DNA of 64,000 nucleotides from an uncultured Verrucomicrobiota bacterium (GTDB lineage: Bacteria; Verrucomicrobiota; Verrucomicrobiia; Opitutales; Opitutaceae): NCBI GenBank assembly GCA_913058185.1, contig CAJXQX010000010.1, positions 1 to 64,000 of the forward strand, read 5' to 3'. Within the stretch, counting starts at the first letter, position 1. Every line of letters begins with the position of its first letter. Below the pieces are notes generated by a model, which made no database searches, had not been told where the DNA came from, and was given only the letters and a program-made list of their open reading frames with translations. The position numbers were made by a program, and so were the translations under genes. This document shows positions 1 to 64,000 of this stretch, piece after piece.

Positions 1-282
1 GTCCTTAAGGACTCGGACTATTTCTCCTGATGGGGTAAGGGGCATAGAGTAAGAATAATTGAATGGGATTTGAGAGATTTCGAAAAGAGATATTTAATCA
101 CCAAGATCGCGAAGGTAGCAAAGCCACGGGCGACATCACCTCGTGACCTTGGTGTCCCCTAGCGAAACCCAACCGTGAAAGGCTGGGTTCTTGTTGCTTA
201 CGCGACGCTGAGCATCGATTTTGCGGACAAAAAAACCCAGCCGTTAATTACTGGGTTCTTGAAACTTGTTACTTACTCGGCG
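1..282. other. Intergenic region with inverted repeats and a terminator
   Basis: No convincing gene is seen here. An imperfect inverted repeat spans 99-154: arms CACCAAGATCGCGAAGG and CCTCGTGACCTTGGTG. Two tandem hairpins built on AACCCA/TGGGTT follow at 166-189 and 234-257; the second is listed as a terminator. At 256-280 a CTTGTTACTT-type repeat abuts the stop of the first gene. An open frame on the plus strand starting in this region is the shadow of the oxidoreductase on the other strand. Confidence 0.6.
229..257 (-). terminator. Rho-independent terminator of the first Gfo/Idh gene
   Basis: Read on the minus strand, AACCCAG, a 10-base loop and CTGGGTT form a 7-bp stem that runs straight into a T7 tract (A7 at 229-235 on the plus strand). 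It lies about 25 bases beyond the stop codon at 283. Stem plus T-tract is the standard intrinsic terminator form. Confidence 0.7.
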
Positions 283-1458
283 CTACGCGTCGAGTTTGGG
301 GAACTTCGTCCACTTGGCGCCTTTGGCGGAACTCTTTACGACTGTTTCGATGAAGTGCATGCCGGCGATACCGTCGTTCACGGTGGGGAAGTCGTAACCG
401 TTCTTCGGGGCTTTGCGTCCAGACACGGCATCCGCGATCGCAACCGAGGCGGCGGCGTAGATGTTGGCGAAGGCTTCGATGAACCCCTCAGGATGCGCGA
501 AAGGCGTGCGGGTCGCACCTTGGGCGGCGGCGCTGAGATAGCTGTTGCCGCGGCGGTGCGTGACAGGCGGAGCGTCGGCGCATTTGAAGATCAACTCGTT
601 GGGATCTTCCTGATGCCATTCGAGGCTGCCCTTGGTGCCGTAGACACGGATGTTCAGGTTGTTTTCGTCTCCGTTGGAGATTTGCGAGGCGTAGATGATG
701 CCCTTGGCTCCGCCTTCGAAACGCACGAGGCAGTTGCCGTCGTCGTCGAGCTGGCGACCTGGAATGAAGGTGGTGAGTTCCGCGCAGATTTCTTCGACTT
801 CCAGTCCCGTGATGTAACGAGCGAGGTTGTGGGCGTGGGTGCCGATATCGCCCATGCAGTTGGAAACACCTGAAACGGCTGGATCCATGCGCCAGTTGGA
901 GATGGCTCCATCTGCGGCTTCGTTGAGGGCAGTGATGGCGTAACCCTGCGGGTATTCGGCGACGATCTTGAGGATCTTCCCGATCTTGCCTTTCTTCACC
1001 CAATCGCGGGCCTCCTTCACCATCGGGTAACCGGTGTAGTTGTGAGTGAGCGCGAAAACCTTACCCGACTTCTCAACGACTTTCTTGAGTGCTTTTCCTT
1101 CCTTAGCGGTGAAGCAAAGGGGCTTGTCGCAGATCACGTGGATGCCCGCTTCGAGGAACGTCTTGGCGACGGCGAAGTGGGTGTTGTTGCGCGTGACGAT
1201 GGAGACGAAATCGATCCGTTGATCCTCGGGCAGGGCGGCCTCAGTCTGGGCCATCTCTTCGTAGCTGCCGTAGACGCGATTGGCATCGAGGTAGAAGTCT
1301 TTGCCGGAGAGTTTGGACTTCTTGGGGTTGGAGGAGAAGCAGCCGGCGACGAGTTCGATTTGGCCGTCGAGGTTGGCGGCCATGCGGTGCACGGTGCCGA
1401 TGAAGGCACCCCGGCCACCGCCGACCATGCCCATGCGAAGTTTACGATTTAGTTTCAT
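283..1458 (-). CDS. Gfo/Idh/MocA family oxidoreductase
   Basis: A 391-residue cytosolic NAD(P)-dependent oxidoreductase, probably acting on a sugar, inositol or derived polyol. The N-terminal Rossmann fold has the loop GMVGGGRGAFIG at about residues 10-21. The family's conserved EKP lysine motif appears as DKPLCF around residue 112. The C-terminal alpha/beta substrate domain is complete, so the gene looks intact. It is the downstream member of a run of three minus-strand sugar-metabolism genes (two Gfo/Idh proteins and a TIM-barrel isomerase), separated by repeat-rich spacers of about 160 and 120 bases, and is followed by a good terminator. The exact substrate cannot be assigned. No clear Shine-Dalgarno precedes the ATG. 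Confidence 0.9.
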   Translation of the reverse strand: MKLNRKLRMGMVGGGRGAFIGTVHRMAANLDGQIELVAGCFSSNPKKSKLSGKDFYLDANRVYGSYEEMAQTEAALPEDQRIDFVSIVTRNNTHFAVAKTFLEAGIHVICDKPLCFTAKEGKALKKVVEKSGKVFALTHNYTGYPMVKEARDWVKKGKIGKILKIVAEYPQGYAITALNEAADGAISNWRMDPAVSGVSNCMGDIGTHAHNLARYITGLEVEEICAELTTFIPGRQLDDDGNCLVRFEGGAKGIIYASQISNGDENNLNIRVYGTKGSLEWHQEDPNELIFKCADAPPVTHRRGNSYLSAAAQGATRTPFAHPEGFIEAFANIYAAASVAIADAVSGRKAPKNGYDFPTVNDGIAGMHFIETVVKSSAKGAKWTKFPKLDA

Positions 1459-1540
1459 AGGAGATGAGAGAGGTTGGAGGGAGGTCTCGGAGGTTTAACC
1501 GATTTTCGCTCGGAGCACATGGCAGTTGAATCGCTAAATC

Positions 1541-1616
1541 TTACTCGTTCTCATTCTCGTTTCGCGGGCTGATAGGGCGCTAGATAAAGAGAACGAGAAA
1601 GAAGAAAGAGAAAGAC
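1541..1616. repeat. GAACGAG-type inverted repeat
   Basis: The left part (ACTCGTTCTCATTCTCG) and right part (AGAGAACGAGAAAGAAG) are reverse-complementary in style and flank a short GC-rich centre. The element fills the gap between two Gfo/Idh genes. Related GAACGAG strings occur at 7371-7510, 45658-45680 and 58721-58760. Confidence 0.6.
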
Positions 1617-1619
1617 TGA

Positions 1620-2699
1620 TTAGAGAGCGACGGGGGCGCCGGTGGTGGCGGACTCGTAGGCGGCGTCGATAACTTGCATGAGGGCGAGAGCCTCGGTGGG
1701 GGTATTGAGTGGTTGCTCTTCACCTTCGAGGGTTTTTACGAAGTTCGCGGCGGAACGTTCGCGGCCCATCGTTTCATCGAGCTTCACCTTGATGTCACGG
1801 TTCACTTGGAGGCCGTTCTCGGTGGTGTAGAGTTGGCAGGTGTCGATCGCAGTATCGTCGAGACCGTCGATCCCGAACAGGCGACGGACGGAGCCGCCAG
1901 CCTTGGAACCCTGGAAGACACATGAGCACTCTTCGCGCTCATTCATCTCGGCCCAAGAAATCGCGAATGACATGGATTGGCCGGTTTTGAAGGTTACGAA
2001 ACCATGAGCGGCGGCTTCGACATCCATCACGCCCTTGGCGTTGTCAGGGATGCCCCATGGACCCTTGAAGGCTTTGTTATCGATGTGATCATGATAGGTG
2101 CGGGCGATCACATGGGCGGGCTCAGGGTATCCCATGAAATGCATGCCGAGATCAATCATGTGGAGTAGATCGATGAGAGGACCGCCACCGGAGAGGGCCT
2201 TGTTGGTGAACCAGCCACCGAAACCGGGAATGCCGGCGCGGCGCACCCACTTGGCTTGGCAGGAGTTGATGGTGCCGATGGTGCCGTCGTTGACGTAGCC
2301 ACGCATGGCGTAGCTCTCGGGGCGGGCGCGGTTGTTGAAGTTAAACATCAACGTGCGACCGGTGGCTTCAGCGGTTTCCTTGAGTTCAGCCATTTCTGCC
2401 GCGCTGATTGCGGGTGGCTTTTCACAGAACACATGCTTGCCCGCCTGCATGGCTTGCAGGGCGAGAGGCGCGTGAAACTTGTTCGGGACAATGATGGAAA
2501 CGCCGTCGAGTTCAGGCATGGCTGCGAACATTTCGGCGACATCGCCGAAGGATTTTCCGATGCCGTGTTGGGCTGCGGTTTTGGCGGCAGCCTCGGCGTT
2601 GACGTCGGCAATCGCGACCACCTCGGCTCCGCCAGCGCGGAAACCATTGATGTGATAAGCGGCCATGCCGCCCGCGCCGATGATAGCTAGTTTTTTCAT
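1620..2699 (-). CDS. Gfo/Idh/MocA family oxidoreductase
   Basis: A 359-residue NAD(P)-dependent oxidoreductase of the same superfamily as the neighbouring gene but clearly diverged from it. The N-terminal dinucleotide fold begins LAIIGAGGMAAYH, and the family motif EKPPA sits near residue 93, supplying the catalytic lysine. The C-terminal half contains the usual beta-sheet substrate domain (WFTNKALSGGGPLIDLLHM, corresponding to the GGGxxxDxGxH region). It is probably co-transcribed with the TIM-barrel gene upstream (2821-3852). Such pairs commonly act in oxidative or epimerising steps of sugar and inositol catabolism, but the substrate here is unknown. Confidence 0.9.
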   Translation of the reverse strand: MKKLAIIGAGGMAAYHINGFRAGGAEVVAIADVNAEAAAKTAAQHGIGKSFGDVAEMFAAMPELDGVSIIVPNKFHAPLALQAMQAGKHVFCEKPPAISAAEMAELKETAEATGRTLMFNFNNRARPESYAMRGYVNDGTIGTINSCQAKWVRRAGIPGFGGWFTNKALSGGGPLIDLLHMIDLGMHFMGYPEPAHVIARTYHDHIDNKAFKGPWGIPDNAKGVMDVEAAAHGFVTFKTGQSMSFAISWAEMNEREECSCVFQGSKAGGSVRRLFGIDGLDDTAIDTCQLYTTENGLQVNRDIKVKLDETMGRERSAANFVKTLEGEEQPLNTPTEALALMQVIDAAYESATTGAPVAL

Positions 2700-2768
2700 A
2701 TTATTTAAAAGTAGTGAGTAGCGAGTAGTGGGTAGCGAGTAGAACGGAATTCAGGGGTTCTTCTGTAT

Positions 2769-2800
2769 CTTGTTACTTGATACTTGGAACTTGTTACTTC
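2769..2800. repeat. CTTGTTACTTGATACTTGG repeat
   Basis: A 32-base element of tandem ACTTG/TACTT words lies just downstream of the TIM-barrel stop codon (minus strand), next to a hairpin. Near-identical copies lie at 45707-45731, and weaker ones at 256-280 and 58804-58837, all beside stop codons of minus-strand genes. The preceding 2711-2742 stretch is another simple repeat (AGTAGCGAGTAGTGGGTAG). Confidence 0.65.
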
Positions 2801-2819
2801 GGTCCCGCTCTGCGGGACC
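2801..2819 (-). terminator. Hairpin after TIM-barrel gene
   Basis: GGTCCCGC, a 3-base loop and GCGGGACC form a perfect 8-bp GC-rich stem immediately after the stop codon at 2821. There is no long T-tract, so termination is only likely, not certain; it may instead be an mRNA 3'-end stabiliser. Confidence 0.5.
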
Positions 2820-2820
2820 G

Positions 2821-3852
2821 TTATTGATTCTCTTTGTCGAAGGCGGCGTCGAAGGCGACGTCGCTCTTACCGAAGTCGATCTGGTGGCAGTAGGCAGCCG
2901 ACTCGGTCGCGCCTTGCACGCGGTCCATGCGGATGTCTTCCCATTCGACGGAGAGGGGACCCTCGTAGCCGACATCGTTGAGGGCTACGATGATCTCTTC
3001 GAAGTTGATGTCGCCGCGACCAACCGAGCGGAAGTCCCAGAAGCGACGGGCATCGCCGAAGCCGGTGTGGCCGCCGAACACGCCGACGTCGCCATTACCG
3101 TGATCCCACCAGACGTCCTTCATGTGGACATGGAAGATTCGGCTGCCGAGGTCGCGAATGAACTTCACGTAGTCGACACCCTGATAGCCGAGATGGGATG
3201 GATCGTAGTTGAAGCCGAAACGCTTGTGGTTTTTGAGGGCTTTCAACGCCTGTTGGGCGGAGGCGATATCGAAGGCGATCTCGGTCGGGTGAACTTCGAG
3301 GCCGAAGTTGGCGTTCACGCCGTCGAAGGCATCCATGATCGGTCCAAAGCGTTTGGCGAAATCATCGAAACCAGCCTGCCAGTATTTCATGGTAGTGGGC
3401 GGGAAAGCGTAGAGGGAGTGCCAGATAGAGGAACCGGTGAAGCCATTGACGGTGAAGGCAGCGCCTTTCTTTTCGCCTGGTTTGGCATCGAAGAATTTGC
3501 GGCCGACCTTGGCGGTCTTGATTAATTGTTTGGCGGCGCGGCGGCGGACACCTTCGGGCTTACCGTCACCCCAAATAGCGGGAGAGAGGATGGCTTTGTG
3601 GCGGTCATCGATGTTGTCGCAAACGGCTTGGCCGACGAGGTGGTTGGAGATGGCGAAACACTGGAGGCCGTGATCGGCGAGCAGCTCCCACTTTTCCTTG
3701 ATGTATTTGGCGTTGGCCGCATCGACATCGAAGTGGTCGCCCCAGCAGGCGAGCTCTACTCCATCGTAGCCCATTTCCTTAACGAGGGGGGCGAGTTTTT
3801 CGAGAGGCATATCGGCCCATTGGCCGGTGAACAAGGTGACTGGACGTGACAT
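2821..3852 (-). CDS. Sugar phosphate isomerase/epimerase (xylose-isomerase-like TIM barrel)
   Basis: A 343-residue AP-endonuclease-2/xylose-isomerase-like TIM barrel. The start [20 protein letters not shown] is preferred over one 40 codons upstream, because that extension is not TIM-barrel-like and the first strand begins here. Metal-binding residues typical of the fold are visible: [12 protein letters not shown] (Glu and His), YDPSHLGYQ (Asp/His), [10 protein letters not shown] and the late SVEWED (Glu). It probably uses a divalent metal to isomerise or epimerise a sugar or inositol intermediate in the cytosol, together with the two downstream Gfo/Idh enzymes. Substrate unknown. Confidence 0.87.
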
Positions 3853-4050
3853 AAGTTGTTTGATTTTGAGTGAGGGCACCGAGTTTAGGAAATCGATTTC
3901 CACAGACTGGCGCCATTCACGGGTTAGGGTTAAAGAAAAGAGGGGAAAGCTGATTCTTGGAAGCAGGCACAAGCTCGCAACTCATATTCCGGTGATCGTC
4001 GACTTTTTAGATGGTAGGCAACCGATACTCCGGGCCATGCTCCATCCTTA

Positions 4051-5433
4051 CTACTGATACAGCCAATAACGCTGACTTTGCTTTTGGTAGATGGCGGCCT
4101 GTTGTTTCCAGCGGGCGAGCCAGGGCTGCAGGTCGATGTTCGCGCCCTCACGGGCCATGGAGTTGAAGAAGGCTTCGCTACCGGTGTGGATGATGAACCC
4201 TCGAGTCGTTTTGGCTTTCGCCGCGTCGGCAAATGGATTGGTCGGCTCGAGCATGCAGGCGAGCTTCATCAGATGGAAATTGAGTTCGGTCGGGTTCCAG
4301 GCGTTCCAATCACTGATGCTCAGGTAGAGGCCGACGCTAGCGCGTCCTTGGGCGTCCTTGGTGGACACACGCCGGACCGTGATTCCAGGCACATTCAGAC
4401 GCTTCAGGTGAAACTCCAATTGATCGGTGCGGGTGCCTTTGTGAGAGATCCCCCGGAACGGATACTTGGGGCCGATGCCGTGACTGAAGTCACCGAGGTA
4501 GGTTCCGAGCCCGACCATAGGATAACCGACGACGGCAGCGAAATCAGGAATCATGGGCGAGGTCGGCGTCCACTTGAGTCCGGTCTCGGGCCAGCGCATG
4601 GCGCGGTTCCAGCCGCGCATGGGCACGACGGTGAGTTTGCCGGCTTGGCGAGTCGCTTCATCGACGCCGAGCACGCTGGGTGCCATTTTGCACATGCGGG
4701 CCAATTCGCCGATGGTGAGACCGTGCACGTAGGGGACTCGGAATTCGCCGACGTAACTTGTCCAATTGGCATCGAGCGGTGGGCCGTCGACTTTGAGCCC
4801 GCTGAGAGGATTGGGGCGATCGAGGACGACGAATTCTTTGCCGGCTTTGAAACACGCTCTCATGGCGTATTTCATACAGCTCACGTAGGTGTAACTGCGG
4901 GTGCCAATATCCTGCAGATCGACCACCAAGACATCGATGTTGGCCAACATCTTGGGCGTTGGGGTGCGGAATTTGCCGTAGAGCGAATAGACGGGCAAAC
5001 CGGTGCGTGGATCGATCTTGTCGTCAACCGGCACATTGGCCTTTTCGTCGCCGTAGATACCGTGTTCTGGTCCGAAGAGGGCGACCAAATTAACCAGTGG
5101 CGAATTCTTCATCACCTCGACGGTGCTGCGCCCGCGCCGATTCAGGCCGGCCGGATGCGTGAGTAGCCCAACACGCTTACCGCGCAGGTGGGCGAATCCA
5201 TCTGCCTCAAGCACATCGATGCCGAGCATGACGCCCTGAGTGGAGCGGGTGACGGGTCTCGCGGCCGACGGGGGCAGCGAAGAAGAAATTGTCGGGGTAA
5301 CTCTGGTGGTTGCGGGGCGAGCCGGAGCGGAGCGATCGCCGCTGGCGGCACAACCGGCGAGGCCGGCGAAAATCAGCCCCACGAGGGGTGCCCAGGATTG
5401 CCAGAGAGGGGAAGCGCGGCGACCGGTCATCAT
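4051..5433 (-). CDS. NamZ-like DUF1343 lipoprotein (exo-beta-N-acetylmuramidase family)
   Basis: A 460-residue secreted protein of the DUF1343/YbbC family. Characterised members (NamZ) are exo-beta-N-acetylmuramidases that trim MurNAc from the non-reducing end of peptidoglycan fragments. The chosen start MMTGRRASPLWQSW gives a signal peptide with lipobox LAGC (about residues 25-28), so it is probably a lipoprotein in the periplasm. Family hallmarks are LLTHPAGLNRRG, LFGPEHGIYG and DLQDIGTRSYTY. An alternative start 33 codons earlier would overlap the upstream DUF2062 gene and hide the signal peptide. It lies 7 bases after that gene, so the two are probably co-transcribed. A role in cell-wall recycling is inferred from the family. 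Confidence 0.88.
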   Translation of the reverse strand: MMTGRRASPLWQSWAPLVGLIFAGLAGCAASGDRSAPARPATTRVTPTISSSLPPSAARPVTRSTQGVMLGIDVLEADGFAHLRGKRVGLLTHPAGLNRRGRSTVEVMKNSPLVNLVALFGPEHGIYGDEKANVPVDDKIDPRTGLPVYSLYGKFRTPTPKMLANIDVLVVDLQDIGTRSYTYVSCMKYAMRACFKAGKEFVVLDRPNPLSGLKVDGPPLDANWTSYVGEFRVPYVHGLTIGELARMCKMAPSVLGVDEATRQAGKLTVVPMRGWNRAMRWPETGLKWTPTSPMIPDFAAVVGYPMVGLGTYLGDFSHGIGPKYPFRGISHKGTRTDQLEFHLKRLNVPGITVRRVSTKDAQGRASVGLYLSISDWNAWNPTELNFHLMKLACMLEPTNPFADAAKAKTTRGFIIHTGSEAFFNSMAREGANIDLQPWLARWKQQAAIYQKQSQRYWLYQ

Positions 5434-5440
5434 GTGCCGG

Positions 5441-6103
5441 TCACTTTGGCGTCGTCGGCGAAGGGGTCGAGCCGGAATCCATTTTCTGCACGGCTCGGCG
5501 GATTTTTCGAGCTTCGGCCCGGCCGCTGGCAAATCGCCAAATCATATCGAGGACGAAGCCGACGAACGTGCCCACGACCAGTCCACCGACCATCAGAGCG
5601 ACGATCGTGCTACCCCAACGGGTAGACCATTTCTGGTCCGGGGCTGTGATGGATTTATCCATGGTCTCGAGCTCTTGGATCAAGGCGGCTTCGCTTCCGA
5701 CATGTTCGGCCGTAGGTTCAAATCCCACCGCTTCCATCACGACCCGTCCGACGTGGTAGGTGCCATAGTAGAGGGGAGGAGCCGTGATCGGAGTGGTGAT
5801 GAATTGCAGGCCGATCAGAAGCATGACGTTCGCCCGACTCATCAACGCCAGAACGAATGCCACGGCGACTTGGATGCCGAGCAAGGGTAGCAGGGCGACA
5901 ATGGAACCGATATAAAGGGCGGGACGCACGCTTTCGGTGCGAAAGGACCAGAGGTAGTCTCGCTTCCGAGCCATGTCCGCGAATCGACCGATCAGTGGGT
6001 AACGATGGAACCGAGCTTTCCGAGGCATGAATCGCAAAAACCACTTAGCGCGCCGGATGCGGGTGAAGCGTTTTTGATGGTGTTCATGATGTTCGGGGGA
6101 CAT
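5441..6103 (-). CDS. DUF2062 membrane protein
   Basis: A 220-residue inner-membrane protein of the DUF2062 family, whose function is not established. A basic N-terminus precedes hydrophobic segments around residues 63-110 (IGSIVALLPLLGIQVAVAF and following), with the conserved family pattern NVMLLIGLQFITTPITAPPLYY. A last membrane segment lies near residue 175, followed by a basic tail. The gene is followed after 7 bases by the NamZ-like gene, suggesting a two-gene cell-envelope operon. Confidence 0.83.
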   Translation of the reverse strand: MSPEHHEHHQKRFTRIRRAKWFLRFMPRKARFHRYPLIGRFADMARKRDYLWSFRTESVRPALYIGSIVALLPLLGIQVAVAFVLALMSRANVMLLIGLQFITTPITAPPLYYGTYHVGRVVMEAVGFEPTAEHVGSEAALIQELETMDKSITAPDQKWSTRWGSTIVALMVGGLVVGTFVGFVLDMIWRFASGRAEARKIRRAVQKMDSGSTPSPTTPK

Positions 6104-6185
6104 GGATTAGAGCGAAGTCGGGCAACGTGCGTGCGCCACTCTGGTGGTGCAACCGGTTTCGTTGAAATCCTCGTTGGTGGTGCCT

Positions 6186-7343
6186 TTAGAGTTCTGCGGC
6201 TAGCTCACGCCGCAGCGTAATCACGAGATTTTGGCCCGCTTCGGCCAAGGCCTGAGGGAGGGGAGTGCCACTCGGCGTGATCGCTTGCACCGTGCAACTT
6301 TGGGGCAGTGCCGCGGTGGGGCGAGTGGATCCAGCGAAGACGCGGACCTGTTTGCCGGAATCTGCGGCCCGTAACGCGAGCGATCCGGGACCTTTCCCCT
6401 CCAACGAGCTTTCGTCAAAACAGCCTTCGCCCGTGATGATCAATTCGGCGGCGGCGAGTTTGTCCGCGATGCCCAACCACTCCTCGACGAGGTCAAATCC
6501 GGGGACGAGTTGCGCGCCGGTCGCGGTGAGGAACCCAAAAGCGATTCCGCCGGCTGCTCCCGCTCCAGCGGTAGATTCGAGACCGGGCCGTCCAGAGGCC
6601 ACCCCCAGCAAACGAGCCGCTTGAGCGACAGAGGATTCCAAAGCAACCCGGTCAGAGGGCTGGAGGCCTTTTTGCGGCCCAAAGACGGCGGTGGCACCGC
6701 GTTCGCCGAGCAGGGGGTTTGCGACATCACATGCGATGCGAATCGGTGGAAGCGAGGAACTGTCATGCCGAAACCCAACCAGATCGGCCCAACCGTTGGG
6801 CGACATACGAGTCAGCGTTGAGCCGCTTGCATCGACGGGTGTCCAGCCCAGTTCTGATAGAGCACCTATCCCGATGTCGTTGGTAGCACTGCCGCCCACT
6901 CCAAGTAAAAGGGCGTCGGCGCCCGCCGCGATCGCGGCGCGAATGGCTTCGCCGGTGCCCTTTGTATCAGTCTGCCAGGGATCCCGCTCGTCGGGTAGCA
7001 GGGATTCGAGGCCACTGGCACTCGCCATCTCGATAATGCCGAGCGATTTGGCCGTATCAATATCGAGGCGGTCGCGCGCAGCGGTGGGTAGTTGCGTCGG
7101 ATCAATGATTCCAAACCCCGACTGACAAACCGCACCGCGTGGGCCGGTGACTTCCAAGGGATGCCAAACACCTCCGGCCGCGGCGGTGAGAATAGTCCCG
7201 AAACCTTCGCCGCCGTCGGCCAACGGACAGACTTCGAGGGTCCAGTCGGGATGAATCTCCGCGATGACCTCGCGGGCGATTTCACAGGCGGTGGGCGCGG
7301 TGAGGGCGTCCTTAAATTTGTCGAATGCAATCAGCGCACGCAT
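6186..7343 (-). CDS. Glycerate kinase (GarK/GlxK family)
   Basis: A 385-residue cytosolic kinase that phosphorylates D-glycerate with ATP; E. coli GarK of this family forms 2-phosphoglycerate. Family signatures are visible in order: ALIAFDKFKDALTA at the N-terminus, CPLADGGEGFGT, the glycine-rich GVGGSATNDIGIGAL near residue 150, and FGPQKGL near residue 230. Length is normal and both ends look intact. It stands alone between DUF2062 and the ACT regulator. It could feed glycerate from glyoxylate, serine or aldarate degradation into glycolysis. Confidence 0.93.
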   Translation of the reverse strand: MRALIAFDKFKDALTAPTACEIAREVIAEIHPDWTLEVCPLADGGEGFGTILTAAAGGVWHPLEVTGPRGAVCQSGFGIIDPTQLPTAARDRLDIDTAKSLGIIEMASASGLESLLPDERDPWQTDTKGTGEAIRAAIAAGADALLLGVGGSATNDIGIGALSELGWTPVDASGSTLTRMSPNGWADLVGFRHDSSSLPPIRIACDVANPLLGERGATAVFGPQKGLQPSDRVALESSVAQAARLLGVASGRPGLESTAGAGAAGGIAFGFLTATGAQLVPGFDLVEEWLGIADKLAAAELIITGEGCFDESSLEGKGPGSLALRAADSGKQVRVFAGSTRPTAALPQSCTVQAITPSGTPLPQALAEAGQNLVITLRRELAAEL

Positions 7344-7370
7344 TGAAAATAGGGGATTTTTAACTGCGAA

Positions 7371-7510
7371 TCGTTCTCTTACTCGTTCTCGTTCTCGTTC
7401 TCGATGGCGATCTTATGGAGCGGAAAATTGGGCCGGATTCGGGGCAGGGTGCTTTGAGATACGGAGTCGAAAAAGAGAACGAGAACGAAGAACGAGTAAG
7501 AGTAGCGAGT
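7371..7510. repeat. GAACGAG-type inverted repeat pair
   Basis: The left arm (about 7371-7405, CGTTCTCTTACTCGTTCTCG and on) is nearly the reverse complement of the right arm (about 7470-7508, AGAGAACGAGAACGAAGAAC and on). The roughly 60 bases between carry no gene. It sits between the glycerate kinase start and the end of the ACT protein gene. Confidence 0.65.
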
Positions 7511-7523
7511 GGGGCTGAGATTT

Positions 7524-8051
7524 CTACGTGGTTTCTGGGGCTACCCGGATATCGACCAAAAGATCGGTGGCGATTTTCTCGAGATCGTCGCCGACGTCAT
7601 CCAGATCGGCCGTCGATGGGATCGATAGCGTGGCATTGGCTTTGAAGAGTTTTCCACCGCCGAGCGGCGCTTCGGCGCATTCACTGGAGAGTTCTTCCAC
7701 ATTTAGACTGTGACGGGCGAACACACCGGTGATCTCACGTAACAGACCGGGACGATCTTGTCCGACCAACTCGACTGAGACGAGAGAGGTGGGGGTAGGT
7801 TCAGCGGTGGAGGTGTCGGACTGCACCGTGATTTGGAGGCCGTCGATCTTGATGGCATCGATGGCATAGCGCAGCGCGTCGGCATCCTTGGACTCGACCT
7901 CGACGCGGACAAGTCCGGCGAACTGACCGCCTAGTCGACACATCCGGCTTTCGAGCCAATTTCCGTTGTGCTCAGCCACCGGCCGAGCCAACGCGTCCAC
8001 CAGTCCGGTGCGATCCGGACCGATGATGGTCATCACTAGAGTCATGCGCAT
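7524..8051 (-). CDS. Double ACT-domain protein, GcvR-like
   Basis: A 175-residue protein made of two ACT domains, about residues 3-75 (TLVMTIIGPDRTGLVDALA) and 90-170 (SVELVGQDRPGLLREITG). This is the layout of the glycine cleavage regulator GcvR and related proteins, which bind amino acids and act by protein contact rather than by DNA binding. No DNA-binding or catalytic domain is present. An internal ATG two codons in is an equally good start. A link to glycine or one-carbon metabolism is plausible but rests only on the family. Confidence 0.8.
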   Translation of the reverse strand: MRMTLVMTIIGPDRTGLVDALARPVAEHNGNWLESRMCRLGGQFAGLVRVEVESKDADALRYAIDAIKIDGLQITVQSDTSTAEPTPTSLVSVELVGQDRPGLLREITGVFARHSLNVEELSSECAEAPLGGGKLFKANATLSIPSTADLDDVGDDLEKIATDLLVDIRVAPETT

Positions 8052-8089
8052 GGGGTCACCATGAATGGCGACGGCGAGGGATCAACCTC

Positions 8090-8665
8090 TCAAATGTCGG
8101 ACGGGGAATTCCAATTATGGAATGGGGTGGCCTCAGAGAAATTCACGGTCGTCATCATGGGTTTTAATGCTCCGCTGAGCAGTGACTTCAAGCGGTAGCT
8201 CCCCGTGGCGAGAGCGGCTTTCATTGCGGGTAGCGCCTGGCGCGGGTAGATAGCGACGAGCGGTTCGACACCATGGATGGTTGTCGCGATCGAACCGGAC
8301 TCGGCGAGTGGAACCGGCTTGAACAATTGCTCCAGGGTTTCTCGGGTGAGTTGCGGGAGATCCACTGCAATCACGAGCAGATGATCGGAGTCGCTGGCGC
8401 TCAGGGTGGCCGTGATGCCACCCAGCGGTCCATGTTCACCGTCGTCATTGATCCGGATCACATCGGCGGGAAGCGTGGGTAAGGTCTGGTGGAGCCGCGC
8501 CGACACGAAACGCCGTTGGGGATACAATGCGGCCAGCAATCGAAGTTGATGCTCAAGAAGGGGGAGTTTCGAGACCGGGTGGGGCAGAGCGGCTTTGTCG
8601 GTGCCCATCCGTCGAGAGAAACCACCTGCCATGACGACGGCATCGAACGAGCCTAGCTGCGTCAT
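8090..8665 (-). CDS. mobA: Molybdenum cofactor guanylyltransferase MobA
   Basis: A 191-residue nucleotidyltransferase that attaches GMP to molybdopterin to give the bis-MGD cofactor of DMSO-reductase-family enzymes. The N-terminal signature VVMAGGFSRRMGTDKAAL binds GTP, and VIAVDLPQLT carries the metal-binding aspartate of the family. The start overlaps the last four bases of fdhD (ATGA), indicating translational coupling. The only obvious client in this window is the YdeP-type molybdopterin oxidoreductase at 49912-52230. Confidence 0.92.
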   Translation of the reverse strand: MTQLGSFDAVVMAGGFSRRMGTDKAALPHPVSKLPLLEHQLRLLAALYPQRRFVSARLHQTLPTLPADVIRINDDGEHGPLGGITATLSASDSDHLLVIAVDLPQLTRETLEQLFKPVPLAESGSIATTIHGVEPLVAIYPRQALPAMKAALATGSYRLKSLLSGALKPMMTTVNFSEATPFHNWNSPSDI

Positions 8666-9471
8666 GATTCGGCGAGCGAACCCGCGTAGACGTTACAACG
8701 TTTGTCGCGGAGGAAACCGATTAAGGTTTGCCCAGAGTTTTGCGCGAGATCTACCGCGAGACTGGTTGGGGCGGAAATTCCGGCAATAAATCCGACTCGG
8801 GAGGCGAGTGCTTTTTGGACGATTTCAAAGGCGATGCGGCCGGAGACCAGCAGACCCAGGGTGGCGGGATCGAGTTTGTCGAGGAGCAGGCGGCCGAGCA
8901 CTTTATCGACCGCATTGTGACGGCCGACGTCTTCGCGCACGGCGATCAGGTTACCTGCGGCGTCGAAGAGGGCCGCGGCGTGCAATCCGCCGGTGGCTTG
9001 GAAGGTGGTTTGAGACGCGTGTAGTTTTTCGGGTAGGCTGAGCAGCGTCGTTAGGGTCGGGTGTAAAGCTCGACCCAAGGGGATCGCGTCGTGGTGATCG
9101 CGAACCGCATCGATGGTTGCTTTGCCGCAGAGCCCACAGGATGAACTGGTGAACACGTGGCGGGAAAGTTGGTCGAGATCCACTCCCGCCGGATCGCGCA
9201 GGTGCACGTCGATGATGTTGCCGGGCCCGTCATCGCGGGCGGAGCAGATATCGAGATCGAGCACGTCGTCGGGGCCGCGCAAAACCCCTTCGGTGGCGAG
9301 GAAGCCCATGGCGAGTTCCTCATCATGGCCGGGGGTCCGCATGGTGATTGCCACGGAGCGACCTTCGACCCGGATCTCGAGTGGCTCTTCGATAGCGAGA
9401 GCATCTTCGATCTTCTCGGTGGGTTCACCCGCACGATGGCGAGTTACGGAGGTACGGGCGGAACGATCCAT
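8662..9471 (-). CDS. fdhD: FdhD, sulfurtransferase for formate dehydrogenase
   Basis: A 269-residue protein that transfers sulfur from a cysteine desulfurase to the Mo-bis-MGD cofactor, required for formate dehydrogenase activity. The catalytic SSCGLCGK motif (Cys112 and Cys115 with this start) and the C-terminal AVREDVGRHNAVDKVLG signature are present. The start MDRSARTSV is chosen because longer in-frame starts run into the downstream end of the 5'-nucleotidase gene and add low-complexity residues. Overlap with mobA makes a two-gene cofactor-maturation operon. Confidence 0.92.
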   Translation of the reverse strand: MDRSARTSVTRHRAGEPTEKIEDALAIEEPLEIRVEGRSVAITMRTPGHDEELAMGFLATEGVLRGPDDVLDLDICSARDDGPGNIIDVHLRDPAGVDLDQLSRHVFTSSSCGLCGKATIDAVRDHHDAIPLGRALHPTLTTLLSLPEKLHASQTTFQATGGLHAAALFDAAGNLIAVREDVGRHNAVDKVLGRLLLDKLDPATLGLLVSGRIAFEIVQKALASRVGFIAGISAPTSLAVDLAQNSGQTLIGFLRDKRCNVYAGSLAES

Positions 9472-9571
9472 CGTCGTGGAACTCAGGCGGCCTGCTCGGA
9501 ATCGATCGAATGACCCACGAGTTTTAGGGCTGCGGGGCAGACGAACGGGAGCGTGGTTTGGAGGGCCGAAT

Positions 9572-11200
9572 TCATTGTTTGATACTCCAGTTGTCGCTCG
9601 GTTGCATAGGGAGGTCGGTATTTGTGCGGACCCAATCGATGATGAGTTCGCGGATGCCGACGTTGGAGCGACTGAGCACGGGAGCATCGGCAAACATAGT
9701 GTATCCGCCGACGCCGTTGTGGCGGTAGTTGTTGATCGCGACCTTCCGTTTCCGTTTGGGATCGAGAGGGCGGTTTCGGTAGGTCAGATCGGTGATCCGT
9801 TCGCCCAGAGGTTGGTTGAGGTCGATCACGTATTCAACGCCCTCGGCCATATCAAAGTTGTAACCATAGGCGCGCGGATCGACGAGAGCCTCGATTGGTG
9901 CGCCGGGTTGAGCGGGTAGGAAGTAGCGGGCGGAATGTTCGAGCGCCTCTTTGAGTTGCTCTCCGGTGAGCTCGACGACTACGAGAGTATTTTCGAAGGA
10001 GTAGAGAGACGCGATATCCCGCACGGTGAGTTCCCCTCCGGGTAGGCGCGCATCGGGATTAAAGCTAACGGCGAGGGAAACGTCGGCATCGCCGGCATCG
10101 AGTTGCACTTGGTGAATGAGATCGATGATCGCGGTGTCCTCGAAGCGGGATCGAGCGGCGGAGAGGGCTTCGCGCGAGTATCCGATCGCGCGGTCCAGCC
10201 ACGCTTCGGATGCGGCGTAGGCGTCTTCGGTGATCTTTAGGATCTGAGGATCGGTAGGAACGTCGGCGGTAATCGGATGCGTGGTGGCGGTTTTGCCAAT
10301 CACCTCCCACGGGGCGGTGGGATCGCTGCGCTCGAGCATCAAAGTTGTGCGGGAGAGGAACTCGCCCCATTTGCCCGCTTGGGTCAGCAGCACGCCGTTG
10401 ATCATGATCGAAGGGACTTCGCGGTGGGTGTGGCCCATTAAGATCAAATCGATGCCGGGAACTTCGCGGGCAATACGCACGGCGGCGTTTTCGCCTTCCA
10501 GTTGGCCGGGGATAGGTTGGCCGCTGAGGATGTCTTCTTCCAGTCCCATGTGCATAGCGACGACCACCACATCGACGCGACTGCGACGGCGCAGTTCACG
10601 GACCCAACGTTGGGCGGCTTCGACCGGATCGGTGAATTCCAGTCCTTCATAGTGGTCGGGATCCTCCCAGCCTGGGATGGACGGCGTGGTGAGACCGAGG
10701 ATACCGACCCGAACCCCGCGCACCTGTTTGATGATGTAGGGCGCGTAAATCGGATCTTCCGAACTGGCCAAAACGACGTTACCGGAGATCCACGGAAAAC
10801 GGGATGAACGGCGAGCCGTATTGAGGACTTCTAAACCAAAGTTAAATTCATGATTTCCTGGAGCCATGGCGTCGAACTTCAGGGCATTCATCGCGGCCAT
10901 CATGGGGTTGGAATTGGTGGGCTCGACGACCGCAGCGTGGTAAGCGAAAGGAGTGCCTTGGATGGTGTCGCCGGAATCGACCAGAATGAGCTTGGGGTCA
11001 AGGAGTCGCGCCCGCTTGATGAGTGAGCCGAGTTTGGCCAATCCGCGTTGGGCCGGTTCTCCCGTGTAGTAGTCTACTGGGTGGATGTGGCCATGCAGAT
11101 CGGTGGTCGAAAGCACCGTCACATGCGTGCGCTCAGCAAAAGAAATCGAAGCGACAAGCGATGCTGTCAGAGCGACCAGGGGGCGAAGCAGGGGAACCAT
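9572..11200 (-). CDS. Secreted 5'-nucleotidase / 2',3'-cyclic nucleotide phosphodiesterase family
   Basis: A 542-residue periplasmic or extracellular metallophosphoesterase. The chosen start MVPLLRPLVALTASLVA gives a clean signal peptide ending near FAERT; a longer start would hide it. The dimetal site motifs appear in order: STTDLHGHIH, DSGDTIQG, PGNHEFN, MHMGLEED and GHTHREVP. The C-terminal 5'-nucleotidase domain includes YNFDMAEGVEY and INNYRHNGVGGY, closer to CpdB than to UshA. It probably releases phosphate and nucleosides from extracellular nucleotides. Confidence 0.92.
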   Translation of the reverse strand: MVPLLRPLVALTASLVASISFAERTHVTVLSTTDLHGHIHPVDYYTGEPAQRGLAKLGSLIKRARLLDPKLILVDSGDTIQGTPFAYHAAVVEPTNSNPMMAAMNALKFDAMAPGNHEFNFGLEVLNTARRSSRFPWISGNVVLASSEDPIYAPYIIKQVRGVRVGILGLTTPSIPGWEDPDHYEGLEFTDPVEAAQRWVRELRRRSRVDVVVVAMHMGLEEDILSGQPIPGQLEGENAAVRIAREVPGIDLILMGHTHREVPSIMINGVLLTQAGKWGEFLSRTTLMLERSDPTAPWEVIGKTATTHPITADVPTDPQILKITEDAYAASEAWLDRAIGYSREALSAARSRFEDTAIIDLIHQVQLDAGDADVSLAVSFNPDARLPGGELTVRDIASLYSFENTLVVVELTGEQLKEALEHSARYFLPAQPGAPIEALVDPRAYGYNFDMAEGVEYVIDLNQPLGERITDLTYRNRPLDPKRKRKVAINNYRHNGVGGYTMFADAPVLSRSNVGIRELIIDWVRTNTDLPMQPSDNWSIKQ

Positions 11201-11309
11201 ATGAATCAGATTGAGTGAGTTGGGCCGACGGGGCGAGTCCGCGATTGAGAGGTGAAGCAGGCAATGGAGCATTGCCTTTTAGGTGGGGAGTTGGCTAGAT
11301 GCCCGAACC

Positions 11310-11741
11310 ATGACCAAACGATTGCTTCTTACCCTCACTCTATTCGTCGTCGCCAGTTTTTCTGCGCCGTTACTATCCGCCGCTCATCATAAAGGTGGGC
11401 ATGCCGATCGCGTATTTGAATACCGCGTTTACACCGTGAACCCCGGTAAGATGCCGAACCTGTTGGCTCGTTTCCGCGATCATACGGTTGGGATTTTCGA
11501 GCGGTTGGGCGCCGAGAATATCGGTTATTGGGTGGAGACGGAACCAGCAGACGGCGAGGAAGCGAAGCTGCATTACATTATAGCGCACGCGAGTCGCGAT
11601 GCATCGAAGGCATTTTGGGCAACGTTCCGGGACGATGCCGCATGGAAGGCAGCGGCCAAAGCCAGCACGGTCGATGGCAAGATCGTGAAGAAAGTCGCCA
11701 AGACCTTCATGGCTCCGACGGATTTTTCGGCGATCAAGTAG
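11310..11741 (+). CDS. Secreted NIPSNAP-family protein
   Basis: A 143-residue protein with signal peptide MTKRLLLTLTLFVVASFSAP followed by a single NIPSNAP-type ferredoxin-like domain (FEYRVYTVNPGKMPNLLARF to the end). NIPSNAP domains are small alpha/beta dimeric folds without an agreed biochemical role. The start is set at MTKRL, as the nine extra upstream codons precede the basic n-region of the signal. The gene is divergent from the nucleotidase and ends three bases before the convergent esterase. Confidence 0.85.
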   Translation: MTKRLLLTLTLFVVASFSAPLLSAAHHKGGHADRVFEYRVYTVNPGKMPNLLARFRDHTVGIFERLGAENIGYWVETEPADGEEAKLHYIIAHASRDASKAFWATFRDDAAWKAAAKASTVDGKIVKKVAKTFMAPTDFSAIK

Positions 11742-11743
11742 CG

Positions 11744-12595
11744 TTACAGTCCGAGCTGATCGACCAAGAACGCGTCGATGCGGACGAGTTCAGCGGTGTC
11801 GTTGAAAGCGGGACCGCCGTGGGCGCTGCCGTGTTTGACTTCGAAGTGAACGGGTAGGCCGTGGGTTTTGTAGACGCCGTGGAGTTCGTGCGCTTGGTTG
11901 ATCGGCATTTGCGGATCCTGGTCACCGTGGGAGAGGTAAAGAGGCGGGTCGTTGGTATCTATATGGAAGACCGGACTGGCGAGTTTGGCCGTCTCGGGCA
12001 CGTCGTCGGGTTGGCCACCGATGAATAAGTCCAACGCGGGCTGCCGCACACTGAGGCCATGAGGGGTCGACTGCTTTAGAATCGTGGTGAGGTTCGATGC
12101 GCCGTAGAGATCGACGATGGCCTGGACTGAGGAGCTTTGGTGGAGATTTCCACCCACGGTGCCTTCGTGTGGTTTGGAGTTGTTGGTGACTCCGATGATC
12201 GCCGCGAGATGTCCACCGGCGGATGAGCCTGATACGACGAAAGGGATGGTGGGAATACCCAGTTTATCCGCGTTTGCGCGGAGATAGCGGATGGCGGTTT
12301 TGACGTCGTGGGATTGGGCGGGGAAGGGAGCGACACCGGACAGGCGGTAGTCGACGCTGGCGATGGCCCAACCGTGAGCGATCAATCCTTTCAGGGCCGG
12401 CTTTGCGCGGGTGCCTGACCGCCAGGCGCCACCGTGCACCCAGATGATCACACCTTTGATGTCACCTGAAGGCCGATACAGGTCGAGATTGAGTTCCTGT
12501 TCGCCAACTTTAGCGAAGAGGTGGGTCGTGAAATCCTTGGCTTGGCCATGACTGCCGAAAAACAGCATGAGGACAATCGCGAGAATACATCGCAT
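11744..12595 (-). CDS. Secreted alpha/beta-hydrolase, carboxylesterase-like
   Basis: A 283-residue hydrolase with a signal peptide (MRCILAIVLMLFFGSHGQA). The oxyanion motif VHGGAW lies near residue 54, the nucleophile elbow VSGSSAGGH near residue 122, an acid in SHGDQDPQ near 222, and the catalytic His in HGSAHGG near 263. This is the hormone-sensitive-lipase/BD-FAE type often found with polysaccharide-degrading enzymes as deacetylases or feruloyl esterases. The substrate is unknown. Three bases downstream of the anti-sigma gene. Confidence 0.88.
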   Translation of the reverse strand: MRCILAIVLMLFFGSHGQAKDFTTHLFAKVGEQELNLDLYRPSGDIKGVIIWVHGGAWRSGTRAKPALKGLIAHGWAIASVDYRLSGVAPFPAQSHDVKTAIRYLRANADKLGIPTIPFVVSGSSAGGHLAAIIGVTNNSKPHEGTVGGNLHQSSSVQAIVDLYGASNLTTILKQSTPHGLSVRQPALDLFIGGQPDDVPETAKLASPVFHIDTNDPPLYLSHGDQDPQMPINQAHELHGVYKTHGLPVHFEVKHGSAHGGPAFNDTAELVRIDAFLVDQLGL

Positions 12596-12598
12596 AGC

Positions 12599-13135
12599 TC
12601 AGATTGACGGATTTTCGGTCACGTCGGTGGCCCAGACGATGAGCCAGCCAGACTCTTCATCTACGTAGACGAAGGGTGAAATTTCTTCGTCTTCCGTCTC
12701 CACGTATTCGGCGTGGGCGACGAAGGTGAAGTGGTCGTGGAGATCCGCCCAGTCTTTCTGAGCGAGCAATGGCGCTTCGATGGGGCTCTCTGGGGCGGTG
12801 GCCTTGGGCCAGAAATTAATCGCGATGGCCAGAGCGGCAGCGATCGGAAGGGCGGTGCGGAGCAATCGACTCCAACTGGGCAGACTGCCGCTGGTTTTGA
12901 CGGTTTCACCAGCACGGATACGGCGGCGGACCGCGTGCCACTCGGTGGTGGCATCGGGGGTTGCTACCTGATTATCCGCATCGCGCCAGGTCTTGGTAGC
13001 GGCCGCGAGTTGATCGGTGAGCACGTGGCATTGCGGACACTCCTGCAGGTGCTGGGCCAAAATAGCCGCATCCGCGGCACCGAGTGGGGTGTCGCGGGCG
13101 GCGAGAATTTGGGTTTCAGCATCGCGGCAGTTCAT
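12599..13135 (-). CDS. Putative anti-sigma factor with ZAS-like zinc motif
   Basis: A 178-residue single-pass membrane protein. The N-terminus (CRDAETQILAARDTPLGAAD, then HLQECPQCHV) matches the HxxxCxxC zinc-binding core of ECF anti-sigma factors. A transmembrane helix lies near residues 90-110 (LPIAAALAIAINFW). The C-terminal acidic periplasmic part has no recognised domain. It is the last gene of a minus-strand series starting with an ECF sigma factor at 14700; two secreted proteins lie between, an unusual distance for a sigma/anti-sigma pair. The partner assignment is inferred. Confidence 0.72.
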   Translation of the reverse strand: MNCRDAETQILAARDTPLGAADAAILAQHLQECPQCHVLTDQLAAATKTWRDADNQVATPDATTEWHAVRRRIRAGETVKTSGSLPSWSRLLRTALPIAAALAIAINFWPKATAPESPIEAPLLAQKDWADLHDHFTFVAHAEYVETEDEEISPFVYVDEESGWLIVWATDVTENPSI

Positions 13136-13153
13136 CTTGATCCAAGGAGTAGC

Positions 13154-13588
13154 TTACCACCGAGTGCGGCTCGAGACCCAGACTTTTTGTTGGCGATAGG
13201 TCCAGAAGCCCCGCTCGTAGTGACGGATGCGGCGACCGCAGTTATCGTAGTGGTAGGAGGTCTGGGAGGGGACCCATACTTTGACGCTGCGGTAGGTCCA
13301 GTGGCCGCCGGAGTTATTCCGACTGCGGGAGGAGCGGCAGGTATCACACCCGCAGCTCGAACCGTGTTTGCGACTGTAGCCGTTGTTACTGCGCTGGTTG
13401 CGGTCGTTGTAACGGCTCGATTCGTAGTGATGGTCGTTATCGAGAGCGTCGTTGACGACGGCACCGAGGATGACGCCGCCCAGCAAGCCGCCCAGGATGG
13501 CCGCTTCTTTGTCGCCCAGGGCTGAGGCAGAGCGAGGGGTGAAGGTAAAAGAGGCAACGAGGGTAAGAGCAATTAGGATATTTTTCAT
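13154..13588 (-). CDS. Secreted glycine-zipper protein with C-terminal WxYR repeats, unknown function
   Basis: A 144-residue protein with a signal peptide (MKNILIALTLVASFTFTP). It is followed by a glycine-zipper-like segment (AAILGGLLGGVILGAVV), a polar Ser/Asn/Arg-rich linker with a CGCDTC cluster, and two related C-terminal units (HWTYRSVKVWVPSQT and FWTYRQQKVWVSSRT). The start is placed at MKNIL because a GGAG lies about 8 bases upstream; a start eight codons earlier is possible. No known family is recognised. Its position inside the sigma/anti-sigma series suggests an envelope-stress or surface role. Confidence 0.7.
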   Translation of the reverse strand: MKNILIALTLVASFTFTPRSASALGDKEAAILGGLLGGVILGAVVNDALDNDHHYESSRYNDRNQRSNNGYSRKHGSSCGCDTCRSSRSRNNSGGHWTYRSVKVWVPSQTSYHYDNCGRRIRHYERGFWTYRQQKVWVSSRTRW

Positions 13589-13660
13589 TTGGATCTCCGG
13601 GTTAATGTTCATCCGTTGGGACGAAGCTCCCGGAGCCCGTATTCAAAATATTTCGTATTT

Positions 13661-14113
13661 TTATTCGGCGATTACGATTAGGGCGTAGACGGAGTTGTCG
13701 TCGTGGGTGGGGCCACCCAGCACCGCAGGGACACCGGGGCGCAATACGAGGCCGGTTCGCATGAAGGTGTGCGATCCGCCTTTCCAGTTCAGCTGCACGC
13801 GAATGCGGTCGTCTTGGGAAGATTCGGTGGTGAAGTGCAGGACTTGATTCTGCCCGACGGAGATTTTGCCTTCGCCGGGGATGCTGGCGCGCCCGCTTCC
13901 ACTACCGAGTTGTTGGAAGCTCTCGAATCGCAGGATGCGACGCAGGGTGGATTCATACTTGGAGAGGCTGCGGTCGGTTTTGCCGGGGTCTTTGGAGGCA
14001 GAGACCAGAATGGCGCGCACGGTAACCTGGCCTGCTTCAGCGGCGAGTAGAGCGGGAGAACTTGCAGCCAGTAGGAGGGCGCAAGTGAGGAGAATTCGGT
14101 GGATTAATCGCAT
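13661..14113 (-). CDS. Secreted protein of unknown function, coupled to ECF sigma factor
   Basis: A 150-residue protein with a signal peptide (MRLIHRILLTCALLLAASSP, cleavage near LLAAEA). The mature part is predicted mostly beta, with no cysteine after the signal and a conserved-looking end (VLRPGVPAVLGGPT). Its start overlaps the end of the sigma factor gene by ten bases, so translation is probably coupled. I do not recognise the family. Confidence 0.72.
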   Translation of the reverse strand: MRLIHRILLTCALLLAASSPALLAAEAGQVTVRAILVSASKDPGKTDRSLSKYESTLRRILRFESFQQLGSGSGRASIPGEGKISVGQNQVLHFTTESSQDDRIRVQLNWKGGSHTFMRTGLVLRPGVPAVLGGPTHDDNSVYALIVIAE

Positions 14114-14700
14114 GGCGTTTCGCGTAGTTTTTGGGCGAGCAGACGGCGGGCATGAAAAAGACGAGACATCACGGTGCCGCGGCGACAGCCGAGGGACTGA
14201 GCGATCTCGTCGTAGGTTAGACCTTGTATCTCGCGTAAGGCGAGCACGGCTCTTTGTTTGGGAGGGAGGGAAGCGAGCAACTGATCGAAGCGTGCAAGGC
14301 GTTCGGACTGTTCGAGTTGCTCGGGGGCGGTGGGCCGCTCATCGGCAGGTTCAAAAGCGGGCGGGGCGTCAGGATTGTCGTCGGGACGGGCAAAGGGGAG
14401 GAATCGATCAAACCAGCGTTGGCGTTTTCGCAGGTGGTCGACGGCCCGGCGCACCGCGATGGGGTGCAACCAGGTGGTGAACTTCGATTCACCCCGGAAT
14501 TTCCCGATCTGTTGCCAAGCTTTTACCCAAATCTCTTGGCAAAGATCACGGGCATCATGTTCGTTGCGGACGATGGCTAGCACAGAGCGAAAGACTGCTT
14601 CGTAGTGAGTCTGCATGAGCTCACTAAACGCGTCTTCGTCTCCGCGGCGGGCAGCTTCAATCCTGCGGTACTCGAGAGCGGCCTCCGACGGTTCCTCCAT
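14104..14700 (-). CDS. ECF-type RNA polymerase sigma factor
   Basis: A 198-residue sigma-70 family protein lacking regions 1 and 3. Region 2 spans about residues 15-90 (FSELMQTHYEAVFRSV, DARDLCQEIWVKAWQ, KFTTWLHPIAVRRAVDHLRK) and region 4 about 135-195 (LPPKQRAVLALREIQGLTYD, GCRRGTVMSRLFHARRLL). A Pro/Asp-rich linker joins them. It heads a series with two secreted proteins and a ZAS-type anti-sigma factor, so it probably drives its own operon and an envelope response. Confidence 0.92.
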   Translation of the reverse strand: MEEPSEAALEYRRIEAARRGDEDAFSELMQTHYEAVFRSVLAIVRNEHDARDLCQEIWVKAWQQIGKFRGESKFTTWLHPIAVRRAVDHLRKRQRWFDRFLPFARPDDNPDAPPAFEPADERPTAPEQLEQSERLARFDQLLASLPPKQRAVLALREIQGLTYDEIAQSLGCRRGTVMSRLFHARRLLAQKLRETPCD

Positions 14701-14714
14701 GTGATCAGGAAAGA

Positions 14715-15365
14715 TCAGCGCCGAAAGGGACCGCGGCGGTAACGGTAATCATCGTAGGGCAAGTTGCCCTTCATGGTTCCGAAGGAAATGACGGCGTTAA
14801 ACCGACCCTTGGGATCACTGATTACCGTGGTGGCAGATCCGCCGTAGAAAGAACCAGCGCTGCTGGTGCCGACGGTCATCGTGACTGAGCCATGGACTTC
14901 GAGGAGCGGACCTTTGCCGCGGAATTCGGCATTATCGCCTCGACGGGTGGATCGGGGACCCCGGCCGTCGCCACGATAAACGTAGGAAACGGGTTGGTCG
15001 GCGAGGAAACCGGTAATGTGTTCGTCGAGGCGAACGCGTTGACCGTCACTCATGCGTTCGATGCCGGTAGCTACGAGTTCTGCATCCGTGCGTCGTTCAC
15101 TAAATCCTCCCGCGAAGCCGTTGACTCCACCCGCTCTAGCGGAGCTGACCTCATAGGCAATGAGGTTTTCCAGATTAGCTTGTTCCAGCTTGGAAAGCTC
15201 ATGCACTCCGGTCGTGAGGGTCTCGATCTGGGCAAGTTTGGAGATGAAATACCCCTCGATTTCAGCATTTTCGGTCGCGGCGGCAGGCTCTTCTTCGGCC
15301 AGCAACAACCCCGGGAAAATCATGACCAAGCAGCAGGCGCGAATTCGTGAGGTTAAAGCGGACAT
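14715..15365 (-). CDS. Secreted protein of unknown function
   Basis: A 216-residue protein starting MSALTSRIRACCLVMIFPGL, which forms a signal peptide; the open frame extends far upstream but that part reads as arginine/proline-rich shadow sequence. The first half of the mature protein is helical and acidic, while the second half is beta- and glycine-rich with a basic YDDYRYRRGPFRR end. It lies 14 bases upstream of the ECF sigma gene on the same strand and may be the first gene of that operon. No family recognised. Confidence 0.68.
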   Translation of the reverse strand: MSALTSRIRACCLVMIFPGLLLAEEEPAAATENAEIEGYFISKLAQIETLTTGVHELSKLEQANLENLIAYEVSSARAGGVNGFAGGFSERRTDAELVATGIERMSDGQRVRLDEHITGFLADQPVSYVYRGDGRGPRSTRRGDNAEFRGKGPLLEVHGSVTMTVGTSSAGSFYGGSATTVISDPKGRFNAVISFGTMKGNLPYDDYRYRRGPFRR

Positions 15366-15442
15366 GAGGGGTGAGAGGCGAGAGCGGCTGATTTGTTCCG
15401 CCGGAGTGAACTCGGGCAGGTTGCATTCTAGCCAAACTACAA

Positions 15443-17115
15443 TCAAGCGTCTTCGATAGTGAGGGGCTGGTCGAGTTTGGTGGGAATGGGCAGGGTGATT
15501 TGCACGAACCAAGTCTTCTTGCGGGTCACTTCTTGCTTCCAGCTGCCACCGAGCTCTCCGACGCGTTGACCGACGTTGTTGAGGCCGTTGCCTGCCTCGG
15601 CTGCGGTCCGCTGCTTCAGGCCATCGTTTTCGGAAATGAGGATTAGGGAGTCGTGGGTGCGTTCGATGACGAAGGTGATGAATTGGGGCTGCGAGTGCCG
15701 GCCGATATTGCCCACCAGTTCGCGGATCAAGTAGAGCAACTGGATCTGAGTCGCGCGGGAGCACCCTTCGAAAGCGTCGGGCGAAACTCTGAATGTGGCG
15801 GCCTCAGCCGCCAAGTTTTGGAGGTGTTTCTCGAATCGAGGTAAGGTGGATGCGAGTCCTTGGTCTCGGAGTTCTTCCGGTTCAATATCGAGGAGGAGAT
15901 TTCGTAAATCTTTGGAGCATTCTTCTAATATATCCCGAATGCCCCCGAGGTCTTCCGCGGAAGGTGGAGCGTCTTTTTTGGTGGCCGAGTGCATCACGCC
16001 TAGTTTCAGGCGAGCGGCATAGAGCGATTGCATGGGACCGTCATGGAGGTTGGATGCGAGCCGGAGTCGTAGGGCTTCGTTGGTCGTATGATCGCCGTTA
16101 GTTGTTGTCGGGATGTTGCTGCGGCGTCGGATTTCTTCCTGAAGCATACGGCCCCGTCGAAATTGCGAAGAGATCAATCGCGCGATTTCGCCGAAGTCCG
16201 ATTTAGTCACGAGGAGATGGCTCAGGTGGACCGGGTCTCTCGTATCCAAACTTCGGATGATTCGACCCAAGGGTTGCACGATGGTGAGTCCCAGAATGCT
16301 TCCGACCCCAATGAGGAGCAGGGTGAAGACCACTCCACCCCAGATCAGATTCCGGTGAAGGGTGTCGTTGAGTTTCTCGATAGCGGGAGCCGAAAACGTT
16401 CCGCGAATCGTCGCGATCACCTCACCGTTGATGCCGAGGATGGGGTGATGAAATGTCAGCGCTGAAAAAATGAGCTCATCGGACGCGAGTTCGGTCAGGT
16501 TTAGCGCAGCTGGAAGGACTTCCAGCTGGGTGCGGGTGAGCAGTCCCAACTTCGCGAGAAACTCTTGATCCCAATGGTGGCCGATAAATGAGTAGCCGAC
16601 GACCGGAGTCTCGTTGCGCCAGAAATTCGGATCCTGAATGGCGGCGCCAAATATCTCCCATAGTTCGCCACCCAAATTGATGAAGTAAGAGAACTCGTAG
16701 TTATCCGCGATCAGTTGATGGAGCAGTTCAAGCTCGTTAACTGGAAGAGGTCGGGAACGATATTCGGCGTCGGCCTGGTGAATGACATTTAGGTCTGGGG
16801 TGGTGACCCATACCGTGTCGCCACCTGCCAGTGTCCCCCCCCCATCATATCGATGTTTTCCGATGCCCAATCGGTATCAGGCTCGGCCACGAAGTTCACG
16901 GCCTCGTCCCACCATGAGAAACTGGCCACCCAGGTCTTCAGTTCAGTGCCCTGCAGTTTGATGGAACTATCGAGGAAGTGACTGTATTCCGCTCGCCGCT
17001 CTTCGAGCATGCCCTCAATGGCACGGTTGTTGGCGCGGTAAAGCTGATCACCGGCAAACAGTCCGATCAAAAACAGCCCTGATAAGATCAGGATGAATCG
17101 AAGTAGAATACTCAA
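15443..17115 (-). pseudogene. CHASE4-type sensor histidine kinase split by a frameshift at a G9 tract
   Basis: Two overlapping open frames together make one membrane sensor kinase. The first (16789-17115) encodes a transmembrane helix (LLRFILILSGLFLIGLFAG) and the start of a CHASE4-like sensor domain (FSWWDEAVNFV). The second (15443 to about 16850) continues that domain (TPDLNVIHQADAEY), a second membrane helix (about 16370-16300), a HAMP-like region, a HisKA_3 box (NLHDGPMQSLYAARLKLG) and a HATPase domain (ENDGL, GNGLNNVGQRV), as in NarL-type kinases. The junction is a run of nine G on the coding strand (plus 16835-16843); ten or seven G would restore one reading frame. It may be phase-variable, a true pseudogene, or an assembly error. 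Confidence 0.8.
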
Positions 17116-17148
17116 TTTTTAGAAAATGATGCGTCTCATGTGGATCGC

Positions 17149-17541
17149 TCAAGACTGGGTGGTTTGTCGTTTAGCCGCAGATCGGGCCGTCAGGAAAACG
17201 GCTGCCATCCATCCGCCGATCCAGATGAGGGCATAGAATTCGCGACCCAGCACGACCAGTTCATTGGTCATGTGCCATTCCTGAGTTAGATCCAGGAAGC
17301 GCACGCGCCATGCCCCGAGTTGGATATATTTGATCTCCCAAAGCAGCACGATCGCGAAAACTATACCTGAGAGAATCTTGGCGTAGGGAAGCTTGTTGAG
17401 CGCGGCCAACCCCGCCGTAATTGCCGCTGCCAGATAGATTAAGATCCAAACTAAAGGATTGGGGTCATTAAATTGAATCAGGACGGACAGAGTGAAAATC
17501 GCGGCCATGATTCCGTGGGTAATACGCAGCGGAAGAGACAT
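17149..17541 (-). CDS. TMEM220-like membrane protein
   Basis: A 130-residue protein with four predicted membrane helices. The signature QFNDPNPLVWILIYLAAA near residues 22-40 matches the TMEM220 family, small membrane proteins of unknown function. The remainder alternates hydrophobic helices with a WHMTNELVVLGREFYAL segment. It lies 33 bases upstream of the split histidine kinase on the same strand and might be co-transcribed with it. Confidence 0.75.
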   Translation of the reverse strand: MSLPLRITHGIMAAIFTLSVLIQFNDPNPLVWILIYLAAAITAGLAALNKLPYAKILSGIVFAIVLLWEIKYIQLGAWRVRFLDLTQEWHMTNELVVLGREFYALIWIGGWMAAVFLTARSAAKRQTTQS

Positions 17542-17664
17542 TCAGCGATTAGGACGGTCGAGCGAAAGAAAGCAAGGGAACCGATGGCCCCAATTTTGAG
17601 TCTAGGGTAACGCCCCGAGATCAAAATTATTATAGAAATTCTTACAATAAAATCAGTTAACGCA

Positions 17665-19425
17665 GTGTCAGACGACTCTCACTCTTCTCCCCAGAGCCAG
17701 CCAGATTCTTCTGATGAGCCTTCCTCGTCTGTTGGGACATCTCTGATGGAGCGCGCCCTGCGTGATCTCGCGGCGTTGGGGGAGGGGTCATTGACGTTGA
17801 AAGAGCTGGGTCGGGAGATTGATCAAATTCTCCGGCGGGTCATGTATTTGCCCAATCTCTTCATCTGCTTGATCGACGAGGAGCCGCCCCGGATTCGATT
17901 CGTTTACTGTCGGGATGAACATGATCGGCACGTCGACCGGCCGATCGATGGCAAGGGATTTACGGACAAAGTCTACCTGACCAGGAAATCGCTTTTAATC
18001 CAACGAACCCAATCCAACGAAATGTTGCAGGCCGGTCAGTTGGTGAACCACGGGGTGCCGAGTTTGGTGTGGTTGGGTGTGCCGCTTTTGTCGGGCGAAC
18101 GAATCCTCGGTGTCATGGCGGCTCAGGATTATGAGGATGCGAAAAACCTGAGGGCTGAGCATGAAGAGAAGTTCATGGCGGTAGCAGCATTGATCGCGGG
18201 ATTGGTGGAGCGATCGGCCCGGTGGACGGATCGGCGGGGCCAGATTCAAAACGAGCAAGAACGCCGCCGCCAGATCAAGGCACTGTTTGCTACCATCGGT
18301 CATGAGATCCGATCTCCGCTCTCGGTTATCCAAGGATTCTCGGATTTATTGATCGATGATTTGCGTGATTCTCCCGGTGAGTTGACCGCCCAACGCATCG
18401 CCAAAGCGGCGCTCGAACTTTCAGACGCCACCGATCGTTTGCTTGATTATACGTCAGCTGAATCAGGAGCCGCTGATACGACTCCGGTTTCGACAGATTT
18501 GAGGGCATGGAGCATCAGTTACGAAACGTGGGCTAAGACGGCAGCGAGCTTCGTAGGCGTCGAAGTCGAAGCGATGATGACGGTGGGAAACCCAATCTCG
18601 GTGCGGCTGGATGCGGAGCGATTGCGTCAACTGTTACAGCACCTGATGCGCATCGCCTTTCACCTCAAAGGGGTGGCAAAGGTGCGTTGGGGTTTACGCG
18701 AGCAACCGGTTTATACCATTCCTCACGAATTACTCCGGTTGGCTTTTTACATCGAGGCCCAACCAACCGATCTAGACCAGGCCCCCACGCGAGGGGAATC
18801 TCTCCAACTTGCGCCCGTCGATCTCGCCGATGGTCGCACGTATGACGGCACGACCGTGAGCTTAGCCATCGCGGAACGTTTTGCCGAAATGTTGGGGGCG
18901 GAGATCACAGTAAGTGCGGGCTTCGATACTCCGTGGCGAGCGACCGTGGTGTTGACTGCGCCCGTGGTGCTGACGCCGGGGGACGACAAAGGTGAAGCGG
19001 CGACGTCGATCATGCGCGCCAAGCTTCAGCAGCAATCTCAACGCGTGGTCGTAGTCACCTCCGACGAAGATTCGCGAACGCAGATCCTGCAGTATTTCGA
19101 GGAAGCCGTGGGAGCTTCGCCTCACGTGGTGTCGCGTGTTGCCGAGCTTACAGACTTATTGCGCACCGAGCCGATCGGCGTCGTTATCGCATTGGATGAA
19201 TCTGGTGCCAGTCGGGTATCAGAGGTTCACCGCGCCCTGCAGAATCGAGCAGACAATTTCGTGAAACCTTATGTGATCGCGGTCAGTCACGATCAGAGCC
19301 CGGACGGAGTGGAACGATTGCTCGACGACGGCGCCGATGCCTACGTGCCCTGTCCACTCAATGTTTCTGCGTTGATCGTCGTGTTATCCGAAGCGTGGTT
19401 GGAATACGAACGCCGGTCCGAATAG
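17665..19425 (+). CDS. GAF domain histidine-kinase-like protein with degenerate catalytic and receiver domains
   Basis: A 586-residue cytosolic protein beginning with GTG. A GAF domain covers about residues 40-185, followed by a HisKA domain with the phosphoacceptor box FATIGHEIRSPLS (His213). The ATPase-like domain is abnormal: the N-box (RLRQLLQHLMRIAFHLKG, 319-336) has His326 and Ile330 where the two asparagines are expected, although a G2-like stretch survives near 405. The C-terminal 130 residues resemble a response-regulator receiver, but the conserved lysine near the end is replaced (VPCPLN). It may therefore sense and dock rather than phosphorylate. No response regulator is adjacent. 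Confidence 0.83.
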   Translation: MSDDSHSSPQSQPDSSDEPSSSVGTSLMERALRDLAALGEGSLTLKELGREIDQILRRVMYLPNLFICLIDEEPPRIRFVYCRDEHDRHVDRPIDGKGFTDKVYLTRKSLLIQRTQSNEMLQAGQLVNHGVPSLVWLGVPLLSGERILGVMAAQDYEDAKNLRAEHEEKFMAVAALIAGLVERSARWTDRRGQIQNEQERRRQIKALFATIGHEIRSPLSVIQGFSDLLIDDLRDSPGELTAQRIAKAALELSDATDRLLDYTSAESGAADTTPVSTDLRAWSISYETWAKTAASFVGVEVEAMMTVGNPISVRLDAERLRQLLQHLMRIAFHLKGVAKVRWGLREQPVYTIPHELLRLAFYIEAQPTDLDQAPTRGESLQLAPVDLADGRTYDGTTVSLAIAERFAEMLGAEITVSAGFDTPWRATVVLTAPVVLTPGDDKGEAATSIMRAKLQQQSQRVVVVTSDEDSRTQILQYFEEAVGASPHVVSRVAELTDLLRTEPIGVVIALDESGASRVSEVHRALQNRADNFVKPYVIAVSHDQSPDGVERLLDDGADAYVPCPLNVSALIVVLSEAWLEYERRSE

Positions 19426-19451
19426 ATCGAAGATTGAGCGTCGGGCGAGAT

Positions 19452-20177
19452 CTACGATGCGAGTCGGCACACGTAGACCGTGCTGTGCGAATCTTTGTGT
19501 AGAAACGGATTCGCAAAGGCGACGACTTCGGTTGTTACCTCGGCGAAGACGGCGCGAAGGTTCTGCAGAAATTTCTCTTCCGGTGGATCGTCCGACCACA
19601 GGCCAAATATGCCCCCAGGGTGGAGCAAACGGGAAAACTCTCGCAGGCCGGTTTCGCTGTAAAATTCGGAGTGCCGGGGATGGAGTAAATGGTCGGGTGA
19701 GTGGTCGATATCTAGCAGGATGGCGTGGAATTTCCGATTCGGTTGATCCGGATCGTATCCGGAGCCATCGTTGGCTGATAGGGCGAAGAAGTCACCGTGC
19801 ACAAATCGACAGCGAGGGTCACCCGTGAGTTTGGGACCGAGGGGGACGAGACCTTGATTGTGCCAATCAATGACCGGCTGGAGGTAGTCGACGACCAATA
19901 GCGAAGCGACACGTTCGTCCTGCAGAGCAGTCCAAGCGGTGTAGCCCAATCCCAGTCCACCTACGACAACATCGGGCGCTGGATCGGTGACTGCGGCCAT
20001 GCCCATGCGACCCAGCTCTTCCTCCACCTTAGTGAAGAGGGAAGACATCAGGTAATCGTTGCCCAGCTTCACCTCATGGATTTCGCGGTTATCGAGCATC
20101 TTGAGGCGTTGACGCCGTAAACTCACGGGACCGAGCGGGGTTTCCTGATAGTCGATTTCTTCGAAGTTGGCAGACAT
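19452..20177 (-). CDS. Spermidine-synthase-like class I methyltransferase-fold protein
   Basis: A 241-residue protein with a Rossmann-like nucleotide-binding core (DVVVGGLGLGYTAWTAL near residues 67-83; LLVVDYLQPVIDWH as the acidic strand 2 loop; ILLDIDHSPDH as motif IV). The fold is that of polyamine aminopropyltransferases and related SAM-dependent enzymes, but the typical D-x-x-D-P polyamine motif is altered to DIDHSP, so activity is uncertain. The start MSANFEEID is chosen because the longer frame runs through the tRNA gene. Confidence 0.75.
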   Translation of the reverse strand: MSANFEEIDYQETPLGPVSLRRQRLKMLDNREIHEVKLGNDYLMSSLFTKVEEELGRMGMAAVTDPAPDVVVGGLGLGYTAWTALQDERVASLLVVDYLQPVIDWHNQGLVPLGPKLTGDPRCRFVHGDFFALSANDGSGYDPDQPNRKFHAILLDIDHSPDHLLHPRHSEFYSETGLREFSRLLHPGGIFGLWSDDPPEEKFLQNLRAVFAEVTTEVVAFANPFLHKDSHSTVYVCRLAS

Positions 20178-20192
20178 GAGATGAGTTGTTTC

Positions 20193-20267
20193 TGGTATTC
20201 CCGGCGGGAATCGAACCCACATCCAGTGTTTAGGAAACACTTGTTCTATCCGTTGAACTACGGGAAC
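20193..20267 (-). tRNA. tRNA-Arg (anticodon CCT)
   Basis: The minus strand folds as a cloverleaf: acceptor GTTCCCG with CGGGAAT, D stem GTTC/GAAC, anticodon stem AGTGT/ACACT with loop TTCCTAA (anticodon CCT), T stem GTGGG/CCCGC with loop TTCGATT. The discriminator A is followed by an encoded CCA (20193-20195). It reads the rare AGG arginine codon. Confidence 0.95.
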
Positions 20268-20423
20268 CTAGAAAAGCGATTGGTTTGGCGGGCTGGTGAC
20301 GGAGTCGCAAGCCCGATCGAATTCGGGATTTTAGTGAAACTTGTCCGGCGATAGGGCGTCCTATTCCATACCCTGCAGCGCTTTCTCGACATCGCTCCTG
20401 CAGCGGTCTTATTCGAATACGTC

Positions 20424-20855
20424 ATGATTTTACCAATTTCTTCATCGCCCCGCTCCCAAACTCGCGGCTTCACGTTACTTGAAATCATGGTCGTGCTCGC
20501 TATCCTGGGCCTGTTGGTGGCGGTGCTAGTTCGTAATGTCGGGGGTGACCTTGATCGCGGTCAGGAGCAGGCAGCATCACTTTTTGTCAAAACCACCCTC
20601 GAGAGTCCGCTCACCGGCTTTCGGATCGATACCGGAAATTACCCGACCACCGCCCAAGGATTGGACGCCTTAGTGACGGAGCCACAAGGAGCACGGGGTT
20701 GGAGAGGTCCGTATCTCGACAAGCTCCCGAGGGATCCTTGGCAGCAATCTTACGAGTATCGGTATCCCGGCACTCACAATAAAAACAAATTCGACCTGTT
20801 TTCCAAAGGCCGTGACCAAACGGCCGGCACGGACGACGACGTCGGCAACTGGTAA
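20424..20855 (+). CDS. gspG: Type II secretion major pseudopilin GspG
   Basis: A 143-residue pseudopilin. A short basic leader ends in RG, followed by the prepilin cleavage and methylation motif FTLLEIMVVLAILGLLVAV (Glu at +5). The C-terminal part has the GspG features YPTTAQGLDALV, the GWRGPYLDKLPRDPW segment and the GTDDDVGNW end, which binds calcium in known members. It builds the shaft of the pseudopilus in the inner membrane and periplasm. It is the first gene of gspGHIJKLM; spacing to gspH is 21 bases. Confidence 0.96.
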   Translation: MILPISSSPRSQTRGFTLLEIMVVLAILGLLVAVLVRNVGGDLDRGQEQAASLFVKTTLESPLTGFRIDTGNYPTTAQGLDALVTEPQGARGWRGPYLDKLPRDPWQQSYEYRYPGTHNKNKFDLFSKGRDQTAGTDDDVGNW

Positions 20856-20876
20856 ACGTCGCCGATTGGCGGTCAT

Positions 20877-21413
20877 ATGAATTTTTACCGCCGACTCTTG
20901 CTAGACTCGACTCGTGGAAGAGGTGGGTCCGGATTCACCCTGATCGAGATTGTGGTGGTAATTGCGCTGATGGGAGTGCTGGCCACGGTACTTGCGGTGG
21001 GGGCATCCCGATTGATGGTGGATCGGGAAGAATCACCGGAAGACATGTTCTGGTTTGCGGTGGGCGAAGCGCGTAAGTTTGCCCTCCAGCATGAGATCGA
21101 TGTAACGCTGAGTTTCGATAATGATGAACAGGTTTTTATAGCCGCGACTGATTTGGGGACCAGAGAGGTCCCACTGCCTTCGCAACAGCCGATCACCCTG
21201 GACTTCCTCGGAGTGACGGCGGGCGAACAAACGATTCTGATCGGAGGTTCACTGGTGGAGGCGAACCTGTTGAGTGCGGTGAAGTTTTTCCGAGATGGCA
21301 CGTGTTCGCCGTTTCGAGCCCGACTAGATATTGAAGGTAAACAACCCTTGGTTTTGGAAATAGATCCGTGGACCTGTGCGCCGATTTTACGGGATGAGGA
21401 GAGGCGATTCTGA
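20877..21413 (+). CDS. gspH: Type II secretion minor pseudopilin GspH
   Basis: A 178-residue minor pseudopilin. The leader ends GGSG before FTLIEIVVVIALMGVLATVL, the prepilin peptidase site and membrane helix. The rest is a beta-rich periplasmic domain without a strong family motif, so the GspH name rests on size and position between gspG and gspI. It probably forms part of the pseudopilus tip or shaft. Stop and the next ATG are one base apart. Confidence 0.85.
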   Translation: MNFYRRLLLDSTRGRGGSGFTLIEIVVVIALMGVLATVLAVGASRLMVDREESPEDMFWFAVGEARKFALQHEIDVTLSFDNDEQVFIAATDLGTREVPLPSQQPITLDFLGVTAGEQTILIGGSLVEANLLSAVKFFRDGTCSPFRARLDIEGKQPLVLEIDPWTCAPILRDEERRF

Positions 21414-21414
21414 T

Positions 21415-21873
21415 ATGCGTAACCGGGCGTTCACGATCATCGAAGTGTTAGCGGCGTTAGCGATATTCGCGACGGCCGCGATTGTGTTGGGGGCCGCTTA
21501 CGTCAACGTGCTGAACGGCTACGCTCACGCCGAACGCGCTACGAAGGTTGATGCGGACTTGCGGTTCGCGCGGGAGATATTGTTTCGCCAACCGGATCTG
21601 GATTTAGTCGAGGAGGGGGACGAGTTTGAATCGGCTGATGGCCGCCGCGTGATCTGGCGAGCGATTGTTGAACCCACATTGGTGGCCGACTTGTTTGAGG
21701 TGGAATTTGAGGTAGAGTTGATCGATGAAAATACCGGCGAAGGTGAAACGGTGACCGAGCGATTTCGGCTCCTGCGTCCGACTTGGTCCGAGGATAATGA
21801 TCGCGATCAATTACGCCAAGAGGCGCGCGATAATCTCACGCAGTATTTGGAGGGCTATCGCGGCAACCGATGA
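21415..21873 (+). CDS. gspI: Type II secretion minor pseudopilin GspI
   Basis: A 152-residue minor pseudopilin starting MRNRAFTIIEVLAALAIFAT. The leader is very short (five residues before the cleavage motif A-FTIIE), with Ala rather than Gly at -1, which prepilin peptidases also accept. The start at 21415 is preferred over an upstream in-frame ATG inside gspH. The C-terminal domain is acidic. Its end overlaps gspJ (ATGA), indicating coupling. Confidence 0.85.
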   Translation: MRNRAFTIIEVLAALAIFATAAIVLGAAYVNVLNGYAHAERATKVDADLRFAREILFRQPDLDLVEEGDEFESADGRRVIWRAIVEPTLVADLFEVEFEVELIDENTGEGETVTERFRLLRPTWSEDNDRDQLRQEARDNLTQYLEGYRGNR

Positions 21874-22529
21874 AACGTGTGATTCCCAGTTCACGACGTG
21901 GTTTCACCATGATCGAATTGATCGTGGCGATGGTGCTGATCGCCGGGGTGATGATCGGCCTTAATACGTTTATTTTTTCCATGTCCGAGTTGTGGGGCCG
22001 AGGACGGGAGTATCGGCTGTTTGACCAACATGCGCGGTCGCTGACTCGTTTTTTGGAGGGTGAACTACGCCAGGCGGCACTCCCACCCCGGGTGGCCAAA
22101 GATGTCGCGGCGGTTGAGGCTCGAGAGGTCGAAGTGGATTTTGGTCGTCGCGAGGATCTGCTGGTTTTTGGACTGCGGGAGGGGAGTCGAATTTTGCAGT
22201 GGCCGGAGCGACCCTTGCCTGACGTGTGGGCCGCACTGGAGGTAAAGCGCGGCGAAGGGCTCATCCTCTATTGGCAGTCCGCTTTGGAGGAGGAGTTTAA
22301 TACCGATCCTCCGCGTGAGATGGTATTGTCGCAGCTGGTGACAGCGATGCGCTACGAGTATTTCGAGGCTGATTTTGGACAGTGGGAAATCGAGAACCGA
22401 TTGCGCACGGGTGATGATGGGGAACTCGAAACGCCCGGTCGAATTCGTCTCACGTTTACCTATCGTGAACAAGAGGTGCAGACGATTGTGCCTTTGACCA
22501 TTTTTGGCGAAGGGTTGCCGCCGTTTTAA
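21870..22529 (+). CDS. gspJ: Type II secretion minor pseudopilin GspJ
   Basis: A 219-residue minor pseudopilin. SSRRG precedes the cleavage motif FTMIELIVAMVLIAGVMIG. The periplasmic part contains RSLTRFLEGELRQAALPP and a beta-rich C-terminal half ending in ITYREQEVQ-like strands (seen as FTYREQEVQTIVPL). Size and position between gspI and gspK fit GspJ, a tip component with GspI and GspK. The stop lies one base before the gspK ATG. Confidence 0.86.
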   Translation: MKRVIPSSRRGFTMIELIVAMVLIAGVMIGLNTFIFSMSELWGRGREYRLFDQHARSLTRFLEGELRQAALPPRVAKDVAAVEAREVEVDFGRREDLLVFGLREGSRILQWPERPLPDVWAALEVKRGEGLILYWQSALEEEFNTDPPREMVLSQLVTAMRYEYFEADFGQWEIENRLRTGDDGELETPGRIRLTFTYREQEVQTIVPLTIFGEGLPPF

Positions 22530-22530
22530 G

Positions 22531-23718
22531 ATGAGAGGACTTGCGCATAATTCTCTTCAGAGTGGTCCGCGTCGTGAGCGTGCGACGGTGCTCGTGATCG
22601 TATTGGTCACGTTGTTATTCGCGACGACGGCACTTTTTCTCTTCATCGAAAAAGCGAGCACGGACCTCATTGTGCATGTGCGCGATAGTGATCGAGTCCG
22701 GCTGAGACAGGAGGCGTATTCGGCGTTGGAGACGACGCTGGCGGTGTTGGTTGATTTTCAAGAAGTATTGGGTGGATTACATAGTCCGGCGGAGGGCTGG
22801 GCTGAACCGCTAGAATGGGGTGATTATGAACCGGCCGAAGGTCGCGAGGTGAAAGTGACGTTTGAGGATGAGAGCGGCCGGCTTCCCTTTGGCACGCTGG
22901 ATTTTCAAATGTGGGTGCGGCTCTTCGAATCGTGGGGAGTGCGTGAGTTCGATGCCGAAGGTTGGGCGGATGCGCTGCTGGGCTGGTCTCAGGAAGACTA
23001 CGTTGCCAACACGTTCGATGCCCCAAGCCTAGAAGACTATGAGCGCGACCCACTAGGTTTTGCGCCGCCTGCCCGGCAACCCCACTCCTGGGACGAATTG
23101 CGAGCGATCGATCTGATTCGAGATGAGTTTTTCGACGAGACGGGACGGCCCAACGAATACTATCAACGGATGGAAGAGTCGGTGACGTTGCTGAAATACA
23201 ATACGCCCAATATCAATGCGGCATCTGCGGGGGCTCTGGCCGCTCTGGGGCAATACGATGATACTCAGCAGGATTTGTTGAGGGACTATTTGGGTGGATC
23301 CGGAGTTCATCGTAGCAACGGGCCGGGCTTCTTCACCGATGCCAATGAAGTGGCGACGATCCTCGGCGATCAGGGGGGTGCCGGTGGTTTCGGGGCGAAT
23401 ATCCAGGCGTTGCGAATCAATGTTGAGGTCACTCAAGGCGTCTCGACCTATCTGCTCAGCGTCGTGGTAGCTCCGCCGGGTGGCGCTACCTCAAACGCCA
23501 CGGATCCGATCCCGGAACGCGAGTCGCTCAATGGGCAGACTGAAGATGAACCTGAGACCCGTGAGCCGACGATCTCGGCGGCTGCGATGGCTATCACAGG
23601 ACCGGGTGGTGATGACGAACTTCCTGAATCTATCGAGTATCCCTTTACACTTCTCTCGATCCAAGAGAAGGATGCTGCAGACCGAACCACACCTTTGGCC
23701 CAATCGACCGAGCCTTAA
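22531..23718 (+). CDS. gspK: Type II secretion minor pseudopilin GspK
   Basis: A 395-residue protein. After a basic N-terminus, TVLVIVLVTLLFATTALFLF forms the membrane helix with a Glu (FIEKAS) nearby. The large periplasmic domain includes NINAASAGALAALGQYDDTQ, the helix-hairpin-helix-like element typical of GspK. The start at 22531 is preferred, as the longer frame begins inside gspJ. The tail carries a Pro/Glu/Thr-rich extension of about 70 residues (after VVVAPPGGA), longer than the usual GspK end. It caps the pseudopilus. Confidence 0.88.
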   Translation: MRGLAHNSLQSGPRRERATVLVIVLVTLLFATTALFLFIEKASTDLIVHVRDSDRVRLRQEAYSALETTLAVLVDFQEVLGGLHSPAEGWAEPLEWGDYEPAEGREVKVTFEDESGRLPFGTLDFQMWVRLFESWGVREFDAEGWADALLGWSQEDYVANTFDAPSLEDYERDPLGFAPPARQPHSWDELRAIDLIRDEFFDETGRPNEYYQRMEESVTLLKYNTPNINAASAGALAALGQYDDTQQDLLRDYLGGSGVHRSNGPGFFTDANEVATILGDQGGAGGFGANIQALRINVEVTQGVSTYLLSVVVAPPGGATSNATDPIPERESLNGQTEDEPETREPTISAAAMAITGPGGDDELPESIEYPFTLLSIQEKDAADRTTPLAQSTEP

Positions 23719-23720
23719 TA

Positions 23721-24878
23721 ATGCCCAAACTTACCCTAAAACTCCCGGTGCTACAGACCCGCACTCGTGAAGTCGCGATCCTACCGGATCATCGTTTCTT
23801 CATGCGCTCGGTTGCATTGACGGATGAGGCCGAGGCGGGACCGATAGCAGATCAGATCGAACTCGCCTTGGAAGGTATGGCTCCGTTTCCCCTCAGCCAG
23901 ACGCTGTGGGCCTACTGGACGAAACCCGGTTGCGATCACGCGATGGTCTTCGCTGCTTACCAAAAGCGATTTACCGCGGAGGAGATGGAAGCCTGGAGTG
24001 AGGCGGAATGGGTGACTCCCAGATTGAGCACGTTGCTCATCGAAGAGAATCCGTCAGCGGCGACGACGTATATTTTGACGGCTGAAGATGGCCTGACCGC
24101 GGTGCACTTTGGCGATGCTTCGGGCGTGCCGACCCAAATCCGGGCGGTGGCGCTCTCGCCCGAGGTTTCCGATCAAGAAATCGCGACCGTTCGCGAAGAG
24201 CTCATTCGGGCCTGTGGAGGTAGCACCACGGTGCGTGATCTCGAGGCCACCGAAGTCGAAGCCGGCCAACCGGGAACCGACGAACTTTTGATCAAGCGGG
24301 CAGGGGAAGATACCGCTGTAAGCCTCGATTTGGCCCAGGCGCTCGACGTGCGCGATCAAGCAGAACTGACCGGCCGCCGTCGTGCTCGCGTGCGTGATTC
24401 ATGGCTCTGGCGCGGTTTGGTGGCAGCTCTGGTCACGCTGTTATTTGCTGGTTTGGCTGAACTTTCCTTGTGGGGAGCCAGTTTCTGGCAGGACGCGTTG
24501 CATCAGCAGGTCCAAGTCCAGTCGCCAGTCGTCAGCGAGATTGAAACGGCCGATCGGCTCGCAACTCGGATTGAGGAGTTGCACACGAAGCGTCTGCGAC
24601 CATTCGAGATGATCGCCATCGCCGATGGCCCCCGTCCGGAGACGATAATATTTCTACGCACAGAGGCCACAGGCCTCTACACGCTCGAAATTGAAGCTGA
24701 GACCAATGACATCCAATCGATCGATAACTACGTATCTGCCCTCAGGGACTTGGCCGGCATTGAAAGCGTGGATCCACCCGACCTAGATACCCGCGGATCG
24801 CAATCGACGATACGATTATTAGTGCGATTTACCTCCGATGCGTTTGATACCAATTCCGAAGCGGAGGAATCCTCATGA
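23721..24878 (+). CDS. gspL: Type II secretion assembly platform protein GspL-like
   Basis: A 385-residue bitopic inner-membrane protein. The N-terminal cytoplasmic domain (about 1-225) is predicted to have the actin-like fold of GspL/PilM, which docks the ATPase GspE. A membrane helix follows near 232-255 (WRGLVAALVTLLFAGLAELS), and a ferredoxin-like periplasmic domain closes the protein. Sequence similarity to textbook GspL is weak by eye; the name relies on topology and position between gspK and gspM. Confidence 0.78.
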   Translation: MPKLTLKLPVLQTRTREVAILPDHRFFMRSVALTDEAEAGPIADQIELALEGMAPFPLSQTLWAYWTKPGCDHAMVFAAYQKRFTAEEMEAWSEAEWVTPRLSTLLIEENPSAATTYILTAEDGLTAVHFGDASGVPTQIRAVALSPEVSDQEIATVREELIRACGGSTTVRDLEATEVEAGQPGTDELLIKRAGEDTAVSLDLAQALDVRDQAELTGRRRARVRDSWLWRGLVAALVTLLFAGLAELSLWGASFWQDALHQQVQVQSPVVSEIETADRLATRIEELHTKRLRPFEMIAIADGPRPETIIFLRTEATGLYTLEIEAETNDIQSIDNYVSALRDLAGIESVDPPDLDTRGSQSTIRLLVRFTSDAFDTNSEAEESS

Positions 24879-25411
24879 AGGCTTGGTTCATCAGTCGCGT
24901 AGCCCGTGAAAAACTCCTATTGTTGCTCTTTGCCGTTGCCGCCGCGGTGCTCTGGGTATCCGGCCTGTGGGAGCGCGGACGTTCGGTGGTGGTCGACGTG
25001 CGGGAGACCCGTTCGGTTTTAGACACTCAGAAACAGTGGCTTTCGGCGAAGAGTCGGATCGAAAAAGAGGCGGCAGACGCCGTGGCAAATCTGGATGGTT
25101 CACGGACCTTCAATCGCCTTCGATTGTCTGCCGAACTGAGCACCCTCGCGAAGGAAGCTGGGATCGACCAAAATCTGCGCAGCGAGGCTCAGCCCACGCA
25201 ACAAACGGCCCAATTTTCCATCCATACCGTATCATTGACCCTAAGCCGGGTGCATTGGGAAAATAATCTGTTGCCGTTTTACGCGGAGCTCTCGAAACGC
25301 GCTCCTTACATCAGTATTGAGAGTTTTTCGCTCGGATCGGTGCGAAATAACCCGGCCGAGTTAAACGCGCGTCTGACTGTTTCGTCGGTCGAAATCGCTG
25401 AGTCCCCCTAG
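24875..25411 (+). CDS. gspM: Type II secretion assembly platform protein GspM-like
   Basis: A 178-residue bitopic inner-membrane protein. A basic N-terminus (SRVAREKLLLLLFAVAAAV) leads into one membrane helix, a coiled-coil-like stretch (about 35-65) and a small periplasmic ferredoxin-like domain (SLTLSRVHWENNLLPFYAELS). It overlaps gspL by four bases, as gspM usually does. It would anchor GspL and the pseudopilus base. No gspN, gspC or prepilin peptidase gene follows. Confidence 0.82.
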   Translation: MKAWFISRVAREKLLLLLFAVAAAVLWVSGLWERGRSVVVDVRETRSVLDTQKQWLSAKSRIEKEAADAVANLDGSRTFNRLRLSAELSTLAKEAGIDQNLRSEAQPTQQTAQFSIHTVSLTLSRVHWENNLLPFYAELSKRAPYISIESFSLGSVRNNPAELNARLTVSSVEIAESP

Positions 25412-25551
25412 TTTCGCGCCCTGATCAGGGTTGCTAGGACTGATTTTACTGGAACCATACAAACGTCTTGCGACTCTTTGATGAGTCGCCGTCGAGTTTT
25501 CCATGTATCGACGGTGATTCGCTCCCCACCTCTTTTATCAGAAAAGACCCT
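25412..25551 (+). promoter_or_regulatory. Leader region of the DUF3570 operon with two hairpins
   Basis: In the 140 bases between gspM and the DUF3570 gene, GCGACTC and GAGTCGC form a perfect 7-bp stem at 25470-25489. CGTCG...CGACG arms follow (25490-25512). The first hairpin could be a weak terminator for the secretion operon or part of a leader RNA. No known riboswitch consensus was recognised. Confidence 0.35.
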
Positions 25552-26730
25552 ATGTCCCTGTTTACCCGCGTCTCTCTGCGCCTTCCTCGGCACAGCCGAA
25601 TCTTGCTTTGGAGCCTCGTGCTTTGGATGGCTTCCCCTCAGCGGGACGCGCGAGCGGAGTCCACCCTCCACTACAAATTCCAATCATGGCAGGAGGAGGA
25701 TGGTCGCGTGCGGGTTGATGCTCATTACGCGGAGGCCGAGCACACGTGGGCTACGGGTGATAAACTTCGCTTGGTCGGGTTGATAGACACGATTACTGGC
25801 GCGACCCCGTCGGGTCAGCCACCTCCTGATGGGAGCGACCAAGTGCCATTGTCCCGCCTCGAAGATCTCCGCGAAGCCTACCAAATCGAATATTCTCACC
25901 CCTTCGAGCAGGCGGCCATCGCGGTGGGCTACGGCAACAGCAAGGAAAGCGACTACCTCTCAGACGTCTGGTCGTTGAACGGCCAACTTTTTTTCAACCA
26001 AAAGGACACGACGCTCTTGATGGGATATGCCGAGGCCAACGATGACGTCACAGCGGCCTTTCTTAGCCGTCCGCGGGAAAAGAAAGTGCAGGATGCGATC
26101 ATCGGCCTGACTCAGGTCCTTTCACCCCGCACTTCGGTCACCGCCAACCTGACTTACGGCAAGCAACGCGGTTACCTCTCCGATCCCTACAAGATCGTGG
26201 AGAAGGCCACCGAGATTTTACCAGGATTTTCGCTTAACCTCACCTTCCCCGAGAATCGCCCAAGTTCGAAAGAGAAGCTGATCGGTTTCTTCAGCGTTAA
26301 TCATGCGATCGAACCGCTTAATGCCGCCATCGAGTCTTCTTTCCGTCTGTTGGATGATAATTGGGGCATCACGAGTCAGACCTTCGAGTTTGCTTGGTAT
26401 CAGCGTTTCGGTGAAAAACTGATCATTCGTCCTGCGGTGCGTTACTATCGCCAATCCGCCGCTGATTTTTACGCCGTCGATTTGGATAATTCCCCCATCG
26501 TGCCGCCGAGTGAATCGACCGGCCGCGCTCCTTATTATTCGTCCGACTATCGACTCTCGAACATGGAAACGTGGATGCTCGGGGTGAAGGCCGTTTGGGA
26601 CATCAACGAACACGTGTCCGTCGATGCGACCCTAGAGAAGTATATCATGAACGGCCGGGATAGCATCACGTCGTCCAGCGCTTACGTAGACGCCAATGTA
26701 ATCACGGTCGGAATTCGCTTATGGCTCTGA
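25552..26730 (+). CDS. DUF3570 outer-membrane beta-barrel protein, candidate flavoprotein
   Basis: A 392-residue DUF3570 protein, probably an outer-membrane beta-barrel: signal peptide ending near RDARAES, then alternating amphipathic strands to a terminal aromatic/leucine strand (VITVGIRLWL). The family-like stretch APYYSSDYRLS lies near residue 345. Residues 79-85 read DTITGAT, matching the D-x-x-[S/T]-G-A-[S/T] consensus at which ApbE attaches FMN, and the next gene is an ApbE. The start MSLFTRVSL is preferred over upstream codons, because it gives the normal signal peptide. It overlaps apbE by ten bases. Flavinylation is an inference from motif and neighbour. Confidence 0.85.
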   Translation: MSLFTRVSLRLPRHSRILLWSLVLWMASPQRDARAESTLHYKFQSWQEEDGRVRVDAHYAEAEHTWATGDKLRLVGLIDTITGATPSGQPPPDGSDQVPLSRLEDLREAYQIEYSHPFEQAAIAVGYGNSKESDYLSDVWSLNGQLFFNQKDTTLLMGYAEANDDVTAAFLSRPREKKVQDAIIGLTQVLSPRTSVTANLTYGKQRGYLSDPYKIVEKATEILPGFSLNLTFPENRPSSKEKLIGFFSVNHAIEPLNAAIESSFRLLDDNWGITSQTFEFAWYQRFGEKLIIRPAVRYYRQSAADFYAVDLDNSPIVPPSESTGRAPYYSSDYRLSNMETWMLGVKAVWDINEHVSVDATLEKYIMNGRDSITSSSAYVDANVITVGIRLWL

Positions 26731-27719
26731 TTCAGGACAGTCATGCGGCATTGAACCAATCGAACGGGGGGAAACCCGCGGCGACGGATTTCGCGCCCTT
26801 GCGCCGGATTGATTTCCACGCGATGGGCACGCGTTGTCTGATTCAATTTGCGATGAGTGATGCGGCGGTCGCGACCCGTTTCGATCAGGCGGTGAGGGCG
26901 TGGGTGCAAAACTACGAAGCCCGCTACACCCGATTCCGTGACGACAGTATCATCGGTAAAATCAATCGTGCCGCCGGCAATGGCGAATGGGTGGTGATCG
27001 ACGAGGAAATGGAGCGGATGCTGGAGATGTGCGGCACGGTGCACTTCATGACCCAAGGTATTGTCGATGTGACGGCGGGACCGCTCGCCAAGCTCTGGGA
27101 TTATCACATTGAGCATCCGCGTTTGCCGACCGAAGCGGAAGTAGCCCTGGCCTGTGAATTGGTCGGTTGGTCCAAGGTTGAACGCGAACCAGGCCGGGTG
27201 CGGTTACCGCAAACGGGCATGTCGCTCGACCTCGGGGGATGGGGCAAGGAGTTCGCCGTCGATATGGCCGTGCAGATGGCCACTGAACATGGCATCGAAA
27301 AGATTTTGGTAGATTTCGGACACGACATTCGAGTCGTCGGCACCCCACCGGACCGTCCGGCTTGGCACATTGGTTTGGAGGATCCCAATGAGCCGGGTAA
27401 GCTGTGGGGGAGTATCGGTGCCGTGAATACGTCAGTGGCGAGCTCGGGGAATTACCAGCGCGGCTTCGTTATCGATGGGCAACGTTACGGGCACATCATC
27501 GATCCGCGGTCGGGTCGTCCCACCACCAATGGCCTGCAGCAGGTCACCGTGGTCGCACCGTCTTGTATACAAGCCGGCATGTTAGCGACCGCCGCTTTTG
27601 TGATGGGGCCGGAAAATGGCCTCGATTTTATTCAATCAACTCCCGGGGCCGAAGGCTGCATGGTCTCGACGGGAGCCAAACACCAAACCCGAGGATTTTT
27701 CCATTATGTGGTCAGCTAA
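26721..27719 (+). CDS. apbE: ApbE family FAD:protein FMN transferase
   Basis: A 332-residue flavin transferase that covalently links FMN from FAD to Thr/Ser of target proteins, using Mg2+. Family motifs are present: HAMGTRCLIQF near residue 35, VDVTAGPLAKLWDYH, SLDLGGWGKEFAVD, VNTSVASSGNYQR and YGHIIDPRSGRPT. Unlike most Gram-negative ApbE proteins it has no visible signal peptide or lipobox (start MALIQDSHAALNQS), and no upstream in-frame start gives one. It overlaps both neighbours (DUF3570 upstream, thioredoxin downstream), so one operon is likely, with DUF3570 as the apparent substrate. Confidence 0.93.
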   Translation: MALIQDSHAALNQSNGGKPAATDFAPLRRIDFHAMGTRCLIQFAMSDAAVATRFDQAVRAWVQNYEARYTRFRDDSIIGKINRAAGNGEWVVIDEEMERMLEMCGTVHFMTQGIVDVTAGPLAKLWDYHIEHPRLPTEAEVALACELVGWSKVEREPGRVRLPQTGMSLDLGGWGKEFAVDMAVQMATEHGIEKILVDFGHDIRVVGTPPDRPAWHIGLEDPNEPGKLWGSIGAVNTSVASSGNYQRGFVIDGQRYGHIIDPRSGRPTTNGLQQVTVVAPSCIQAGMLATAAFVMGPENGLDFIQSTPGAEGCMVSTGAKHQTRGFFHYVVS

Positions 27720-28212
27720 ACTAAAATCCATTTTGACGGTAATTGCCGTCGCTTTAGCTCTAATGGTCACCGCAGCGCGGGCACTCGAACCCGGTGATCC
27801 GTTGCCAGATTGGGCGAGCTTTGAGCTCGAAGGGGAGGTCCCCAATCTCGACGGCAAGGTCGTGATGATCGACGTATGGGCCTCGTGGTGCGCTCCGTGC
27901 AAAGCTTCGTTCCCTGCCTACGGGGAATTGCAGCAGGAGTGGGCCGAGCAGGGGTTTGTGATCCTGGGCGTAAGCGTAGATCGTAAGTCCAAGGACTACG
28001 CCCGCTCTCTTAAGCAGACACCTCCGGGCTTCGCGACGGTGAGGGATGTGACGCAGAAGCTGGCGGCGAAACTCAGTCCGCCGGCGATGCCGACGAGTTA
28101 TATTTTTGGTCGCGATGGTAAGCTGCGGAAAGTCCATAAGGGCTATCGTGGTGATCGCACGGTGGAGCTCTTGCGCTCCGAAATTGAACCCCTCCTTGCT
28201 GAGACCCGATGA
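27706..28212 (+). CDS. TlpA-like periplasmic thioredoxin
   Basis: A 168-residue thioredoxin-fold protein with N-terminal signal or anchor (SILTVIAVALALMVTAARAL) and redox motif WCAPC (Cys62, Cys65). The cis-proline region is AMPTSYIF and the end is FGRDGKLRKVHKGYRG. TlpA/ResA proteins reduce disulfides in the periplasm, for example in apocytochromes or copper-site proteins. The start MWSAKL lies within the end of apbE. Overlap with the DUF4266 gene suggests it keeps that protein's C-terminal cysteines reduced. Confidence 0.92.
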   Translation: MWSAKLKSILTVIAVALALMVTAARALEPGDPLPDWASFELEGEVPNLDGKVVMIDVWASWCAPCKASFPAYGELQQEWAEQGFVILGVSVDRKSKDYARSLKQTPPGFATVRDVTQKLAAKLSPPAMPTSYIFGRDGKLRKVHKGYRGDRTVELLRSEIEPLLAETR

Positions 28213-28433
28213 TGAAACGAAAACTATTATCTCTTCTATCTACGGTGGGCGCTGCCCTCGTTTTCTCGGGTTGCCAAAACGTGGAACCTTGGGAGAAAGG
28301 GTTACTCGCCGACTACACCATGCGAGCTGATCGTGACGCGATGCATGATACGATGTCCGAACATATTTACTTTTCTCGTGAAGCCTCCTCCGGCGGTCGC
28401 GGAGTCGGTGCCTCCGGCTGCGGCTGTAACTAA
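28209..28433 (+). CDS. DUF4266 small lipoprotein
   Basis: A 74-residue lipoprotein with signal peptide and lipobox FSGC (Cys22). The mature part begins NVEPWEKGLLADYTM and ends HIYFSREASSGGRGVGASGCGCN, the strongly conserved tail of DUF4266. The glycine-rich end with two cysteines in CGC looks like a metal-binding or modification site. It overlaps the TlpA gene by four bases. Function is unknown, but DUF3570, ApbE, TlpA and DUF4266 recur together in Gram-negative genomes, as far as I recall. Confidence 0.88.
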   Translation: MMKRKLLSLLSTVGAALVFSGCQNVEPWEKGLLADYTMRADRDAMHDTMSEHIYFSREASSGGRGVGASGCGCN

Positions 28434-28460
28434 TTTAACCCACCACATACCCTCCCTGAC

Positions 28461-30353
28461 ATGAACACCTTCACCACGGCCTATTTCCGCCTTCGTTGGC
28501 TCCATCTTCCCGCCGCATTACTTATGGTTTTGCTGCAACGCCTGCCGATGTTGCGGGCGATCGTTACCACTGAATTTGTCGTCAGTTCGGGTGTGGGTAG
28601 CGTCTTGAAAGGTGTGCTGGCCGGCAGTGCCGCGCTGGGCGCTGTGCAAACGGTCGCGGGTGCCACCGAGCTTGATGCCGGAACAGGCGGTAATCCCGGA
28701 TCTGCCACGGTGGGAGTTGCCTTCACTGGAGGATTTGCCGTCGTAGGTGCCCCGGCCGTTCCAGCTTCATATGAGATCACCGGTGACATTCCCCCCGGAC
28801 TTACCGTCACCAATATTAGCGGTGATCAAGTGAATGGGTCGACCGTGACGATAACGGGCACGCCGACCGAAGCGGGTTCATTCGCCATGCGAATTCGCGC
28901 ATGGAAAGGACCGAATAAAACGCTGAACGGTGGCCAGCCTACGTTTAATTATGTTATCAATATAGCCGCAGGCGGGGGCAGCGCACCGGCGATCTCGAAT
29001 CAGCCGGATACATTGTCGGTGGCGACAGGCGGTTCGGCCTCATTTTCGGTGAGTGCTTCGGGTGATCCGACCCCTACCTTTCAGTGGCGCAAGGACGGCA
29101 CCAACATCACCGGCGCCACGAGTTCGACGTTCTCGATTGCGACGGTCGCAGCCTCCGATGCCGGGGACTATACAGTCGTAGTTACGAATGCCTCCGGCAG
29201 CGATACCAGCACGGCGGCGACACTGACCGTTACGGCGGCTGCTACCGTGACGATTGGGACTCAACCCGTGTCAATCAACCCCGTCGTTGGCGGCACGGCA
29301 TCGCTGTCGGTTATTGCGACATCCTCCGGTAGTTTGAGTTACCAATGGTTCCGTTTTAAGCGAGGGGAAGGGCTACGATCTCTCTCCGGTGAAACGGGGG
29401 CATCATTGGTTATTAATCCGGTAGCTACCTCGGACATGGGATTCTATTTCGCCCGCATCACCGGCGGCACGACGACGGTTGATTCGGCATACGCGATTCT
29501 AACCGTGCCGGGCGGCTCCAGTCGTCTAGCCAATCTCTCGACTCGTGGGAATGTGCCGGCTGGCGGTGAGTTGACGCCAGGATTTGTCCTGCGTGGAGAC
29601 GGAACGAAGAATCTCGTGATTCGAGCGGTGGGGCCTGAGTTGGCTGACTTCGGTGTTTCCGGGGCGATGGCGGATCCCACCTTGGGTCTGGTGCCGCTCG
29701 GTGGTTCGACGCCTCAGTTAACCAACGACAACTGGGAGGATTCGAGCAACTCAGCGTCGCTGGTCACGACCAGTGCAACTCTCGGTGCTTTCCCGTTAGA
29801 TTCCGGGTCGCTTGATGCTGCCGTGCTCACTTCCGTGTCGTTGCCCAATTCGCAGGGAAGTAAGGGATTTACGGTCCAAATCAAGTCTACGTCGGGCGCG
29901 GCGGGAATCATCTTGGCGGAAGTTTATGATCCCGATGCTGCCGGCACTTCCGCTCAGCTCACCAATATCTCGGCGCGCGGATTCAGTGGCTTAGGTGCCG
30001 ACGTGCTCGCCCCCGGATTTGTAATCGATGGTGACGGGGCCATGACGATGTTGATTCGAGTGGTCGGTCCGACTCTGGGTAACTTTGGAGTATCTGGCAC
30101 GATGGTAGATCCTCGATTGGAAGTTATCCCGGGTGGTCAAACATTTGTGGTGGCGAACAATGACAACTGGGGCGGCACCGCTGCCCTCAAAGCTGCCTTC
30201 GCTACGACGGGTGCATTCTCCTTCGCGGATGATGGTTCACTCGATGCTGTCGTGGTGGTGAGACTACCGCCCGGACCTTACACCGTGCGTCCATCGGGAG
30301 CCAACGACGGCACCGGAGTTATCCTAGTCGAAGCCTATGAAGTTATCGATTAG
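28461..30353 (+). CDS. Large secreted Ig-domain protein with tandem C-terminal units (copy 1)
   Basis: A 630-residue exported protein. The N-terminus is unusual: a hydrophobic helix (LPAALLMVLLQRLP), a short basic turn, then EFVVSSGVGSVLKGVLAGSA and an Ala-rich stretch, shared with the next gene. After this come a putative Ig (He_PIG-like) domain (about 70-170), a classical Ig-like domain (about 175-265; FQWRKDGTNITGA, DAGDYTVVV) and another Ig-like unit (about 265-350). Two tandem units of about 135 residues (starting LANLSTRGNVP and LTNISARGFSG) end the protein, each with a GFVxxGxG...LxIRxVGP signature. Probably surface-exposed or secreted; a candidate substrate of the flanking T2SS, by inference. 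Confidence 0.85.
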   Translation: MNTFTTAYFRLRWLHLPAALLMVLLQRLPMLRAIVTTEFVVSSGVGSVLKGVLAGSAALGAVQTVAGATELDAGTGGNPGSATVGVAFTGGFAVVGAPAVPASYEITGDIPPGLTVTNISGDQVNGSTVTITGTPTEAGSFAMRIRAWKGPNKTLNGGQPTFNYVINIAAGGGSAPAISNQPDTLSVATGGSASFSVSASGDPTPTFQWRKDGTNITGATSSTFSIATVAASDAGDYTVVVTNASGSDTSTAATLTVTAAATVTIGTQPVSINPVVGGTASLSVIATSSGSLSYQWFRFKRGEGLRSLSGETGASLVINPVATSDMGFYFARITGGTTTVDSAYAILTVPGGSSRLANLSTRGNVPAGGELTPGFVLRGDGTKNLVIRAVGPELADFGVSGAMADPTLGLVPLGGSTPQLTNDNWEDSSNSASLVTTSATLGAFPLDSGSLDAAVLTSVSLPNSQGSKGFTVQIKSTSGAAGIILAEVYDPDAAGTSAQLTNISARGFSGLGADVLAPGFVIDGDGAMTMLIRVVGPTLGNFGVSGTMVDPRLEVIPGGQTFVVANNDNWGGTAALKAAFATTGAFSFADDGSLDAVVVVRLPPGPYTVRPSGANDGTGVILVEAYEVID

Positions 30354-30380
30354 GGGAATGACGGAAAACCAAGTGGGACC

Positions 30381-32276
30381 GTGACTTTACTTTATCTGAA
30401 TTTGCGACGGTTTCATCTGCCGGTCGCCCTATTGATCGTGCTCCTCCAACGGATGCCGCTGTTGCCCACTGCGATCACCGCGGAGTTTGTGCTAGGGACC
30501 GGCGTGGGCAGTGTGCTGAAAGGCGTTTTGGCGGGAAGCGCGGTGATGTTGTTGGAACCGCTCCACGCCCAGACCGGCGCGACTCCGGTGAGATTGGATC
30601 CAGGTCCTCGTGGTTTGCCCGCGAAAGCCACGGTTGGGGTTCCGTTCGGTGGTGGGTTCGCCATTGTGGGGGCGCCTGCCGGCGCTCAATCTTATGAAAT
30701 TACCGGGCAAATTCCACCGGGACTAAGCGTGTTAAACTTGAATGGCGATACCGTGAATGGAGTGTCGGTTTCGATTTTAGGAACGCCCACATTGGCTGGT
30801 GAATATGTCCTGCAGGCGCGAGCTTGGCGGGGGCTCAATAAGACGCTTGATGGGGGTGGTTTACCATTCGACTACACGATTGAAGTGACCGAAGCACCGG
30901 ATGCCGCGCCTTCAATTTCGAGTCAACCTGCTTCGCTGACCGTTTTGGATGGCTCGGCGGTAGTATTTTCGGTGACGGCTTTGGCGAACCCCTTGCCCAC
31001 GTTTCAATGGCGCAAGGATGGCATCAATCTCAATGGAGCGACTGAGGCTACCTTAAATATTTCTTCCGTCACATCCGACGATACCGGGAATTACACGGTG
31101 GTGATCAACAATGCTTTGGGCCGGGTGACGAGTGCTCCGGCTACCCTGACGATTGCCGGAGCGGCCATCACGATTACGTCGCCGCCGGCTTCGATCGACG
31201 TCGAATCGGGGACGACAGGAATGCTATCGGTGACCGCCTTAGCGGCCACACCGCTTAGATTTCAATGGTTCCGTTATCGAACGGGAGAAGGACTTCGTAT
31301 CTTGAGTGGTGAGACTCTGCCGACCCTCAATTTGGCGAGTGTGGGGGAGTCGGATATGGGGTTCTATTTTGCTCGAGTCACCGATGGGAACGAAACGGTT
31401 GATTCCGAAATCGCTATTGTGACGGTCACCGGTGGATCGAGCCGATTGGCTAATCTTTCGACTCGCGGAAGCGTGCCGGCGGGAGGCGAGCTGACTCCCG
31501 GATTTGTCCTGCGAGGTGATGGGTCAAAAAACCTCGTGATCCGCGCCATCGGGCCTGAGTTGGCGGACTTCGGGGTGACTCCAGCGATGGCCGATCCCAC
31601 GCTTGCGCTGGTGCCATTGGGCGGCTCAACGCCGTCGCTCATCAACGACAACTGGGAAGATGCGGTCAACTCGAACCAACTCGCCTCGACCAGCAGGACT
31701 TTGGGGGCATTCCCGTTGGATGGCGAATCGCTCGATGCCGCCGTGCTCACCTCGGTCTCATTGCCAAATGCAGCGGGCAGTAAAGGGTTCACGGTGCAAA
31801 TCACGTCAAAGAGTGGCGCGGCGGGTATCGCCCTGGCCGAGGTTTACGATCCTGATGGGACAGGGAGCTCGGCTCAGCTCACCAATATTTCAGCCCGGGG
31901 ATTCAGCGGACTTGGGGCGGATGTGCTCGCGCCGGGATTTGTGATCGATGGAGACGGCGCGAAAACGATGTTGATCCGGGTGGTCGGACCGACGCTCGCA
32001 GGTTTTGGGGTGCCGGGCACCATGACCGATCCCCGTTTGGAAGTGATTCCCGGTGGGCAAACGTTTTCCATCGCCAGCAATGATAACTGGGGGGGCACCG
32101 CGGCGCTGAAAGCTGCTTTTCAGACGACGGGTGCGTTTGCTTTCCCGGACGACGCTTCACTCGATGCCGTGGTGGTCGTGCGCCTGCCTCCCGGCTCCTA
32201 CACCGTTCGTCCTGCCGGAGCGGATGACGGCACGGGTGTCATATTGGTCGAGGCCTACGAGGTGTTAACTCCCTGA
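30381..32276 (+). CDS. Large secreted Ig-domain protein with tandem C-terminal units (copy 2)
   Basis: A 631-residue paralogue of the preceding gene along its whole length, starting with GTG 27 bases after it. It shares the N-terminal LLQRMPLLPT and VGSVLKGVLAGSA segments, the putative Ig domain (YEITGQIPPGLSV), two Ig-like domains (FQWRKDGINLNGA; FQWFRYRTGEGLR) and the two C-terminal units (LANLSTRGSVP; LTNISARGFSG). The duplication is old enough for about a third of residues to differ outside the C-terminal units, judged by eye. Same inferred location and role as copy 1. Confidence 0.84.
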   Translation: MTLLYLNLRRFHLPVALLIVLLQRMPLLPTAITAEFVLGTGVGSVLKGVLAGSAVMLLEPLHAQTGATPVRLDPGPRGLPAKATVGVPFGGGFAIVGAPAGAQSYEITGQIPPGLSVLNLNGDTVNGVSVSILGTPTLAGEYVLQARAWRGLNKTLDGGGLPFDYTIEVTEAPDAAPSISSQPASLTVLDGSAVVFSVTALANPLPTFQWRKDGINLNGATEATLNISSVTSDDTGNYTVVINNALGRVTSAPATLTIAGAAITITSPPASIDVESGTTGMLSVTALAATPLRFQWFRYRTGEGLRILSGETLPTLNLASVGESDMGFYFARVTDGNETVDSEIAIVTVTGGSSRLANLSTRGSVPAGGELTPGFVLRGDGSKNLVIRAIGPELADFGVTPAMADPTLALVPLGGSTPSLINDNWEDAVNSNQLASTSRTLGAFPLDGESLDAAVLTSVSLPNAAGSKGFTVQITSKSGAAGIALAEVYDPDGTGSSAQLTNISARGFSGLGADVLAPGFVIDGDGAKTMLIRVVGPTLAGFGVPGTMTDPRLEVIPGGQTFSIASNDNWGGTAALKAAFQTTGAFAFPDDASLDAVVVVRLPPGSYTVRPAGADDGTGVILVEAYEVLTP

Positions 32277-32556
32277 TTCGGGATTTTGGTATAGGCCGCT
32301 GAGACGGAGTTATTGCCGCAAAGAGGCGCAAAAAGACCACACGCGTGCCGACTGTTCTCCGCGCGCCTAGTGGCGCCTCGACCCATTAATTAGCGATTTG
32401 ACAGTTTTGCGCCTCTTTGCGGCTAAAAATTCGTTGGATCGGTGCCCTCCGCAGGACCGCGATTCTTGGGCTCTGAGTGGCTTTATGTCCCGTTTGGTGA
32501 AAAACCAGTCTTGGCGAGGGCACCTTTATCGCCAATGATGGTCTTCCTTTTTGTCC
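32277..32556. other. Intergenic region with palindromic element, no gene
   Basis: This 280-base gap between two Ig-protein genes contains the 109-bp palindrome listed separately and no reliable open frame. The remaining 130 bases before the cyclophilin-fusion start show no recognised promoter motif. Confidence 0.5.
32315..32423. repeat. 109-bp palindromic element with 19-bp perfect arms (copy 1)
   Basis: GCCGCAAAGAGGCGCAAAA at 32315-32333 is repeated exactly in inverse at 32405-32423. The centre contains GCGCGCCTAGTGGCGCCTC. A second copy in opposite orientation lies at 42202-42314 with the same ends and a matching centre. No coding capacity; resembles a MITE or REP-like element. Confidence 0.8.
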
Positions 32557-34584
32557 ATGAAACGGTATCCCCTCCGACTCTTTCTTACTGCAGCGCTATT
32601 TGCGACTGTGGCTACTGCCCAAAACCCGGTCACGACCAATGCCATCGGCGCTCAATCCGGTTCGATCGGGGGAGGTGCCGCATCGATTGATCTGCGGTCT
32701 CACTTCGGGATGGATGGAGTGAACACTCCGCTCGTGCGTTTTGATACCGTTTTCGGTGAGTTCGATGTGGAGCTGCTGGAAAACGCCGCTCCCAACCACG
32801 TGACGAACTTCCTGCGCTACACGGACGCCGAACTTTATGATAACACGATTATCCATCGCACGGCGTCGTTTCTGTCTTCCGCACCTTCGATTACTCAGGG
32901 CGGAGCGTTTAAGGCCATCGAGGGGCTCACGCCGATAACCTCATTTGGTGACATCAATTTGGAGTATGAGCTGCCGAACGCCCGGGGGACGATCGCAGCC
33001 GCGCGGACCGCCGACATCAATAGCGCGAGTTCACAGTGGTTTTTTAACACCGAAGACAACACCACGACACTTGGCCCCGACAATAATAGCGGTTTCACCG
33101 CCTATGGTCGCGTGCTCGGCAACGGCATGGACGTGGTCGACGTGATCGCGAGTATCAACCGGTTCAACCTCGATGGAGGCGTGTTCTCCGAGATTCCGCT
33201 CCGTTTCTTCAGCGGCGGCACGGCCACGGTGGCAAACTTGGTCGTGGTCAATACGGTGCGTCGCATCGACATCTACCCCACCAGTGGTGACACGGGTTCA
33301 GCCCTAACCTTTACGGCTACCAGCTCGGACCAAACGGTGGTCACGGCCACCATCAATGGCAGCACGCTACAGTTGACGCCGGTATCCACCGGGTCGGCGA
33401 CTGTCACCGTGCAAGCGGTGGGCGTGGCTGGTTTGGAAGTTACTCAAGAGTTCGCTTATGCCACCGGCGGCTTGGCCGTCACGACTCAACCCGCCTCGAC
33501 CGACGTGGTTGAGGGAGCGAGTGCCAGCCTAACGGTCTCGGCGGTGTCTGATGCTGCTATCACATACCAGTGGTATCGTCTTCGTTCGGGTGAAACCGCT
33601 GGGCAAGCGATTACAGGGGCTACGACCGCCACTTTAAATCTTACCAATGTCGCGGCGAGTGACATGGGTTTCTATTGGGCGGCGCTGACTTCGGGCGGTG
33701 GTGTGACCAATTCTAAAATTGCGACCATCACGCTCAGTGGCGGCAGCAGTCGGCTGGCAAATCTTTCGACTCGGGGGCGCATTCCGGCCAATGGCACGCT
33801 TACTCCCGGATTCGTCCTGCGGGGCACGGGCACCAAGCCGCTCGTGATTCGAGCCGTGGGCCCGCAGTTGTTGAACTTTGGCGTGCAGAGCGCGCTCACC
33901 GATCCGAAGATGGAAATCATTCCGGCCGGCGGATCTGAGGCGATTGCGAGCAACGACAACTGGGGGACTGCCGCCAACGCTGCGACACTCGTCACCACCA
34001 GTGCCGCTCTCGGCGCATTCGGTTTAGATAACGGTTCAGCGGATGCCGCTATCCTCACGGACCTGCCGTTGCCGAATACTTCTGGCAGTCGCGGTTACAC
34101 GGTGCGCATCTCGTCGACCGACAGCACATTGTCCGGTATTGCGTTGGCCGAGGTTTACGATCCTGGGGCCGTCGATGGAGACCTCCAACTCACCAATGTA
34201 TCCGCTCTCGGCTTCTCCGGACTGGGTGAAGATGTCCTGTCGCCCGGATTTGTGATCGATGGGACCGGGGCGAAGACGATGCTTATTCGGGTGTCGGGAC
34301 CGTCTCTGGTGAACTTTGGCGTCACAGGAACGATGACCGATCCGAAATTGTCTCTCATTCCAGCCGGCCAATCTATGGCCATTGCGACCAACGACAATTG
34401 GAGCGGCACGGCTGCGCTGAAAGCAGCCTTCGCGACCACGGGTGCATTTGAGTTAGATTCCGATGCATCGCTGGACGCGGTGATCTTGGTTCGCTTACCT
34501 CCGGGAGCTTACACGGTGAAGCCCGAAGGCGCGGATGGAGGCACTGGCACCATCCTCGTCGAAGCCTACGAAGTGATTGAGTAG
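32557..34584 (+). CDS. Secreted cyclophilin-Ig fusion with tandem C-terminal units
   Basis: A 675-residue exported protein (signal peptide MKRYPLRLFLTAALFATVA). Residues about 50-230 form a cyclophilin-type peptidyl-prolyl isomerase domain (FDTVFGEFDVELLENAAPNH, YDNTIIHRTASF, ITQGGAFK, SQWFFN). A short linker and an Ig-like domain (about 305-395; YQWYRLRSGETAG) follow. Two C-terminal units homologous to those of the two preceding genes close the protein (LANLSTRGRIPANG; LTNVSALGFSG). Several catalytic cyclophilin positions are altered (the usual HRxIxxFMxQGG reads HRTASF with an insertion before QGG), so isomerase activity is uncertain. The ATG at 32557 is chosen over a TTG two codons earlier. 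Confidence 0.85.
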   Translation: MKRYPLRLFLTAALFATVATAQNPVTTNAIGAQSGSIGGGAASIDLRSHFGMDGVNTPLVRFDTVFGEFDVELLENAAPNHVTNFLRYTDAELYDNTIIHRTASFLSSAPSITQGGAFKAIEGLTPITSFGDINLEYELPNARGTIAAARTADINSASSQWFFNTEDNTTTLGPDNNSGFTAYGRVLGNGMDVVDVIASINRFNLDGGVFSEIPLRFFSGGTATVANLVVVNTVRRIDIYPTSGDTGSALTFTATSSDQTVVTATINGSTLQLTPVSTGSATVTVQAVGVAGLEVTQEFAYATGGLAVTTQPASTDVVEGASASLTVSAVSDAAITYQWYRLRSGETAGQAITGATTATLNLTNVAASDMGFYWAALTSGGGVTNSKIATITLSGGSSRLANLSTRGRIPANGTLTPGFVLRGTGTKPLVIRAVGPQLLNFGVQSALTDPKMEIIPAGGSEAIASNDNWGTAANAATLVTTSAALGAFGLDNGSADAAILTDLPLPNTSGSRGYTVRISSTDSTLSGIALAEVYDPGAVDGDLQLTNVSALGFSGLGEDVLSPGFVIDGTGAKTMLIRVSGPSLVNFGVTGTMTDPKLSLIPAGQSMAIATNDNWSGTAALKAAFATTGAFELDSDASLDAVILVRLPPGAYTVKPEGADGGTGTILVEAYEVIE

Positions 34585-34633
34585 GGCGGGGTGGGGTGGG
34601 GCGGAGGAACCGCTCACCGATCGTGACCGGTAA

Positions 34634-34706
34634 GGGGATCAAGTCGGAAAAAGTTTACTCCGTCCTCTCACCAGGACTGCGTAAAACTTTTTGACGACAT
34701 GACCCC
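34634..34706. repeat. REP-like long hairpin
   Basis: Two arms of about 33 bases (beginning GGGGATCAAGTCGGAAAAAG and ending CTTTTTGACGACATGACCCC) pair around a six-base loop CTCACC. The stem has few mismatches. It lies between the convergent Ig/cyclophilin and gspF genes, so it may also act as a bidirectional terminator. The form resembles REP sequences mobilised by IS200-like (RAYT) transposases; none is in this window. Confidence 0.6.
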
Positions 34707-34733
34707 ATCGACAACGGCTGCGGTTCAGTCCGG

Positions 34734-34758
34734 GTAGGGCGTGTTCGCCGAGCGCGCT
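34734..34758. repeat. GTAGGGCG...CGCCGAG repeat (single copy)
   Basis: GTAGGGCGTGTTCGCCGAGC followed by GCGCT matches the ends of the paired elements at 41991-42092 and 49498-49655. Only one end is seen here. Confidence 0.5.
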
Positions 34759-34786
34759 GTTCCATCACCCCGGCTTCCCGGTTTAC

Positions 34787-36067
34787 TCACATACTGAAGC
34801 TGCTGCTCAGCGTGAAGATGGCGCTGACCATCGCGTAGGCGATGAAGCCGACGAAAATAAAGACGCTCATCAACACGCCGCTTGCGATCACCTTGGTGAA
34901 GGTATTCAGCTGATTGGAGATCAGTTTCCGGTAGGTGATGGCGGTTTTTTTCAGAGAGGGCACCACGTTGCCGGTATTCTCACCGACCGCCATTTGATCA
35001 AGCACGAGATCGGGGAAACAGTGGGTATCGGGCAGGGCCTGAGACAGGGATTCCCCCTCCATAATACGATCAATAGCCGTATCAAAGGCCGCGCGGTGCA
35101 CGCGGTTTTGCACCTGCTTTTCGGTCATGCGCAAGGCCTCGGCGGTCGTGATGCCATTTTCCAGCAACACAGAAAGTGTCTGACTGAATGAGAGCACGGT
35201 TTGGCTTTGCACGAAGGTATTTAGCATCGGAACGCGTAGGCTCCATTGGTCGGTCACCATGCGCCCCGCTTCGCTCACGCGCCAACGCCAGAAACTGATG
35301 CCGCCTACGACCGCACCCGCTACGACAAAGAGTCCGTATTTGAGGGCAAAGTCGGAGGTCATCACGAGAAGCTGAGTCGACCATGGTAGCTCGCCGCCGA
35401 GCGCATCGAGTAGGCCCTGCAGACGGGGCAGGAGGAAAAACAGGAAGAATAGAATGACGCCCGTAGCCACCACGGTCATGAAGATCGGGTAGGCGAGCGC
35501 GTTGCCGAGTTGGCGTCGCAGTTCGCGTTGTTCGGTCAGATGCTCGATAAGCCGTTCGAGCGTGCCGTTGAGGTTACCCGTCGCCTCGCCCGCTTGGATC
35601 AGACTGATGGTCGATTCATCGAAAACAGCGGGGAAGTCTTGGAGGGCGTTGGAAAGGTTAGCGCCCTCGCTCAACCGGTGCCAAACCTCGGTATTCAGCC
35701 TCTTCAAGGCTGGCTCTTTGATGCGTTGAGAAAGGAGGCGAATCGCCTCACCGGCGGAAAGTCCGCTCGAGGTCAGATCATGCAACGCTTGCAAGAACGG
35801 CAGGCGATGTTTGCGGACTAATTTGTTTGGTCCATGTGCGCCGGACGAATCGATCGATGGGCCAGAGAAAGGCTTCGTTTTCGGTGTCTTCGTTTTCGTG
35901 CCAGTTTTTTTGGCCCGAGTTTTGCTGGCAGCCCGCTCGGTCAGTTTGAGCGGTTTGAGACCTCGGGCTTGCAGCCGGCGCAATGCGTCTTTGCGCGAGG
36001 GCGCTTCCAGCTCAGCCGCGACAGCCTGGCCGTTCCGGTCTTTGGCGGTGTAGGCGAAATTAGGCAT
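34787..36067 (-). CDS. gspF: Type II secretion inner-membrane platform protein GspF
   Basis: A 426-residue polytopic inner-membrane protein. FAYTAKDRNGQ and an ALRRLQARGLKPL repeat begin the N-terminal domain. A Lys/Thr-rich linker follows, then two GspF domains, each with SLIQAGEATGNL- or MAVGENTGNV-type motifs (near residues 155 and 355). Membrane helices lie near 200-220, 250-270 and at the C-terminus. It couples GspE ATP hydrolysis to pseudopilus assembly. It follows gspE by three bases, giving the order gspD-gspE-gspF, and faces the gspGHIJKLM operon from the opposite strand about 9 kb away. Confidence 0.95.
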   Translation of the reverse strand: MPNFAYTAKDRNGQAVAAELEAPSRKDALRRLQARGLKPLKLTERAASKTRAKKTGTKTKTPKTKPFSGPSIDSSGAHGPNKLVRKHRLPFLQALHDLTSSGLSAGEAIRLLSQRIKEPALKRLNTEVWHRLSEGANLSNALQDFPAVFDESTISLIQAGEATGNLNGTLERLIEHLTEQRELRRQLGNALAYPIFMTVVATGVILFFLFFLLPRLQGLLDALGGELPWSTQLLVMTSDFALKYGLFVVAGAVVGGISFWRWRVSEAGRMVTDQWSLRVPMLNTFVQSQTVLSFSQTLSVLLENGITTAEALRMTEKQVQNRVHRAAFDTAIDRIMEGESLSQALPDTHCFPDLVLDQMAVGENTGNVVPSLKKTAITYRKLISNQLNTFTKVIASGVLMSVFIFVGFIAYAMVSAIFTLSSSFSM

Positions 36068-36070
36068 CGA

Positions 36071-37816
36071 TTAGGATTCGGTCACGGTTACGACGCGGAG
36101 CACTTCCTCCATCGTAGTGTAACCGGCGACGATCTTCTCCCAGCCCGATTGGCCGAGGGTGCGCATCCCATGTTTGCGGGCGACTTGACCGAGCGTGCGG
36201 GTGCTCTCGCGCTTGAGCACGAGTTCGTGGAGCTCCTCATTGAGGCGGAAAATCTCGAAGATACCGATGCGGCCGCGATAGCCGGTGCCCCGGCAGCGAT
36301 CACAACCGCACGGTGCTTTGAAGGTGGTGATTTGATGCTCGGGCTTATCTGGGTCGAGACCGAGCACGAGCAGGTTATCCCGGTGCTTGATCGGATTTAT
36401 ATCCTGCACCGTGGCGCACTCGGGACAGAGGCGTCGCACGAGCCGTTGGGCGATCACGAGTTCGATCGATGAGGCGACCAGGAAAGGCTCGATGCCCATG
36501 TCGACCAGACGGGTGAAGGCGCCCGGTGCGTCGTTGGTGTGAATGGTGGAGAACACCAAATGACCCGTGAGCGATGCCCGGATGGCGATGTCGGCCGTCT
36601 CGCGGTCACGTATCTCACCCACCATGATCACGTCGGGATCTTGCCGCAGCACGTGTCTTAGGGCACTAGCGAAAGTAAGACCGATCTCTGAGCGCACCTG
36701 GAGTTGGTTAACGCCGGCGATTTCGTATTCGATGGGATCTTCGATCGTGATGATGCGCAGGTCGGTCGAATTAATTTGGCGCAGGAAGGCGTTCAACGAA
36801 GTGGATTTTCCCGAACCGGTCGGCCCCGTGACGAGGATGATGCCGTGGGGGTAGACTAGAACCTCGGAGATGATATCTTGCTCAGTCTTACTCATGCCGA
36901 GCTTCTCCATCGAAAACGCCTGCTTCTTTTGATTCAGCAAACGCAGCGAAATCGATTCGGCGTAAATGGTGGGGAAGGTTGAGACGCGGATGTCGAGCAC
37001 CACGCCAGCGGCCTTAAAATTGATTCGACCATCTTGGGGCAAGCGCTTCTCCGAGATGTTGAGGCGGGCCATGATCTTCACACGGGAGATAATGGCGTCC
37101 TGGTAGCGGAGCAGATTTTCCGGCACCGGCACGGGCACGAGCAAACCGTCCACCCGGTAGCGGATGCGGAGTTGCCCTTCTTGCGGTTCGAAATGGATAT
37201 CCGTCGCTTCGTCGGCGATGGCTTGGGAAATGACTTCAGTGACGAAGCGAACGACCGCAGCGTCTTCATCGACGATATCGGCATCGGCCTTGGCGGCTTC
37301 CGGGGAAAGGTAGTCGTCGTCGCCATCATCGAGGGAAGCGGCACCCACGCCAAAGTGTTCGACGATGAGTTGATGGACACGTTCCGCGACGGCCAGATGC
37401 CACACGACGGGTCGAGGCGTGAACGTGTGAATCCAGTCCGACATGACGTCATCGGGCAGCCAAGCGGTGGCCAGATGGAGCGGCGTGTCGGCGCCTGGCT
37501 CGACGGGTTCGTCTTCGTCTTCATCCTCAGTCGCGGGAGCCGGCTCACCCAAGGCGATCGGGAGGATTTGATATTCGTGGACTAGGCGGGCCGGAAGGAG
37601 GCGCAACGAACTGTCATCGGCACGCAGGTCGGAAGCGATGTCTAGACCAGCGTGGTTAGCGATGGCCGTGAGCACATCCTGTTCAGGTTGTTCAAGCACC
37701 GTCGCCAAGGTGGCAATGCGTTCGTGACGAGCAGCCTCGAAGACGAGCTGTTGTTGCTCTTCTTCGAGAGAGCCAATCAACGATTCAGGCAGACTATCGG
37801 CGGCGAGGAGATCCAT
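36071..37816 (-). CDS. gspE: Type II secretion ATPase GspE
   Basis: A 581-residue cytoplasmic ATPase powering the pseudopilus. The N-terminal MshEN-type domain (about 1-180) has a long Glu/Asp-rich insert (ATEDEDEDEPVEPGAD). The catalytic core shows TDIHFEPQEG, Walker A GPTGSGKS (331-338), the Asp box IEDPIEYE, Walker B EIRDRETADIA and the His box. The zinc-binding four-cysteine region (CPEC then CGCDRC) is complete, as in GspE. Coupled to gspF downstream. Confidence 0.96.
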   Translation of the reverse strand: MDLLAADSLPESLIGSLEEEQQQLVFEAARHERIATLATVLEQPEQDVLTAIANHAGLDIASDLRADDSSLRLLPARLVHEYQILPIALGEPAPATEDEDEDEPVEPGADTPLHLATAWLPDDVMSDWIHTFTPRPVVWHLAVAERVHQLIVEHFGVGAASLDDGDDDYLSPEAAKADADIVDEDAAVVRFVTEVISQAIADEATDIHFEPQEGQLRIRYRVDGLLVPVPVPENLLRYQDAIISRVKIMARLNISEKRLPQDGRINFKAAGVVLDIRVSTFPTIYAESISLRLLNQKKQAFSMEKLGMSKTEQDIISEVLVYPHGIILVTGPTGSGKSTSLNAFLRQINSTDLRIITIEDPIEYEIAGVNQLQVRSEIGLTFASALRHVLRQDPDVIMVGEIRDRETADIAIRASLTGHLVFSTIHTNDAPGAFTRLVDMGIEPFLVASSIELVIAQRLVRRLCPECATVQDINPIKHRDNLLVLGLDPDKPEHQITTFKAPCGCDRCRGTGYRGRIGIFEIFRLNEELHELVLKRESTRTLGQVARKHGMRTLGQSGWEKIVAGYTTMEEVLRVVTVTES

Positions 37817-37850
37817 GGCGGACGGGGATGGGATAAACCGGGGAGCTGAA

Positions 37851-39878
37851 TTAATCGATCAATGGTTTGTTATCGAGAACCCGTTTAACATCTTCGGCGT
37901 TCGACATCTGCTCAACGCGCTCCATGGCACGAGCATTATCGGTTCCTCCTCCTGGGCTCAGGATGGTGGGGCGAAGGAAGAAAATAAGGTCGGTCTTCTC
38001 GATGGATTTCGTGCGCAGTCCAAGCAAATCGCCGATGAAGGGGATCGGCCCAAAGCGGTTAGTTTCCTTGCGGTTGTTTCCGCGCTGCAGGCCACCCATT
38101 ACGATGATCTCGCCGTCATGCACGTTGATGAACGACTTCATTTCACGTTGGCCGACGATAGGCTGAGAGTTGCCGTCAATCGTCGTGTTTCCGATCACGT
38201 CTTCCACGATTTGTTCAATCTCGAGCTGAACGGACCCGTCACTACCGATCAGAGGTTTGACCAGCAGACGGATGCCCACTTGGCGATTATTGACCGTGGT
38301 GCGGAAGGCCGTATTCGTTGTATTTGTGCCGCCGGCATCGGGAATGAAACTACCCAGCACCGGGATGTCCTGTCCGACGAAGAATTCCGCTTCTTTATTG
38401 TGCGTGGTGACTACCGCGGGGACTTGCAGAAACTCGGCGTTGTTCTTGCGCGGAGTCGTGGCCAGAGAGAGCAGGCCCGTGAGATTGTTGTTCGGGAGGA
38501 TCGCGTAAGCTTCCGATACCATTTCCTCAATCGTGGTTCCTCCTGAGGCTAGGCCCGTTCCGGTCACATTGAGACCGGCGGCACCGCCTTCAAATCCCAC
38601 CAATTTCCCGTTTTCCACCAAGAGCCCCATACTGCTGATTCCGCTGCTGGAGGCATCGGTTAGCGAGACCTCGGCAATTACGACTTCGATTCGCACTTGA
38701 GCGAGAAGCACGTCGATCTTGTCGATCAGTTCCTTGATGAGACGGATATCCTCGATCGTCCCGCTGACCACGACAGCATTACTTCGTTCGTCGGGTAGAA
38801 TGGTGACCAACGTGCTGAACTCGTTGGAATTGGCGGTCGAGCCGCCTGCCGGAGTTGCGGGCGTGATGACGGCCGGTGCGACGGTGGTCTGGCCAGGCCG
38901 CGCTGACTCAGATCGAGAGGTGGCTTGGTTTTGCCCGGAGACCAGATTGCTCACCAGCGTCGCTACTTCAGTGGCGTCGGCGTGTTTGAGGTAGATGATC
39001 TCGTTGCGGGTATTAGGGTCGGAGCGCACATCGAGGCGAGCGATGAGCTTGTCGAAAAAGGGATGCAGTCGGTAGTCGGAGATGACGATGATTTGGTTGG
39101 TGCGATCGTCGGCGTTGAACGTGGTGCCCGTGCCGAGTTGTTGAGCGGCCGGACCTTGGAGGATCGTGCGCATCTTGTTCGCGAGGTCGGAGGCCTTGGC
39201 GTAGACGAGCGGGTAGAATTTTGGATCAAGCGAGTCGACGTTCGGTTGGTCGAGTTCTTTGACGAGGATCTCAACCCTCTGCAGGGTGCTTATGCTGTCC
39301 GTGATCAGTAAAGCGTTGGCTTGTTCAAAAACTTGGACTCCGCCGAGTTGCGGATTGAGCAGGCCGGCGATTTTACCGCCAAATTGACCAACTTGAACAA
39401 ATCCGAGCGCAAATAGCTTCGTCGCGATTCTTCCGCTGGGCGCCATCCCGAGGGTTGAGCCTTCGATGAGTTGGGGCGACTCGATGCGAGCGGCGGCCAA
39501 CGGCACGACTTTGATGAATCGATCTCCGAGGGTTGTGACCGCGATGTCGTTCATCTGCAATGTCGTCTCGATGGCTTGGAGGGCCTCGGCATGCGTAATC
39601 GGTTGCTCAATGAGTAGAGAGAACGGTTTTTGCGGTATTTTCTCCGATCGCAGCACCGATCGGCCGGTTAAGATTTCGATTAACCCCAAGGCTGCACCGG
39701 TCTCGGCTGCCGGCAACTGGATGCCTTCCTGGAGGAGGACGTCGGGGGTCAACGCAACGAGAGAAGGGCTGATTATCGCTGCGGAAATTGAGGCCGATTC
39801 ACCCTGAGCGCGGAGATGCGGCGTGAGCGCAATTGCTCCGGCGAAGAGGATTCGGGAAAAGAGGAAGGAGAAACGCAT
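37851..39878 (-). CDS. gspD: Type II secretion secretin GspD
   Basis: A 675-residue outer-membrane secretin forming the exit channel. The signal peptide (MRFSFLFSRILFAGAIALTP) is followed by N0-N3 ring domains (LIEQPITHAEALQAIETTLQ; FKVVPLAAARIES-like; LITDSISTLQRVEILVKELD; YPLVYAKASDLANKM; EIIYLKHADATEVATLVSNL). The secretin domain includes VRIEVVIAEVSL, the gate region and the ending VPFIGDLLGLRTKS plus DLIFFLRPTIL. It is the first gene of gspDEF and divergent from aroC across a 180-base gap. Confidence 0.95.
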   Translation of the reverse strand: MRFSFLFSRILFAGAIALTPHLRAQGESASISAAIISPSLVALTPDVLLQEGIQLPAAETGAALGLIEILTGRSVLRSEKIPQKPFSLLIEQPITHAEALQAIETTLQMNDIAVTTLGDRFIKVVPLAAARIESPQLIEGSTLGMAPSGRIATKLFALGFVQVGQFGGKIAGLLNPQLGGVQVFEQANALLITDSISTLQRVEILVKELDQPNVDSLDPKFYPLVYAKASDLANKMRTILQGPAAQQLGTGTTFNADDRTNQIIVISDYRLHPFFDKLIARLDVRSDPNTRNEIIYLKHADATEVATLVSNLVSGQNQATSRSESARPGQTTVAPAVITPATPAGGSTANSNEFSTLVTILPDERSNAVVVSGTIEDIRLIKELIDKIDVLLAQVRIEVVIAEVSLTDASSSGISSMGLLVENGKLVGFEGGAAGLNVTGTGLASGGTTIEEMVSEAYAILPNNNLTGLLSLATTPRKNNAEFLQVPAVVTTHNKEAEFFVGQDIPVLGSFIPDAGGTNTTNTAFRTTVNNRQVGIRLLVKPLIGSDGSVQLEIEQIVEDVIGNTTIDGNSQPIVGQREMKSFINVHDGEIIVMGGLQRGNNRKETNRFGPIPFIGDLLGLRTKSIEKTDLIFFLRPTILSPGGGTDNARAMERVEQMSNAEDVKRVLDNKPLID

Positions 39879-40058
39879 GTGAAGTTTCGGAAATTGGGAA
39901 CAGTGGCGGTGCCAGCCGGAGGGGAATCAGAGCCAATCGGAGAGTTTATGTAAACCGCGATATGGACGGGTTTAAGATAGAGACGCCCCAAATGGGATAA
40001 AGTTGCGGTATTTTGACACTTGCGAGGCGGGGCACTGACCAACAACCGTCTAACTGTC

Positions 40059-41147
40059 ATGCCCAATACATTCGGTAAAATATTCCAGATTTCCACGTGG
40101 GGCGAGAGTCACGGCGCTGCCGTTGGCGTGGTCATTGATGGTTGTCCGCCCCAGCTCGAGATTTCCGCCGAGGAGATTCAGGCGGAGCTGGATCGCCGCC
40201 GTCCGGGGCAAAGTGACATCGTGACGCCCCGTAAAGAGGCTGATCGGGTCGAGATTCTCTCGGGTATATTTGAGGGCCGCACGACGGGCACGCCAATTTC
40301 CCTGCTCGTGCGCAATGGAGATCAACGTCCCGGCGCCTACGACGAGATGAAGGACAAATTTCGCCCCTCCCACGCCGATTTCACTTACGCGACTAAATAT
40401 GGTCACCGCGACCATCGTGGCGGTGGACGGAGTTCGGCGCGCGAGACCATTGGGCGGGTGGCAGCCGGTGCGATTGCCAAAAAACTTCTCGGTGACGTCC
40501 AAATGCGGGCGTTTATCACCCGAATTCAAGACATTGCGGTGCCGGATGACGCCTTAACTGAACTTCCCACCCTGGAACAAATCGAGGCGACTCCGGTGCG
40601 TTGCCCCCATGCTGCGACCGCAAAAGCCATGATCGAACGGATCAAGGCAGTGCGCGCGGACGGTGATTCGGTGGGCGGCGTGATCGAATGCCGCGTGCAA
40701 GGATTGCCAGTCGGACTCGGTGAACCGGTCTTCGATCGGCTCGAAGCTGATTTGGCGAAGGCGATGTTGTCACTCCCGGCTACGAAAGGCTTCGAAGTTG
40801 GCAGTGGTTTTGGTGGCACGCTGCTCAATGGCAGCGAACACAATGACAATTTTGAAAACCGTGATGGCGCGGTTCGCACCAAGACCAACCGCTCCGGTGG
40901 CGTCCAAGGTGGAATCAGCAATGGCGAGGAACTGGTATTCCGCGTCGCTTTCAAACCAACCGCGACGATTCTACAGCCCCAGTCCACCGTGGATACGTCC
41001 GGCCAAGAGACCGAGTTAATTGGCCGTGGTCGTCATGATCCCTGCGTGTTGCCCCGGGCTGTTCCCATTGTGGAAGCAATGACCGCGCTCGTCTTGGTGG
41101 ATCACTGGATGCGACACACGGCGCAAACCCAGACTTTCCCGTCGTGA
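40059..41147 (+). CDS. aroC: Chorismate synthase
   Basis: A 362-residue FMN-dependent enzyme converting 5-enolpyruvylshikimate-3-phosphate to chorismate, the last step of the shikimate pathway. Signatures: [17 protein letters not shown] near the N-terminus, [36 protein letters not shown], and the C-terminal [18 protein letters not shown]. The start MPNTFGKIF is preferred; a 13-codon extension lacks conservation. The next gene overlaps by four bases (GTGA). Confidence 0.97.
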
Positions 41148-41908
41148 GTGAAGAGAAACCACTCGTTTATTTAATCCTGGGCGCAGCTGGATCCGGCCGC
41201 CGAGAGATTGTCGCCGACGTGATCGATGGCGGCATGGATAAAGATGCATCCCCCGTCGTCTTTGTGGCGGAAGTCGAAATTGAATCCTCACCGGATTCGC
41301 TGAAGCCGGTGGCATGGCGATGGAATGATGCCGGCGAGATCGATGCCAGTTGGCCCGCCGGCGCCACCGTGGGGTTTTTCATCTCCGATGGCCGAGGGAA
41401 TCCCGTCGATCAAGTGGAGGCGTTTAAACCGTGGATGGCGGCGCAAGACGTCGAATTGGCGCGAGTCGTATGCGTCATTCACTGCAACCTCATTGCCGCC
41501 CATGAACCGCTCATGGTTTGGCATGATGCCTGTATTCAATTTACGGATATTGCATTACTTAACCGCCGTGAGAACGTCGAAAATAAGTGGCTATCCGATT
41601 ATCAATCCCGTTTCGCCAAACGCCATATTCCCTGCCTCGTCGAAATGATGAAGAAGGGCCGCGTTAAAAATCCAGGGTTAGTGCTCGATCAACAAACCCG
41701 TCGGATCTCGCACTGGTTCGACGCGGATGAAACCGATGACTGGAAGACGTTGGTTTCCCATTTGGAGGACGTGATTATTGAGGATGAAGCTGCGGACGAT
41801 CTCGACGAGGAGGTCACCGAAGATGAGGACGAATACCTTGCTCGCCATGTCGGCGGTGGCCGCAAGAAGGTGATCCCGAATATCGCGGAATACCTCGATT
41901 TACCCTAG
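41144..41908 (+). CDS. Conserved unknown, degenerate P-loop/CobW-like protein coupled to aroC
   Basis: A 254-residue cytosolic protein, GTG start overlapping the aroC stop. [19 protein letters not shown] near the N-terminus resembles a P-loop NTPase strand-loop-helix, but the invariant GK[ST] is replaced by GRR, so nucleotide binding is doubtful. [17 protein letters not shown] recalls the guanine-recognition region of CobW/COG0523 proteins. The C-terminus is very acidic ([20 protein letters not shown]) and ends with [10 protein letters not shown] do not recognise a named family; coupling to aroC does not by itself indicate a role in aromatic synthesis. Confidence 0.65.
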
Positions 41909-41990
41909 TTCGACGAGCGACACGGATATCGGTTCTGTCCGATTCGAGAAAGTGTAAGAATACCCGCACCATTTGCGCATCCCGCTAGAG

Positions 41991-42092
41991 GTAGGGCGGT
42001 TTCGCCGAAACCGACGGCTCCATCCGGTTTAGTCGATTACAACTCAGTCGATACCTACTCCAACAGCGGCGCGCTCGGCGAGCATGCCATAC
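41991..42092. repeat. GTAGGGCG inverted-repeat pair
   Basis: GTAGGGCGGTTTCGCCGAAA at the left and, inverted, GCGCGCTCGGCGAGCATGCC near the right end (42069-42088) are copies of the same end sequence found at 34734-34758. They bound about 60 bases of unique DNA. Confidence 0.55.
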
Positions 42093-42201
42093 CTTCAATC
42101 CATAGAGGGTATCCCCCACCGGGTGGATCAACTGACGACCTCCGTCCAGTCCGTGGAATTGTTTGACCCCGTCTACGTCCGAGCTACTCCACGGGCATTT
42201 A

Positions 42202-42314
42202 GCCGCAAAGAGGCGCAAAAAAAATCTCAACTCTGGATTCACCGGTTAGAGGCGCCCATAGGCGCGCGAAGAATTATCCGCCGACCGGACAGTTTCTTTG
42301 TGCCTTTTTGCGGC
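42202..42314. repeat. 113-bp palindromic element (copy 2)
   Basis: Left arm GCCGCAAAGAGGCGCAAAA is identical to that of 32315-32333; the right arm (GTGCCTTTTTGCGGC at its end) has decayed by a few bases. The centre GAGGCGCCCATAGGCGCGCG is the reverse complement of the copy-1 centre with few changes, so the two copies lie in opposite orientations. Confidence 0.8.
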
Positions 42315-42381
42315 AAGATTCTGATGGATGGAGGGCTTTCATCTGAAAGTGACTGGGCCGCCTCCTGAGTGGAATTTCCCT

Positions 42382-43878
42382 CTAATCGAATTCCAGACCG
42401 AGTGTCTTGCGAGCCGGCCGGGCTAGATCTTCGAACTTCGTCGCCGCGTCGGTTGCCTTCAAATCCATGGCGTAGGTCGGAATGATCTGACGCATCCGAG
42501 CGATGCCCTCCTCGCCTGCGAGCAAATGAGGGAAACTCTTTTCAATGGCTTCGGTGACGATATGCACGGACGTCGATGCTCCGGGAGAAGCTCCCAGTAG
42601 CGCAGACATACTACGGTCGGCACTGGTGAGCACTTCCGTGCCGAAGTGCACGATACCGGCTTCGCCGTCGGTTTTCTTGATCGCCTGCACGCGGATGCCG
42701 GCGTCGATGAGCTTCCAATCTTTCTCCTGCGCGTTCGGATAGAATTCGTGAAGCACCTTCATGCGATCTGCCATGCTTTGGGTGCCTTGTTGCATCATGT
42801 AGCGCACCAAATCGAAGTTGCCCCAACCAATCTTGATCAGGGTCATTAGATTGTGCGGTTTAATCGATGCAGGGAGATCAATGGCCCGGCCGTGCTCGTG
42901 GAGAAACTTTGTCGTCCAAGCCGCGAAGGGCCCGAATAGCAGGCTCTTCTTACCGTCAATAATACGGGTATCGAGATGAGGCACGGCCATGGTTGGAGCG
43001 GTGCCGAGCGCCTGGCCGTAAACCTTGGATTGATGGCGTTCGACGATGGCGGGGTCGTCGCAGACCATCCATTGTCCCCCGATTGGGAACCCACCCAGAC
43101 CGTTGGCTTCCGGCAGCCCGGCTTTTTGTAGCAATAGAATACTGCCTCCGCCGGCGCCCACGAATACGAATTTGGTGTCGCGAGTGGTAAACAGTCCGGT
43201 GCTGTTTTGCCGAGCCTGCACAAACCAATCGCCCGACGTATTACGTCCCAGATCGGTCACGCGGTGACCGGGCAATACTTCACAACCGTCTTGTTGGCCC
43301 AACCAGCCGAGAAGTTGGCGGGCGATCGCTCCGAAGTTCACATCACTGCCGCCATCCATCTTCGTGGCGGCAACTGATTCGTCACCGCGAGCTTCGGTCA
43401 GCAGGGGAGACCATTCACCGATCTTGGCCGAGTCGGTGGTGAATTCCATCGACTTGAAGAAGTGATGGTCGGCCATCCCGGTATAGCGGGCTTTGAGGTA
43501 GGCAACCTGTTCATCAGTGCGCACAAAACTCACGTGAGGCACCGGATTAATGAAGTTGGGTGGCTCGGTGAGAATGCCGTCTTTCACACACTGGGACCAA
43601 AACTGCACCGAGGCCTCAAACTCTTGAAAAATGTCGATCGCCTTGGCGACGTTGACCGTGCCATCCGCTTCCATGTGGGGCGTGTAGCTGAGTTCACAAA
43701 TGCCGGCATGTCCGGTGCCGGCGTTGTGCCAACCGTCGGAAGCTTCGGGCGATAATGTGTCCGCCACTTCGTAAACCGTGATGGATAGCGAAGGGTCGAG
43801 GCGTTTGAGCAAAACACCCATGGTGGCGGACATGATGCCGCTGCCGATTAGGACGACGTCAGATGAGGTAGAAGGCAT
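42382..43878 (-). CDS. mqo: Malate:quinone oxidoreductase
   Basis: A 498-residue FAD enzyme on the inner face of the cytoplasmic membrane, oxidising malate to oxaloacetate and reducing quinone, in place of or besides malate dehydrogenase. The FAD-binding N-terminus is DVVLIGSGIMSATMGVLLKR, followed by the family signature DGWHNAGTGHAG. Later motifs include FVFVGAGGGSILLLQKAGL, GFPIGGQW and SALLGASPGASTSV. The start MPSTSSDVV is preferred; upstream codons derive from a simple repeat (ATTTACGAATTACGATTTCG type). It points to a respiring organism. Confidence 0.96.
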   Translation of the reverse strand: MPSTSSDVVLIGSGIMSATMGVLLKRLDPSLSITVYEVADTLSPEASDGWHNAGTGHAGICELSYTPHMEADGTVNVAKAIDIFQEFEASVQFWSQCVKDGILTEPPNFINPVPHVSFVRTDEQVAYLKARYTGMADHHFFKSMEFTTDSAKIGEWSPLLTEARGDESVAATKMDGGSDVNFGAIARQLLGWLGQQDGCEVLPGHRVTDLGRNTSGDWFVQARQNSTGLFTTRDTKFVFVGAGGGSILLLQKAGLPEANGLGGFPIGGQWMVCDDPAIVERHQSKVYGQALGTAPTMAVPHLDTRIIDGKKSLLFGPFAAWTTKFLHEHGRAIDLPASIKPHNLMTLIKIGWGNFDLVRYMMQQGTQSMADRMKVLHEFYPNAQEKDWKLIDAGIRVQAIKKTDGEAGIVHFGTEVLTSADRSMSALLGASPGASTSVHIVTEAIEKSFPHLLAGEEGIARMRQIIPTYAMDLKATDAATKFEDLARPARKTLGLEFD

Positions 43879-43966
43879 GATTTGAGAAATTTCGGATTTA
43901 CGAATTACGATTTCGGATTGGGTGGATTGAACTGATTCGGAAATCGGGATCACTTAGGCTAGGTGA

Positions 43967-44320
43967 ATGGCTTATGATGAAGAAATGGCGGAGAGGGTGA
44001 GAAAGCAGCTTCAAGGCCGGGACATCGCGTGGGATGAGAAACGGATGATGGGCGGACTCTGTTTTATGGTGGACGAGAAGATGCTGTTGGGAGTGAGCGA
44101 AGACTGGTTGATGGTGCGACTCGATCCGGAGGATTACGAATCGATGCTAGAAAAACCAGGAGCGGAACCCATGGATTTTACCGGGCGACCGATGAAGGGT
44201 TTTGTATGGGTGTTTGAAGAAGGGATGAGTAGTTCGGCTGTTCTCTCGTTTTGGATTCAGGCAGCGCTCGATTATAATCCGCGAGCCAAAGCCTCGGCGA
44301 AGAAAAAGAAGAAGCGCTGA
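43967..44320 (+). CDS. TfoX N-terminal domain protein
   Basis: A 117-residue single-domain protein of the TfoX-N family (DEKRMMGGLCFMVDEKMLLGV, then MDFTGRPMKGFVWV). TfoX itself activates competence genes, but free-standing TfoX-N proteins have no proven role. The C-terminus is a basic tail (KASAKKKKKR). It is divergent from mqo and ends directly against the rhaA stop codon on the other strand. Confidence 0.85.
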   Translation: MAYDEEMAERVRKQLQGRDIAWDEKRMMGGLCFMVDEKMLLGVSEDWLMVRLDPEDYESMLEKPGAEPMDFTGRPMKGFVWVFEEGMSSSAVLSFWIQAALDYNPRAKASAKKKKKR

Positions 44321-45595
44321 TTAGTCGCGCCCCGACAGAACGTCCTTTTCGTAGGTGGCCACCTCGGCCAACCAGTCGGCTCCGGCAGGGACGTCGGCGC
44401 GTTGGCAGAGTTCGTCCCAGACCGCTCCCCATGGCAGCGCGCGGGCGTGTTCCATGAGCGCAAGACGCTCGTGGCCCCGGCCGGCCTTCTCGGCGGCTTT
44501 GAGTTGAGCGGATGGATCGAGTAGGCCAGCCAGGATCGCTTGGCGGGTTGCTCGGGTGCCGATAACGTAGGCGCCGATTCGATTGATCGAGGCATCGAAG
44601 AAATCGAGTGCGATGTTGATGCGGTTCCACGCGTTGCCGCGGGCAATCTCGAGGAAGAAGTTACGCACCGCGTCATCGAGGGTGACTACGTGATCGCTGT
44701 CCCAACGCACCGGGCGACTGGTGTGAACGAGCAGGTTCTCGTGGAACTGGAGATGAGTGGAAACCTTGTCGGCCACCGACTCGGTCGGATGGAAATGACC
44801 GAGGTCAAGGCAGAGCATCAGGTTCCGGCTAAGCGCGTAGTTGGAGTAGAACTCCTGGGAACCAACAACGTATTCCTCGCTGCCCAAACCGAAGAGCTTG
44901 CCTTCGACGGCATCGACGCAGTGGGTGCGGTTGACCTTCGTGTCGGCGAAGATCGCATCGTAGGAGTCACGCAAACGTTGGCGCGGAGCGAACCGGTCCG
45001 CGGGCACGTCCTTCGCGCCGTCTGGGACCCAGTGATTGTTGATACAAGGGCTCTTAAGCTGTTTGCCGAAATGCGCGGAAATGCGACGGGATGCCTGCGC
45101 ATGATCGATCCAGAACTGGCGGATTTTTTTGTCGCGATGGGCTAACGTGTAGCCGTCGTTGGCGAGAGGGTGAGCGAAGTAGGTCGGGTTGAAGTCGAGC
45201 CCTACCTTCTCCGTTTTGGCCCAATCCAGCCAACGGTTGAAGTGACGCGGTTCGAGGGCATCCCGATCGACTACTTTCTTGCCCGTCTCGGCGTAGAAGG
45301 CGTGGAGGTTGAGACGCTGTTTGCCAGGGAGGAGATCCAGCACCTTCGAAAGATCGGACCGCATCTCATCGCCATTGCGAGCGCGTCCCGGGTAACCACC
45401 GGTAGACATGATACCACCACCATCAAGGCCTTCCCGAGGGGTCTCGAGGCCACGCACATCATCGGCCTGCCAAGAGTGCAGGGAGATAGGGATGGAGAGG
45501 GCTTTGCGAATCGCCTTATCGGTATCCACGCCAAAATCGGCGTAGTTATCACGGGCAAGTTTATAGGCAGCGGAAATGTTTTTGGAGGAAGGCAT
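44321..45595 (-). CDS. rhaA: L-rhamnose isomerase
   Basis: A 424-residue TIM-barrel isomerase converting L-rhamnose to L-rhamnulose with Mn2+. It matches the E. coli RhaA class: ISLHSWQADDVRGLE near residue 37, GGGIMSTGGYPGRA, GLDFNPTYFAHPLA, INNHWVPDGAKD, GSQEFYSNYALSRN, CLDLGHFHPTE and DSDHVVTLDD. It lies 139 bases after rhaB on the same strand, with a hairpin and repeats in between. Together they convert rhamnose to L-rhamnulose 1-phosphate; no aldolase gene (rhaD) is in the window. Confidence 0.95.
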   Translation of the reverse strand: MPSSKNISAAYKLARDNYADFGVDTDKAIRKALSIPISLHSWQADDVRGLETPREGLDGGGIMSTGGYPGRARNGDEMRSDLSKVLDLLPGKQRLNLHAFYAETGKKVVDRDALEPRHFNRWLDWAKTEKVGLDFNPTYFAHPLANDGYTLAHRDKKIRQFWIDHAQASRRISAHFGKQLKSPCINNHWVPDGAKDVPADRFAPRQRLRDSYDAIFADTKVNRTHCVDAVEGKLFGLGSEEYVVGSQEFYSNYALSRNLMLCLDLGHFHPTESVADKVSTHLQFHENLLVHTSRPVRWDSDHVVTLDDAVRNFFLEIARGNAWNRINIALDFFDASINRIGAYVIGTRATRQAILAGLLDPSAQLKAAEKAGRGHERLALMEHARALPWGAVWDELCQRADVPAGADWLAEVATYEKDVLSGRD

Positions 45596-45657
45596 GGCGG
45601 AATTTACGAATTACAATTTACGAAGTTGGATTTGTTGAGAGGCAGAGACCCGGGTTG

Positions 45658-45757
45658 AAAGAACGAGAACGAGGAGAGAGGGGCTGTAGCCGGTCGTGCC
45701 AGTCTTCTTGTTACTTGATACTTGGAACTTCGTATCAGCCCGTTCCGGGCTGATACG
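45658..45757. repeat. Composite 3'-flank: GAACGAG repeat, CTTGTTACTTGATAC repeat and hairpin
   Basis: A GAACGAGAACGAG string (45658-45680) is followed by CTTGTTACTTGATACTTGG (from 45707). GTATCAGCCCG/CGGGCTGATAC then form a perfect 11-bp hairpin at 45733-45757 around a three-base loop. The rhaB stop codon (45735-45737) lies inside the hairpin stem, which may terminate or protect the rhaB mRNA. Confidence 0.65.
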
Positions 45758-47180
45758 TTTTGGATTTCAGTTGTTTCGTGAGATGGCGGCGAAATTCGGG
45801 GAGGTCTTTTACGGCTTTCAGGGCGATGAGTTGATTCGCCATGTTACCAACCGCGGACCCTTCGAGTTGGCAGGATAGCACGGGAAGTCCGGCGGCATTA
45901 GCAGTGGCTTGGCAGAGCAAGGCGTTTTGGGCGCCACCGCCCACCATGATGATGCGTTTGAAGGTGCGGCCCGAGAGCTTGGTCAGGTTTGCGATCACAT
46001 CGGCATGGCCTTGGCCGAGTGAATCACAGATCAACCGGGTGTAGGCTGCCAGATCACGCGGCAGTTTGAGTCGACGGCGTTTGAGTTGCTGGTCGATCGC
46101 CCGGCGCATGGAGGTCGGGTTGCCGAAAGCGGAATCGGTGACGTCGAGCAGATGTTCGGAGGCGGGAAGGGCACGGGCGGCGTTGATGAGTTTGGTCCAC
46201 TCGGCTGCCTTTTGCGGGCGAGCTTTGAATTCTTTCAGCGTCTCTTCGAGCAACCAAAGACCGATCACGTTGACGAGCGGGCGGTAGTCACCACGACCGG
46301 TTTGGTCGTTGGCCACGCGGGCGGCGATGGCACCGTCGTTGAGCAGGGGACGGTCGTTTTCCATGCCGACGAGTGACCAGGTGCCTGAGCTGAGCAAGAT
46401 GTCGGTGCCGTCGGCCGCGGCTGGAATCGCATCATAGGCACAGGTCGTATCGTGTCCGGGGACGGCGATGACCCGCGTGCGTTTTAGCGCCGGCATATCA
46501 CGAACGCGGCCCAGGCCGGTGCCGCTGGTCAGCGGTGGGGTGAACCATCCGGCGGGCACGCCAAAGTGTTTCAGGGTTGAGCGAGACCAACCTCCCGTTT
46601 TCACGTTTAGTAATTGGGCGGTGCCGGCGATCGATTGCCCGTTGGTCATTTTCCCACTCAGCAGGAAATTAAAATAGTCGGGGAGAAACAGGCAGCGTTT
46701 GGCGATGGTCGTGATGGCGGGATGCGTCGCGACGGTTTCGGCCAGTTGGAGGGAACTGTTCAGGAATATCGCCGGGATGCCGGTCGCGCGATAGATCTTA
46801 CGGAGTATTTTGGGATCGGCGACTAGGGAGCTCAGTCCGGCCTGCGTGCGGTCATCGCGGTAGGCGTGGGTCGGGTAGACGGCGCGGCCTGTTTGGTCTA
46901 CGAGCACGTAATCCACGCCCCAGGTATCAACCCCCACGCTGGCTAGAATATCGCCCTCGGGTAGGCTTTTGGCCGCGAGATCGAGACCTTGCTGGACCTG
47001 TTCCCAAAGTCCGGCGATATCCCAATAGGCGTTGTCTCCGACTTGACGGACCGCGTTGGGGAAGCGGTGGACCTCCTTGAGCTCGAGTCGATGGTGGGAC
47101 CACGTGCCAACCATGACGCGACCGGAAGTCGCGCCGAGGTCGACGGCAGCACAGTGAACAGAAGTTGATTTGCGGGGCAT
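45735..47180 (-). CDS. rhaB: Rhamnulokinase
   Basis: A 481-residue FGGY-family sugar kinase phosphorylating L-rhamnulose at C1. AVDLGATSGRVMVG is the N-terminal phosphate motif, VGVDTWGVDYVLVDQ carries the catalytic Asp region, AVPGHDTTCAYDAIPA is typical of rhamnulokinases, and MVGGGAQNALLCQATANA is the adenosine motif. The stop lies within a hairpin. Upstream is an AT-rich 112-base spacer that probably contains its promoter. Confidence 0.94.
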   Translation of the reverse strand: MPRKSTSVHCAAVDLGATSGRVMVGTWSHHRLELKEVHRFPNAVRQVGDNAYWDIAGLWEQVQQGLDLAAKSLPEGDILASVGVDTWGVDYVLVDQTGRAVYPTHAYRDDRTQAGLSSLVADPKILRKIYRATGIPAIFLNSSLQLAETVATHPAITTIAKRCLFLPDYFNFLLSGKMTNGQSIAGTAQLLNVKTGGWSRSTLKHFGVPAGWFTPPLTSGTGLGRVRDMPALKRTRVIAVPGHDTTCAYDAIPAAADGTDILLSSGTWSLVGMENDRPLLNDGAIAARVANDQTGRGDYRPLVNVIGLWLLEETLKEFKARPQKAAEWTKLINAARALPASEHLLDVTDSAFGNPTSMRRAIDQQLKRRRLKLPRDLAAYTRLICDSLGQGHADVIANLTKLSGRTFKRIIMVGGGAQNALLCQATANAAGLPVLSCQLEGSAVGNMANQLIALKAVKDLPEFRRHLTKQLKSKTYQPGTG

Positions 47181-47292
47181 GGGGCGGGGAATTAAAGTGA
47201 ACTTAAGAAATTAACGTATTTGGGCAGAAAATTGAATAGTCATTGTGACTCAAAACATATAAAAAATGACACAACATTATGTGGTCCGTTGG
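47181..47292 (-). promoter_or_regulatory. AT-rich upstream region of rhaB with small palindromes
   Basis: This spacer is much more AT-rich than its surroundings. It contains AGTCATTGTGACT (47238-47250, perfect 5-bp arms), which could be an operator half-site pair. TTATATG-like sequence nearby on the minus strand could serve as a -10. No regulator of rhamnose genes is in the window, so this is a suggestion only. Confidence 0.35.
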
Positions 47293-48150
47293 TCAGCCCG
47301 AAAACGCTACGGTGGAGAGGCCGATGGAGCCGAGGCGAAAGCGAAAAAGGCTGCCGGTCAAGGGGTAGCGCACCTGATCGTCATCATTCATAGATTGAGC
47401 TGCCGTGGTAATGTATAAATCGCCTAAATCTTCGCCCCCAAACCAGCAGGCGGTGGGTTGCAGGGCGGGGACGGGAATGGTGGCGAGTGTAGCCCCCGTC
47501 TCCCGATCAAATCCCACCACCTGGGCACCACCGTAGAACGCGATCCAGAGCGTGCCGTCGCGATCGATCGTCATGCCATCGGGAAGCCCGGGAAGTTGTT
47601 CGGTGCTGAAGGCAAGCCGTCGATTCGTGATCGCGCCGGTCTCAGCGTTGGTGTCGAAGACGTCCACCCGCCGAAGCTTGGAATCGATGTAGTAGAACTT
47701 ATCCTCCCACCACGTCAGGCCGTTGGAGATCGTGACGTCGGTCAGGAGTCGTTCCCAGCGCAAGTTCGGGTCGAGTCGGAAGAATGCGGCGTGTCCGTCC
47801 ATATCGATGGTGCCGGCAAAAAACCGGCCGGAAGGATCGCACTTACCGTCGTTGAAACGGCCGTTCATCATGGTGGCCAGCGGCGAATCGAGATCGTCCC
47901 GTTGGCCGGTCACCGGATCAAAAAAGAAGAACCCAGTATCGCCAGCGATGAGCCAACCGCCCGAGCTGCGGGGGACGATCGTGCCTAATTGACCGCCGGG
48001 TTTCCACGAGGATTTGTCGCCGGTTGCCGGATCGAAGGACAGGAGGTCACCACCTGAGATGTCGACCCACCACAGTTTTCCCTCGTGCCAGATAGGACCC
48101 TCGCCGAGGGCGGATTCACGCTGCCAAACCAGATCGACGGAAACACTCAT
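47293..48150 (-). CDS. SMP-30/gluconolactonase family lactonase
   Basis: A 285-residue six-bladed beta-propeller hydrolase of the SMP-30/regucalcin family. Metal ligands are visible in ESALGEGPIWH (Glu), TISNGLTWWEDK (Asn) and LPDGMTIDRDGTLWIAFYGG (Asp). MNGRFNDGKCDPSGRFFAGT is a family signature. Such enzymes open sugar lactones. The start MSVSVDLVWQ is used, because 27 upstream codons are non-conserved. It lies upstream of rhaB on the same strand, so it may act on a rhamnose- or other sugar-derived lactone. Confidence 0.9.
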   Translation of the reverse strand: MSVSVDLVWQRESALGEGPIWHEGKLWWVDISGGDLLSFDPATGDKSSWKPGGQLGTIVPRSSGGWLIAGDTGFFFFDPVTGQRDDLDSPLATMMNGRFNDGKCDPSGRFFAGTIDMDGHAAFFRLDPNLRWERLLTDVTISNGLTWWEDKFYYIDSKLRRVDVFDTNAETGAITNRRLAFSTEQLPGLPDGMTIDRDGTLWIAFYGGAQVVGFDRETGATLATIPVPALQPTACWFGGEDLGDLYITTAAQSMNDDDQVRYPLTGSLFRFRLGSIGLSTVAFSG

Positions 48151-48289
48151 AGGGAGGAATCCAAACCGAGCCCGGTCAAGGCGTCGAGAATGTTGGCGAG
48201 AGGTTGGGTGGATGCGAACTACGCTGGACAACGCCTCCGTGAATTCGTGTGCTCGCTTCGCACCGCCTTAACTCATTTGAATACTCCCC

Positions 48290-49378
48290 ATGGCCTCCAA
48301 AACCGGATTCGATTACGCTCCTAAAGCAGCTCACACCAAGAAAGTCGTGCAACCCGGCGAATTTAAGTTCGCCGCCGCCTTCCTCGATCACGGTCACATT
48401 TTTGGCCAATGCAACGGACTGATTGAAGCCGGCGCGGAGCTGGCGAGCGTCTATGACCCCGATCCGGAGAAGGTCGCCAAGTTTTTGGAGAGCCACCCCG
48501 GCACCCCGGTTGCGGAATCATTCGAGGCGGTGCTCGCCGACCCGGACATCAAACTCGTTGCCGCGGCGGCGATCCCGAACGAGCGGGCGGCCATCGGCAT
48601 CCGGACCATGGAAGCGGGCAAGGACTACTTTACGGATAAATGCCCGTTCACGTCCCTCGAGCAGCTGGAGGAGGTGCGAACCAAAGTCGCCGAGACCGGT
48701 AGGCGTTACATGGTGTATTTCAGCGAACGGCTGCACGTGGAATCAGCGGTCATGGCGACGAAACTCATCCAAGACGGTGCCGTCGGCGATGTCGTGCAGG
48801 TCATGAATCTCGCGCCGCATCGGCTATCCAAAGAAAGCCGACCGGATTGGTTCTGGGACAAAGCGCGCTATGGGGGAATCATCACGGACATCGGATCGCA
48901 TCAATGTGATCAACTCTTGGTTTTAACCGGATCGAACGACGCCACGATCAACTTCGCCCGGGCGGCCAATTTCGCCAGCCCCGAGCATCCCGGCTTCGAG
49001 GATTTCGGCGAAGTGTCCTACACCATGAGCAGTGGTGCTTCGGGTTACTATCGCTTGGATTGGTTTACTCCCGACGCCTCACCCGTTTGGGGAGATGGCC
49101 GGACATTTGTGGTCGGCACCAAAGGCACGTTGGAGATCCGCAAGTATTGGGATCCCCTCCAACCCAACGAACCTCGTGATCGTATCTATCTCGTGAATGG
49201 GGAAGACCAACAACTCATCGAATGTGCCGACAAAGTAGGGTTCCCGTTCTTCGGCGAAATGATCTTCGACCTGATCAATGGCACGGACAAAGCAATGACC
49301 CAGGCACACATTTTTAAGTCCGCTGAAATTTCGCTCAAAGCCCAGCTGATGGCCGACGCAGCGAGGCTGGGAGGCTGA
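48290..49378 (+). CDS. Gfo/Idh/MocA family oxidoreductase
   Basis: A 362-residue NAD(P)-dependent oxidoreductase. The dinucleotide-binding segment is FKFAAAFLDHGHIFGQCNGL rather than the usual GxGxxG, and the EKP motif appears as DKCPF near residue 118, so it is an outlying family member. The substrate domain contains YGGIITDIGSHQCDQLL (the GGGxxxDxGxHxxD equivalent) and the TKGTLEIRKYW strand. It is divergent from the lactonase gene. A near-copy of its last 23 codons lies about 360 bases downstream. Confidence 0.86.
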   Translation: MASKTGFDYAPKAAHTKKVVQPGEFKFAAAFLDHGHIFGQCNGLIEAGAELASVYDPDPEKVAKFLESHPGTPVAESFEAVLADPDIKLVAAAAIPNERAAIGIRTMEAGKDYFTDKCPFTSLEQLEEVRTKVAETGRRYMVYFSERLHVESAVMATKLIQDGAVGDVVQVMNLAPHRLSKESRPDWFWDKARYGGIITDIGSHQCDQLLVLTGSNDATINFARAANFASPEHPGFEDFGEVSYTMSSGASGYYRLDWFTPDASPVWGDGRTFVVGTKGTLEIRKYWDPLQPNEPRDRIYLVNGEDQQLIECADKVGFPFFGEMIFDLINGTDKAMTQAHIFKSAEISLKAQLMADAARLGG

Positions 49379-49735
49379 GAGGCTGACAGTTTTTTTGCCC
49401 ACTAAACACACGAAAAATACGAAAGCGGTGGGGCAGGTGGCTGAGGGTAAGGTGGTTTGGACACAGAGATCGCACTGAGAGCACTGAGAAGGGGAAGGTA
49501 GGGCGTGATCGCCGAGAGCGCCTGCGGTGGATGGAGGGAGGGACTGGCTCCGTCCGGTCCGCGGTGGTGGGTTCGTTGGTAGCAGCGGACGACACAGAGG
49601 TCATCCCCCCCAAGGAGATAAGATGAAACGGCGCTCTCGGATGTGACCGCCCTATTCCCATTCGGCGCGGAAACACATCTTCAAGTCCGTTGAAATCTTG
49701 CTCAAGGCTCAAGCGGTGGTCGACGCGGCGCGGAT
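49379..49735. other. 357-base intergenic region with repeats and a gene remnant
   Basis: It contains short simple-repeat strings (ACACACGAAAAATACGAAA at about 49404-49422; ACACAGAGATCGCACTGAGA at about 49460), a GTAGGGCG pair (49498-49655) and the Gfo/Idh tail remnant. No intact gene is seen. Confidence 0.55.
49498..49655. repeat. GTAGGGCG inverted-repeat pair (long form)
   Basis: GTAGGGCGTGATCGCCGAGA (left) and GCGCTCTCGGATGTGACCGC followed by CCTAT (right, inverted) bound about 105 bases. The interior also holds a GGACTGGCTCCGTCC hairpin. Same end sequence as at 34734 and 41991. Confidence 0.55.
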
Positions 49736-49739
49736 TTAG
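49662..49739 (+). pseudogene. Remnant of a Gfo/Idh gene 3' end
   Basis: The reading frame KHIFKSVEILLKAQAVVD then AARI and stop repeats, with changes, the end of the complete gene at 48290-49378 (HIFKSAEISLKAQLMADAAR). No start or upstream domain remains. It is most simply the leftover of a tandem duplicate, or a second Gfo/Idh gene deleted down to its tail, with repeat DNA in between. Its stop overlaps that of the convergent small lipoprotein. Confidence 0.75.
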
Positions 49740-49891
49740 TCTTTCTGAAATTTCTGTGCGCCGCGATACTGGCGGTCAGCCTTAGCTTCCTGGTCGCTGC
49801 TGTGAGGATTTTCTTTGATGATCGGCGTGCCGCATCCGCTTAGAAAAATACCGATGATCGCGACGAGGGGTAAGGTGATCTTCTTTTTCAT
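49736..49891 (-). CDS. Small lipoprotein, 51 residues
   Basis: MKKKITLPLVAIIGIFLSGC is a clear signal peptide with lipobox LSGC (Cys20), followed by only about 30 polar residues (GTPIIKENPHSSDQEAKADR and on). The start is set at MKKK because the longer frame begins inside the neighbouring oxidoreductase gene. Its function is unknown; small entericidin-like lipoproteins have a similar layout, but no family is claimed. It follows the oxidoreductase by 20 bases. Confidence 0.7.
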   Translation of the reverse strand: MKKKITLPLVAIIGIFLSGCGTPIIKENPHSSDQEAKADRQYRGAQKFQKD

Positions 49892-49911
49892 AGCGGGAAT
49901 CCTCTCAGGTG

Positions 49912-52230
49912 CTAGGAATGCGGAGCGACTGTGATTACGATGGATTTTGACGTCGGGGTGCGGCTGATGTTGGCCGTGGCGTGGATGGGCACGAGCACGT
50001 TGGCCTCGGGGTAATAGGCTGCGGCACAACCTTTCGGGGTGTCGTAAGGGATCACGAGGAACAAGTCCGCGGTGCGCGTTTCTCCGTGGAAGTGGCTGGT
50101 GATGTCGACCGGTTGTTCATCCTTCAGTCCGCGATCAGTCATGTCTTCGCGGTTCATGAAAATCACGCGGCGCTCATTGGTGATACCGCGGTAACGGTCG
50201 TTGTTGCCGTAGATCGTGGTGTTGAACTGGTCGTGGCTGCGAAAGGTTTGGAGTAGCATCTGACCAGACTCGAGCACGAGCGGGTTCAGCGCGTTGCTGG
50301 TGAATTCGGCTTTGCCGGTCTCGGTCGCCCATCGGCGTTCCTTTACGCCATTGGGCAGGTAGAAACCGCCGGGCTGGTGAATGCGCACGTTAAATTTTTC
50401 GAAGCCTGGCAACACGCGTTCGATCCGTTCGCGGATGAGACTGTAGTCTTGAGCGAACTCGAGCCACGGGGCGGTGGAGCGTTTGCCGAGAGCGACGTGG
50501 GCAACGCCGCAAACGATGGCGACTTCGCTGCGTAAATCGGGTGAGGCGGGAGTGAGCTTACCTTCGGAGCTGTGCACCACGCCCATCGAGTTTTCGACGG
50601 TGACAAATTGAGCACGGTCGTTTTTCAGGTCACGTTCGGTGCGCCCTAAACAAGGGAGGATGAGGGCCCGACGTCCCGTCACGAGATGGCCTCGGTTAAG
50701 TTTGGTTGAGACCTGCACCGTCAATGCGCATTTGCGCAACGCGGCCGCCGTAAAATGAGTGTCGGGCGAGGCGGACAAGAAATTGCCTCCCAGGGCAAAA
50801 AACACCCGAGCCTTGTTCTCGTGCATCGCTTCGATCGCTTCAACCGTGTCGTAGCCGTCAGCCCGCGGCGCCGTGAAGGCGAATTCGGCCTCGAGCTGAT
50901 CGAGGAAAGCAGGGGGCGGGCGTTCCCAAATCCCCATGGTGCGGTCGCCTTGCACATTGCTGTGCCCCCGCACGGGACACAGTCCGCTGCCAGGTCGCCC
51001 GAGCTTGCCGGTGATCAAATGCAGGTTCACGAGTTCGCGGATGGTCTCCACCGAGTTGTGATGTTGGGTGAGGCCCATGGCCCAACAGGTGATGCACTCC
51101 TTTGCCGAAATAAATACGTCTGCGGCGGCGCGAATCTTTGCTTCGGTGAGTCCTGATTGGCTGGTGAGATCGGACCACGCTACTTGATCTAAATCGGTGA
51201 CCATCTGCTCGAATCCGATGGTGTGTTCGGCAATGAAGGTCTGATCGACCACCGTGCCAGGCTTCGCGGCCTCAGCCTCCAAAACACACTTCAGCATTCC
51301 TTTAACAAAAGGCAGATCCCCGTTGAGTCGGACCGGCACATGCAGCGACTGCAGGGGAGTCGCTTTGCCGATGATCCCCGAAATTTTCTGGGGATGAGCA
51401 AACGCCTTGAGCCCGGTTTCGAGTAAGGGGTTTACGGATACGATACGTCCACCGTTGAGCACGGTCTGCTCCATTGAGGTGAGCATGCGGGGATGATTGG
51501 TGCCCGGGTTTTGACCGATGACCATGAGGCAATCGGTGTGCTCGATCTCTTCCAAGGTCACGGTGCCTTTGCCGATACCGATGGTCTGCTTTAGCGCTGA
51601 GCCACTCGACTCGTGGCACATGTTGGAACAGTCGGGCAGGTTGTTGGTGCCGAACTGGCGCACGAAAAGTTGGTAGAGGAAGGCGGCTTCGTTGCTCGCC
51701 CGACCGGACGTGTAGAAGATGGCTTCGTGTGGAGTGGAGCAGGCGTTGAGGTCCTCGGCCACGAGTTTGAACGCTTCGTCCCAACCGATGGGGCGGTAGT
51801 GGGAGGCATCGGCATCCAATACCATAGGTTCAGTGAGGCGACCTGCGTCGTTGAGGTCGAAGTCGGTAAAGTCCGCCAATTCCTGAATGGAGTGTCGGGC
51901 AAAGAACTCCCGGTCGGCGCGTTTCTTGGTGATTTCAGTGGCGATGGCCTTGGCGCCATTTTCGCAAAATTCGAAACTCGATCGTTTGCCATCGGGATCG
52001 GGCCAGGCGCAGCTGGGGCAATCGAAGCCACCTTTTTGGTTAGCCCGCAATAGAGCAGATGTGCCACGCGCCAGTCCTGCCTGAGCTTGGATGTGCTTCA
52101 TCGAGCTCAGCACGGCAGTCGTCCCGACCGCGGTCTCGGACGGAGCCCCGCGTTTCAACTTGCCCAGGCGCCGAGGCGGCTCGGCGTCGGGGAGTAGCTG
52201 GGTAGTAGGATCGGGATTCTCAGCGGACAT
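49912..52230 (-). CDS. FdhF/YdeP-family molybdopterin oxidoreductase
   Basis: A 772-residue cytosolic molybdopterin oxidoreductase of the FdhA-like/YdeP family. Near the N-terminus, GGFDCPSCAWPDPDG (Cys71, Cys74) with Cys89 is an incomplete version of the four-cysteine iron-sulfur site, typical for this family. Cys205 in SNMCHESSGSAL is the probable molybdenum ligand in place of selenocysteine. QNPGTNHPRM, GRPGSGLCPVRGHSNVQGD and the C-terminal molybdopterin dinucleotide domain are present. The physiological reaction is unproven; formate oxidation is possible. mobA and fdhD in the same window would supply and sulfurate its cofactor. Confidence 0.9.
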   Translation of the reverse strand: MSAENPDPTTQLLPDAEPPRRLGKLKRGAPSETAVGTTAVLSSMKHIQAQAGLARGTSALLRANQKGGFDCPSCAWPDPDGKRSSFEFCENGAKAIATEITKKRADREFFARHSIQELADFTDFDLNDAGRLTEPMVLDADASHYRPIGWDEAFKLVAEDLNACSTPHEAIFYTSGRASNEAAFLYQLFVRQFGTNNLPDCSNMCHESSGSALKQTIGIGKGTVTLEEIEHTDCLMVIGQNPGTNHPRMLTSMEQTVLNGGRIVSVNPLLETGLKAFAHPQKISGIIGKATPLQSLHVPVRLNGDLPFVKGMLKCVLEAEAAKPGTVVDQTFIAEHTIGFEQMVTDLDQVAWSDLTSQSGLTEAKIRAAADVFISAKECITCWAMGLTQHHNSVETIRELVNLHLITGKLGRPGSGLCPVRGHSNVQGDRTMGIWERPPPAFLDQLEAEFAFTAPRADGYDTVEAIEAMHENKARVFFALGGNFLSASPDTHFTAAALRKCALTVQVSTKLNRGHLVTGRRALILPCLGRTERDLKNDRAQFVTVENSMGVVHSSEGKLTPASPDLRSEVAIVCGVAHVALGKRSTAPWLEFAQDYSLIRERIERVLPGFEKFNVRIHQPGGFYLPNGVKERRWATETGKAEFTSNALNPLVLESGQMLLQTFRSHDQFNTTIYGNNDRYRGITNERRVIFMNREDMTDRGLKDEQPVDITSHFHGETRTADLFLVIPYDTPKGCAAAYYPEANVLVPIHATANISRTPTSKSIVITVAPHS

Positions 52231-52242
52231 GAGGCAGAATGG

Positions 52243-52413
52243 TTTTTAACCACAGATTACACGGATTAACACAGATCAGGATGAGTAGAGTAAAGCACTC
52301 AGCTGGATTGAGATCAGTGTCTATCAGTGGTTGAAGAATAGCCTCCAGCTAGACTTGGGGCAGTGTGGAGTCGGAACTAAATCTGAGTATATCTGTGCAA
52401 TCTTTGGTTTAAA
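52243..52413. repeat. AACCACAGATTACACGG-type element with imperfect terminal repeats
   Basis: AACCACAGATTACACGGATT begins the left end (about 52248-52276). The right end (ATCTGTGCAATCTTTGGTTT, about 52391-52410) is its imperfect reverse complement. The interior (AGATCAGTGTCTATCAGTGG) is a related word. Elements of this style are widespread between genes of Verrucomicrobiota and other phyla. It separates the oxidoreductase from the TIM-barrel gene. Confidence 0.6.
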
Positions 52414-52423
52414 CAGCGCCCTA

Positions 52424-53269
52424 CTAGCTGGCGGCCAGGGCTTCGGCCCAGAGAATACGGAGGTCTTTCCCGAGTTCTTGGGCTTCATGCCAGCTGTCGG
52501 GGAAACAGCTTAAGCCGTAGCCGATTTTTGGGCCAACTTCAGGGCAGGCCCAGAACTCATTGCCGGGACGCGGTCCGGCCAACCATAGATCGAAGGCTTT
52601 GCGGATGAAGGGGCGGAGCTCCTCGTATTCCGGCGAGTGTTTCGTTGTGCCGTCGGTTACCGGAACCTGGCAATGGTGCCCGTTGAAGGGGCGCATGTGC
52701 CACAAGCGTGAAGCTTGGAACAACGGGATGTTCTCAAACAGGCGTTCGATGTAGTTCGATGGTCCCAGATGCTTCACCGAAGCGGGATGAGAGAAATCAA
52801 AATTCACCCGCGGGTATTTGCCGGTCTTGGCCTTCACCCCTTCAGCGATGCCGTAGGTTTTTTCGGGTGTCTCGGTGCAAGTGTCGCGGTGGACCTCGAG
52901 ATAAACTTCGGCACCTTGCTTCTCGGCTTCCGTCATCAGTCCTACCGTGAGTTCAACGGCATCTTCGATCGACGTGTCGTGATCGGCGAGCTGGCAGTTG
53001 ATGGGGCCTTGATCGAGGGAAAGCGCCTTGGTGATACGAGGCGCGAAGTGCGCCGTTTCGCCAGCGTCGAAGAATCCACCGTAGCGCAGCCCCGTTTTGG
53101 TCAGACCTTCAGCGAGACCAGGAGCATTGATTCCGGTGGTGCAGGCGTCGAATCCCGCGGCCTTGATGGCGTCAAGCTTTTGGCCGGTCGACCAATCGGT
53201 GCCGTCAGCGTTTTGTTGGTTGGTGAGACTCCAGAGGTTGGCTTGAAGGACGAGAGTGGGTTCGGACAT
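52424..53269 (-). CDS. TIM-barrel sugar isomerase/epimerase-like protein
   Basis: A 281-residue AP-endonuclease-2-like TIM barrel. GQKLDAIKAAGFDACTTGI starts the barrel. Likely metal ligands are in VYLEVHRDTCTE (Glu and His), NFDFSHPASVKH (Asp, His) and HMRPFNGHHCQVP. The C-terminus (GPRPGNEFWACPEVGPKIGY) supplies a late Glu. Substrate unknown. It is the last gene on the minus strand before the repeat element, 45 bases downstream of the corrinoid-cassette orphans, so it may be part of the same transcript. Confidence 0.82.
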   Translation of the reverse strand: MSEPTLVLQANLWSLTNQQNADGTDWSTGQKLDAIKAAGFDACTTGINAPGLAEGLTKTGLRYGGFFDAGETAHFAPRITKALSLDQGPINCQLADHDTSIEDAVELTVGLMTEAEKQGAEVYLEVHRDTCTETPEKTYGIAEGVKAKTGKYPRVNFDFSHPASVKHLGPSNYIERLFENIPLFQASRLWHMRPFNGHHCQVPVTDGTTKHSPEYEELRPFIRKAFDLWLAGPRPGNEFWACPEVGPKIGYGLSCFPDSWHEAQELGKDLRILWAEALAAS

Positions 53270-53314
53270 GAGGGAAAGCGGGTTTAAGATTATAGGTCGA
53301 AAAAGAGCCGAAGG

Positions 53315-53662
53315 TTAACCAACGGATGCATATTCTAACCAGAATTTGTCGTCCTCCACGATCAGTTTTGCGGCAAAGTTGGCGTTGGCCTCTTCCAGCG
53401 CGGCTTTGAGCATATCCTTGGGGTCCGGGCCTTTTTCGATCCGGCGCAGCAGGCCTTCACCTTTTTCGGTGCCGAGGGCTAGGGTGATTTTGAGACCGCG
53501 GCGTTTGGCGGAGAATTTGGTGCCGTCGGGCAGCTCGATCTTCTTTCTGAGCGGCTTGAGGTAGGCGTCGGCGTAGTGGACGCCTACTCCGGAACGATCG
53601 TTCTTTTCGGGGCGCAGGGCTTCTTCGACGTCAGGATTGAGGGGGGCGAGTTCAGCTTTCAT
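53315..53662 (-). CDS. Unknown 115-residue protein of the corrinoid cassette
   Basis: A small, charged, cytosolic protein without cysteines or membrane segments. DRSGVGVHYADAYLKPLRKK and LKITLALGTEKGEGLLRRIE are its most distinctive parts. It sits eight bases after the Cys-rich orphan at 53671, in a tight same-strand series that begins with the corrinoid activator genes. No family is recognised. Confidence 0.68.
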   Translation of the reverse strand: MKAELAPLNPDVEEALRPEKNDRSGVGVHYADAYLKPLRKKIELPDGTKFSAKRRGLKITLALGTEKGEGLLRRIEKGPDPKDMLKAALEEANANFAAKLIVEDDKFWLEYASVG

Positions 53663-53670
53663 GAGATGAG

Positions 53671-54189
53671 TTATAATGGGTCGGCGTTTTTAGATAAAGC
53701 GAAGTGAAGGGTTTGGAGCACGGCGTTCCATTTGTGCATGCGGCCATCGACGTGGCACAGACAGCCGGACGCAGATTTAGCGGGATTCCAGGTGATCGCG
53801 GCAGCCAGAGGCCCTCCGGTCAGCGGAGCATCGTGCGACATCCAGTCCTTTACCATGGCGGAGCTCTCGCGCCAGCAACACATGCGGGTGTGGCCGTCGC
53901 CGTGTGGGGCTGGCTCGCAACGTTGTTCCAGAATTGGCCAGCCGACGTCGGCGGAACCGACTTTTACGTGATAAAGTAAATCGAACTCGATGTTGCCACA
54001 GGTGCTGCCGTGGAATCGGAATTCGACCAGACTGCTGCCGTCTTCGCCCTCGGCTTTGAGTTGCAGATTCTTTTTCGCCCAGCGATCGAGCACGCGCGGC
54101 GTGAAGGTGTAGGCAGGAGCATTCACGGTGGCTTGAGTTGTAGCTGGGCTCTCCCGCGGCTGCGGGACCGGTGCGTTGGAGGCGTTCAT
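53671..54189 (-). CDS. Unknown Cys/His-containing protein of the corrinoid cassette
   Basis: A 172-residue soluble protein with a Pro-rich N-terminus. Six cysteines (64, 91, 104, 105, 143, 145) and nearby histidines (96, 100, 146) cluster in GSTCGNIEF, RCEPAPHGDGHTRMCCWRES and SGCLCHVDGRMHKW, suggesting a metal or Fe-S site. Its start overlaps the end of the MetH-activation-like gene by four bases. It is not recognised as a known family, but its coupling to reactivation genes suggests a role in corrinoid redox or assembly. Confidence 0.7.
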   Translation of the reverse strand: MNASNAPVPQPRESPATTQATVNAPAYTFTPRVLDRWAKKNLQLKAEGEDGSSLVEFRFHGSTCGNIEFDLLYHVKVGSADVGWPILEQRCEPAPHGDGHTRMCCWRESSAMVKDWMSHDAPLTGGPLAAAITWNPAKSASGCLCHVDGRMHKWNAVLQTLHFALSKNADPL

Positions 54190-54740
54190 GTTTGCGGGAG
54201 TTCGAAGACGGCGATTTGAGACTTTTTAGGCGTTAACATGCCGGAGTCCAAGGATTCCAGAGGCCGGGGGAGTTCGACCGCGTTCTTAATGGCGGCGAGT
54301 AAAGGGATATTCTCGGCGATGCTCCAGTCCGGGTAGCCGGGGCAGTAGTGTTTTTTGGCTCCCAAACTGTCGCGAGTTTGGGTGAGCAACTCGTCGACGA
54401 CGGCCGACGCGAAACACTCGAGGAAATAGTAACGGTCGGGTTCGTCCTTTTCCCAATACGCGGCGGCCGCGAGCTCCGCCTCGGCTCCTGCGCTCGCGAT
54501 GATCACGCCAAGCCGGGGAGCCTTTGGCCAAATAGCCGCACAAAGTTGCTGAATGGTTTCGTCGGCTTCGATCGCGACTAACCAGGGGCGTCCGTTTTGA
54601 CTAAACCATTCCCTTGCCCAGGTGGCGTTCTCCGCCACCGCGCCTTCGAATTCGCGGGCCACCGGATAGCGAAGGAAGCGTTTGAATACGCGGTCGTCGA
54701 CGGTCACCTCGGGAGCCGGTTCAAAGCGGAGTGGATTCAA
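54186..54740 (-). CDS. Stand-alone MetH-activation-domain-like protein
   Basis: A 184-residue protein. HYCPGYPDWSIAENIPLL (residues 131-148) and LDSGMLTPKKSQIAVF (164-179) resemble the SAM-binding SPGYP...PxxxVSG signature of the activation domain of cobalamin-dependent methionine synthase. That domain brings SAM to Co(II)-corrinoid for reductive methylation. Here it is free-standing, as in some anaerobes, and is coupled by four-base overlaps to the RACo-like gene upstream and the Cys-rich orphan downstream. It may help reset the corrinoid protein at 60470-61114. Confidence 0.72.
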   Translation of the reverse strand: MNPLRFEPAPEVTVDDRVFKRFLRYPVAREFEGAVAENATWAREWFSQNGRPWLVAIEADETIQQLCAAIWPKAPRLGVIIASAGAEAELAAAAYWEKDEPDRYYFLECFASAVVDELLTQTRDSLGAKKHYCPGYPDWSIAENIPLLAAIKNAVELPRPLESLDSGMLTPKKSQIAVFELPQT

Positions 54741-56380
54741 TCGAGATCCCCCGGTTCAATGCCATAGGGTTGAAATTGACAGCCCTCCACGAAGTGATCG
54801 AAGAAGTTTGGATCGGTCTCGAGTTCGACATGTTGGATCGTTTTTATCCGTTCCTCCAATTCGCGCCGGCGCGTGACCGAGAGTAACGCCAGACAGGCAC
54901 CCTCAACGGCGGCGTTGCCGATTTGAACAATTTTCTCGGTCGGTAGATCCGGGATTAGGCCGATTCCCTTGGCGGCATCGATGTCCAGGTGGCGGCCGAA
55001 GCCTCCCGCGAGGTAGAACTTATCTACGTCGGCCAGACTGCGCCCGTAGGCCTGGGCCACGATCCGAATCCCGGCTACATTGGCCCCCTTGGCTTGAGCG
55101 AGTTCATTGATGTCGCTCTCGAGAAATTTGATCCCGTGCTCCTCATTCACCACGAAGGAAGATTCGCCGTCTTCGAAGCGACCGAACGCGTTCATCTGTT
55201 CGGTGCGTTTGAGTTCAGCCAGCAATGAAATAAGACCCGAACCGCAAATGCCCTCCGGTGCTTTGTCGCCGATGACGCTGATTTCCGACGGTCCCGAATC
55301 AGGCAGGTGCACCTTCTCGATCGCGCCATCGAGGCCCGGCATTCCTTGGCTGATGGCACGTCCTTCGAAGGCGGGGCCGGCCGGGCAGGAAGCCGCCAGT
55401 AGTTTATCTCGGTAGCCCATGAATACTTCGGTATTGGTGCCGATGTCCATGATCGCCACGAGCTCGTCGCTGCGATCAGCCGCGACGGCGAGTAAACAGG
55501 CGGCAGCGTCACCGCCGACGTGACCACTGATCACCGGCATAGCATAAAGCCGTGCTTCGGGGTGACAGGGCAGGCGAAGTTTGCGTGCCGGCATGCTGAT
55601 CGCAGTCGTATCGGCTTCGCCATCTCGCCAGGCTTTTTCCGAAAGGGAGCGGTAGGGACGTTGACCGATTGAACTCACATCGTAGCCCAGAAACAGGTCC
55701 CGCATGGTCGGGTTGCCGGCGACCACGATTTCAAAAATACACTCTGCCTCGAACGGCAGCTCTTTGATGGCCCGATTGAGGTAACCCAGCAGCGTGCGTT
55801 GCAGGAGACGTCCGGGATGATCGGTGTCGAATTGGATTCGCGACATCACATCGGTGCCGCCGAAACGTTGCGGGTTCTCCAGTGACGTGCTGGCTACGAT
55901 CTCACCGGATTCTAAATCGAGCGCTCGAACCACGACCGTGGTCGTGCCAATATCGATCGCCAAACCAATGATCGGACCGGTCGAAGTCGCGATCTGTTGG
56001 CCATCCAGCAATACCCGATCGCCATCTCGTGTGACCGCGGGGTCGATGGACTGCAGGGCTGCCTCTGGCGGCAAATTCATAGCCTGATCTTCAATGTGTA
56101 TCTCAGCCCGGCGCATCGTGTGGGCCTGCACTTCGCCCGGCACTTCCGTGAGTCGAGCGCAGCAGGATAAACGAAAGTTGTCCTTAAGGTGGCTCTCTTC
56201 CTCGGACGGCGGGGTGAGGCTGTCCATACCCTCCGTGATTTCCATTAAACACTCGCGGCACTTGCCTTGCTTACGACAGGAGGATGGAACGCTGACATCT
56301 AGACTTTCTCCGACCTCGAATAGAGAGGTGCCCGCGGCGAATTCGCCGGCGCGTTGATTGATGGTTACCTTTTTGGACAT
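54737..56380 (-). CDS. RACo/RamA-like reductive activator of corrinoid protein (DUF4445)
   Basis: A 547-residue protein with an N-terminal plant-type [2Fe-2S] ferredoxin domain: Cys35, Cys41, Cys44 and Cys73 or Cys74. An ASKHA-type ATPase domain follows, with phosphate motifs AIDIGTTTVVV (143-148) and IMDIGTNTEVF, GGDAAACLLA and FYLAGGFGRHLD. Such proteins use ATP to reduce inactive Co(II) corrinoid to Co(I). It is shorter than many RACo proteins (600 residues or more), with little linker between the two domains. It identifies the neighbouring methyltransferase system as truly corrinoid-dependent. Confidence 0.92.
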   Translation of the reverse strand: MSKKVTINQRAGEFAAGTSLFEVGESLDVSVPSSCRKQGKCRECLMEITEGMDSLTPPSEEESHLKDNFRLSCCARLTEVPGEVQAHTMRRAEIHIEDQAMNLPPEAALQSIDPAVTRDGDRVLLDGQQIATSTGPIIGLAIDIGTTTVVVRALDLESGEIVASTSLENPQRFGGTDVMSRIQFDTDHPGRLLQRTLLGYLNRAIKELPFEAECIFEIVVAGNPTMRDLFLGYDVSSIGQRPYRSLSEKAWRDGEADTTAISMPARKLRLPCHPEARLYAMPVISGHVGGDAAACLLAVAADRSDELVAIMDIGTNTEVFMGYRDKLLAASCPAGPAFEGRAISQGMPGLDGAIEKVHLPDSGPSEISVIGDKAPEGICGSGLISLLAELKRTEQMNAFGRFEDGESSFVVNEEHGIKFLESDINELAQAKGANVAGIRIVAQAYGRSLADVDKFYLAGGFGRHLDIDAAKGIGLIPDLPTEKIVQIGNAAVEGACLALLSVTRRRELEERIKTIQHVELETDPNFFDHFVEGCQFQPYGIEPGDLD

Positions 56381-56390
56381 GAGGGGATTT

Positions 56391-57692
56391 TTAGAGTCCG
56401 CCTTGCGTTTCGTTGTCGCCTTGGGCGGTCACGTGGCGGTCGAACACCACAACCTTGTCACCCCGCAATCGACTGACGTCGCTGAGCACATCTTGATCGG
56501 TGAGTAGGAATCGAGACTTAGCTCCCGGACTGAGCACGCCGAACTTCTCGGCATAATCCATCCGTTCTACGCCGGCGCCAGTCGCGGTGTGCAGGACCTG
56601 CGGAGCGCTCAGGCCAGCGGCCTGCATGAGTTCGAGTTCGCGTAAGAACCCCCAACCGTGCGTCACGCCGTGGGAACCGGAATCACTACCTGCGATGATA
56701 CGAACGCCCAGCTCCTGGGCGAGCACGAGGCTGCGGGCATGGCCGTCGATAATACGGCGCAAGTGATCGCATACTTCGTTGCTCCAACCGATAATTTCGG
56801 GATGGTCCAACTGGAATTGAACCGGAGCGAACGTCGGCACCCAGACCATATCCAAGTCACGGATACGAGCTAGCTGCTGATCGTCGATGAAAAAGCCGTG
56901 CTCGATGGTATCAACCTGAGCCTCGATGCAGTTGGCCACGCCATCGTTGCCCGAGCAATGAACCATGGTGTGTTTGCCGTGTTCGCGTGATGCGGTGACA
57001 AAGGCAATCAACTCCTCAGCGGGCATCTGCGGCTTCGCGGTGACGGCGCCTTTTTCGAAATTGATGATGCCGGTGGCAAGCAGCTTGATGCGGTGAGCCC
57101 CATCGTTGATCCGGGCGGCTACCGTCGCGGCGGGGGAATCGAATTCCTCCATCGGGCGAGCCATGAACGACCCGTAACGTTTTTGGTGATTGATGGCGGC
57201 ACCCGGAGCATCGACGTAGGGCATGATGCCGCGGCGGTCGGACCGGTAGCGCGATTGCAGGGCGAGACCGATAGCGGCTTTATCGCCAGCTTCGCGCACG
57301 GCGGTGATACCGAGTGCGACCAAGCGTTCGAGACGTGACTCGGCCGCGGCGAGTTGTTCCTCGGCGCTGAGTTTTAGGTGGGCCGAGCGTTTTGCGGTAT
57401 CGGTTTCACCGCCCTCTAGAAATAGATGGGTGTGGGAATCAGTTAGGCCCGGTAATGCCGTGTGGTCTGGGAGGTGCAGGTCGGGCTGGGTTTGACCAAG
57501 CCGGATGAGGTTGGCGGGCGGCGCATCGGTCGAAGCGTAGCGAATACCGTCCGCATCGCAGACCAAATGCGCATCGGTCAGCACCGAGCTGCTGGTGCCA
57601 TCAAACAAGCGGCCGACGCGCAACCAGCATGGTCCAACGATGTCGCGCAGGGTGTCAGCCAGCGCGGTTAAACTGGGACTCGAGTCGCTCAT
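56391..57692 (-). CDS. Amidohydrolase superfamily protein
   Basis: A 433-residue metal-dependent hydrolase of the imidazolonepropionase/prolidase-like group. LPGLTDSHTHLFLEGG holds the HxH motif, MVHCSGNDG and TIEHGF the two later histidines, and AGSDSGSHG the catalytic Asp. A short N-terminal beta domain precedes the barrel. The gene overlaps the pterin methyltransferase by four bases (57689-57692). It may release the methylated substrate from a conjugate or process the demethylated product. Aerobic chloromethane clusters also carry a HutI-like amidohydrolase of unclear role. Confidence 0.88.
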   Translation of the reverse strand: MSDSSPSLTALADTLRDIVGPCWLRVGRLFDGTSSSVLTDAHLVCDADGIRYASTDAPPANLIRLGQTQPDLHLPDHTALPGLTDSHTHLFLEGGETDTAKRSAHLKLSAEEQLAAAESRLERLVALGITAVREAGDKAAIGLALQSRYRSDRRGIMPYVDAPGAAINHQKRYGSFMARPMEEFDSPAATVAARINDGAHRIKLLATGIINFEKGAVTAKPQMPAEELIAFVTASREHGKHTMVHCSGNDGVANCIEAQVDTIEHGFFIDDQQLARIRDLDMVWVPTFAPVQFQLDHPEIIGWSNEVCDHLRRIIDGHARSLVLAQELGVRIIAGSDSGSHGVTHGWGFLRELELMQAAGLSAPQVLHTATGAGVERMDYAEKFGVLSPGAKSRFLLTDQDVLSDVSRLRGDKVVVFDRHVTAQGDNETQGGL

Positions 57693-58660
57693 TCTTCGAT
57701 GTAGTCAGCGCAGAGATCCATGATCTTTTCCGCTTGGCGGAAGCCGGCGTCTTCGGCGGTTTCATCGGGCAGAGCACGACCCTCTTCCAAGGCTGCTTCC
57801 AGTTCTGTGATCAGAGGATGATCGGCTTCGAGTGGGGTGGCGTTGACCTCAACATTGGCGAGGGCGTAGTCGAGACCGAGACGACCTGCGATCGTAAGGT
57901 AAGCCCGCTCCAGTAATGGTTTCGCGGCCTTGGGTGTTCCCCAGGCGAAGTTGGAAAGTCCGACGGAATAGTGGAGTCCCTTGAGGTCGGGATCGGCAGA
58001 ACAAAGACGCAAGGTATCCAAGCCGATGTTGACCAACCCGTAGGTGTCCGCGCCGACGGGGGCGAGGCCGGGATCGACGATGATGTCGTCGATCGTGCGG
58101 TTAGCTTTGGTCACCAGTAGGTCGACGAAGTGTTTGACCGTTTCGTAGCTCTGTTGCGGATCGAGGCTTTGGCCGGTGCTACCATCTGGGCGAAAACACT
58201 CGGAGGCCATGACGATGCAGCGCATGTCGTGTTCGCCGATCATCTCGATCATTTCGTCGAGATCCTCGCGGGACGCCGCGAGGGAATTGAAGAGTGGTTT
58301 GCCGCGGCTCTTGCTGCGGTCGAACGCTTCCAGCGCAACGCGATGATAGGCGATATTGGGATTGTCAAAGCTCAGCGAAATATCGGTCGCCTCTTGAATG
58401 GCGGGGATCACTATGGGCAGGAACTCGAGCATTTCCTCGACTCGCACGGCGACCTTTTGAGTGCCGTCAATATTGAGATTCACCAAGTCGGCGCCGGCAT
58501 CGGACTGGAGCTTGGCAAGATGCTGGAAGCCGGTGACGTCACGCGCTTCCCAGGCGCGACGAGCGCGGCCATAGGCGTTGTTGATGAGCTCGCCAATGAT
58601 CTTGGGTTGAGGGGGGAGAGCCCCGTCGGTAGGCGCGGGTGTGGAGGGGGAGGTGTTCAT
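57689..58660 (-). CDS. Pterin-binding methyltransferase (methylcorrinoid:tetrahydrofolate type)
   Basis: A 323-residue DHPS-like TIM barrel of the AcsE/MtgA/CmuB kind, which transfers methyl between a corrinoid protein and tetrahydrofolate. Signatures: IIGELINNAYGR, the pterin-pocket strands GADLVNLNIDG and ISLSFDNPN, IIVDPGLAPVGAD and HYSVGLSNFAWGTPKAAK. It lacks the other MetH domains. It overlaps the amidohydrolase and would give methyl-THF for the MetF-like enzyme encoded upstream. Confidence 0.88.
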   Translation of the reverse strand: MNTSPSTPAPTDGALPPQPKIIGELINNAYGRARRAWEARDVTGFQHLAKLQSDAGADLVNLNIDGTQKVAVRVEEMLEFLPIVIPAIQEATDISLSFDNPNIAYHRVALEAFDRSKSRGKPLFNSLAASREDLDEMIEMIGEHDMRCIVMASECFRPDGSTGQSLDPQQSYETVKHFVDLLVTKANRTIDDIIVDPGLAPVGADTYGLVNIGLDTLRLCSADPDLKGLHYSVGLSNFAWGTPKAAKPLLERAYLTIAGRLGLDYALANVEVNATPLEADHPLITELEAALEEGRALPDETAEDAGFRQAEKIMDLCADYIEE

Positions 58661-58720
58661 TAGATTGGAAAGGGGAGAAAGTGTTTGTCTGAGAAGGGTG
58701 CGGAGCGGTGGGGTCAGCGG

Positions 58721-58837
58721 AGAGAACGAGAACGAGAAAGATTAAGAGAACGAAAACGAGTGGAGCGGGCGTTAGAGCCAGACGTGGTTGGTCGGGATAA
58801 GTTTCTTGTTACTTAAGCGTTAGTATTTTGTTATTTC
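58721..58837. repeat. GAACGAG and CTTGTTACTT repeats between cassette genes
   Basis: AGAGAACGAGAACGAGAAAG (from 58721) continues with AAGAGAACGAAAACGAG to 58760. A degenerate CTTGTTACTT...TTGTTATTTCG string lies at 58804-58837, next to the metF-like stop codon. Same pairing of repeat families as beside rhaB. Confidence 0.55.
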
Positions 58838-60435
58838 GTGCCTGCGGCCCGACCGCGCCCGGTTACCGGAATTGGGGTGTCGGGGGTGGCGACTTTGATT
58901 GGGTTCGATAGGTGATCACGGCCGGCCCAGGCGTTGGCCCAGCTGGAGGTGCCGCGGAGTTGTTGGTCCTGCATGACGGGAGCGTGATCGAGTAGTTGGG
59001 CAGCGTTACCGGCGTGTTTGGCGCGATCATAGGCGCGGGACCAGATGCACTCGAAATCATCGACTTCGCATAGGCCATCGCGGGTACCGCCGCAGGGGCC
59101 GTTACGTTGATTTTTGGCGCAGGCGGATTCGGGACAGAGAAATTCGATATCAGGCAGGGAGCAGTCGCCGCAGTCTTTGCAGCCAAACATGGCGGCTTTG
59201 CTGGCATGTTCGATGGTGCGCATCCAGCCGGGGCCTTGCATGGGGTCCTTGGCACGGGTGGTGAGTTTCTTGCCGGTGTTCCATATCCCTTTGTCCTCTT
59301 CGAACATCAAACCGTGGATGAACTTGGAGAACCGATAACTGTAAGTGATATTGCCGGTCACGGGGCCGACGGCGGCGAGATCGAAAAGCGGGCGTTCGGG
59401 ATCGGCCAGTCCGGTGGTCGCATCCGATTCGTAACAGAAATATTCGTTCGGGCGACTGAACTGAATTTCGCGGGCAAACTTCTTCCAGTCTTCCGGGCCA
59501 AAGGAGCGTTCGATTTCCAGCACCCGTTCGACATCTTCGATCCGGTGCACGCCACCGAGGTAAGATCCCCGGTAACCGAGGCCCCGAAAGATTGCGATTT
59601 GTTTGGCGGCGAGTTCGAGGAAGAACGCTTTCCCGCGATCAGGCATGGCGTTCTGTTCTTCGCAGATCGCTGACAGCTCATCCGAGATTACGACTCCCGG
59701 AATTTTGTGCGATCGAAAGAGTTTTGCGACGCGGGGATTGAGCACGTAAACGTTGCCGATGAGAGGAATATCGCTCCAACCACGCTGACGGAGCCATACG
59801 ATGAGTTCGTGAATTTTGCGCGAATCGTAGCCGATTTGATTCACGATCCAGCGCGCGCCGCATTCGAGTTTCTTCTCTAGCTTCAAGAGCTGGGGAATGA
59901 CTTCGTTTTCGTGAAGTTTGAAATTGGTGACGACGCAGCCGGTATTAAATTGGGTAGCCCCGAGACGGGCATTTTTCTTTGCTCCGGGCCGCGTGACATC
60001 CATGCCGCTATTCATCTGGGCGAGTAGGGTGAGCAACCCGACCGAATCGATATCGAAGACGGGTTTGGCCCCACCGTGAACCCCTCGGCCGGAATAGTCA
60101 CCGGAGAGGGCGAGTAGGTTGTGCAGTCCGAGGCTGGCGAGATGCCAAGCTTCGGATTCGAGTGCGTTGCGATTGAAATCCTTGCAGGAGAGATGCACGA
60201 CGACTTCGCGTCCTGCCGTTCGAATCAGTTCGCCTAGGGCGGCCGGAGCGAGTTGTGGATTGCCACTGGCGTTGTCGGTGATGGAGACCCAATCAACGTC
60301 GTCGTGGGCCGCCAGAGCCTCGGCAAAAGCCACGGATTTGGAGGCCCGGGTTTCGAATATGGTGCCGCGCGTGGACACAAGTTCCACGCCGAGCAGGAAA
60401 CGCTGCGGATCAGCCAATTTCTCGGGCAACGTCAT
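58831..60435 (-). CDS. Methylenetetrahydrofolate reductase fused to a C-terminal MetV-like Cys-rich domain
   Basis: A 534-residue protein. The MetF barrel (about 1-310) shows GVELVSTRG with Glu18 as the probable catalytic acid, SITDNASGNPQ, HLSCKDFNRN, LLALSGDYSG and WIVNQIGYD. The C-terminal domain (about 400-475) carries eight cysteines (419, 422, 425, 434, 439, 448, 456, 463; CKDCGDCSLPDIEFLCPESA and NGPCGGTRDGLCEV), the MTHFR_C pattern seen in acetogen MetV. In this cassette it probably oxidises methyl-THF to methylene-THF. The start MTLPEKLADP is preferred over one nine codons upstream. Confidence 0.9.
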   Translation of the reverse strand: MTLPEKLADPQRFLLGVELVSTRGTIFETRASKSVAFAEALAAHDDVDWVSITDNASGNPQLAPAALGELIRTAGREVVVHLSCKDFNRNALESEAWHLASLGLHNLLALSGDYSGRGVHGGAKPVFDIDSVGLLTLLAQMNSGMDVTRPGAKKNARLGATQFNTGCVVTNFKLHENEVIPQLLKLEKKLECGARWIVNQIGYDSRKIHELIVWLRQRGWSDIPLIGNVYVLNPRVAKLFRSHKIPGVVISDELSAICEEQNAMPDRGKAFFLELAAKQIAIFRGLGYRGSYLGGVHRIEDVERVLEIERSFGPEDWKKFAREIQFSRPNEYFCYESDATTGLADPERPLFDLAAVGPVTGNITYSYRFSKFIHGLMFEEDKGIWNTGKKLTTRAKDPMQGPGWMRTIEHASKAAMFGCKDCGDCSLPDIEFLCPESACAKNQRNGPCGGTRDGLCEVDDFECIWSRAYDRAKHAGNAAQLLDHAPVMQDQQLRGTSSWANAWAGRDHLSNPIKVATPDTPIPVTGRGRAAGTK

Positions 60436-60469
60436 GGTCAAAAAGCGAGAAATTGGAGGCACAAACCGC

Positions 60470-61114
60470 TTAGGCGGCCGCTACCATTTCCAAAAACAAC
60501 TCGACGCTCGAAGGCGCGTCGGCGCCGTAGCCATCGGCTTCGATTTCGTCGGCGAACATACGATTCACCGGCGCGCCACCCACGGCGATTTTGACGTGAG
60601 TCAGATCCTCTTCTTCACGGAAGGCATCTATCACCTTTTTCATGTAAGGCATCGTGGTGGTGAGCAGAGCGGACATGCCGACGATGTTCGCGTTATGCTC
60701 GCGACAGGTGGCCATGTAAGCTTCGACGGGTTGGTCCACGCCGATATCGATTATCTGAAATCCGGCTCCCTCAGCCATCATGCATACGAGATTTTTACCG
60801 ATGTCATGGAGGTCACCTTTAACGGTGCCCATGACGACGGTACCCCGCGGTGGGTTGTTCTCAGCGTCGGCCACGAGGAGTGGTTTGAGCACGGACAGGC
60901 CGGCTTTCATAGCCCGGGCGGCTACGAGCACTTCGGGGACGTAGAGGATGTTGTATTTGAAGTCTTCACCCACGACAGACATGCCGGCGATGAGGCCTTC
61001 GTTGAGGACCACGTCCACTCGATTTCCTTCGTCGACGGCTTCTTGGACGAGGCGTTGGACTTCTTTGGCTTTACCCTCGTAGAGGAGTTGATTGATGAGA
61101 GCGTAGTCGGACAT
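60470..61114 (-). CDS. Corrinoid (B12-binding) methyl carrier protein
   Basis: A 214-residue stand-alone corrinoid protein of the MtaC/MtbC/MttC type. An N-terminal helical cap domain (ALINQLLYEGKAKEVQRLVQ; ILYVPEVLVAARAMKAG) is followed by the B12-binding Rossmann fold with GDLHDIGKN (His103 as lower axial cobalt ligand), MVGMSALLTTTM-like NIVGMSALLTTTMPYMK and VKIAVGGAPVN. It accepts methyl from the UroD-family enzyme upstream and passes it to the pterin methyltransferase. No B12 riboswitch was noticed nearby. Confidence 0.95.
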   Translation of the reverse strand: MSDYALINQLLYEGKAKEVQRLVQEAVDEGNRVDVVLNEGLIAGMSVVGEDFKYNILYVPEVLVAARAMKAGLSVLKPLLVADAENNPPRGTVVMGTVKGDLHDIGKNLVCMMAEGAGFQIIDIGVDQPVEAYMATCREHNANIVGMSALLTTTMPYMKKVIDAFREEEDLTHVKIAVGGAPVNRMFADEIEADGYGADAPSSVELFLEMVAAA

Positions 61115-61140
61115 GGGAGAGTTTTTGGAGGGGGGGGGAG

Positions 61141-62205
61141 TTAGAAAGAGGCGCTGTCGATGCAGGCTTGTTTGATAGCAATAAGGTTGGCGGTCGGTGA
61201 ACCGAACGGAACGACGGCGGTGCCGAGGATGTACCCGGGGATGCCCTTGCCGCGGGCAATTTCGCGGGCGGCGACTTCGTAGACCTCTTCCGGGGTGCCG
61301 GTTTCGATCAGGCGTGGGGAGATATTACGGCGGAAGGAACGGCCATGCTCCTGGCAAACTTCGGCCCATTCGTCGAAGTCGGAGGTGAAGTCGCAGAGCA
61401 GGTTATTCGCGCCGGACTCGGCTAGCAGTTCGGCGATCGGGGTGGTGTTGCCGCCGATGATGAGTGGCAGGTCGCGCACGCCCTGTTCGGCGCACCACTT
61501 CACGAGATCCTGGGTGATGGGGAGGACGAACTCCTCAAACATGTTGGGCGAAAGCAGTTCTGGAGAAGCCTGCGAATCGAAGACGACGAGGTCGGCTCCG
61601 GCGTCGATGTAAGCCTTGGAAAATTCCTTGATGATGCGTCCCGAGTATTCGAGCACCTCTTGAACCCAGTCGGGTTCGTCGAGGCAGGCCAAAAATAGGT
61701 CTTCGGCGCCGACGAGTGAGATCGCGAGAGAGAAGGGGCCGGAGATCGAGCCGCGGATCCAGTAGTCGTCACCCAGCTCGCGGCGGATGTTGGCCGTGGC
61801 AGTGATGTTGACCGGCATGCGGCCATCAGTGAGCGGATTGGGCAGGGGAGCGTTGGTTAGATCGTCGCCCACCTTGATCACGTGGTTACCGGGTTTAATA
61901 CCGGGAATAGACGTATCATCGCCTTCGTAAAAGGAGACTTTGCAGCCTACGGTCTCAGCCTCGAGGTTGTAGACGTCGACACCCACGGCGAGAGCATCGG
62001 GGCCAACGGCCTCGTATTCGGCCAGCAGCGCTCGGGTGAGCAGATCGGCGTCACGAGAGATCGCGGAAGGGGTGCTGCCAATGAAGGCGGCTTTGTGCTC
62101 GTAGATAGCCGGGAGAAAGAGTGGGACCGGGCGCGCATTGGGGATGCAACGCAGGACTGATTCAACCTCGGTGCGAGTCGCGGTGGGATGGGGAGGAGTT
62201 GGCAT
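61141..62205 (-). CDS. UroD-family corrinoid methyltransferase (methyl-donor specific)
   Basis: A 354-residue protein of the uroporphyrinogen decarboxylase superfamily, closest in style to MtaA/MtbA/CmuA-type methyltransferases. VDVYNLEAETVGCKVSF, DYWIRGSISGPFSLA, DLVVFDSQASPELLSP and ISPRLIETGTPEEVYE support this rather than haem synthesis. At the position where MtaA-type enzymes have a His-x-Cys zinc site, it reads LIIGGNTTP (251-254 GGNT); only Cys271 of a possible ligand set is obvious. The methyl donor is therefore unknown. It is the first gene of the cassette and divergent from the AraC regulator. Confidence 0.88.
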   Translation of the reverse strand: MPTPPHPTATRTEVESVLRCIPNARPVPLFLPAIYEHKAAFIGSTPSAISRDADLLTRALLAEYEAVGPDALAVGVDVYNLEAETVGCKVSFYEGDDTSIPGIKPGNHVIKVGDDLTNAPLPNPLTDGRMPVNITATANIRRELGDDYWIRGSISGPFSLAISLVGAEDLFLACLDEPDWVQEVLEYSGRIIKEFSKAYIDAGADLVVFDSQASPELLSPNMFEEFVLPITQDLVKWCAEQGVRDLPLIIGGNTTPIAELLAESGANNLLCDFTSDFDEWAEVCQEHGRSFRRNISPRLIETGTPEEVYEVAAREIARGKGIPGYILGTAVVPFGSPTANLIAIKQACIDSASF

Positions 62206-62312
62206 GGCAAATGGGAAGTGATGTAGCCTACGTTAATGTGACGCGATTGTCTTGGCGGATGGAGCTTGCAAGGGTTGGCATATCGGGCAATCAGGTAGAT
62301 CTGCAGTCACTC
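62206..62312. promoter_or_regulatory. Divergent promoter region of corrinoid cassette and AraC regulator
   Basis: This roughly 107-base gap between the UroD-family start and the AraC start (if 62313 is right) must hold promoters for both directions. No convincing -35/-10 pair, direct repeat or B12-box could be identified by eye. Confidence 0.4.
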
Positions 62313-63146
62313 ATGCGCGTTTCTCGTCCCATCACCGTTGAATTACCCACCCACGGGGTATTATTCGCCGAGAGCTCTCACTCCGGGGAGTTTCAAATGG
62401 AGCCACGGCAGGACGCCTATCACAAGCTGGTCTATGTCTTGACTGGTGAGGTGGCGTATCGGGAAATTAAGTCCAACGAGACCTCGGTGGCTAAGGCGGG
62501 CTCTTTGTTGGTCGTGCCCGGTGGTATTGCCCATCAAATAATCGATCACGAAACTTCGACCCTGCTGTTACTGTGCTTTCGCGAGGAGTATCCACAGAGC
62601 GAGGATGATCTCGCGCAATTGTGGCATAGCTTGATTCGGGTGCCTAATCGCACGGTGCGACTATCGCGTCCGGCTCAGCAAAGGCTCGAGAGTATGTGGC
62701 GCCGAGCCATGTTTGAATGGGAGCACGCCAGGGTTGGCGGTGCGACGGCGGTGCGGGCCATGGCGGCCCAAACCATGGTTTTACTATCCCGGCTGTCGGT
62801 TGAGAGTGGAGGCGTTTTGGCTCTCTCTCGCGTGCAAGCGGTGAAGGAGGAGATCGAGGAAACATTTTACGATGAGTGGGATCTGGACCGGGCGGCAGGG
62901 CGAGCGGGGTTGTCGCGGCGGCGGTTCACCGAGCTATTTCGGGAAACCACGGGCGAGACCTTTGGGGTGTTTTTAGCCGAGCTTCGACTTCAGCATGCCG
63001 CGAAGTTGTTGCGCGCAGGTGAGCACTCGGTAACGGGAGTGATGTTTGCGAGTGGCTTTAATGATGTGTCGCATTTCTATCGGCGCTTCCGCCAAAAGTT
63101 TGGTCAGCCGCCGCGGGCGTGGTCGGTCGACGTTTCCCGAACTTAG
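62313..63146 (+). CDS. AraC-family transcriptional regulator
   Basis: A 277-residue regulator. The N-terminal cupin-like sensing domain (about 8-105; LVYVLTGEVAYREIKSNET, GSLLVVPGGIAHQI) is followed by a C-terminal AraC DNA-binding domain with two helix-turn-helix motifs (DLDRAAGRAGLSRRRFTELF and GVMFASGFNDVSHFYRRFRQ). The start MRVSRPITVEL is preferred because it leaves room for a divergent promoter. ATGs at 62259 and 62211 are possible. It probably senses the methylated substrate or a product and switches on the adjacent cassette. Confidence 0.88.
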   Translation: MRVSRPITVELPTHGVLFAESSHSGEFQMEPRQDAYHKLVYVLTGEVAYREIKSNETSVAKAGSLLVVPGGIAHQIIDHETSTLLLLCFREEYPQSEDDLAQLWHSLIRVPNRTVRLSRPAQQRLESMWRRAMFEWEHARVGGATAVRAMAAQTMVLLSRLSVESGGVLALSRVQAVKEEIEETFYDEWDLDRAAGRAGLSRRRFTELFRETTGETFGVFLAELRLQHAAKLLRAGEHSVTGVMFASGFNDVSHFYRRFRQKFGQPPRAWSVDVSRT

Positions 63147-63173
63147 ATAGATGAACCTCCTGATATTTTCCTG

Positions 63174-64000
63174 ATGCTTGAAGACCTTTTACAGATTGAT
63201 GACTTGGAACCGCCGATGGGCGATTTAGCTATCGGGCATCAGCTCGATACAGGACGCGGCGTTTGGACCGGACGGGTAGCGGGCGAGCGTGATCTGCCTG
63301 CGAGACGGATCATCCACCAACGGGTGTTGCGACTGCACGGCCCGGCGCGATTGAAAAAACTGGGGGTCCGGCCGGCTCTCGGATTTCACAAATGTGCCAG
63401 CTCGGGTGATCGAGACTGGGTGGTGGACTCTCGGGTTCGGGCGCGGATCAAGGGGAAATGGCAGGAGGTGTTTAAGCAGGTGGGATTGAAGAAACCGCGC
63501 TCCGCGGAGTTTCGCTGGTTCGCCCTACCGAACAACCTGATCGCCGATGCGGTGGTGATCGAGGTTCGCCGCAGTGGATTGGATGGCGCGTGGACTTCGT
63601 GGAACTTGGCGACCGGTGGATTTGCTTTAATGGGGGAACTGCTGACTCCGATCGGCCCCCGGCTCGAACGGCGTCTTGAGGTCGATAACATTGAGCTGAA
63701 CAAGCTCCCGGCCGGAGTTGCGGCCGAGCACCGCGACGGCACCGTGCGTTATACCGCGAGTGATTTTTCGGTGGGTTTCAGGCTCGATCGGCCGGGTTTT
63801 TCTTTTCTCGGTCTCGGGATCGAAGACGAGGCGGCGCTCAAAACGAATCTCCTGCTCAACAATCCAGTAAAATGCGACCAAGGTCCGCAGATCCATGCGG
63901 TCGGCGCGCCGCCGCGTTTGGCTCCTTCGATTCGCTGTGACCTTACCGGAACCGTGACGATCAAGGGTGGCGACGTGATCTATGATGTCACTTCGAGTGA
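63174..64000 (+). CDS. Unknown protein, open at the right edge
   Basis: An ATG at 63174 opens a frame with no stop before the window ends (275 codons visible). The start MLEDLLQIDDLEPPMGDLAI follows the AraC gene by 27 bases. Basic and aromatic patches (FRWFALPNNLIADAVVIEVR; TSWNLATGGFALMGELLTPI) suggest a soluble mixed alpha/beta or beta protein; there is no signal peptide or membrane helix. I do not recognise a family, and the missing C-terminus limits any call. Confidence 0.7.
   Translation, partial: MLEDLLQIDDLEPPMGDLAIGHQLDTGRGVWTGRVAGERDLPARRIIHQRVLRLHGPARLKKLGVRPALGFHKCASSGDRDWVVDSRVRARIKGKWQEVFKQVGLKKPRSAEFRWFALPNNLIADAVVIEVRRSGLDGAWTSWNLATGGFALMGELLTPIGPRLERRLEVDNIELNKLPAGVAAEHRDGTVRYTASDFSVGFRLDRPGFSFLGLGIEDEAALKTNLLLNNPVKCDQGPQIHAVGAPPRLAPSIRCDLTGTVTIKGGDVIYDVTSS

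Follow-up and report, generated by a model that had tools for sequence, protein, structure and literature searches.

The DUF3570 gene cluster

A gene for a DUF3570 protein is directly followed by one for an ApbE homologue in a 64,000-nt stretch of DNA (the window) from an uncultured Verrucomicrobiota bacterium of the Opitutaceae. This raises the question of whether the DUF3570 protein carries a covalent flavin and, if so, where in the cell the flavin is attached. The two genes overlap by exactly 10 bases (26721-26730), as originally predicted, and belong to a plus-strand run of four genes, each overlapping or adjoining the next, listed here with the candidate attachment site:

25552..26730, plus strand: DUF3570 protein, predicted outer-membrane beta-barrel, 392 aa (PF12094 match of 218 bits, curated cut-off 25; AlphaFold barrel; hydrophobic leader)
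25786..25806, plus strand: candidate FMN attachment site DTITGAT, residues 79-85; the acceptor would be Thr85, where predicted strand 3 ends
26721..27719, plus strand: dedicated apbE, FAD:protein FMN transferase homologue (PF02424 match of 250 bits, curated cut-off 25.6; Gly286; no signal peptide)
27706..28212, plus strand: exported TlpA/ResA-like thioredoxin, WASWCAPC (Thioredoxin_8 and AhpC-TSA matches, hydrophobic leader; its match to the ResA model falls below the cut-off of that model)
28209..28433, plus strand: DUF4266 lipoprotein, lipobox FSGC, C-terminus SGCGCN (PF14086 match of 72 bits)

No DsbD was found in the cluster, and the genome has a single DsbD_TM match, on another contig (C17). 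Upstream, a type II secretion pseudopilin gene and GspK/L/M-like genes (20424-25411) run straight into the DUF3570 gene. This block is kept in 35 of the 95 loci with at least 5 kb of upstream sequence and is absent as a block from the rest; given that only these 35 loci have them, the type II secretion genes were set aside as context rather than as part of the mechanism.

Relation to the published flavinylation system

Méheust et al. (2021; eLife, PMC8238504) showed that ApbE acts on DUF3570 and reported gene clusters in which these two families occur together with DUF4266 and a thioredoxin-like protein, some including DsbD and others not; in 316 clusters all four families are present with no neighbouring DsbD. 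Co-expression of the Chlorobium luteolum DUF3570 with its ApbE gave a fluorescent band, and this band was lost only when both acceptor serines were mutated, the protein having two [S/T]GA[S/T] sites (PMC8238504). Because this pair is published, the co-expression experiment suggested along with the original prediction has in effect been done on a homologue, and the notion that a flavinylated barrel would be a new type of extracytosolic redox protein was overtaken in 2021.

The window cluster matches this system in its four clustered families, in the [S/T]GA[S/T] motif of DUF3570 and in corresponding to the DsbD-less variant. It differs in that its DUF3570 has one site and is therefore not of the two-site sub-type of C. 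luteolum, in that Ig-domain proteins with an LLQRxP leader follow the cluster, and possibly in its ApbE, which lacks a signal peptide and has Gly for the metal-ligand Asp. No discussion of a single site, of a leaderless Gly-type ApbE or of such Ig-domain proteins was found in the passages of PMC8238504 consulted, and a search of mostly open-access journal literature returned no other paper naming DUF3570 or DUF4266. Covalent flavin on DUF3570 via ApbE is already known; what deserves pursuit here is the unusual enzyme, together with the leader family.

A predicted outer-membrane barrel with a conserved candidate FMN site

By prediction, DUF3570 is an exported outer-membrane beta-barrel, as indicated by a signal-like leader, the AlphaFold model and structural matches. 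The signal peptide would span about residues 1-35, and the model, built on an alignment of 112 homologues (mean pLDDT 96.2), has 18 strands, which we interpret as 16 barrel strands plus an additional hairpin within one loop. Its best structural matches are outer-membrane barrels, with VIA-align Z up to 22.5. BamA, OmpG, CymA and BcsC share the predicted fold (Z about 17-22), but at about 5-11% identity and with no common function implied, and we know of no covalent flavin in these four proteins. No PDB chain is related to DUF3570 by sequence, no relative was found in the viral contigs searched, and the sole relative in the plasmid collection searched is one Hymenobacter record. On a Hymenobacter volaticus plasmid (L178:4197-6846), two overlapping frames with ApbE-like matches lie shortly before the DUF3570 gene. 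Elsewhere (L170:6079-7490), a DUF3570 frame is in three pieces with an internal stop.

In the AlphaFold model, the mature N-terminus begins at strand 1. Assuming that the termini are periplasmic, as in the matched barrels, the end of strand 3 would point outward under either strand count, placing Thr85 at the extracellular end of this strand and the start of the second extracellular loop, a position derived from strand order and not from coordinates. The outward half, which makes up 219 of 360 residues, holds 41 of the 50 most conserved ones. Sequence alternation alone suggests that Asp79 and Thr85 lie on the strand face bearing charged residues and thus face the lumen.

Coordinates and translation bear out the DTITGAT motif at residues 79-85. 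It is unlikely to be there by chance, since the pattern D-x-x-[S/T]-G-A-[S/T] arises in 0.25% of shuffles of the protein and is present in 2 of the 206 stop-to-stop frames of at least 100 aa within the window. Its position is conserved over the 112 homologues: residue 79 is Asp (104) or Asn (8), residue 81 is Ile, Val or Leu, residue 82, i.e., motif position 4, is Ala (47), Ser (34), Thr (28) or Val (3), residues 83 and 84 are Gly and Ala in 110 each, and Pro86 is invariant (112/112). The expected invariance of the motif next to apbE was seen for the acceptor, which is Thr (103) or Ser (9) in 112/112 homologues, but not for the literal sequence. Among DUF3570 proteins encoded no more than 1.5 kb from apbE (98 in all), and with Asp or Asn accepted at position 1, the pattern fits 53; another 41 carry Ala or Val at position 4, and the last 4 depart from it in different ways. 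Over the 112 homologues, Ala or Val occupies position 4 in 50, which lie outside the published [S/T]GA[S/T] motif. The window protein has one [ST]GA[ST] motif, and most homologues have 0 or 1. A second, divergent DUF3570 type (L176:5661-8976 and L177:5067-7961) has SSAS and SGAS in the site region; at these loci ApbE retains Asp and seemingly has a leader, and DUF4266 ends in GCGCY or GCGCF.

A dedicated ApbE subfamily

The linked ApbE is alignable with solved ApbEs over most of their length and, like the canonical Mg-dependent ApbE/Ftp enzymes (E. coli, T. pallidum, T. maritima, Listeria FmnB), it matches PF02424 and retains the HIIDP region and the metal-ligand Thr (Thr290, T284 in E. coli Ftp). 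In contrast to these enzymes, it has Gly286 where they have an Asp that ligates metal site 1 (D280 in E. coli Ftp), a conserved Cys four residues before this Gly, and no export signal. Gly is found in 104/104 linked homologues covering the position and the Cys in 103 of them; the other ApbEs of the same genomes nearly all have Asp. The metal-ligating residues being those reported as critical for transfer, this uniform replacement could mean that the Gly-type ApbE is no longer an FMN transferase but, for example, an FAD-binding chaperone, with DTITGAT kept for structure. Retention of the metal-ligand Thr and the HIIDP region in the window ApbE, a substrate motif still held to Thr or Ser, and the activity of the homologous C. 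luteolum pair (PMC8238504), whose ApbE may differ at this residue, all make such a loss of activity quite improbable.

The dedicated subfamily is monophyletic, forming one clade with support 99/96, and stands apart by score, with at least 395 bits in 288 Verrucomicrobiota genomes against 228 for the next ApbE. It occurs in 26 of these genomes, all among the 30 that have DUF3570; the DUF3570 of the remaining four is of divergent or fragmentary type. Nine genomes with apbE-less DUF3570 loci encode the dedicated ApbE elsewhere. In a panel of 57 relatives, it is encoded by 20 of the 21 genomes with DUF3570, all but G034 (84% complete), and it is present without DUF3570 in G021 (81% complete) and G020. 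The latter, a near-complete genome, has a lone dedicated-type ApbE (L293:7806-8954), with no DUF3570, leader protein or cluster found.

Neither an export signal nor a lipobox was found in the window ApbE, whose N-terminus has no hydrophobic leader. At the same loci, a hydrophobic leader-like stretch is present in 104/117 DUF3570 proteins, 101/103 thioredoxins and 103/103 DUF4266 proteins, versus 4/90 linked ApbEs. Lack of a leader alone does not set the linked ApbE apart, because some Asp-type ApbEs of these genomes have none either. Most characterised ApbEs are periplasmic lipoproteins, although a cytosolic ApbE modifies the soluble fumarate reductase of Klebsiella pneumoniae (reviewed in PMC12052999). 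The signal peptide is absent from that enzyme as from the linked ApbE, but its substrate remains cytosolic, whereas DUF3570 would be an exported outer-membrane protein.

In keeping with the periplasmic location of most ApbEs, DUF3570 might instead first pass through Sec and receive its flavin in the periplasm, either from another ApbE or from the linked one exported by some unrecognised route, the missing signal peptide then being incidental. The window genome does encode a second ApbE that keeps the Asp (L195; G000 C94:9587-10357, in a 565-aa open frame), but its N-terminus is also without an obvious leader. Moreover, a leader is missing from almost all homologues of the linked ApbE but present in its exported neighbours, and it is the Gly-type and not the Asp-type ApbE that tracks DUF3570. 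Periplasmic flavinylation is thus unlikely.

Proposed flavinylation before export

That the linked ApbE would flavinylate the adjacent barrel, the core of the original prediction, is well supported by the conservation of the site, by the near-perfect co-occurrence with one ApbE subfamily and by the published experiments on a homologue, and on these grounds the window DUF3570 is very likely to be flavinylated. In the mechanism proposed here, one FMN would be esterified to Thr85 by the neighbouring ApbE in the cytosol, which can supply FAD, while DUF3570 is still an unfolded precursor. The flavinylated precursor would then undergo Sec export and outer-membrane insertion, and the mature barrel may serve in redox reactions, electrons passing between its flavin and two thiol proteins, the exported thioredoxin and the DUF4266 lipoprotein with its C-terminal Cys-Gly-Cys-Asn. 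Attachment in the cytosol before export is suggested by an ApbE without export signal and a site on the cell-exterior side, and is reasonably probable; the electron route and its direction are proposed only tentatively. The GCGCN end of DUF4266 is found at fixed length in 94/94 homologues, and it is speculation that the Gly-rich tail forms a flexible thiol arm.

Taken as a whole, a barrel that receives FMN on Thr85 from the adjacent ApbE before export and then does redox work with thioredoxin and DUF4266 is the likely reading. It is favoured by the C. luteolum experiment (PMC8238504), the universal acceptor, the subfamily co-occurrence, the leaderless ApbE and the outward conservation. It is weakened by Gly in place of a metal ligand of a kind reported as critical, by Ala or Val at motif position 4 in many homologues and a single site where C. 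luteolum has two, by the distance of a presumably extracellular Thr85 from periplasmic partners, and by the lone dedicated-type ApbE of G020. If true, an ApbE acting before export, seemingly without a metal ligand of a kind reported as critical, would alter the view that ApbE works in the periplasm and depends on Mg.

Ig-domain proteins with an LLQRxP leader

Downstream of the four genes lie two further plus-strand genes whose products carry a related N-terminal leader:

28461..30353, plus strand: ig1, Ig-domain protein with LLQRxP leader, a leader family that co-occurs with DUF3570
28647..28667, plus strand: GA[TS] site QTVAGAT of the ig1 leader, residues 63-69
30381..32276, plus strand: ig2, second Ig-domain protein with LLQRxP leader (76.8 bits)
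30564..30584, plus strand: GA[TS] site HAQTGAT of the ig2 leader, residues 62-68

In this leader, a basic stretch is followed by LLQRxP and, after about 35 residues, by [HDNQ]-[STA]-x-[ASTV]-G-A-[TS], whose last residue is Thr in 96 and Ser in 6 of 102 non-redundant leaders. No Pfam or NCBIfam model covers the leader of ig1 or ig2, the leader string gave no hit in the literature searched, and the family is undescribed. It occurs in 15 of the 288 Verrucomicrobiota genomes, all within the 26 that have DUF3570 and the dedicated ApbE, and in 23 of the 57 relatives, i.e., all 21 DUF3570 genomes and the incomplete G006 (69%) and G021 (81%). A leader protein lies at most 9 kb downstream in 42 of the 45 loci with enough sequence; in more distant Verrucomicrobiota none was seen adjoining the cluster. 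Of note, the site in the leader appears to vary together with that of the barrel: position 4 is Ser or Thr in 15 of the 46 pairs in which DUF3570 has Ser or Thr there, against 0 of the 40 in which it has Ala (Fisher p 2.5e-5, uncorrected for relatedness). G006 has a remnant of the cluster (L294:6489-7767) with a thioredoxin match, a broken DUF4266 and a truncated leader protein, in which no DUF3570 or apbE was found.

These features suggest that the Ig-domain proteins could be a second ApbE substrate, a possibility to which we give somewhat less than even weight. Cleavage by signal peptidase I after the GA (AGA|T) is a serious rival, with about an even chance of being right: the leader would then hold an ordinary signal-peptidase site, well matched by its small-x-Ala before the cut and by the hydrophobic stretch ahead, and the Ig-domain proteins would be ordinary exported partners. 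Such cleavage leaves unexplained the Thr or Ser after the Ala in 102/102 leaders and the Gly before it in 101/102, whereas among signal peptides of thioredoxins from these loci, under a simple cut rule, Thr or Ser follows in 11/91 and Gly precedes in 5/91. Position 1 of the leader site, always His, Asp, Asn or Gln, and the covariation at position 4, with the same reservation as to relatedness, also speak against it. The nearly invariant GA[TS] site and the restriction of the leader family to genomes with the DUF3570 system, two incomplete genomes excepted, would fit the Ig-domain protein being the main ApbE substrate and the barrel its partner or exporter. This is very improbable, as no leader protein is detectable in 11 of the 26 genomes that encode both DUF3570 and the dedicated ApbE, and as ApbE has been proven to modify DUF3570 itself in another organism (PMC8238504).

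Extending the preferred reading of DUF3570 as substrate, a dedicated cytosolic ApbE of Opitutae-type Verrucomicrobiota, one without the metal-ligand Asp, might flavinylate before export both DUF3570, at its extracellular mouth, and the Ig-domain LLQRxP proteins, which with thioredoxin and DUF4266 would make up a flavin redox path to the surface; we put this forward with more reserve than the second-substrate proposal itself. If true, the leader proteins would be ApbE targets of a new kind and would offer a clue to the role of the DUF3570 system. Further downstream, the product of 32551-34584 combines Ig domains with a peptidyl-prolyl isomerase domain of the cyclophilin type and shares with ig1 and ig2 a C-terminal stretch (SSRLANLSTRG...).

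Follow-up and report, generated by a model that had tools for sequence, protein, structure and literature searches.

A conserved corrinoid-dependent methyltransferase cassette of Opitutaceae and its possible link to methylated sugars

The 64,000-nt stretch of DNA analyzed here (the window), from an uncultured bacterium of the Opitutaceae, carries a set of genes predicted to act in corrinoid-dependent methyl transfer, which raises the question of which compound supplies the methyl group and where that group goes. Between positions 53315 and 63146, nine genes, from the one termed UroD-A through p115, run in a single direction, and an AraC-family gene is divergent. The features of this region and its flanks are as follows.

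63174..64000, plus strand: start of c12, putative (alpha/alpha)6 glycosidase (807 aa, continuing beyond the window; L062:11174-13597)
62313..63146, plus strand: divergent AraC-family regulator (HTH_18 and a cupin-type N-terminus; conserved start MRVSRP)
61141..62205, minus strand: UroD-superfamily methyltransferase UroD-A, putative MT1 transferring methyl from donor to corrinoid (354 aa; PF01208, 131.6 bits)
60470..61114, minus strand: corrinoid carrier protein (214 aa; GDLHDIG; B12-binding and B12-binding_2)
58831..60462, minus strand: MetF fused to a MetV-type C-terminal domain (543 aa; MTHFR domain, PF02219, plus PF12225)
57689..58660, minus strand: DHPS-like methylcorrinoid:THF methyltransferase, putative MT2 (323 aa; Pterin_bind, PF00809)
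56391..57692, minus strand: amidohydrolase-superfamily hydrolase, part of the conserved core (433 aa; PF01979, 70.6 bits)
54737..56380, minus strand: RACo-type ATP-dependent corrinoid reductive activator (547 aa; 2Fe-2S, RACo middle and ASKHA C-terminal domains; PF00111, PF17651, PF14574)
54186..54740, minus strand: p184, MetH activation domain relative (by family profile against 1j6r), candidate second corrinoid reactivator
53671..54189, minus strand: p172, cysteine-rich partner of p184 (fused to it in relatives)
53315..53662, minus strand: p115, conserved small protein (68% mean column identity in 15 relatives)
52424-53269, minus strand: sugar-isomerase-like gene, a possible extension of the cassette
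49912-52230, minus strand: FdhF/YdeP-type molybdo-oxidoreductase (TIGR01701, 910 bits), part of the same possible extension

The AraC gene starts at 62313 or upstream, the MRVSRP start being 107 bp from the start of UroD-A. The original prediction had listed the UroD-family, corrinoid, DHPS-like, MetF-MetV, activator and divergent AraC genes, all of which were found in place; its list omitted the amidohydrolase inside the operon and the three short genes p184, p172 and p115, operon members without a Pfam match. The genes of the putative MT1 and MT2, the corrinoid protein and the reductive activator lie next to one another, as expected of a corrinoid O-demethylase system. The model of c12 has low confidence (pLDDT 51), and its Foldseek matches are GH63/GH116/GH78-like, so that the protein is named only "(alpha/alpha)6 glycosidase-like"; beyond the window c12 is followed by an enolase-superfamily-like gene, c10.

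The genes form a genuine cassette that is conserved in the Opitutaceae. Among related loci, 23 extend for 10 kb or more downstream of the UroD gene, and 15 of these have all nine genes in the same order, which argues against a chance assembly; one more lacks the amidohydrolase only. The gene order, on whose conservation the original prediction had staked itself, is thus kept across the Opitutaceae. The AraC gene is divergent at 27 of 33 loci, several of the remainder being truncated by contig ends. The molybdo-oxidoreductase and sugar-isomerase-like genes (49912..53269) are kept only in the two nearest relatives (L015 and L016). The genome of the window (G000) has one such module; it encodes a single RACo and, apart from MetH, a single corrinoid protein.

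UroD-A is not a true HemE, the identity that would have undone the earlier assignment: it scores 121.9 bits against TIGR01463 (mtaA_cmuA) versus 39.6 bits against hemE, and a separate HemE (379 bits to PF01208) is encoded on contig C38. The score of 121.9 bits is below the curated TIGR01463 cut-off of 235.4 and places UroD-A outside the MtaA/CmuA NCBIfam subfamily. The zinc ligands of MtaA/MtbA (His-X-Cys...Cys) are replaced by I, G and T, and a conserved IGG(N/D)(T/A) motif is found, with GG(N/D) in every UroD-A row of the alignment. In the UroD protein tree, UroD-A and a second group, c16, each form one supported group; the deep branches are weak and long, and the tree was therefore left out of the placement.

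The c16 group bears on the question of the donor. The c16 methyltransferase of the same genome, 82% identical to the query from genome G091, is encoded on contig C59 (11913-12959), where its neighbors are UxuA, a mannonate dehydratase, and an acetylxylan esterase, with a GH67 alpha-glucuronidase about 9 kb away. In two genomes (G275 and G099) c16 lies inside the module and adjoins UxuA and GH115, and in two others (G143 and G010) it occurs together with RACo. A plasmid of Gemmatirosa (Gemmatimonadota) carries the order SDR-UxuA-c16-corrinoid-RACo-p184-p172-p115. GH67 is present in all seven genomes with a complete c16 and in none of the four others tested, a co-occurrence that, like that of GH115 with c16, is based on few, related genomes. 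This context (UxuA, GH115, GH67), together with the GH67 co-occurrence, suggests that one donor is the 4-O-methylglucuronate of xylan, which the module of the window would serve in trans. O-methyl sugars had been proposed earlier as one option; the xylan/glucuronate locus of c16 and its relatives inside the module beside GH115 and UxuA lend real support to it.

Across loci, the neighbors of UroD-A are mostly glycan genes, and the donor of this enzyme in the window is probably an O-methyl sugar, although no neighbor fixes its identity; c49, a recurrent neighbor, has no Pfam or PDB match. Certain loci have instead genes for LigM/DesA-like or VanA-type Rieske enzymes, which elsewhere act on methoxyaromatics. 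The LigM/DesA-like gene of these variant loci (c15) reaches 567 of 800 bits with the DesA model and 525 of 580 bits with the LigM model, both below the equivalog cut-off, and its presence, like that of the VanA_C Rieske gene, would fit a module that demethylates methoxylated aromatics of the vanillate or syringate type, as in the MtvB, OdmB and VdmB systems; characterized UroD-superfamily O-demethylases of aromatics exist (PMC13222342). We consider this explanation unlikely, since neither an intradiol (PF00775) nor a LigB-type (PF02900) ring-cleavage gene was found in the genome of the window, each of the two families occurs in a single genome of the eight with UroD-A, the neighboring genes are mostly of the glycan type, and the context of c16 is that of xylan and glucuronate. 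Two genomes (G060 and G284) have UroD-A and MetF without a close corrinoid module, which means that the use of this module by UroD-A may not be universal.

Could the donor be a small molecule, such as chloromethane, methanol, methylamines or betaines? The UroD-superfamily enzymes CmuA, MecE, MecC and CdmB work on haloalkanes (PMC13222342), and the top-scoring models for the corrinoid protein are MtgC and MtbC. Nonetheless, the best NCBIfam match, of MtgC type, has 183.9 bits, well below the cut-off of 370, inspection of the conserved neighborhood revealed no MttB-type, methanol or amine transport gene, and c16 is linked to UxuA, GH115 and GH67, which makes small donors improbable. The DHPS-like protein scores 89 bits, also below the cut-off, against NF005719 (methyl-THF:corrinoid methyltransferase). 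For the amidohydrolase, the ligand pattern HxH, K, H, H, D was seen in the sequence, and its PDB relatives are of the prolidase/imidazolonepropionase type. Because it stays beside the DHPS gene in the UroD-A and the sugar-linked c16 cassettes alike, a part in the donor pathway is less likely; a role in folate metabolism, by hydrolysis of methenyl- or formyl-THF, is no more than a guess. A search of the genome of the window for formate-THF ligase (PF01268) gave no hit.

The family profile of p184 (motifs SPGYxGW and SGMLxPKKS) matches TM0269 of T. maritima (1j6r), a stand-alone methionine synthase activation-type protein, with an E-value of 2.4e-7. Single members have no Pfam match, PF02965 included, and a comparison of the profile with the C-terminal part of E. 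coli MetH alone gave no hit, so that p184 is best taken as a distant relative of the MetH activation-domain family. It differs from TM0269 in its place in a putative demethylation operon with RACo and in its fusion to the cysteine-rich p172 in relatives (L054, L057, L058, L059 and L049). Given this relationship and the fusion, the module would have, besides RACo, a second candidate corrinoid reactivator, p184/p172, which is new. The AlphaFold model of p172 (pLDDT 88.9) has no clear fold match. An IscU/NifU-like identity, suggested by cysteine spacing that is similar by eye, is backed neither by hhalign (0.3% to E. coli IscU) nor by the fold comparison (VIA), in which IscU entries reach Z 4.2-4.5 (over 93-97 residues at rmsd 3.5-4.2) and RnfG reaches Z 6.9 (108 residues, rmsd 3.3). 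No Pfam or PDB match was found for p115. In the alignment for one structure prediction, the plasmid-record row was left out.

The resemblance of p184 to MetH activation proteins also bears on a reading of the module as mainly a split methionine synthase or methyl supply, in which methyl-THF would pass its methyl to an acceptor without oxidation of a donor. A homocysteine S-methyltransferase gene (PF02574) occurs in the Gemmatirosa cassette and a similar protein, read by eye, in G010, and the aerobic MtgBCD of Ruegeria serves methionine synthesis along with demethylation (PMC12478193). This reading is very improbable for the window, where the cassette has no homocysteine methyltransferase, the same genome contains a MetH-like long frame on contig C42, and the divergent AraC gene and glycan neighbors fit an inducible catabolic operon.

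We regard it as rather likely that the cassette takes methyl groups from methylated sugars by corrinoid-dependent O-demethylation and oxidizes the resulting C1 units. The UroD-type enzyme would remove the methyl from an O-methyl sugar and load it onto the Co(I) of the carrier, the DHPS-like protein would pass it on to tetrahydrofolate, and the MetF-MetV fusion would oxidize methyl-THF to methylene-THF; oxidized cobalt would be returned to Co(I) by ATP-driven RACo and by the MetH-activation-like p184/p172 pair. Within this genome, the single module would work for both UroD-A, encoded in cis, and c16, supplied in trans from C59, the most likely donor of the latter being 4-O-methyl-D-glucuronate released from xylan by GH67. 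Family membership, gene order, the single copy of the module and the surroundings of c16 can be read from the sequence itself; each reaction, its direction and its donor, and the roles of the amidohydrolase, p184, p172 and p115, we infer. The original prediction had combined the same families into a route from donor via Co(I) corrinoid and methyl-THF to methylene-THF, and the route still follows from the families. We hold in even balance the wider proposal that in Opitutaceae and at least one member of the Gemmatimonadota a shared plug-in corrinoid module serves to remove methyl groups from xylan 4-O-methyl-D-glucuronate and from another O-methyl sugar; different UroD-type methyltransferases would then feed one carrier kept active by RACo and a separate MetH-activation-like protein.

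Several known systems resemble the cassette. The Cmu chloromethane system of aerobic methylotrophs likewise combines a UroD-type MT1, a corrinoid protein, transfer to THF and MetF. In CmuA, MT1 is fused to a corrinoid domain, whereas the cassette encodes them as two proteins and showed no connection to halomethanes. CmuA is named among UroD-superfamily enzymes, and acetogen systems of the MtvB/OdmB/VdmB/CdmB type (UroD-superfamily MT1, corrinoid protein, DHPS-like MT2 and activator) share enzyme types and predicted chemistry with the cassette (PMC13222342). The cassette differs from them in lineage, in its additional MetF-MetV fusion, amidohydrolase and p184/p172/p115, in AraC control, and in its link to xylan and glucuronate genes rather than to aromatics or haloalkanes. 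Glycine betaine demethylation by MtgBCD in aerobic marine bacteria also uses a corrinoid protein, a THF methyltransferase and MetF (PMC12478193), and the comparable pSymB cluster of S. meliloti has, in addition, a MetV-type protein and an ASKHA/RACo activator. In these systems, MT1 is MttB-type rather than UroD-type, MetF and MetV are separate genes rather than fused, and DUF1638 and "virulence factor" genes stand where the cassette has p184/p172/p115.

A literature search returned descriptions of the corrinoid methyl route for amines, aromatics and halomethanes and none for sugars, and no paper was found on corrinoid demethylation of a sugar, 4-O-methylglucuronate included. The xylan of hardwoods and grasses commonly carries 4-O-methylglucuronate side groups. 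The conserved operon, with its ready list of proteins, makes corrinoid removal of this methyl group testable, and a second type of corrinoid reactivator may be added to those known. If the proposal is true, plant or algal methylated sugars would be the source of methyl groups entering folate metabolism, and the turnover of plant polysaccharides in soils and waters would be tied to B12.

All genes named in the original prediction were found at their expected positions, including those of the UroD-superfamily methyltransferase UroD-A (a putative MT1, transferring methyl from donor to corrinoid) and the AraC regulator, whereas the amidohydrolase and three short proteins without Pfam domains (p184, p172, and p115) had been overlooked. 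The features of the window are as follows.

61141-62205, minus strand: UroD-A, the first cassette gene
62205 to 53315, minus strand: cassette, in the order UroD-type methyltransferase, corrinoid protein, MetF-PF12225 fusion, DHPS-like protein, amidohydrolase, RACo (ATP-dependent corrinoid reductive activator), p184, p172, p115
62313, divergent from the cassette: conserved start (MRVSRP) of the AraC gene, with 107 bp between it and the start of UroD-A
42382-47180: mqo, together with a rhamnose-isomerase-like gene and a rhamnulokinase gene (assigned by eye); several other genomes likewise have relatives of rhaK and mqo close to UroD-A
28461-34584: a tandem array of three large genes (630, 631, and 677 aa) with long similar C-terminal parts, by appearance recent paralogs

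Overlaps of 4 bases link the DHPS/amidohydrolase, RACo/p184, and p184/p172 gene pairs, as would be expected of a single operon.

The cassette is a real, conserved module. When GTDB genomes were scanned using the UroD protein as the query, 35 loci were recovered, 32 of them in Verrucomicrobiota, mostly Opitutaceae. Gene order, on whose conservation the original prediction depended, was compared in 23 loci with at least 10 kb downstream (one extra G376 locus included); all nine genes occur in the same order in 15 of them, and one further locus lacks the amidohydrolase only. Among variant loci, UroD-MetF is followed by a gene for a LigM/DesA-like THF-dependent O-demethylase (family c15) in L029, L030, L032, L037, and the shorter L027, as well as in genomes G060 and G284; L039 combines UroD-MetF with the amidohydrolase and p184, L028 retains UroD alone, and near UroD-A in L041 lie a Rieske gene and one for a different corrinoid protein. 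The LigM/DesA-like arrangement recurs in L095 and L096; in these two and the five listed loci a close corrinoid module is absent, a FAH-family gene and gcvP are near, and rhaK, mqo, and an OPT transporter are present in several. L100 and L101 (G060:C4 and G284:C6) contain a second, different corrinoid system with a RACo-like gene and many adjoining divergent UroD-family genes. In a Spirochaetales MAG, a distant relative of UroD-A (L046:9974-10969) lies among genes resembling a branched-chain-amino-acid-type ABC transporter.

The predicted mechanism of the cassette is well supported by family membership. UroD-A is not a true HemE, scoring 121.9 bits against MtaA/CmuA vs. 39.6 against HemE, and a separate HemE (379 bits) is encoded on contig C38 of the same genome. 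A role as a coenzyme-M-type thiol methyltransferase was ruled out, since the MtaA zinc ligands (His-X-Cys...Cys) are replaced by I, G, and T; the conserved UroD-A motif is IGG(N/D)(T/A). The recently solved haloalkane enzyme CdmB likewise revealed no metal (PMC13222342), and thus provides a precedent for a metal-free UroD-type MT1. Known MT1s of this superfamily include methoxyaromatic and haloalkane enzymes, many clades being uncharacterized (PMC13222342), and glycine betaine is an established substrate of aerobic corrinoid-dependent demethylation (MtgBCD; PMC12478193). On corrinoid demethylation of sugars or 4-O-methylglucuronate, nothing relevant was found in the open-access papers searched, a collection with few subscription journals and preprints.

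RACo is complete, with Fer2, middle, and C-terminal domains all detected. The p184 family profile matches 1j6r, a stand-alone methionine-synthase activation-type protein (E 2.4e-7), and the stretches SPGYxGW and SGMLxPKKS are kept across 21 aligned proteins. The operon may therefore encode two reactivators, RACo and p184. The latter is fused to p172 in a single ~400-residue protein in L054, L057, L058, L059, and Gemmatirosa; the high-confidence predicted structure of p172 (pLDDT 88.9) gave no clear match in a fold search.

The only RACo of the genome, and its only corrinoid protein besides MetH, are encoded in the window. A second UroD methyltransferase, c16 (C59:11913-12959; active-site motif YHND), comes after UxuA (mannonate dehydratase) and a TonB-dependent receptor and before an acetylxylan esterase, with a GH67 alpha-glucuronidase ~9 kb away and a transporter-like frame after it. 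In relatives, c16 is found within the same module as the cassette: G275 and G099 encode consecutive GH115, UxuA, RACo, p184-p172, p115, c16, and corrinoid protein (MetF, DHPS, and amidohydrolase also belong to the module in G099 and G091), and G143 and G010 combine GH115, UxuA, RACo, and c16. GH115 and c16 are 5 to 10 kb apart in four genomes. In a small sample of related genomes, GH67 is present in 7/7 with complete c16, and was absent from the four others searched (G060, G284, G376, and G080). A Gemmatirosa kalamazoonensis plasmid carries SDR-UxuA-c16-corrinoid-RACo-p184-p172-homocysteine methyltransferase-p115; this plasmid 1 (L049; 1.1 Mb) belongs to another phylum, and its homocysteine S-methyltransferase gene lies inside the UxuA-c16 set. 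Since GH67 and GH115 free (4-O-methyl)glucuronate from xylan and UxuA is part of glucuronate breakdown, the simplest reading is that c16 would demethylate 4-O-methylglucuronate and, in the genome studied, pass the methyl group to the window-encoded carrier. A sugar donor for c16 is likely.

Where the module accompanies c16 (G272, G091, G099, and G010), UroD-A is solitary and apart from it. At these and other loci it has neighbors such as c12 ((alpha/alpha)6 glycosidase-like), c10 (enolase-superfamily-like, a weak match), c49 (770 residues, without a match in Pfam or PDB), GH51, PhyH, aldolase-like, and SDR/epimerase genes, as well as a VanA-type Rieske gene. In L092 (10560-11585), L093, and L041, UroD-A adjoins a VanA_C Rieske oxygenase, PhyH, an AraC gene, and c49. 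Action on methoxyaromatics is possible given the LigM/DesA-like and Rieske neighbors, although neither a PF00775 nor a PF02900 gene was found in the genome carrying the window. The neighboring genes favor some O-methyl sugar as a plausible donor for UroD-A.
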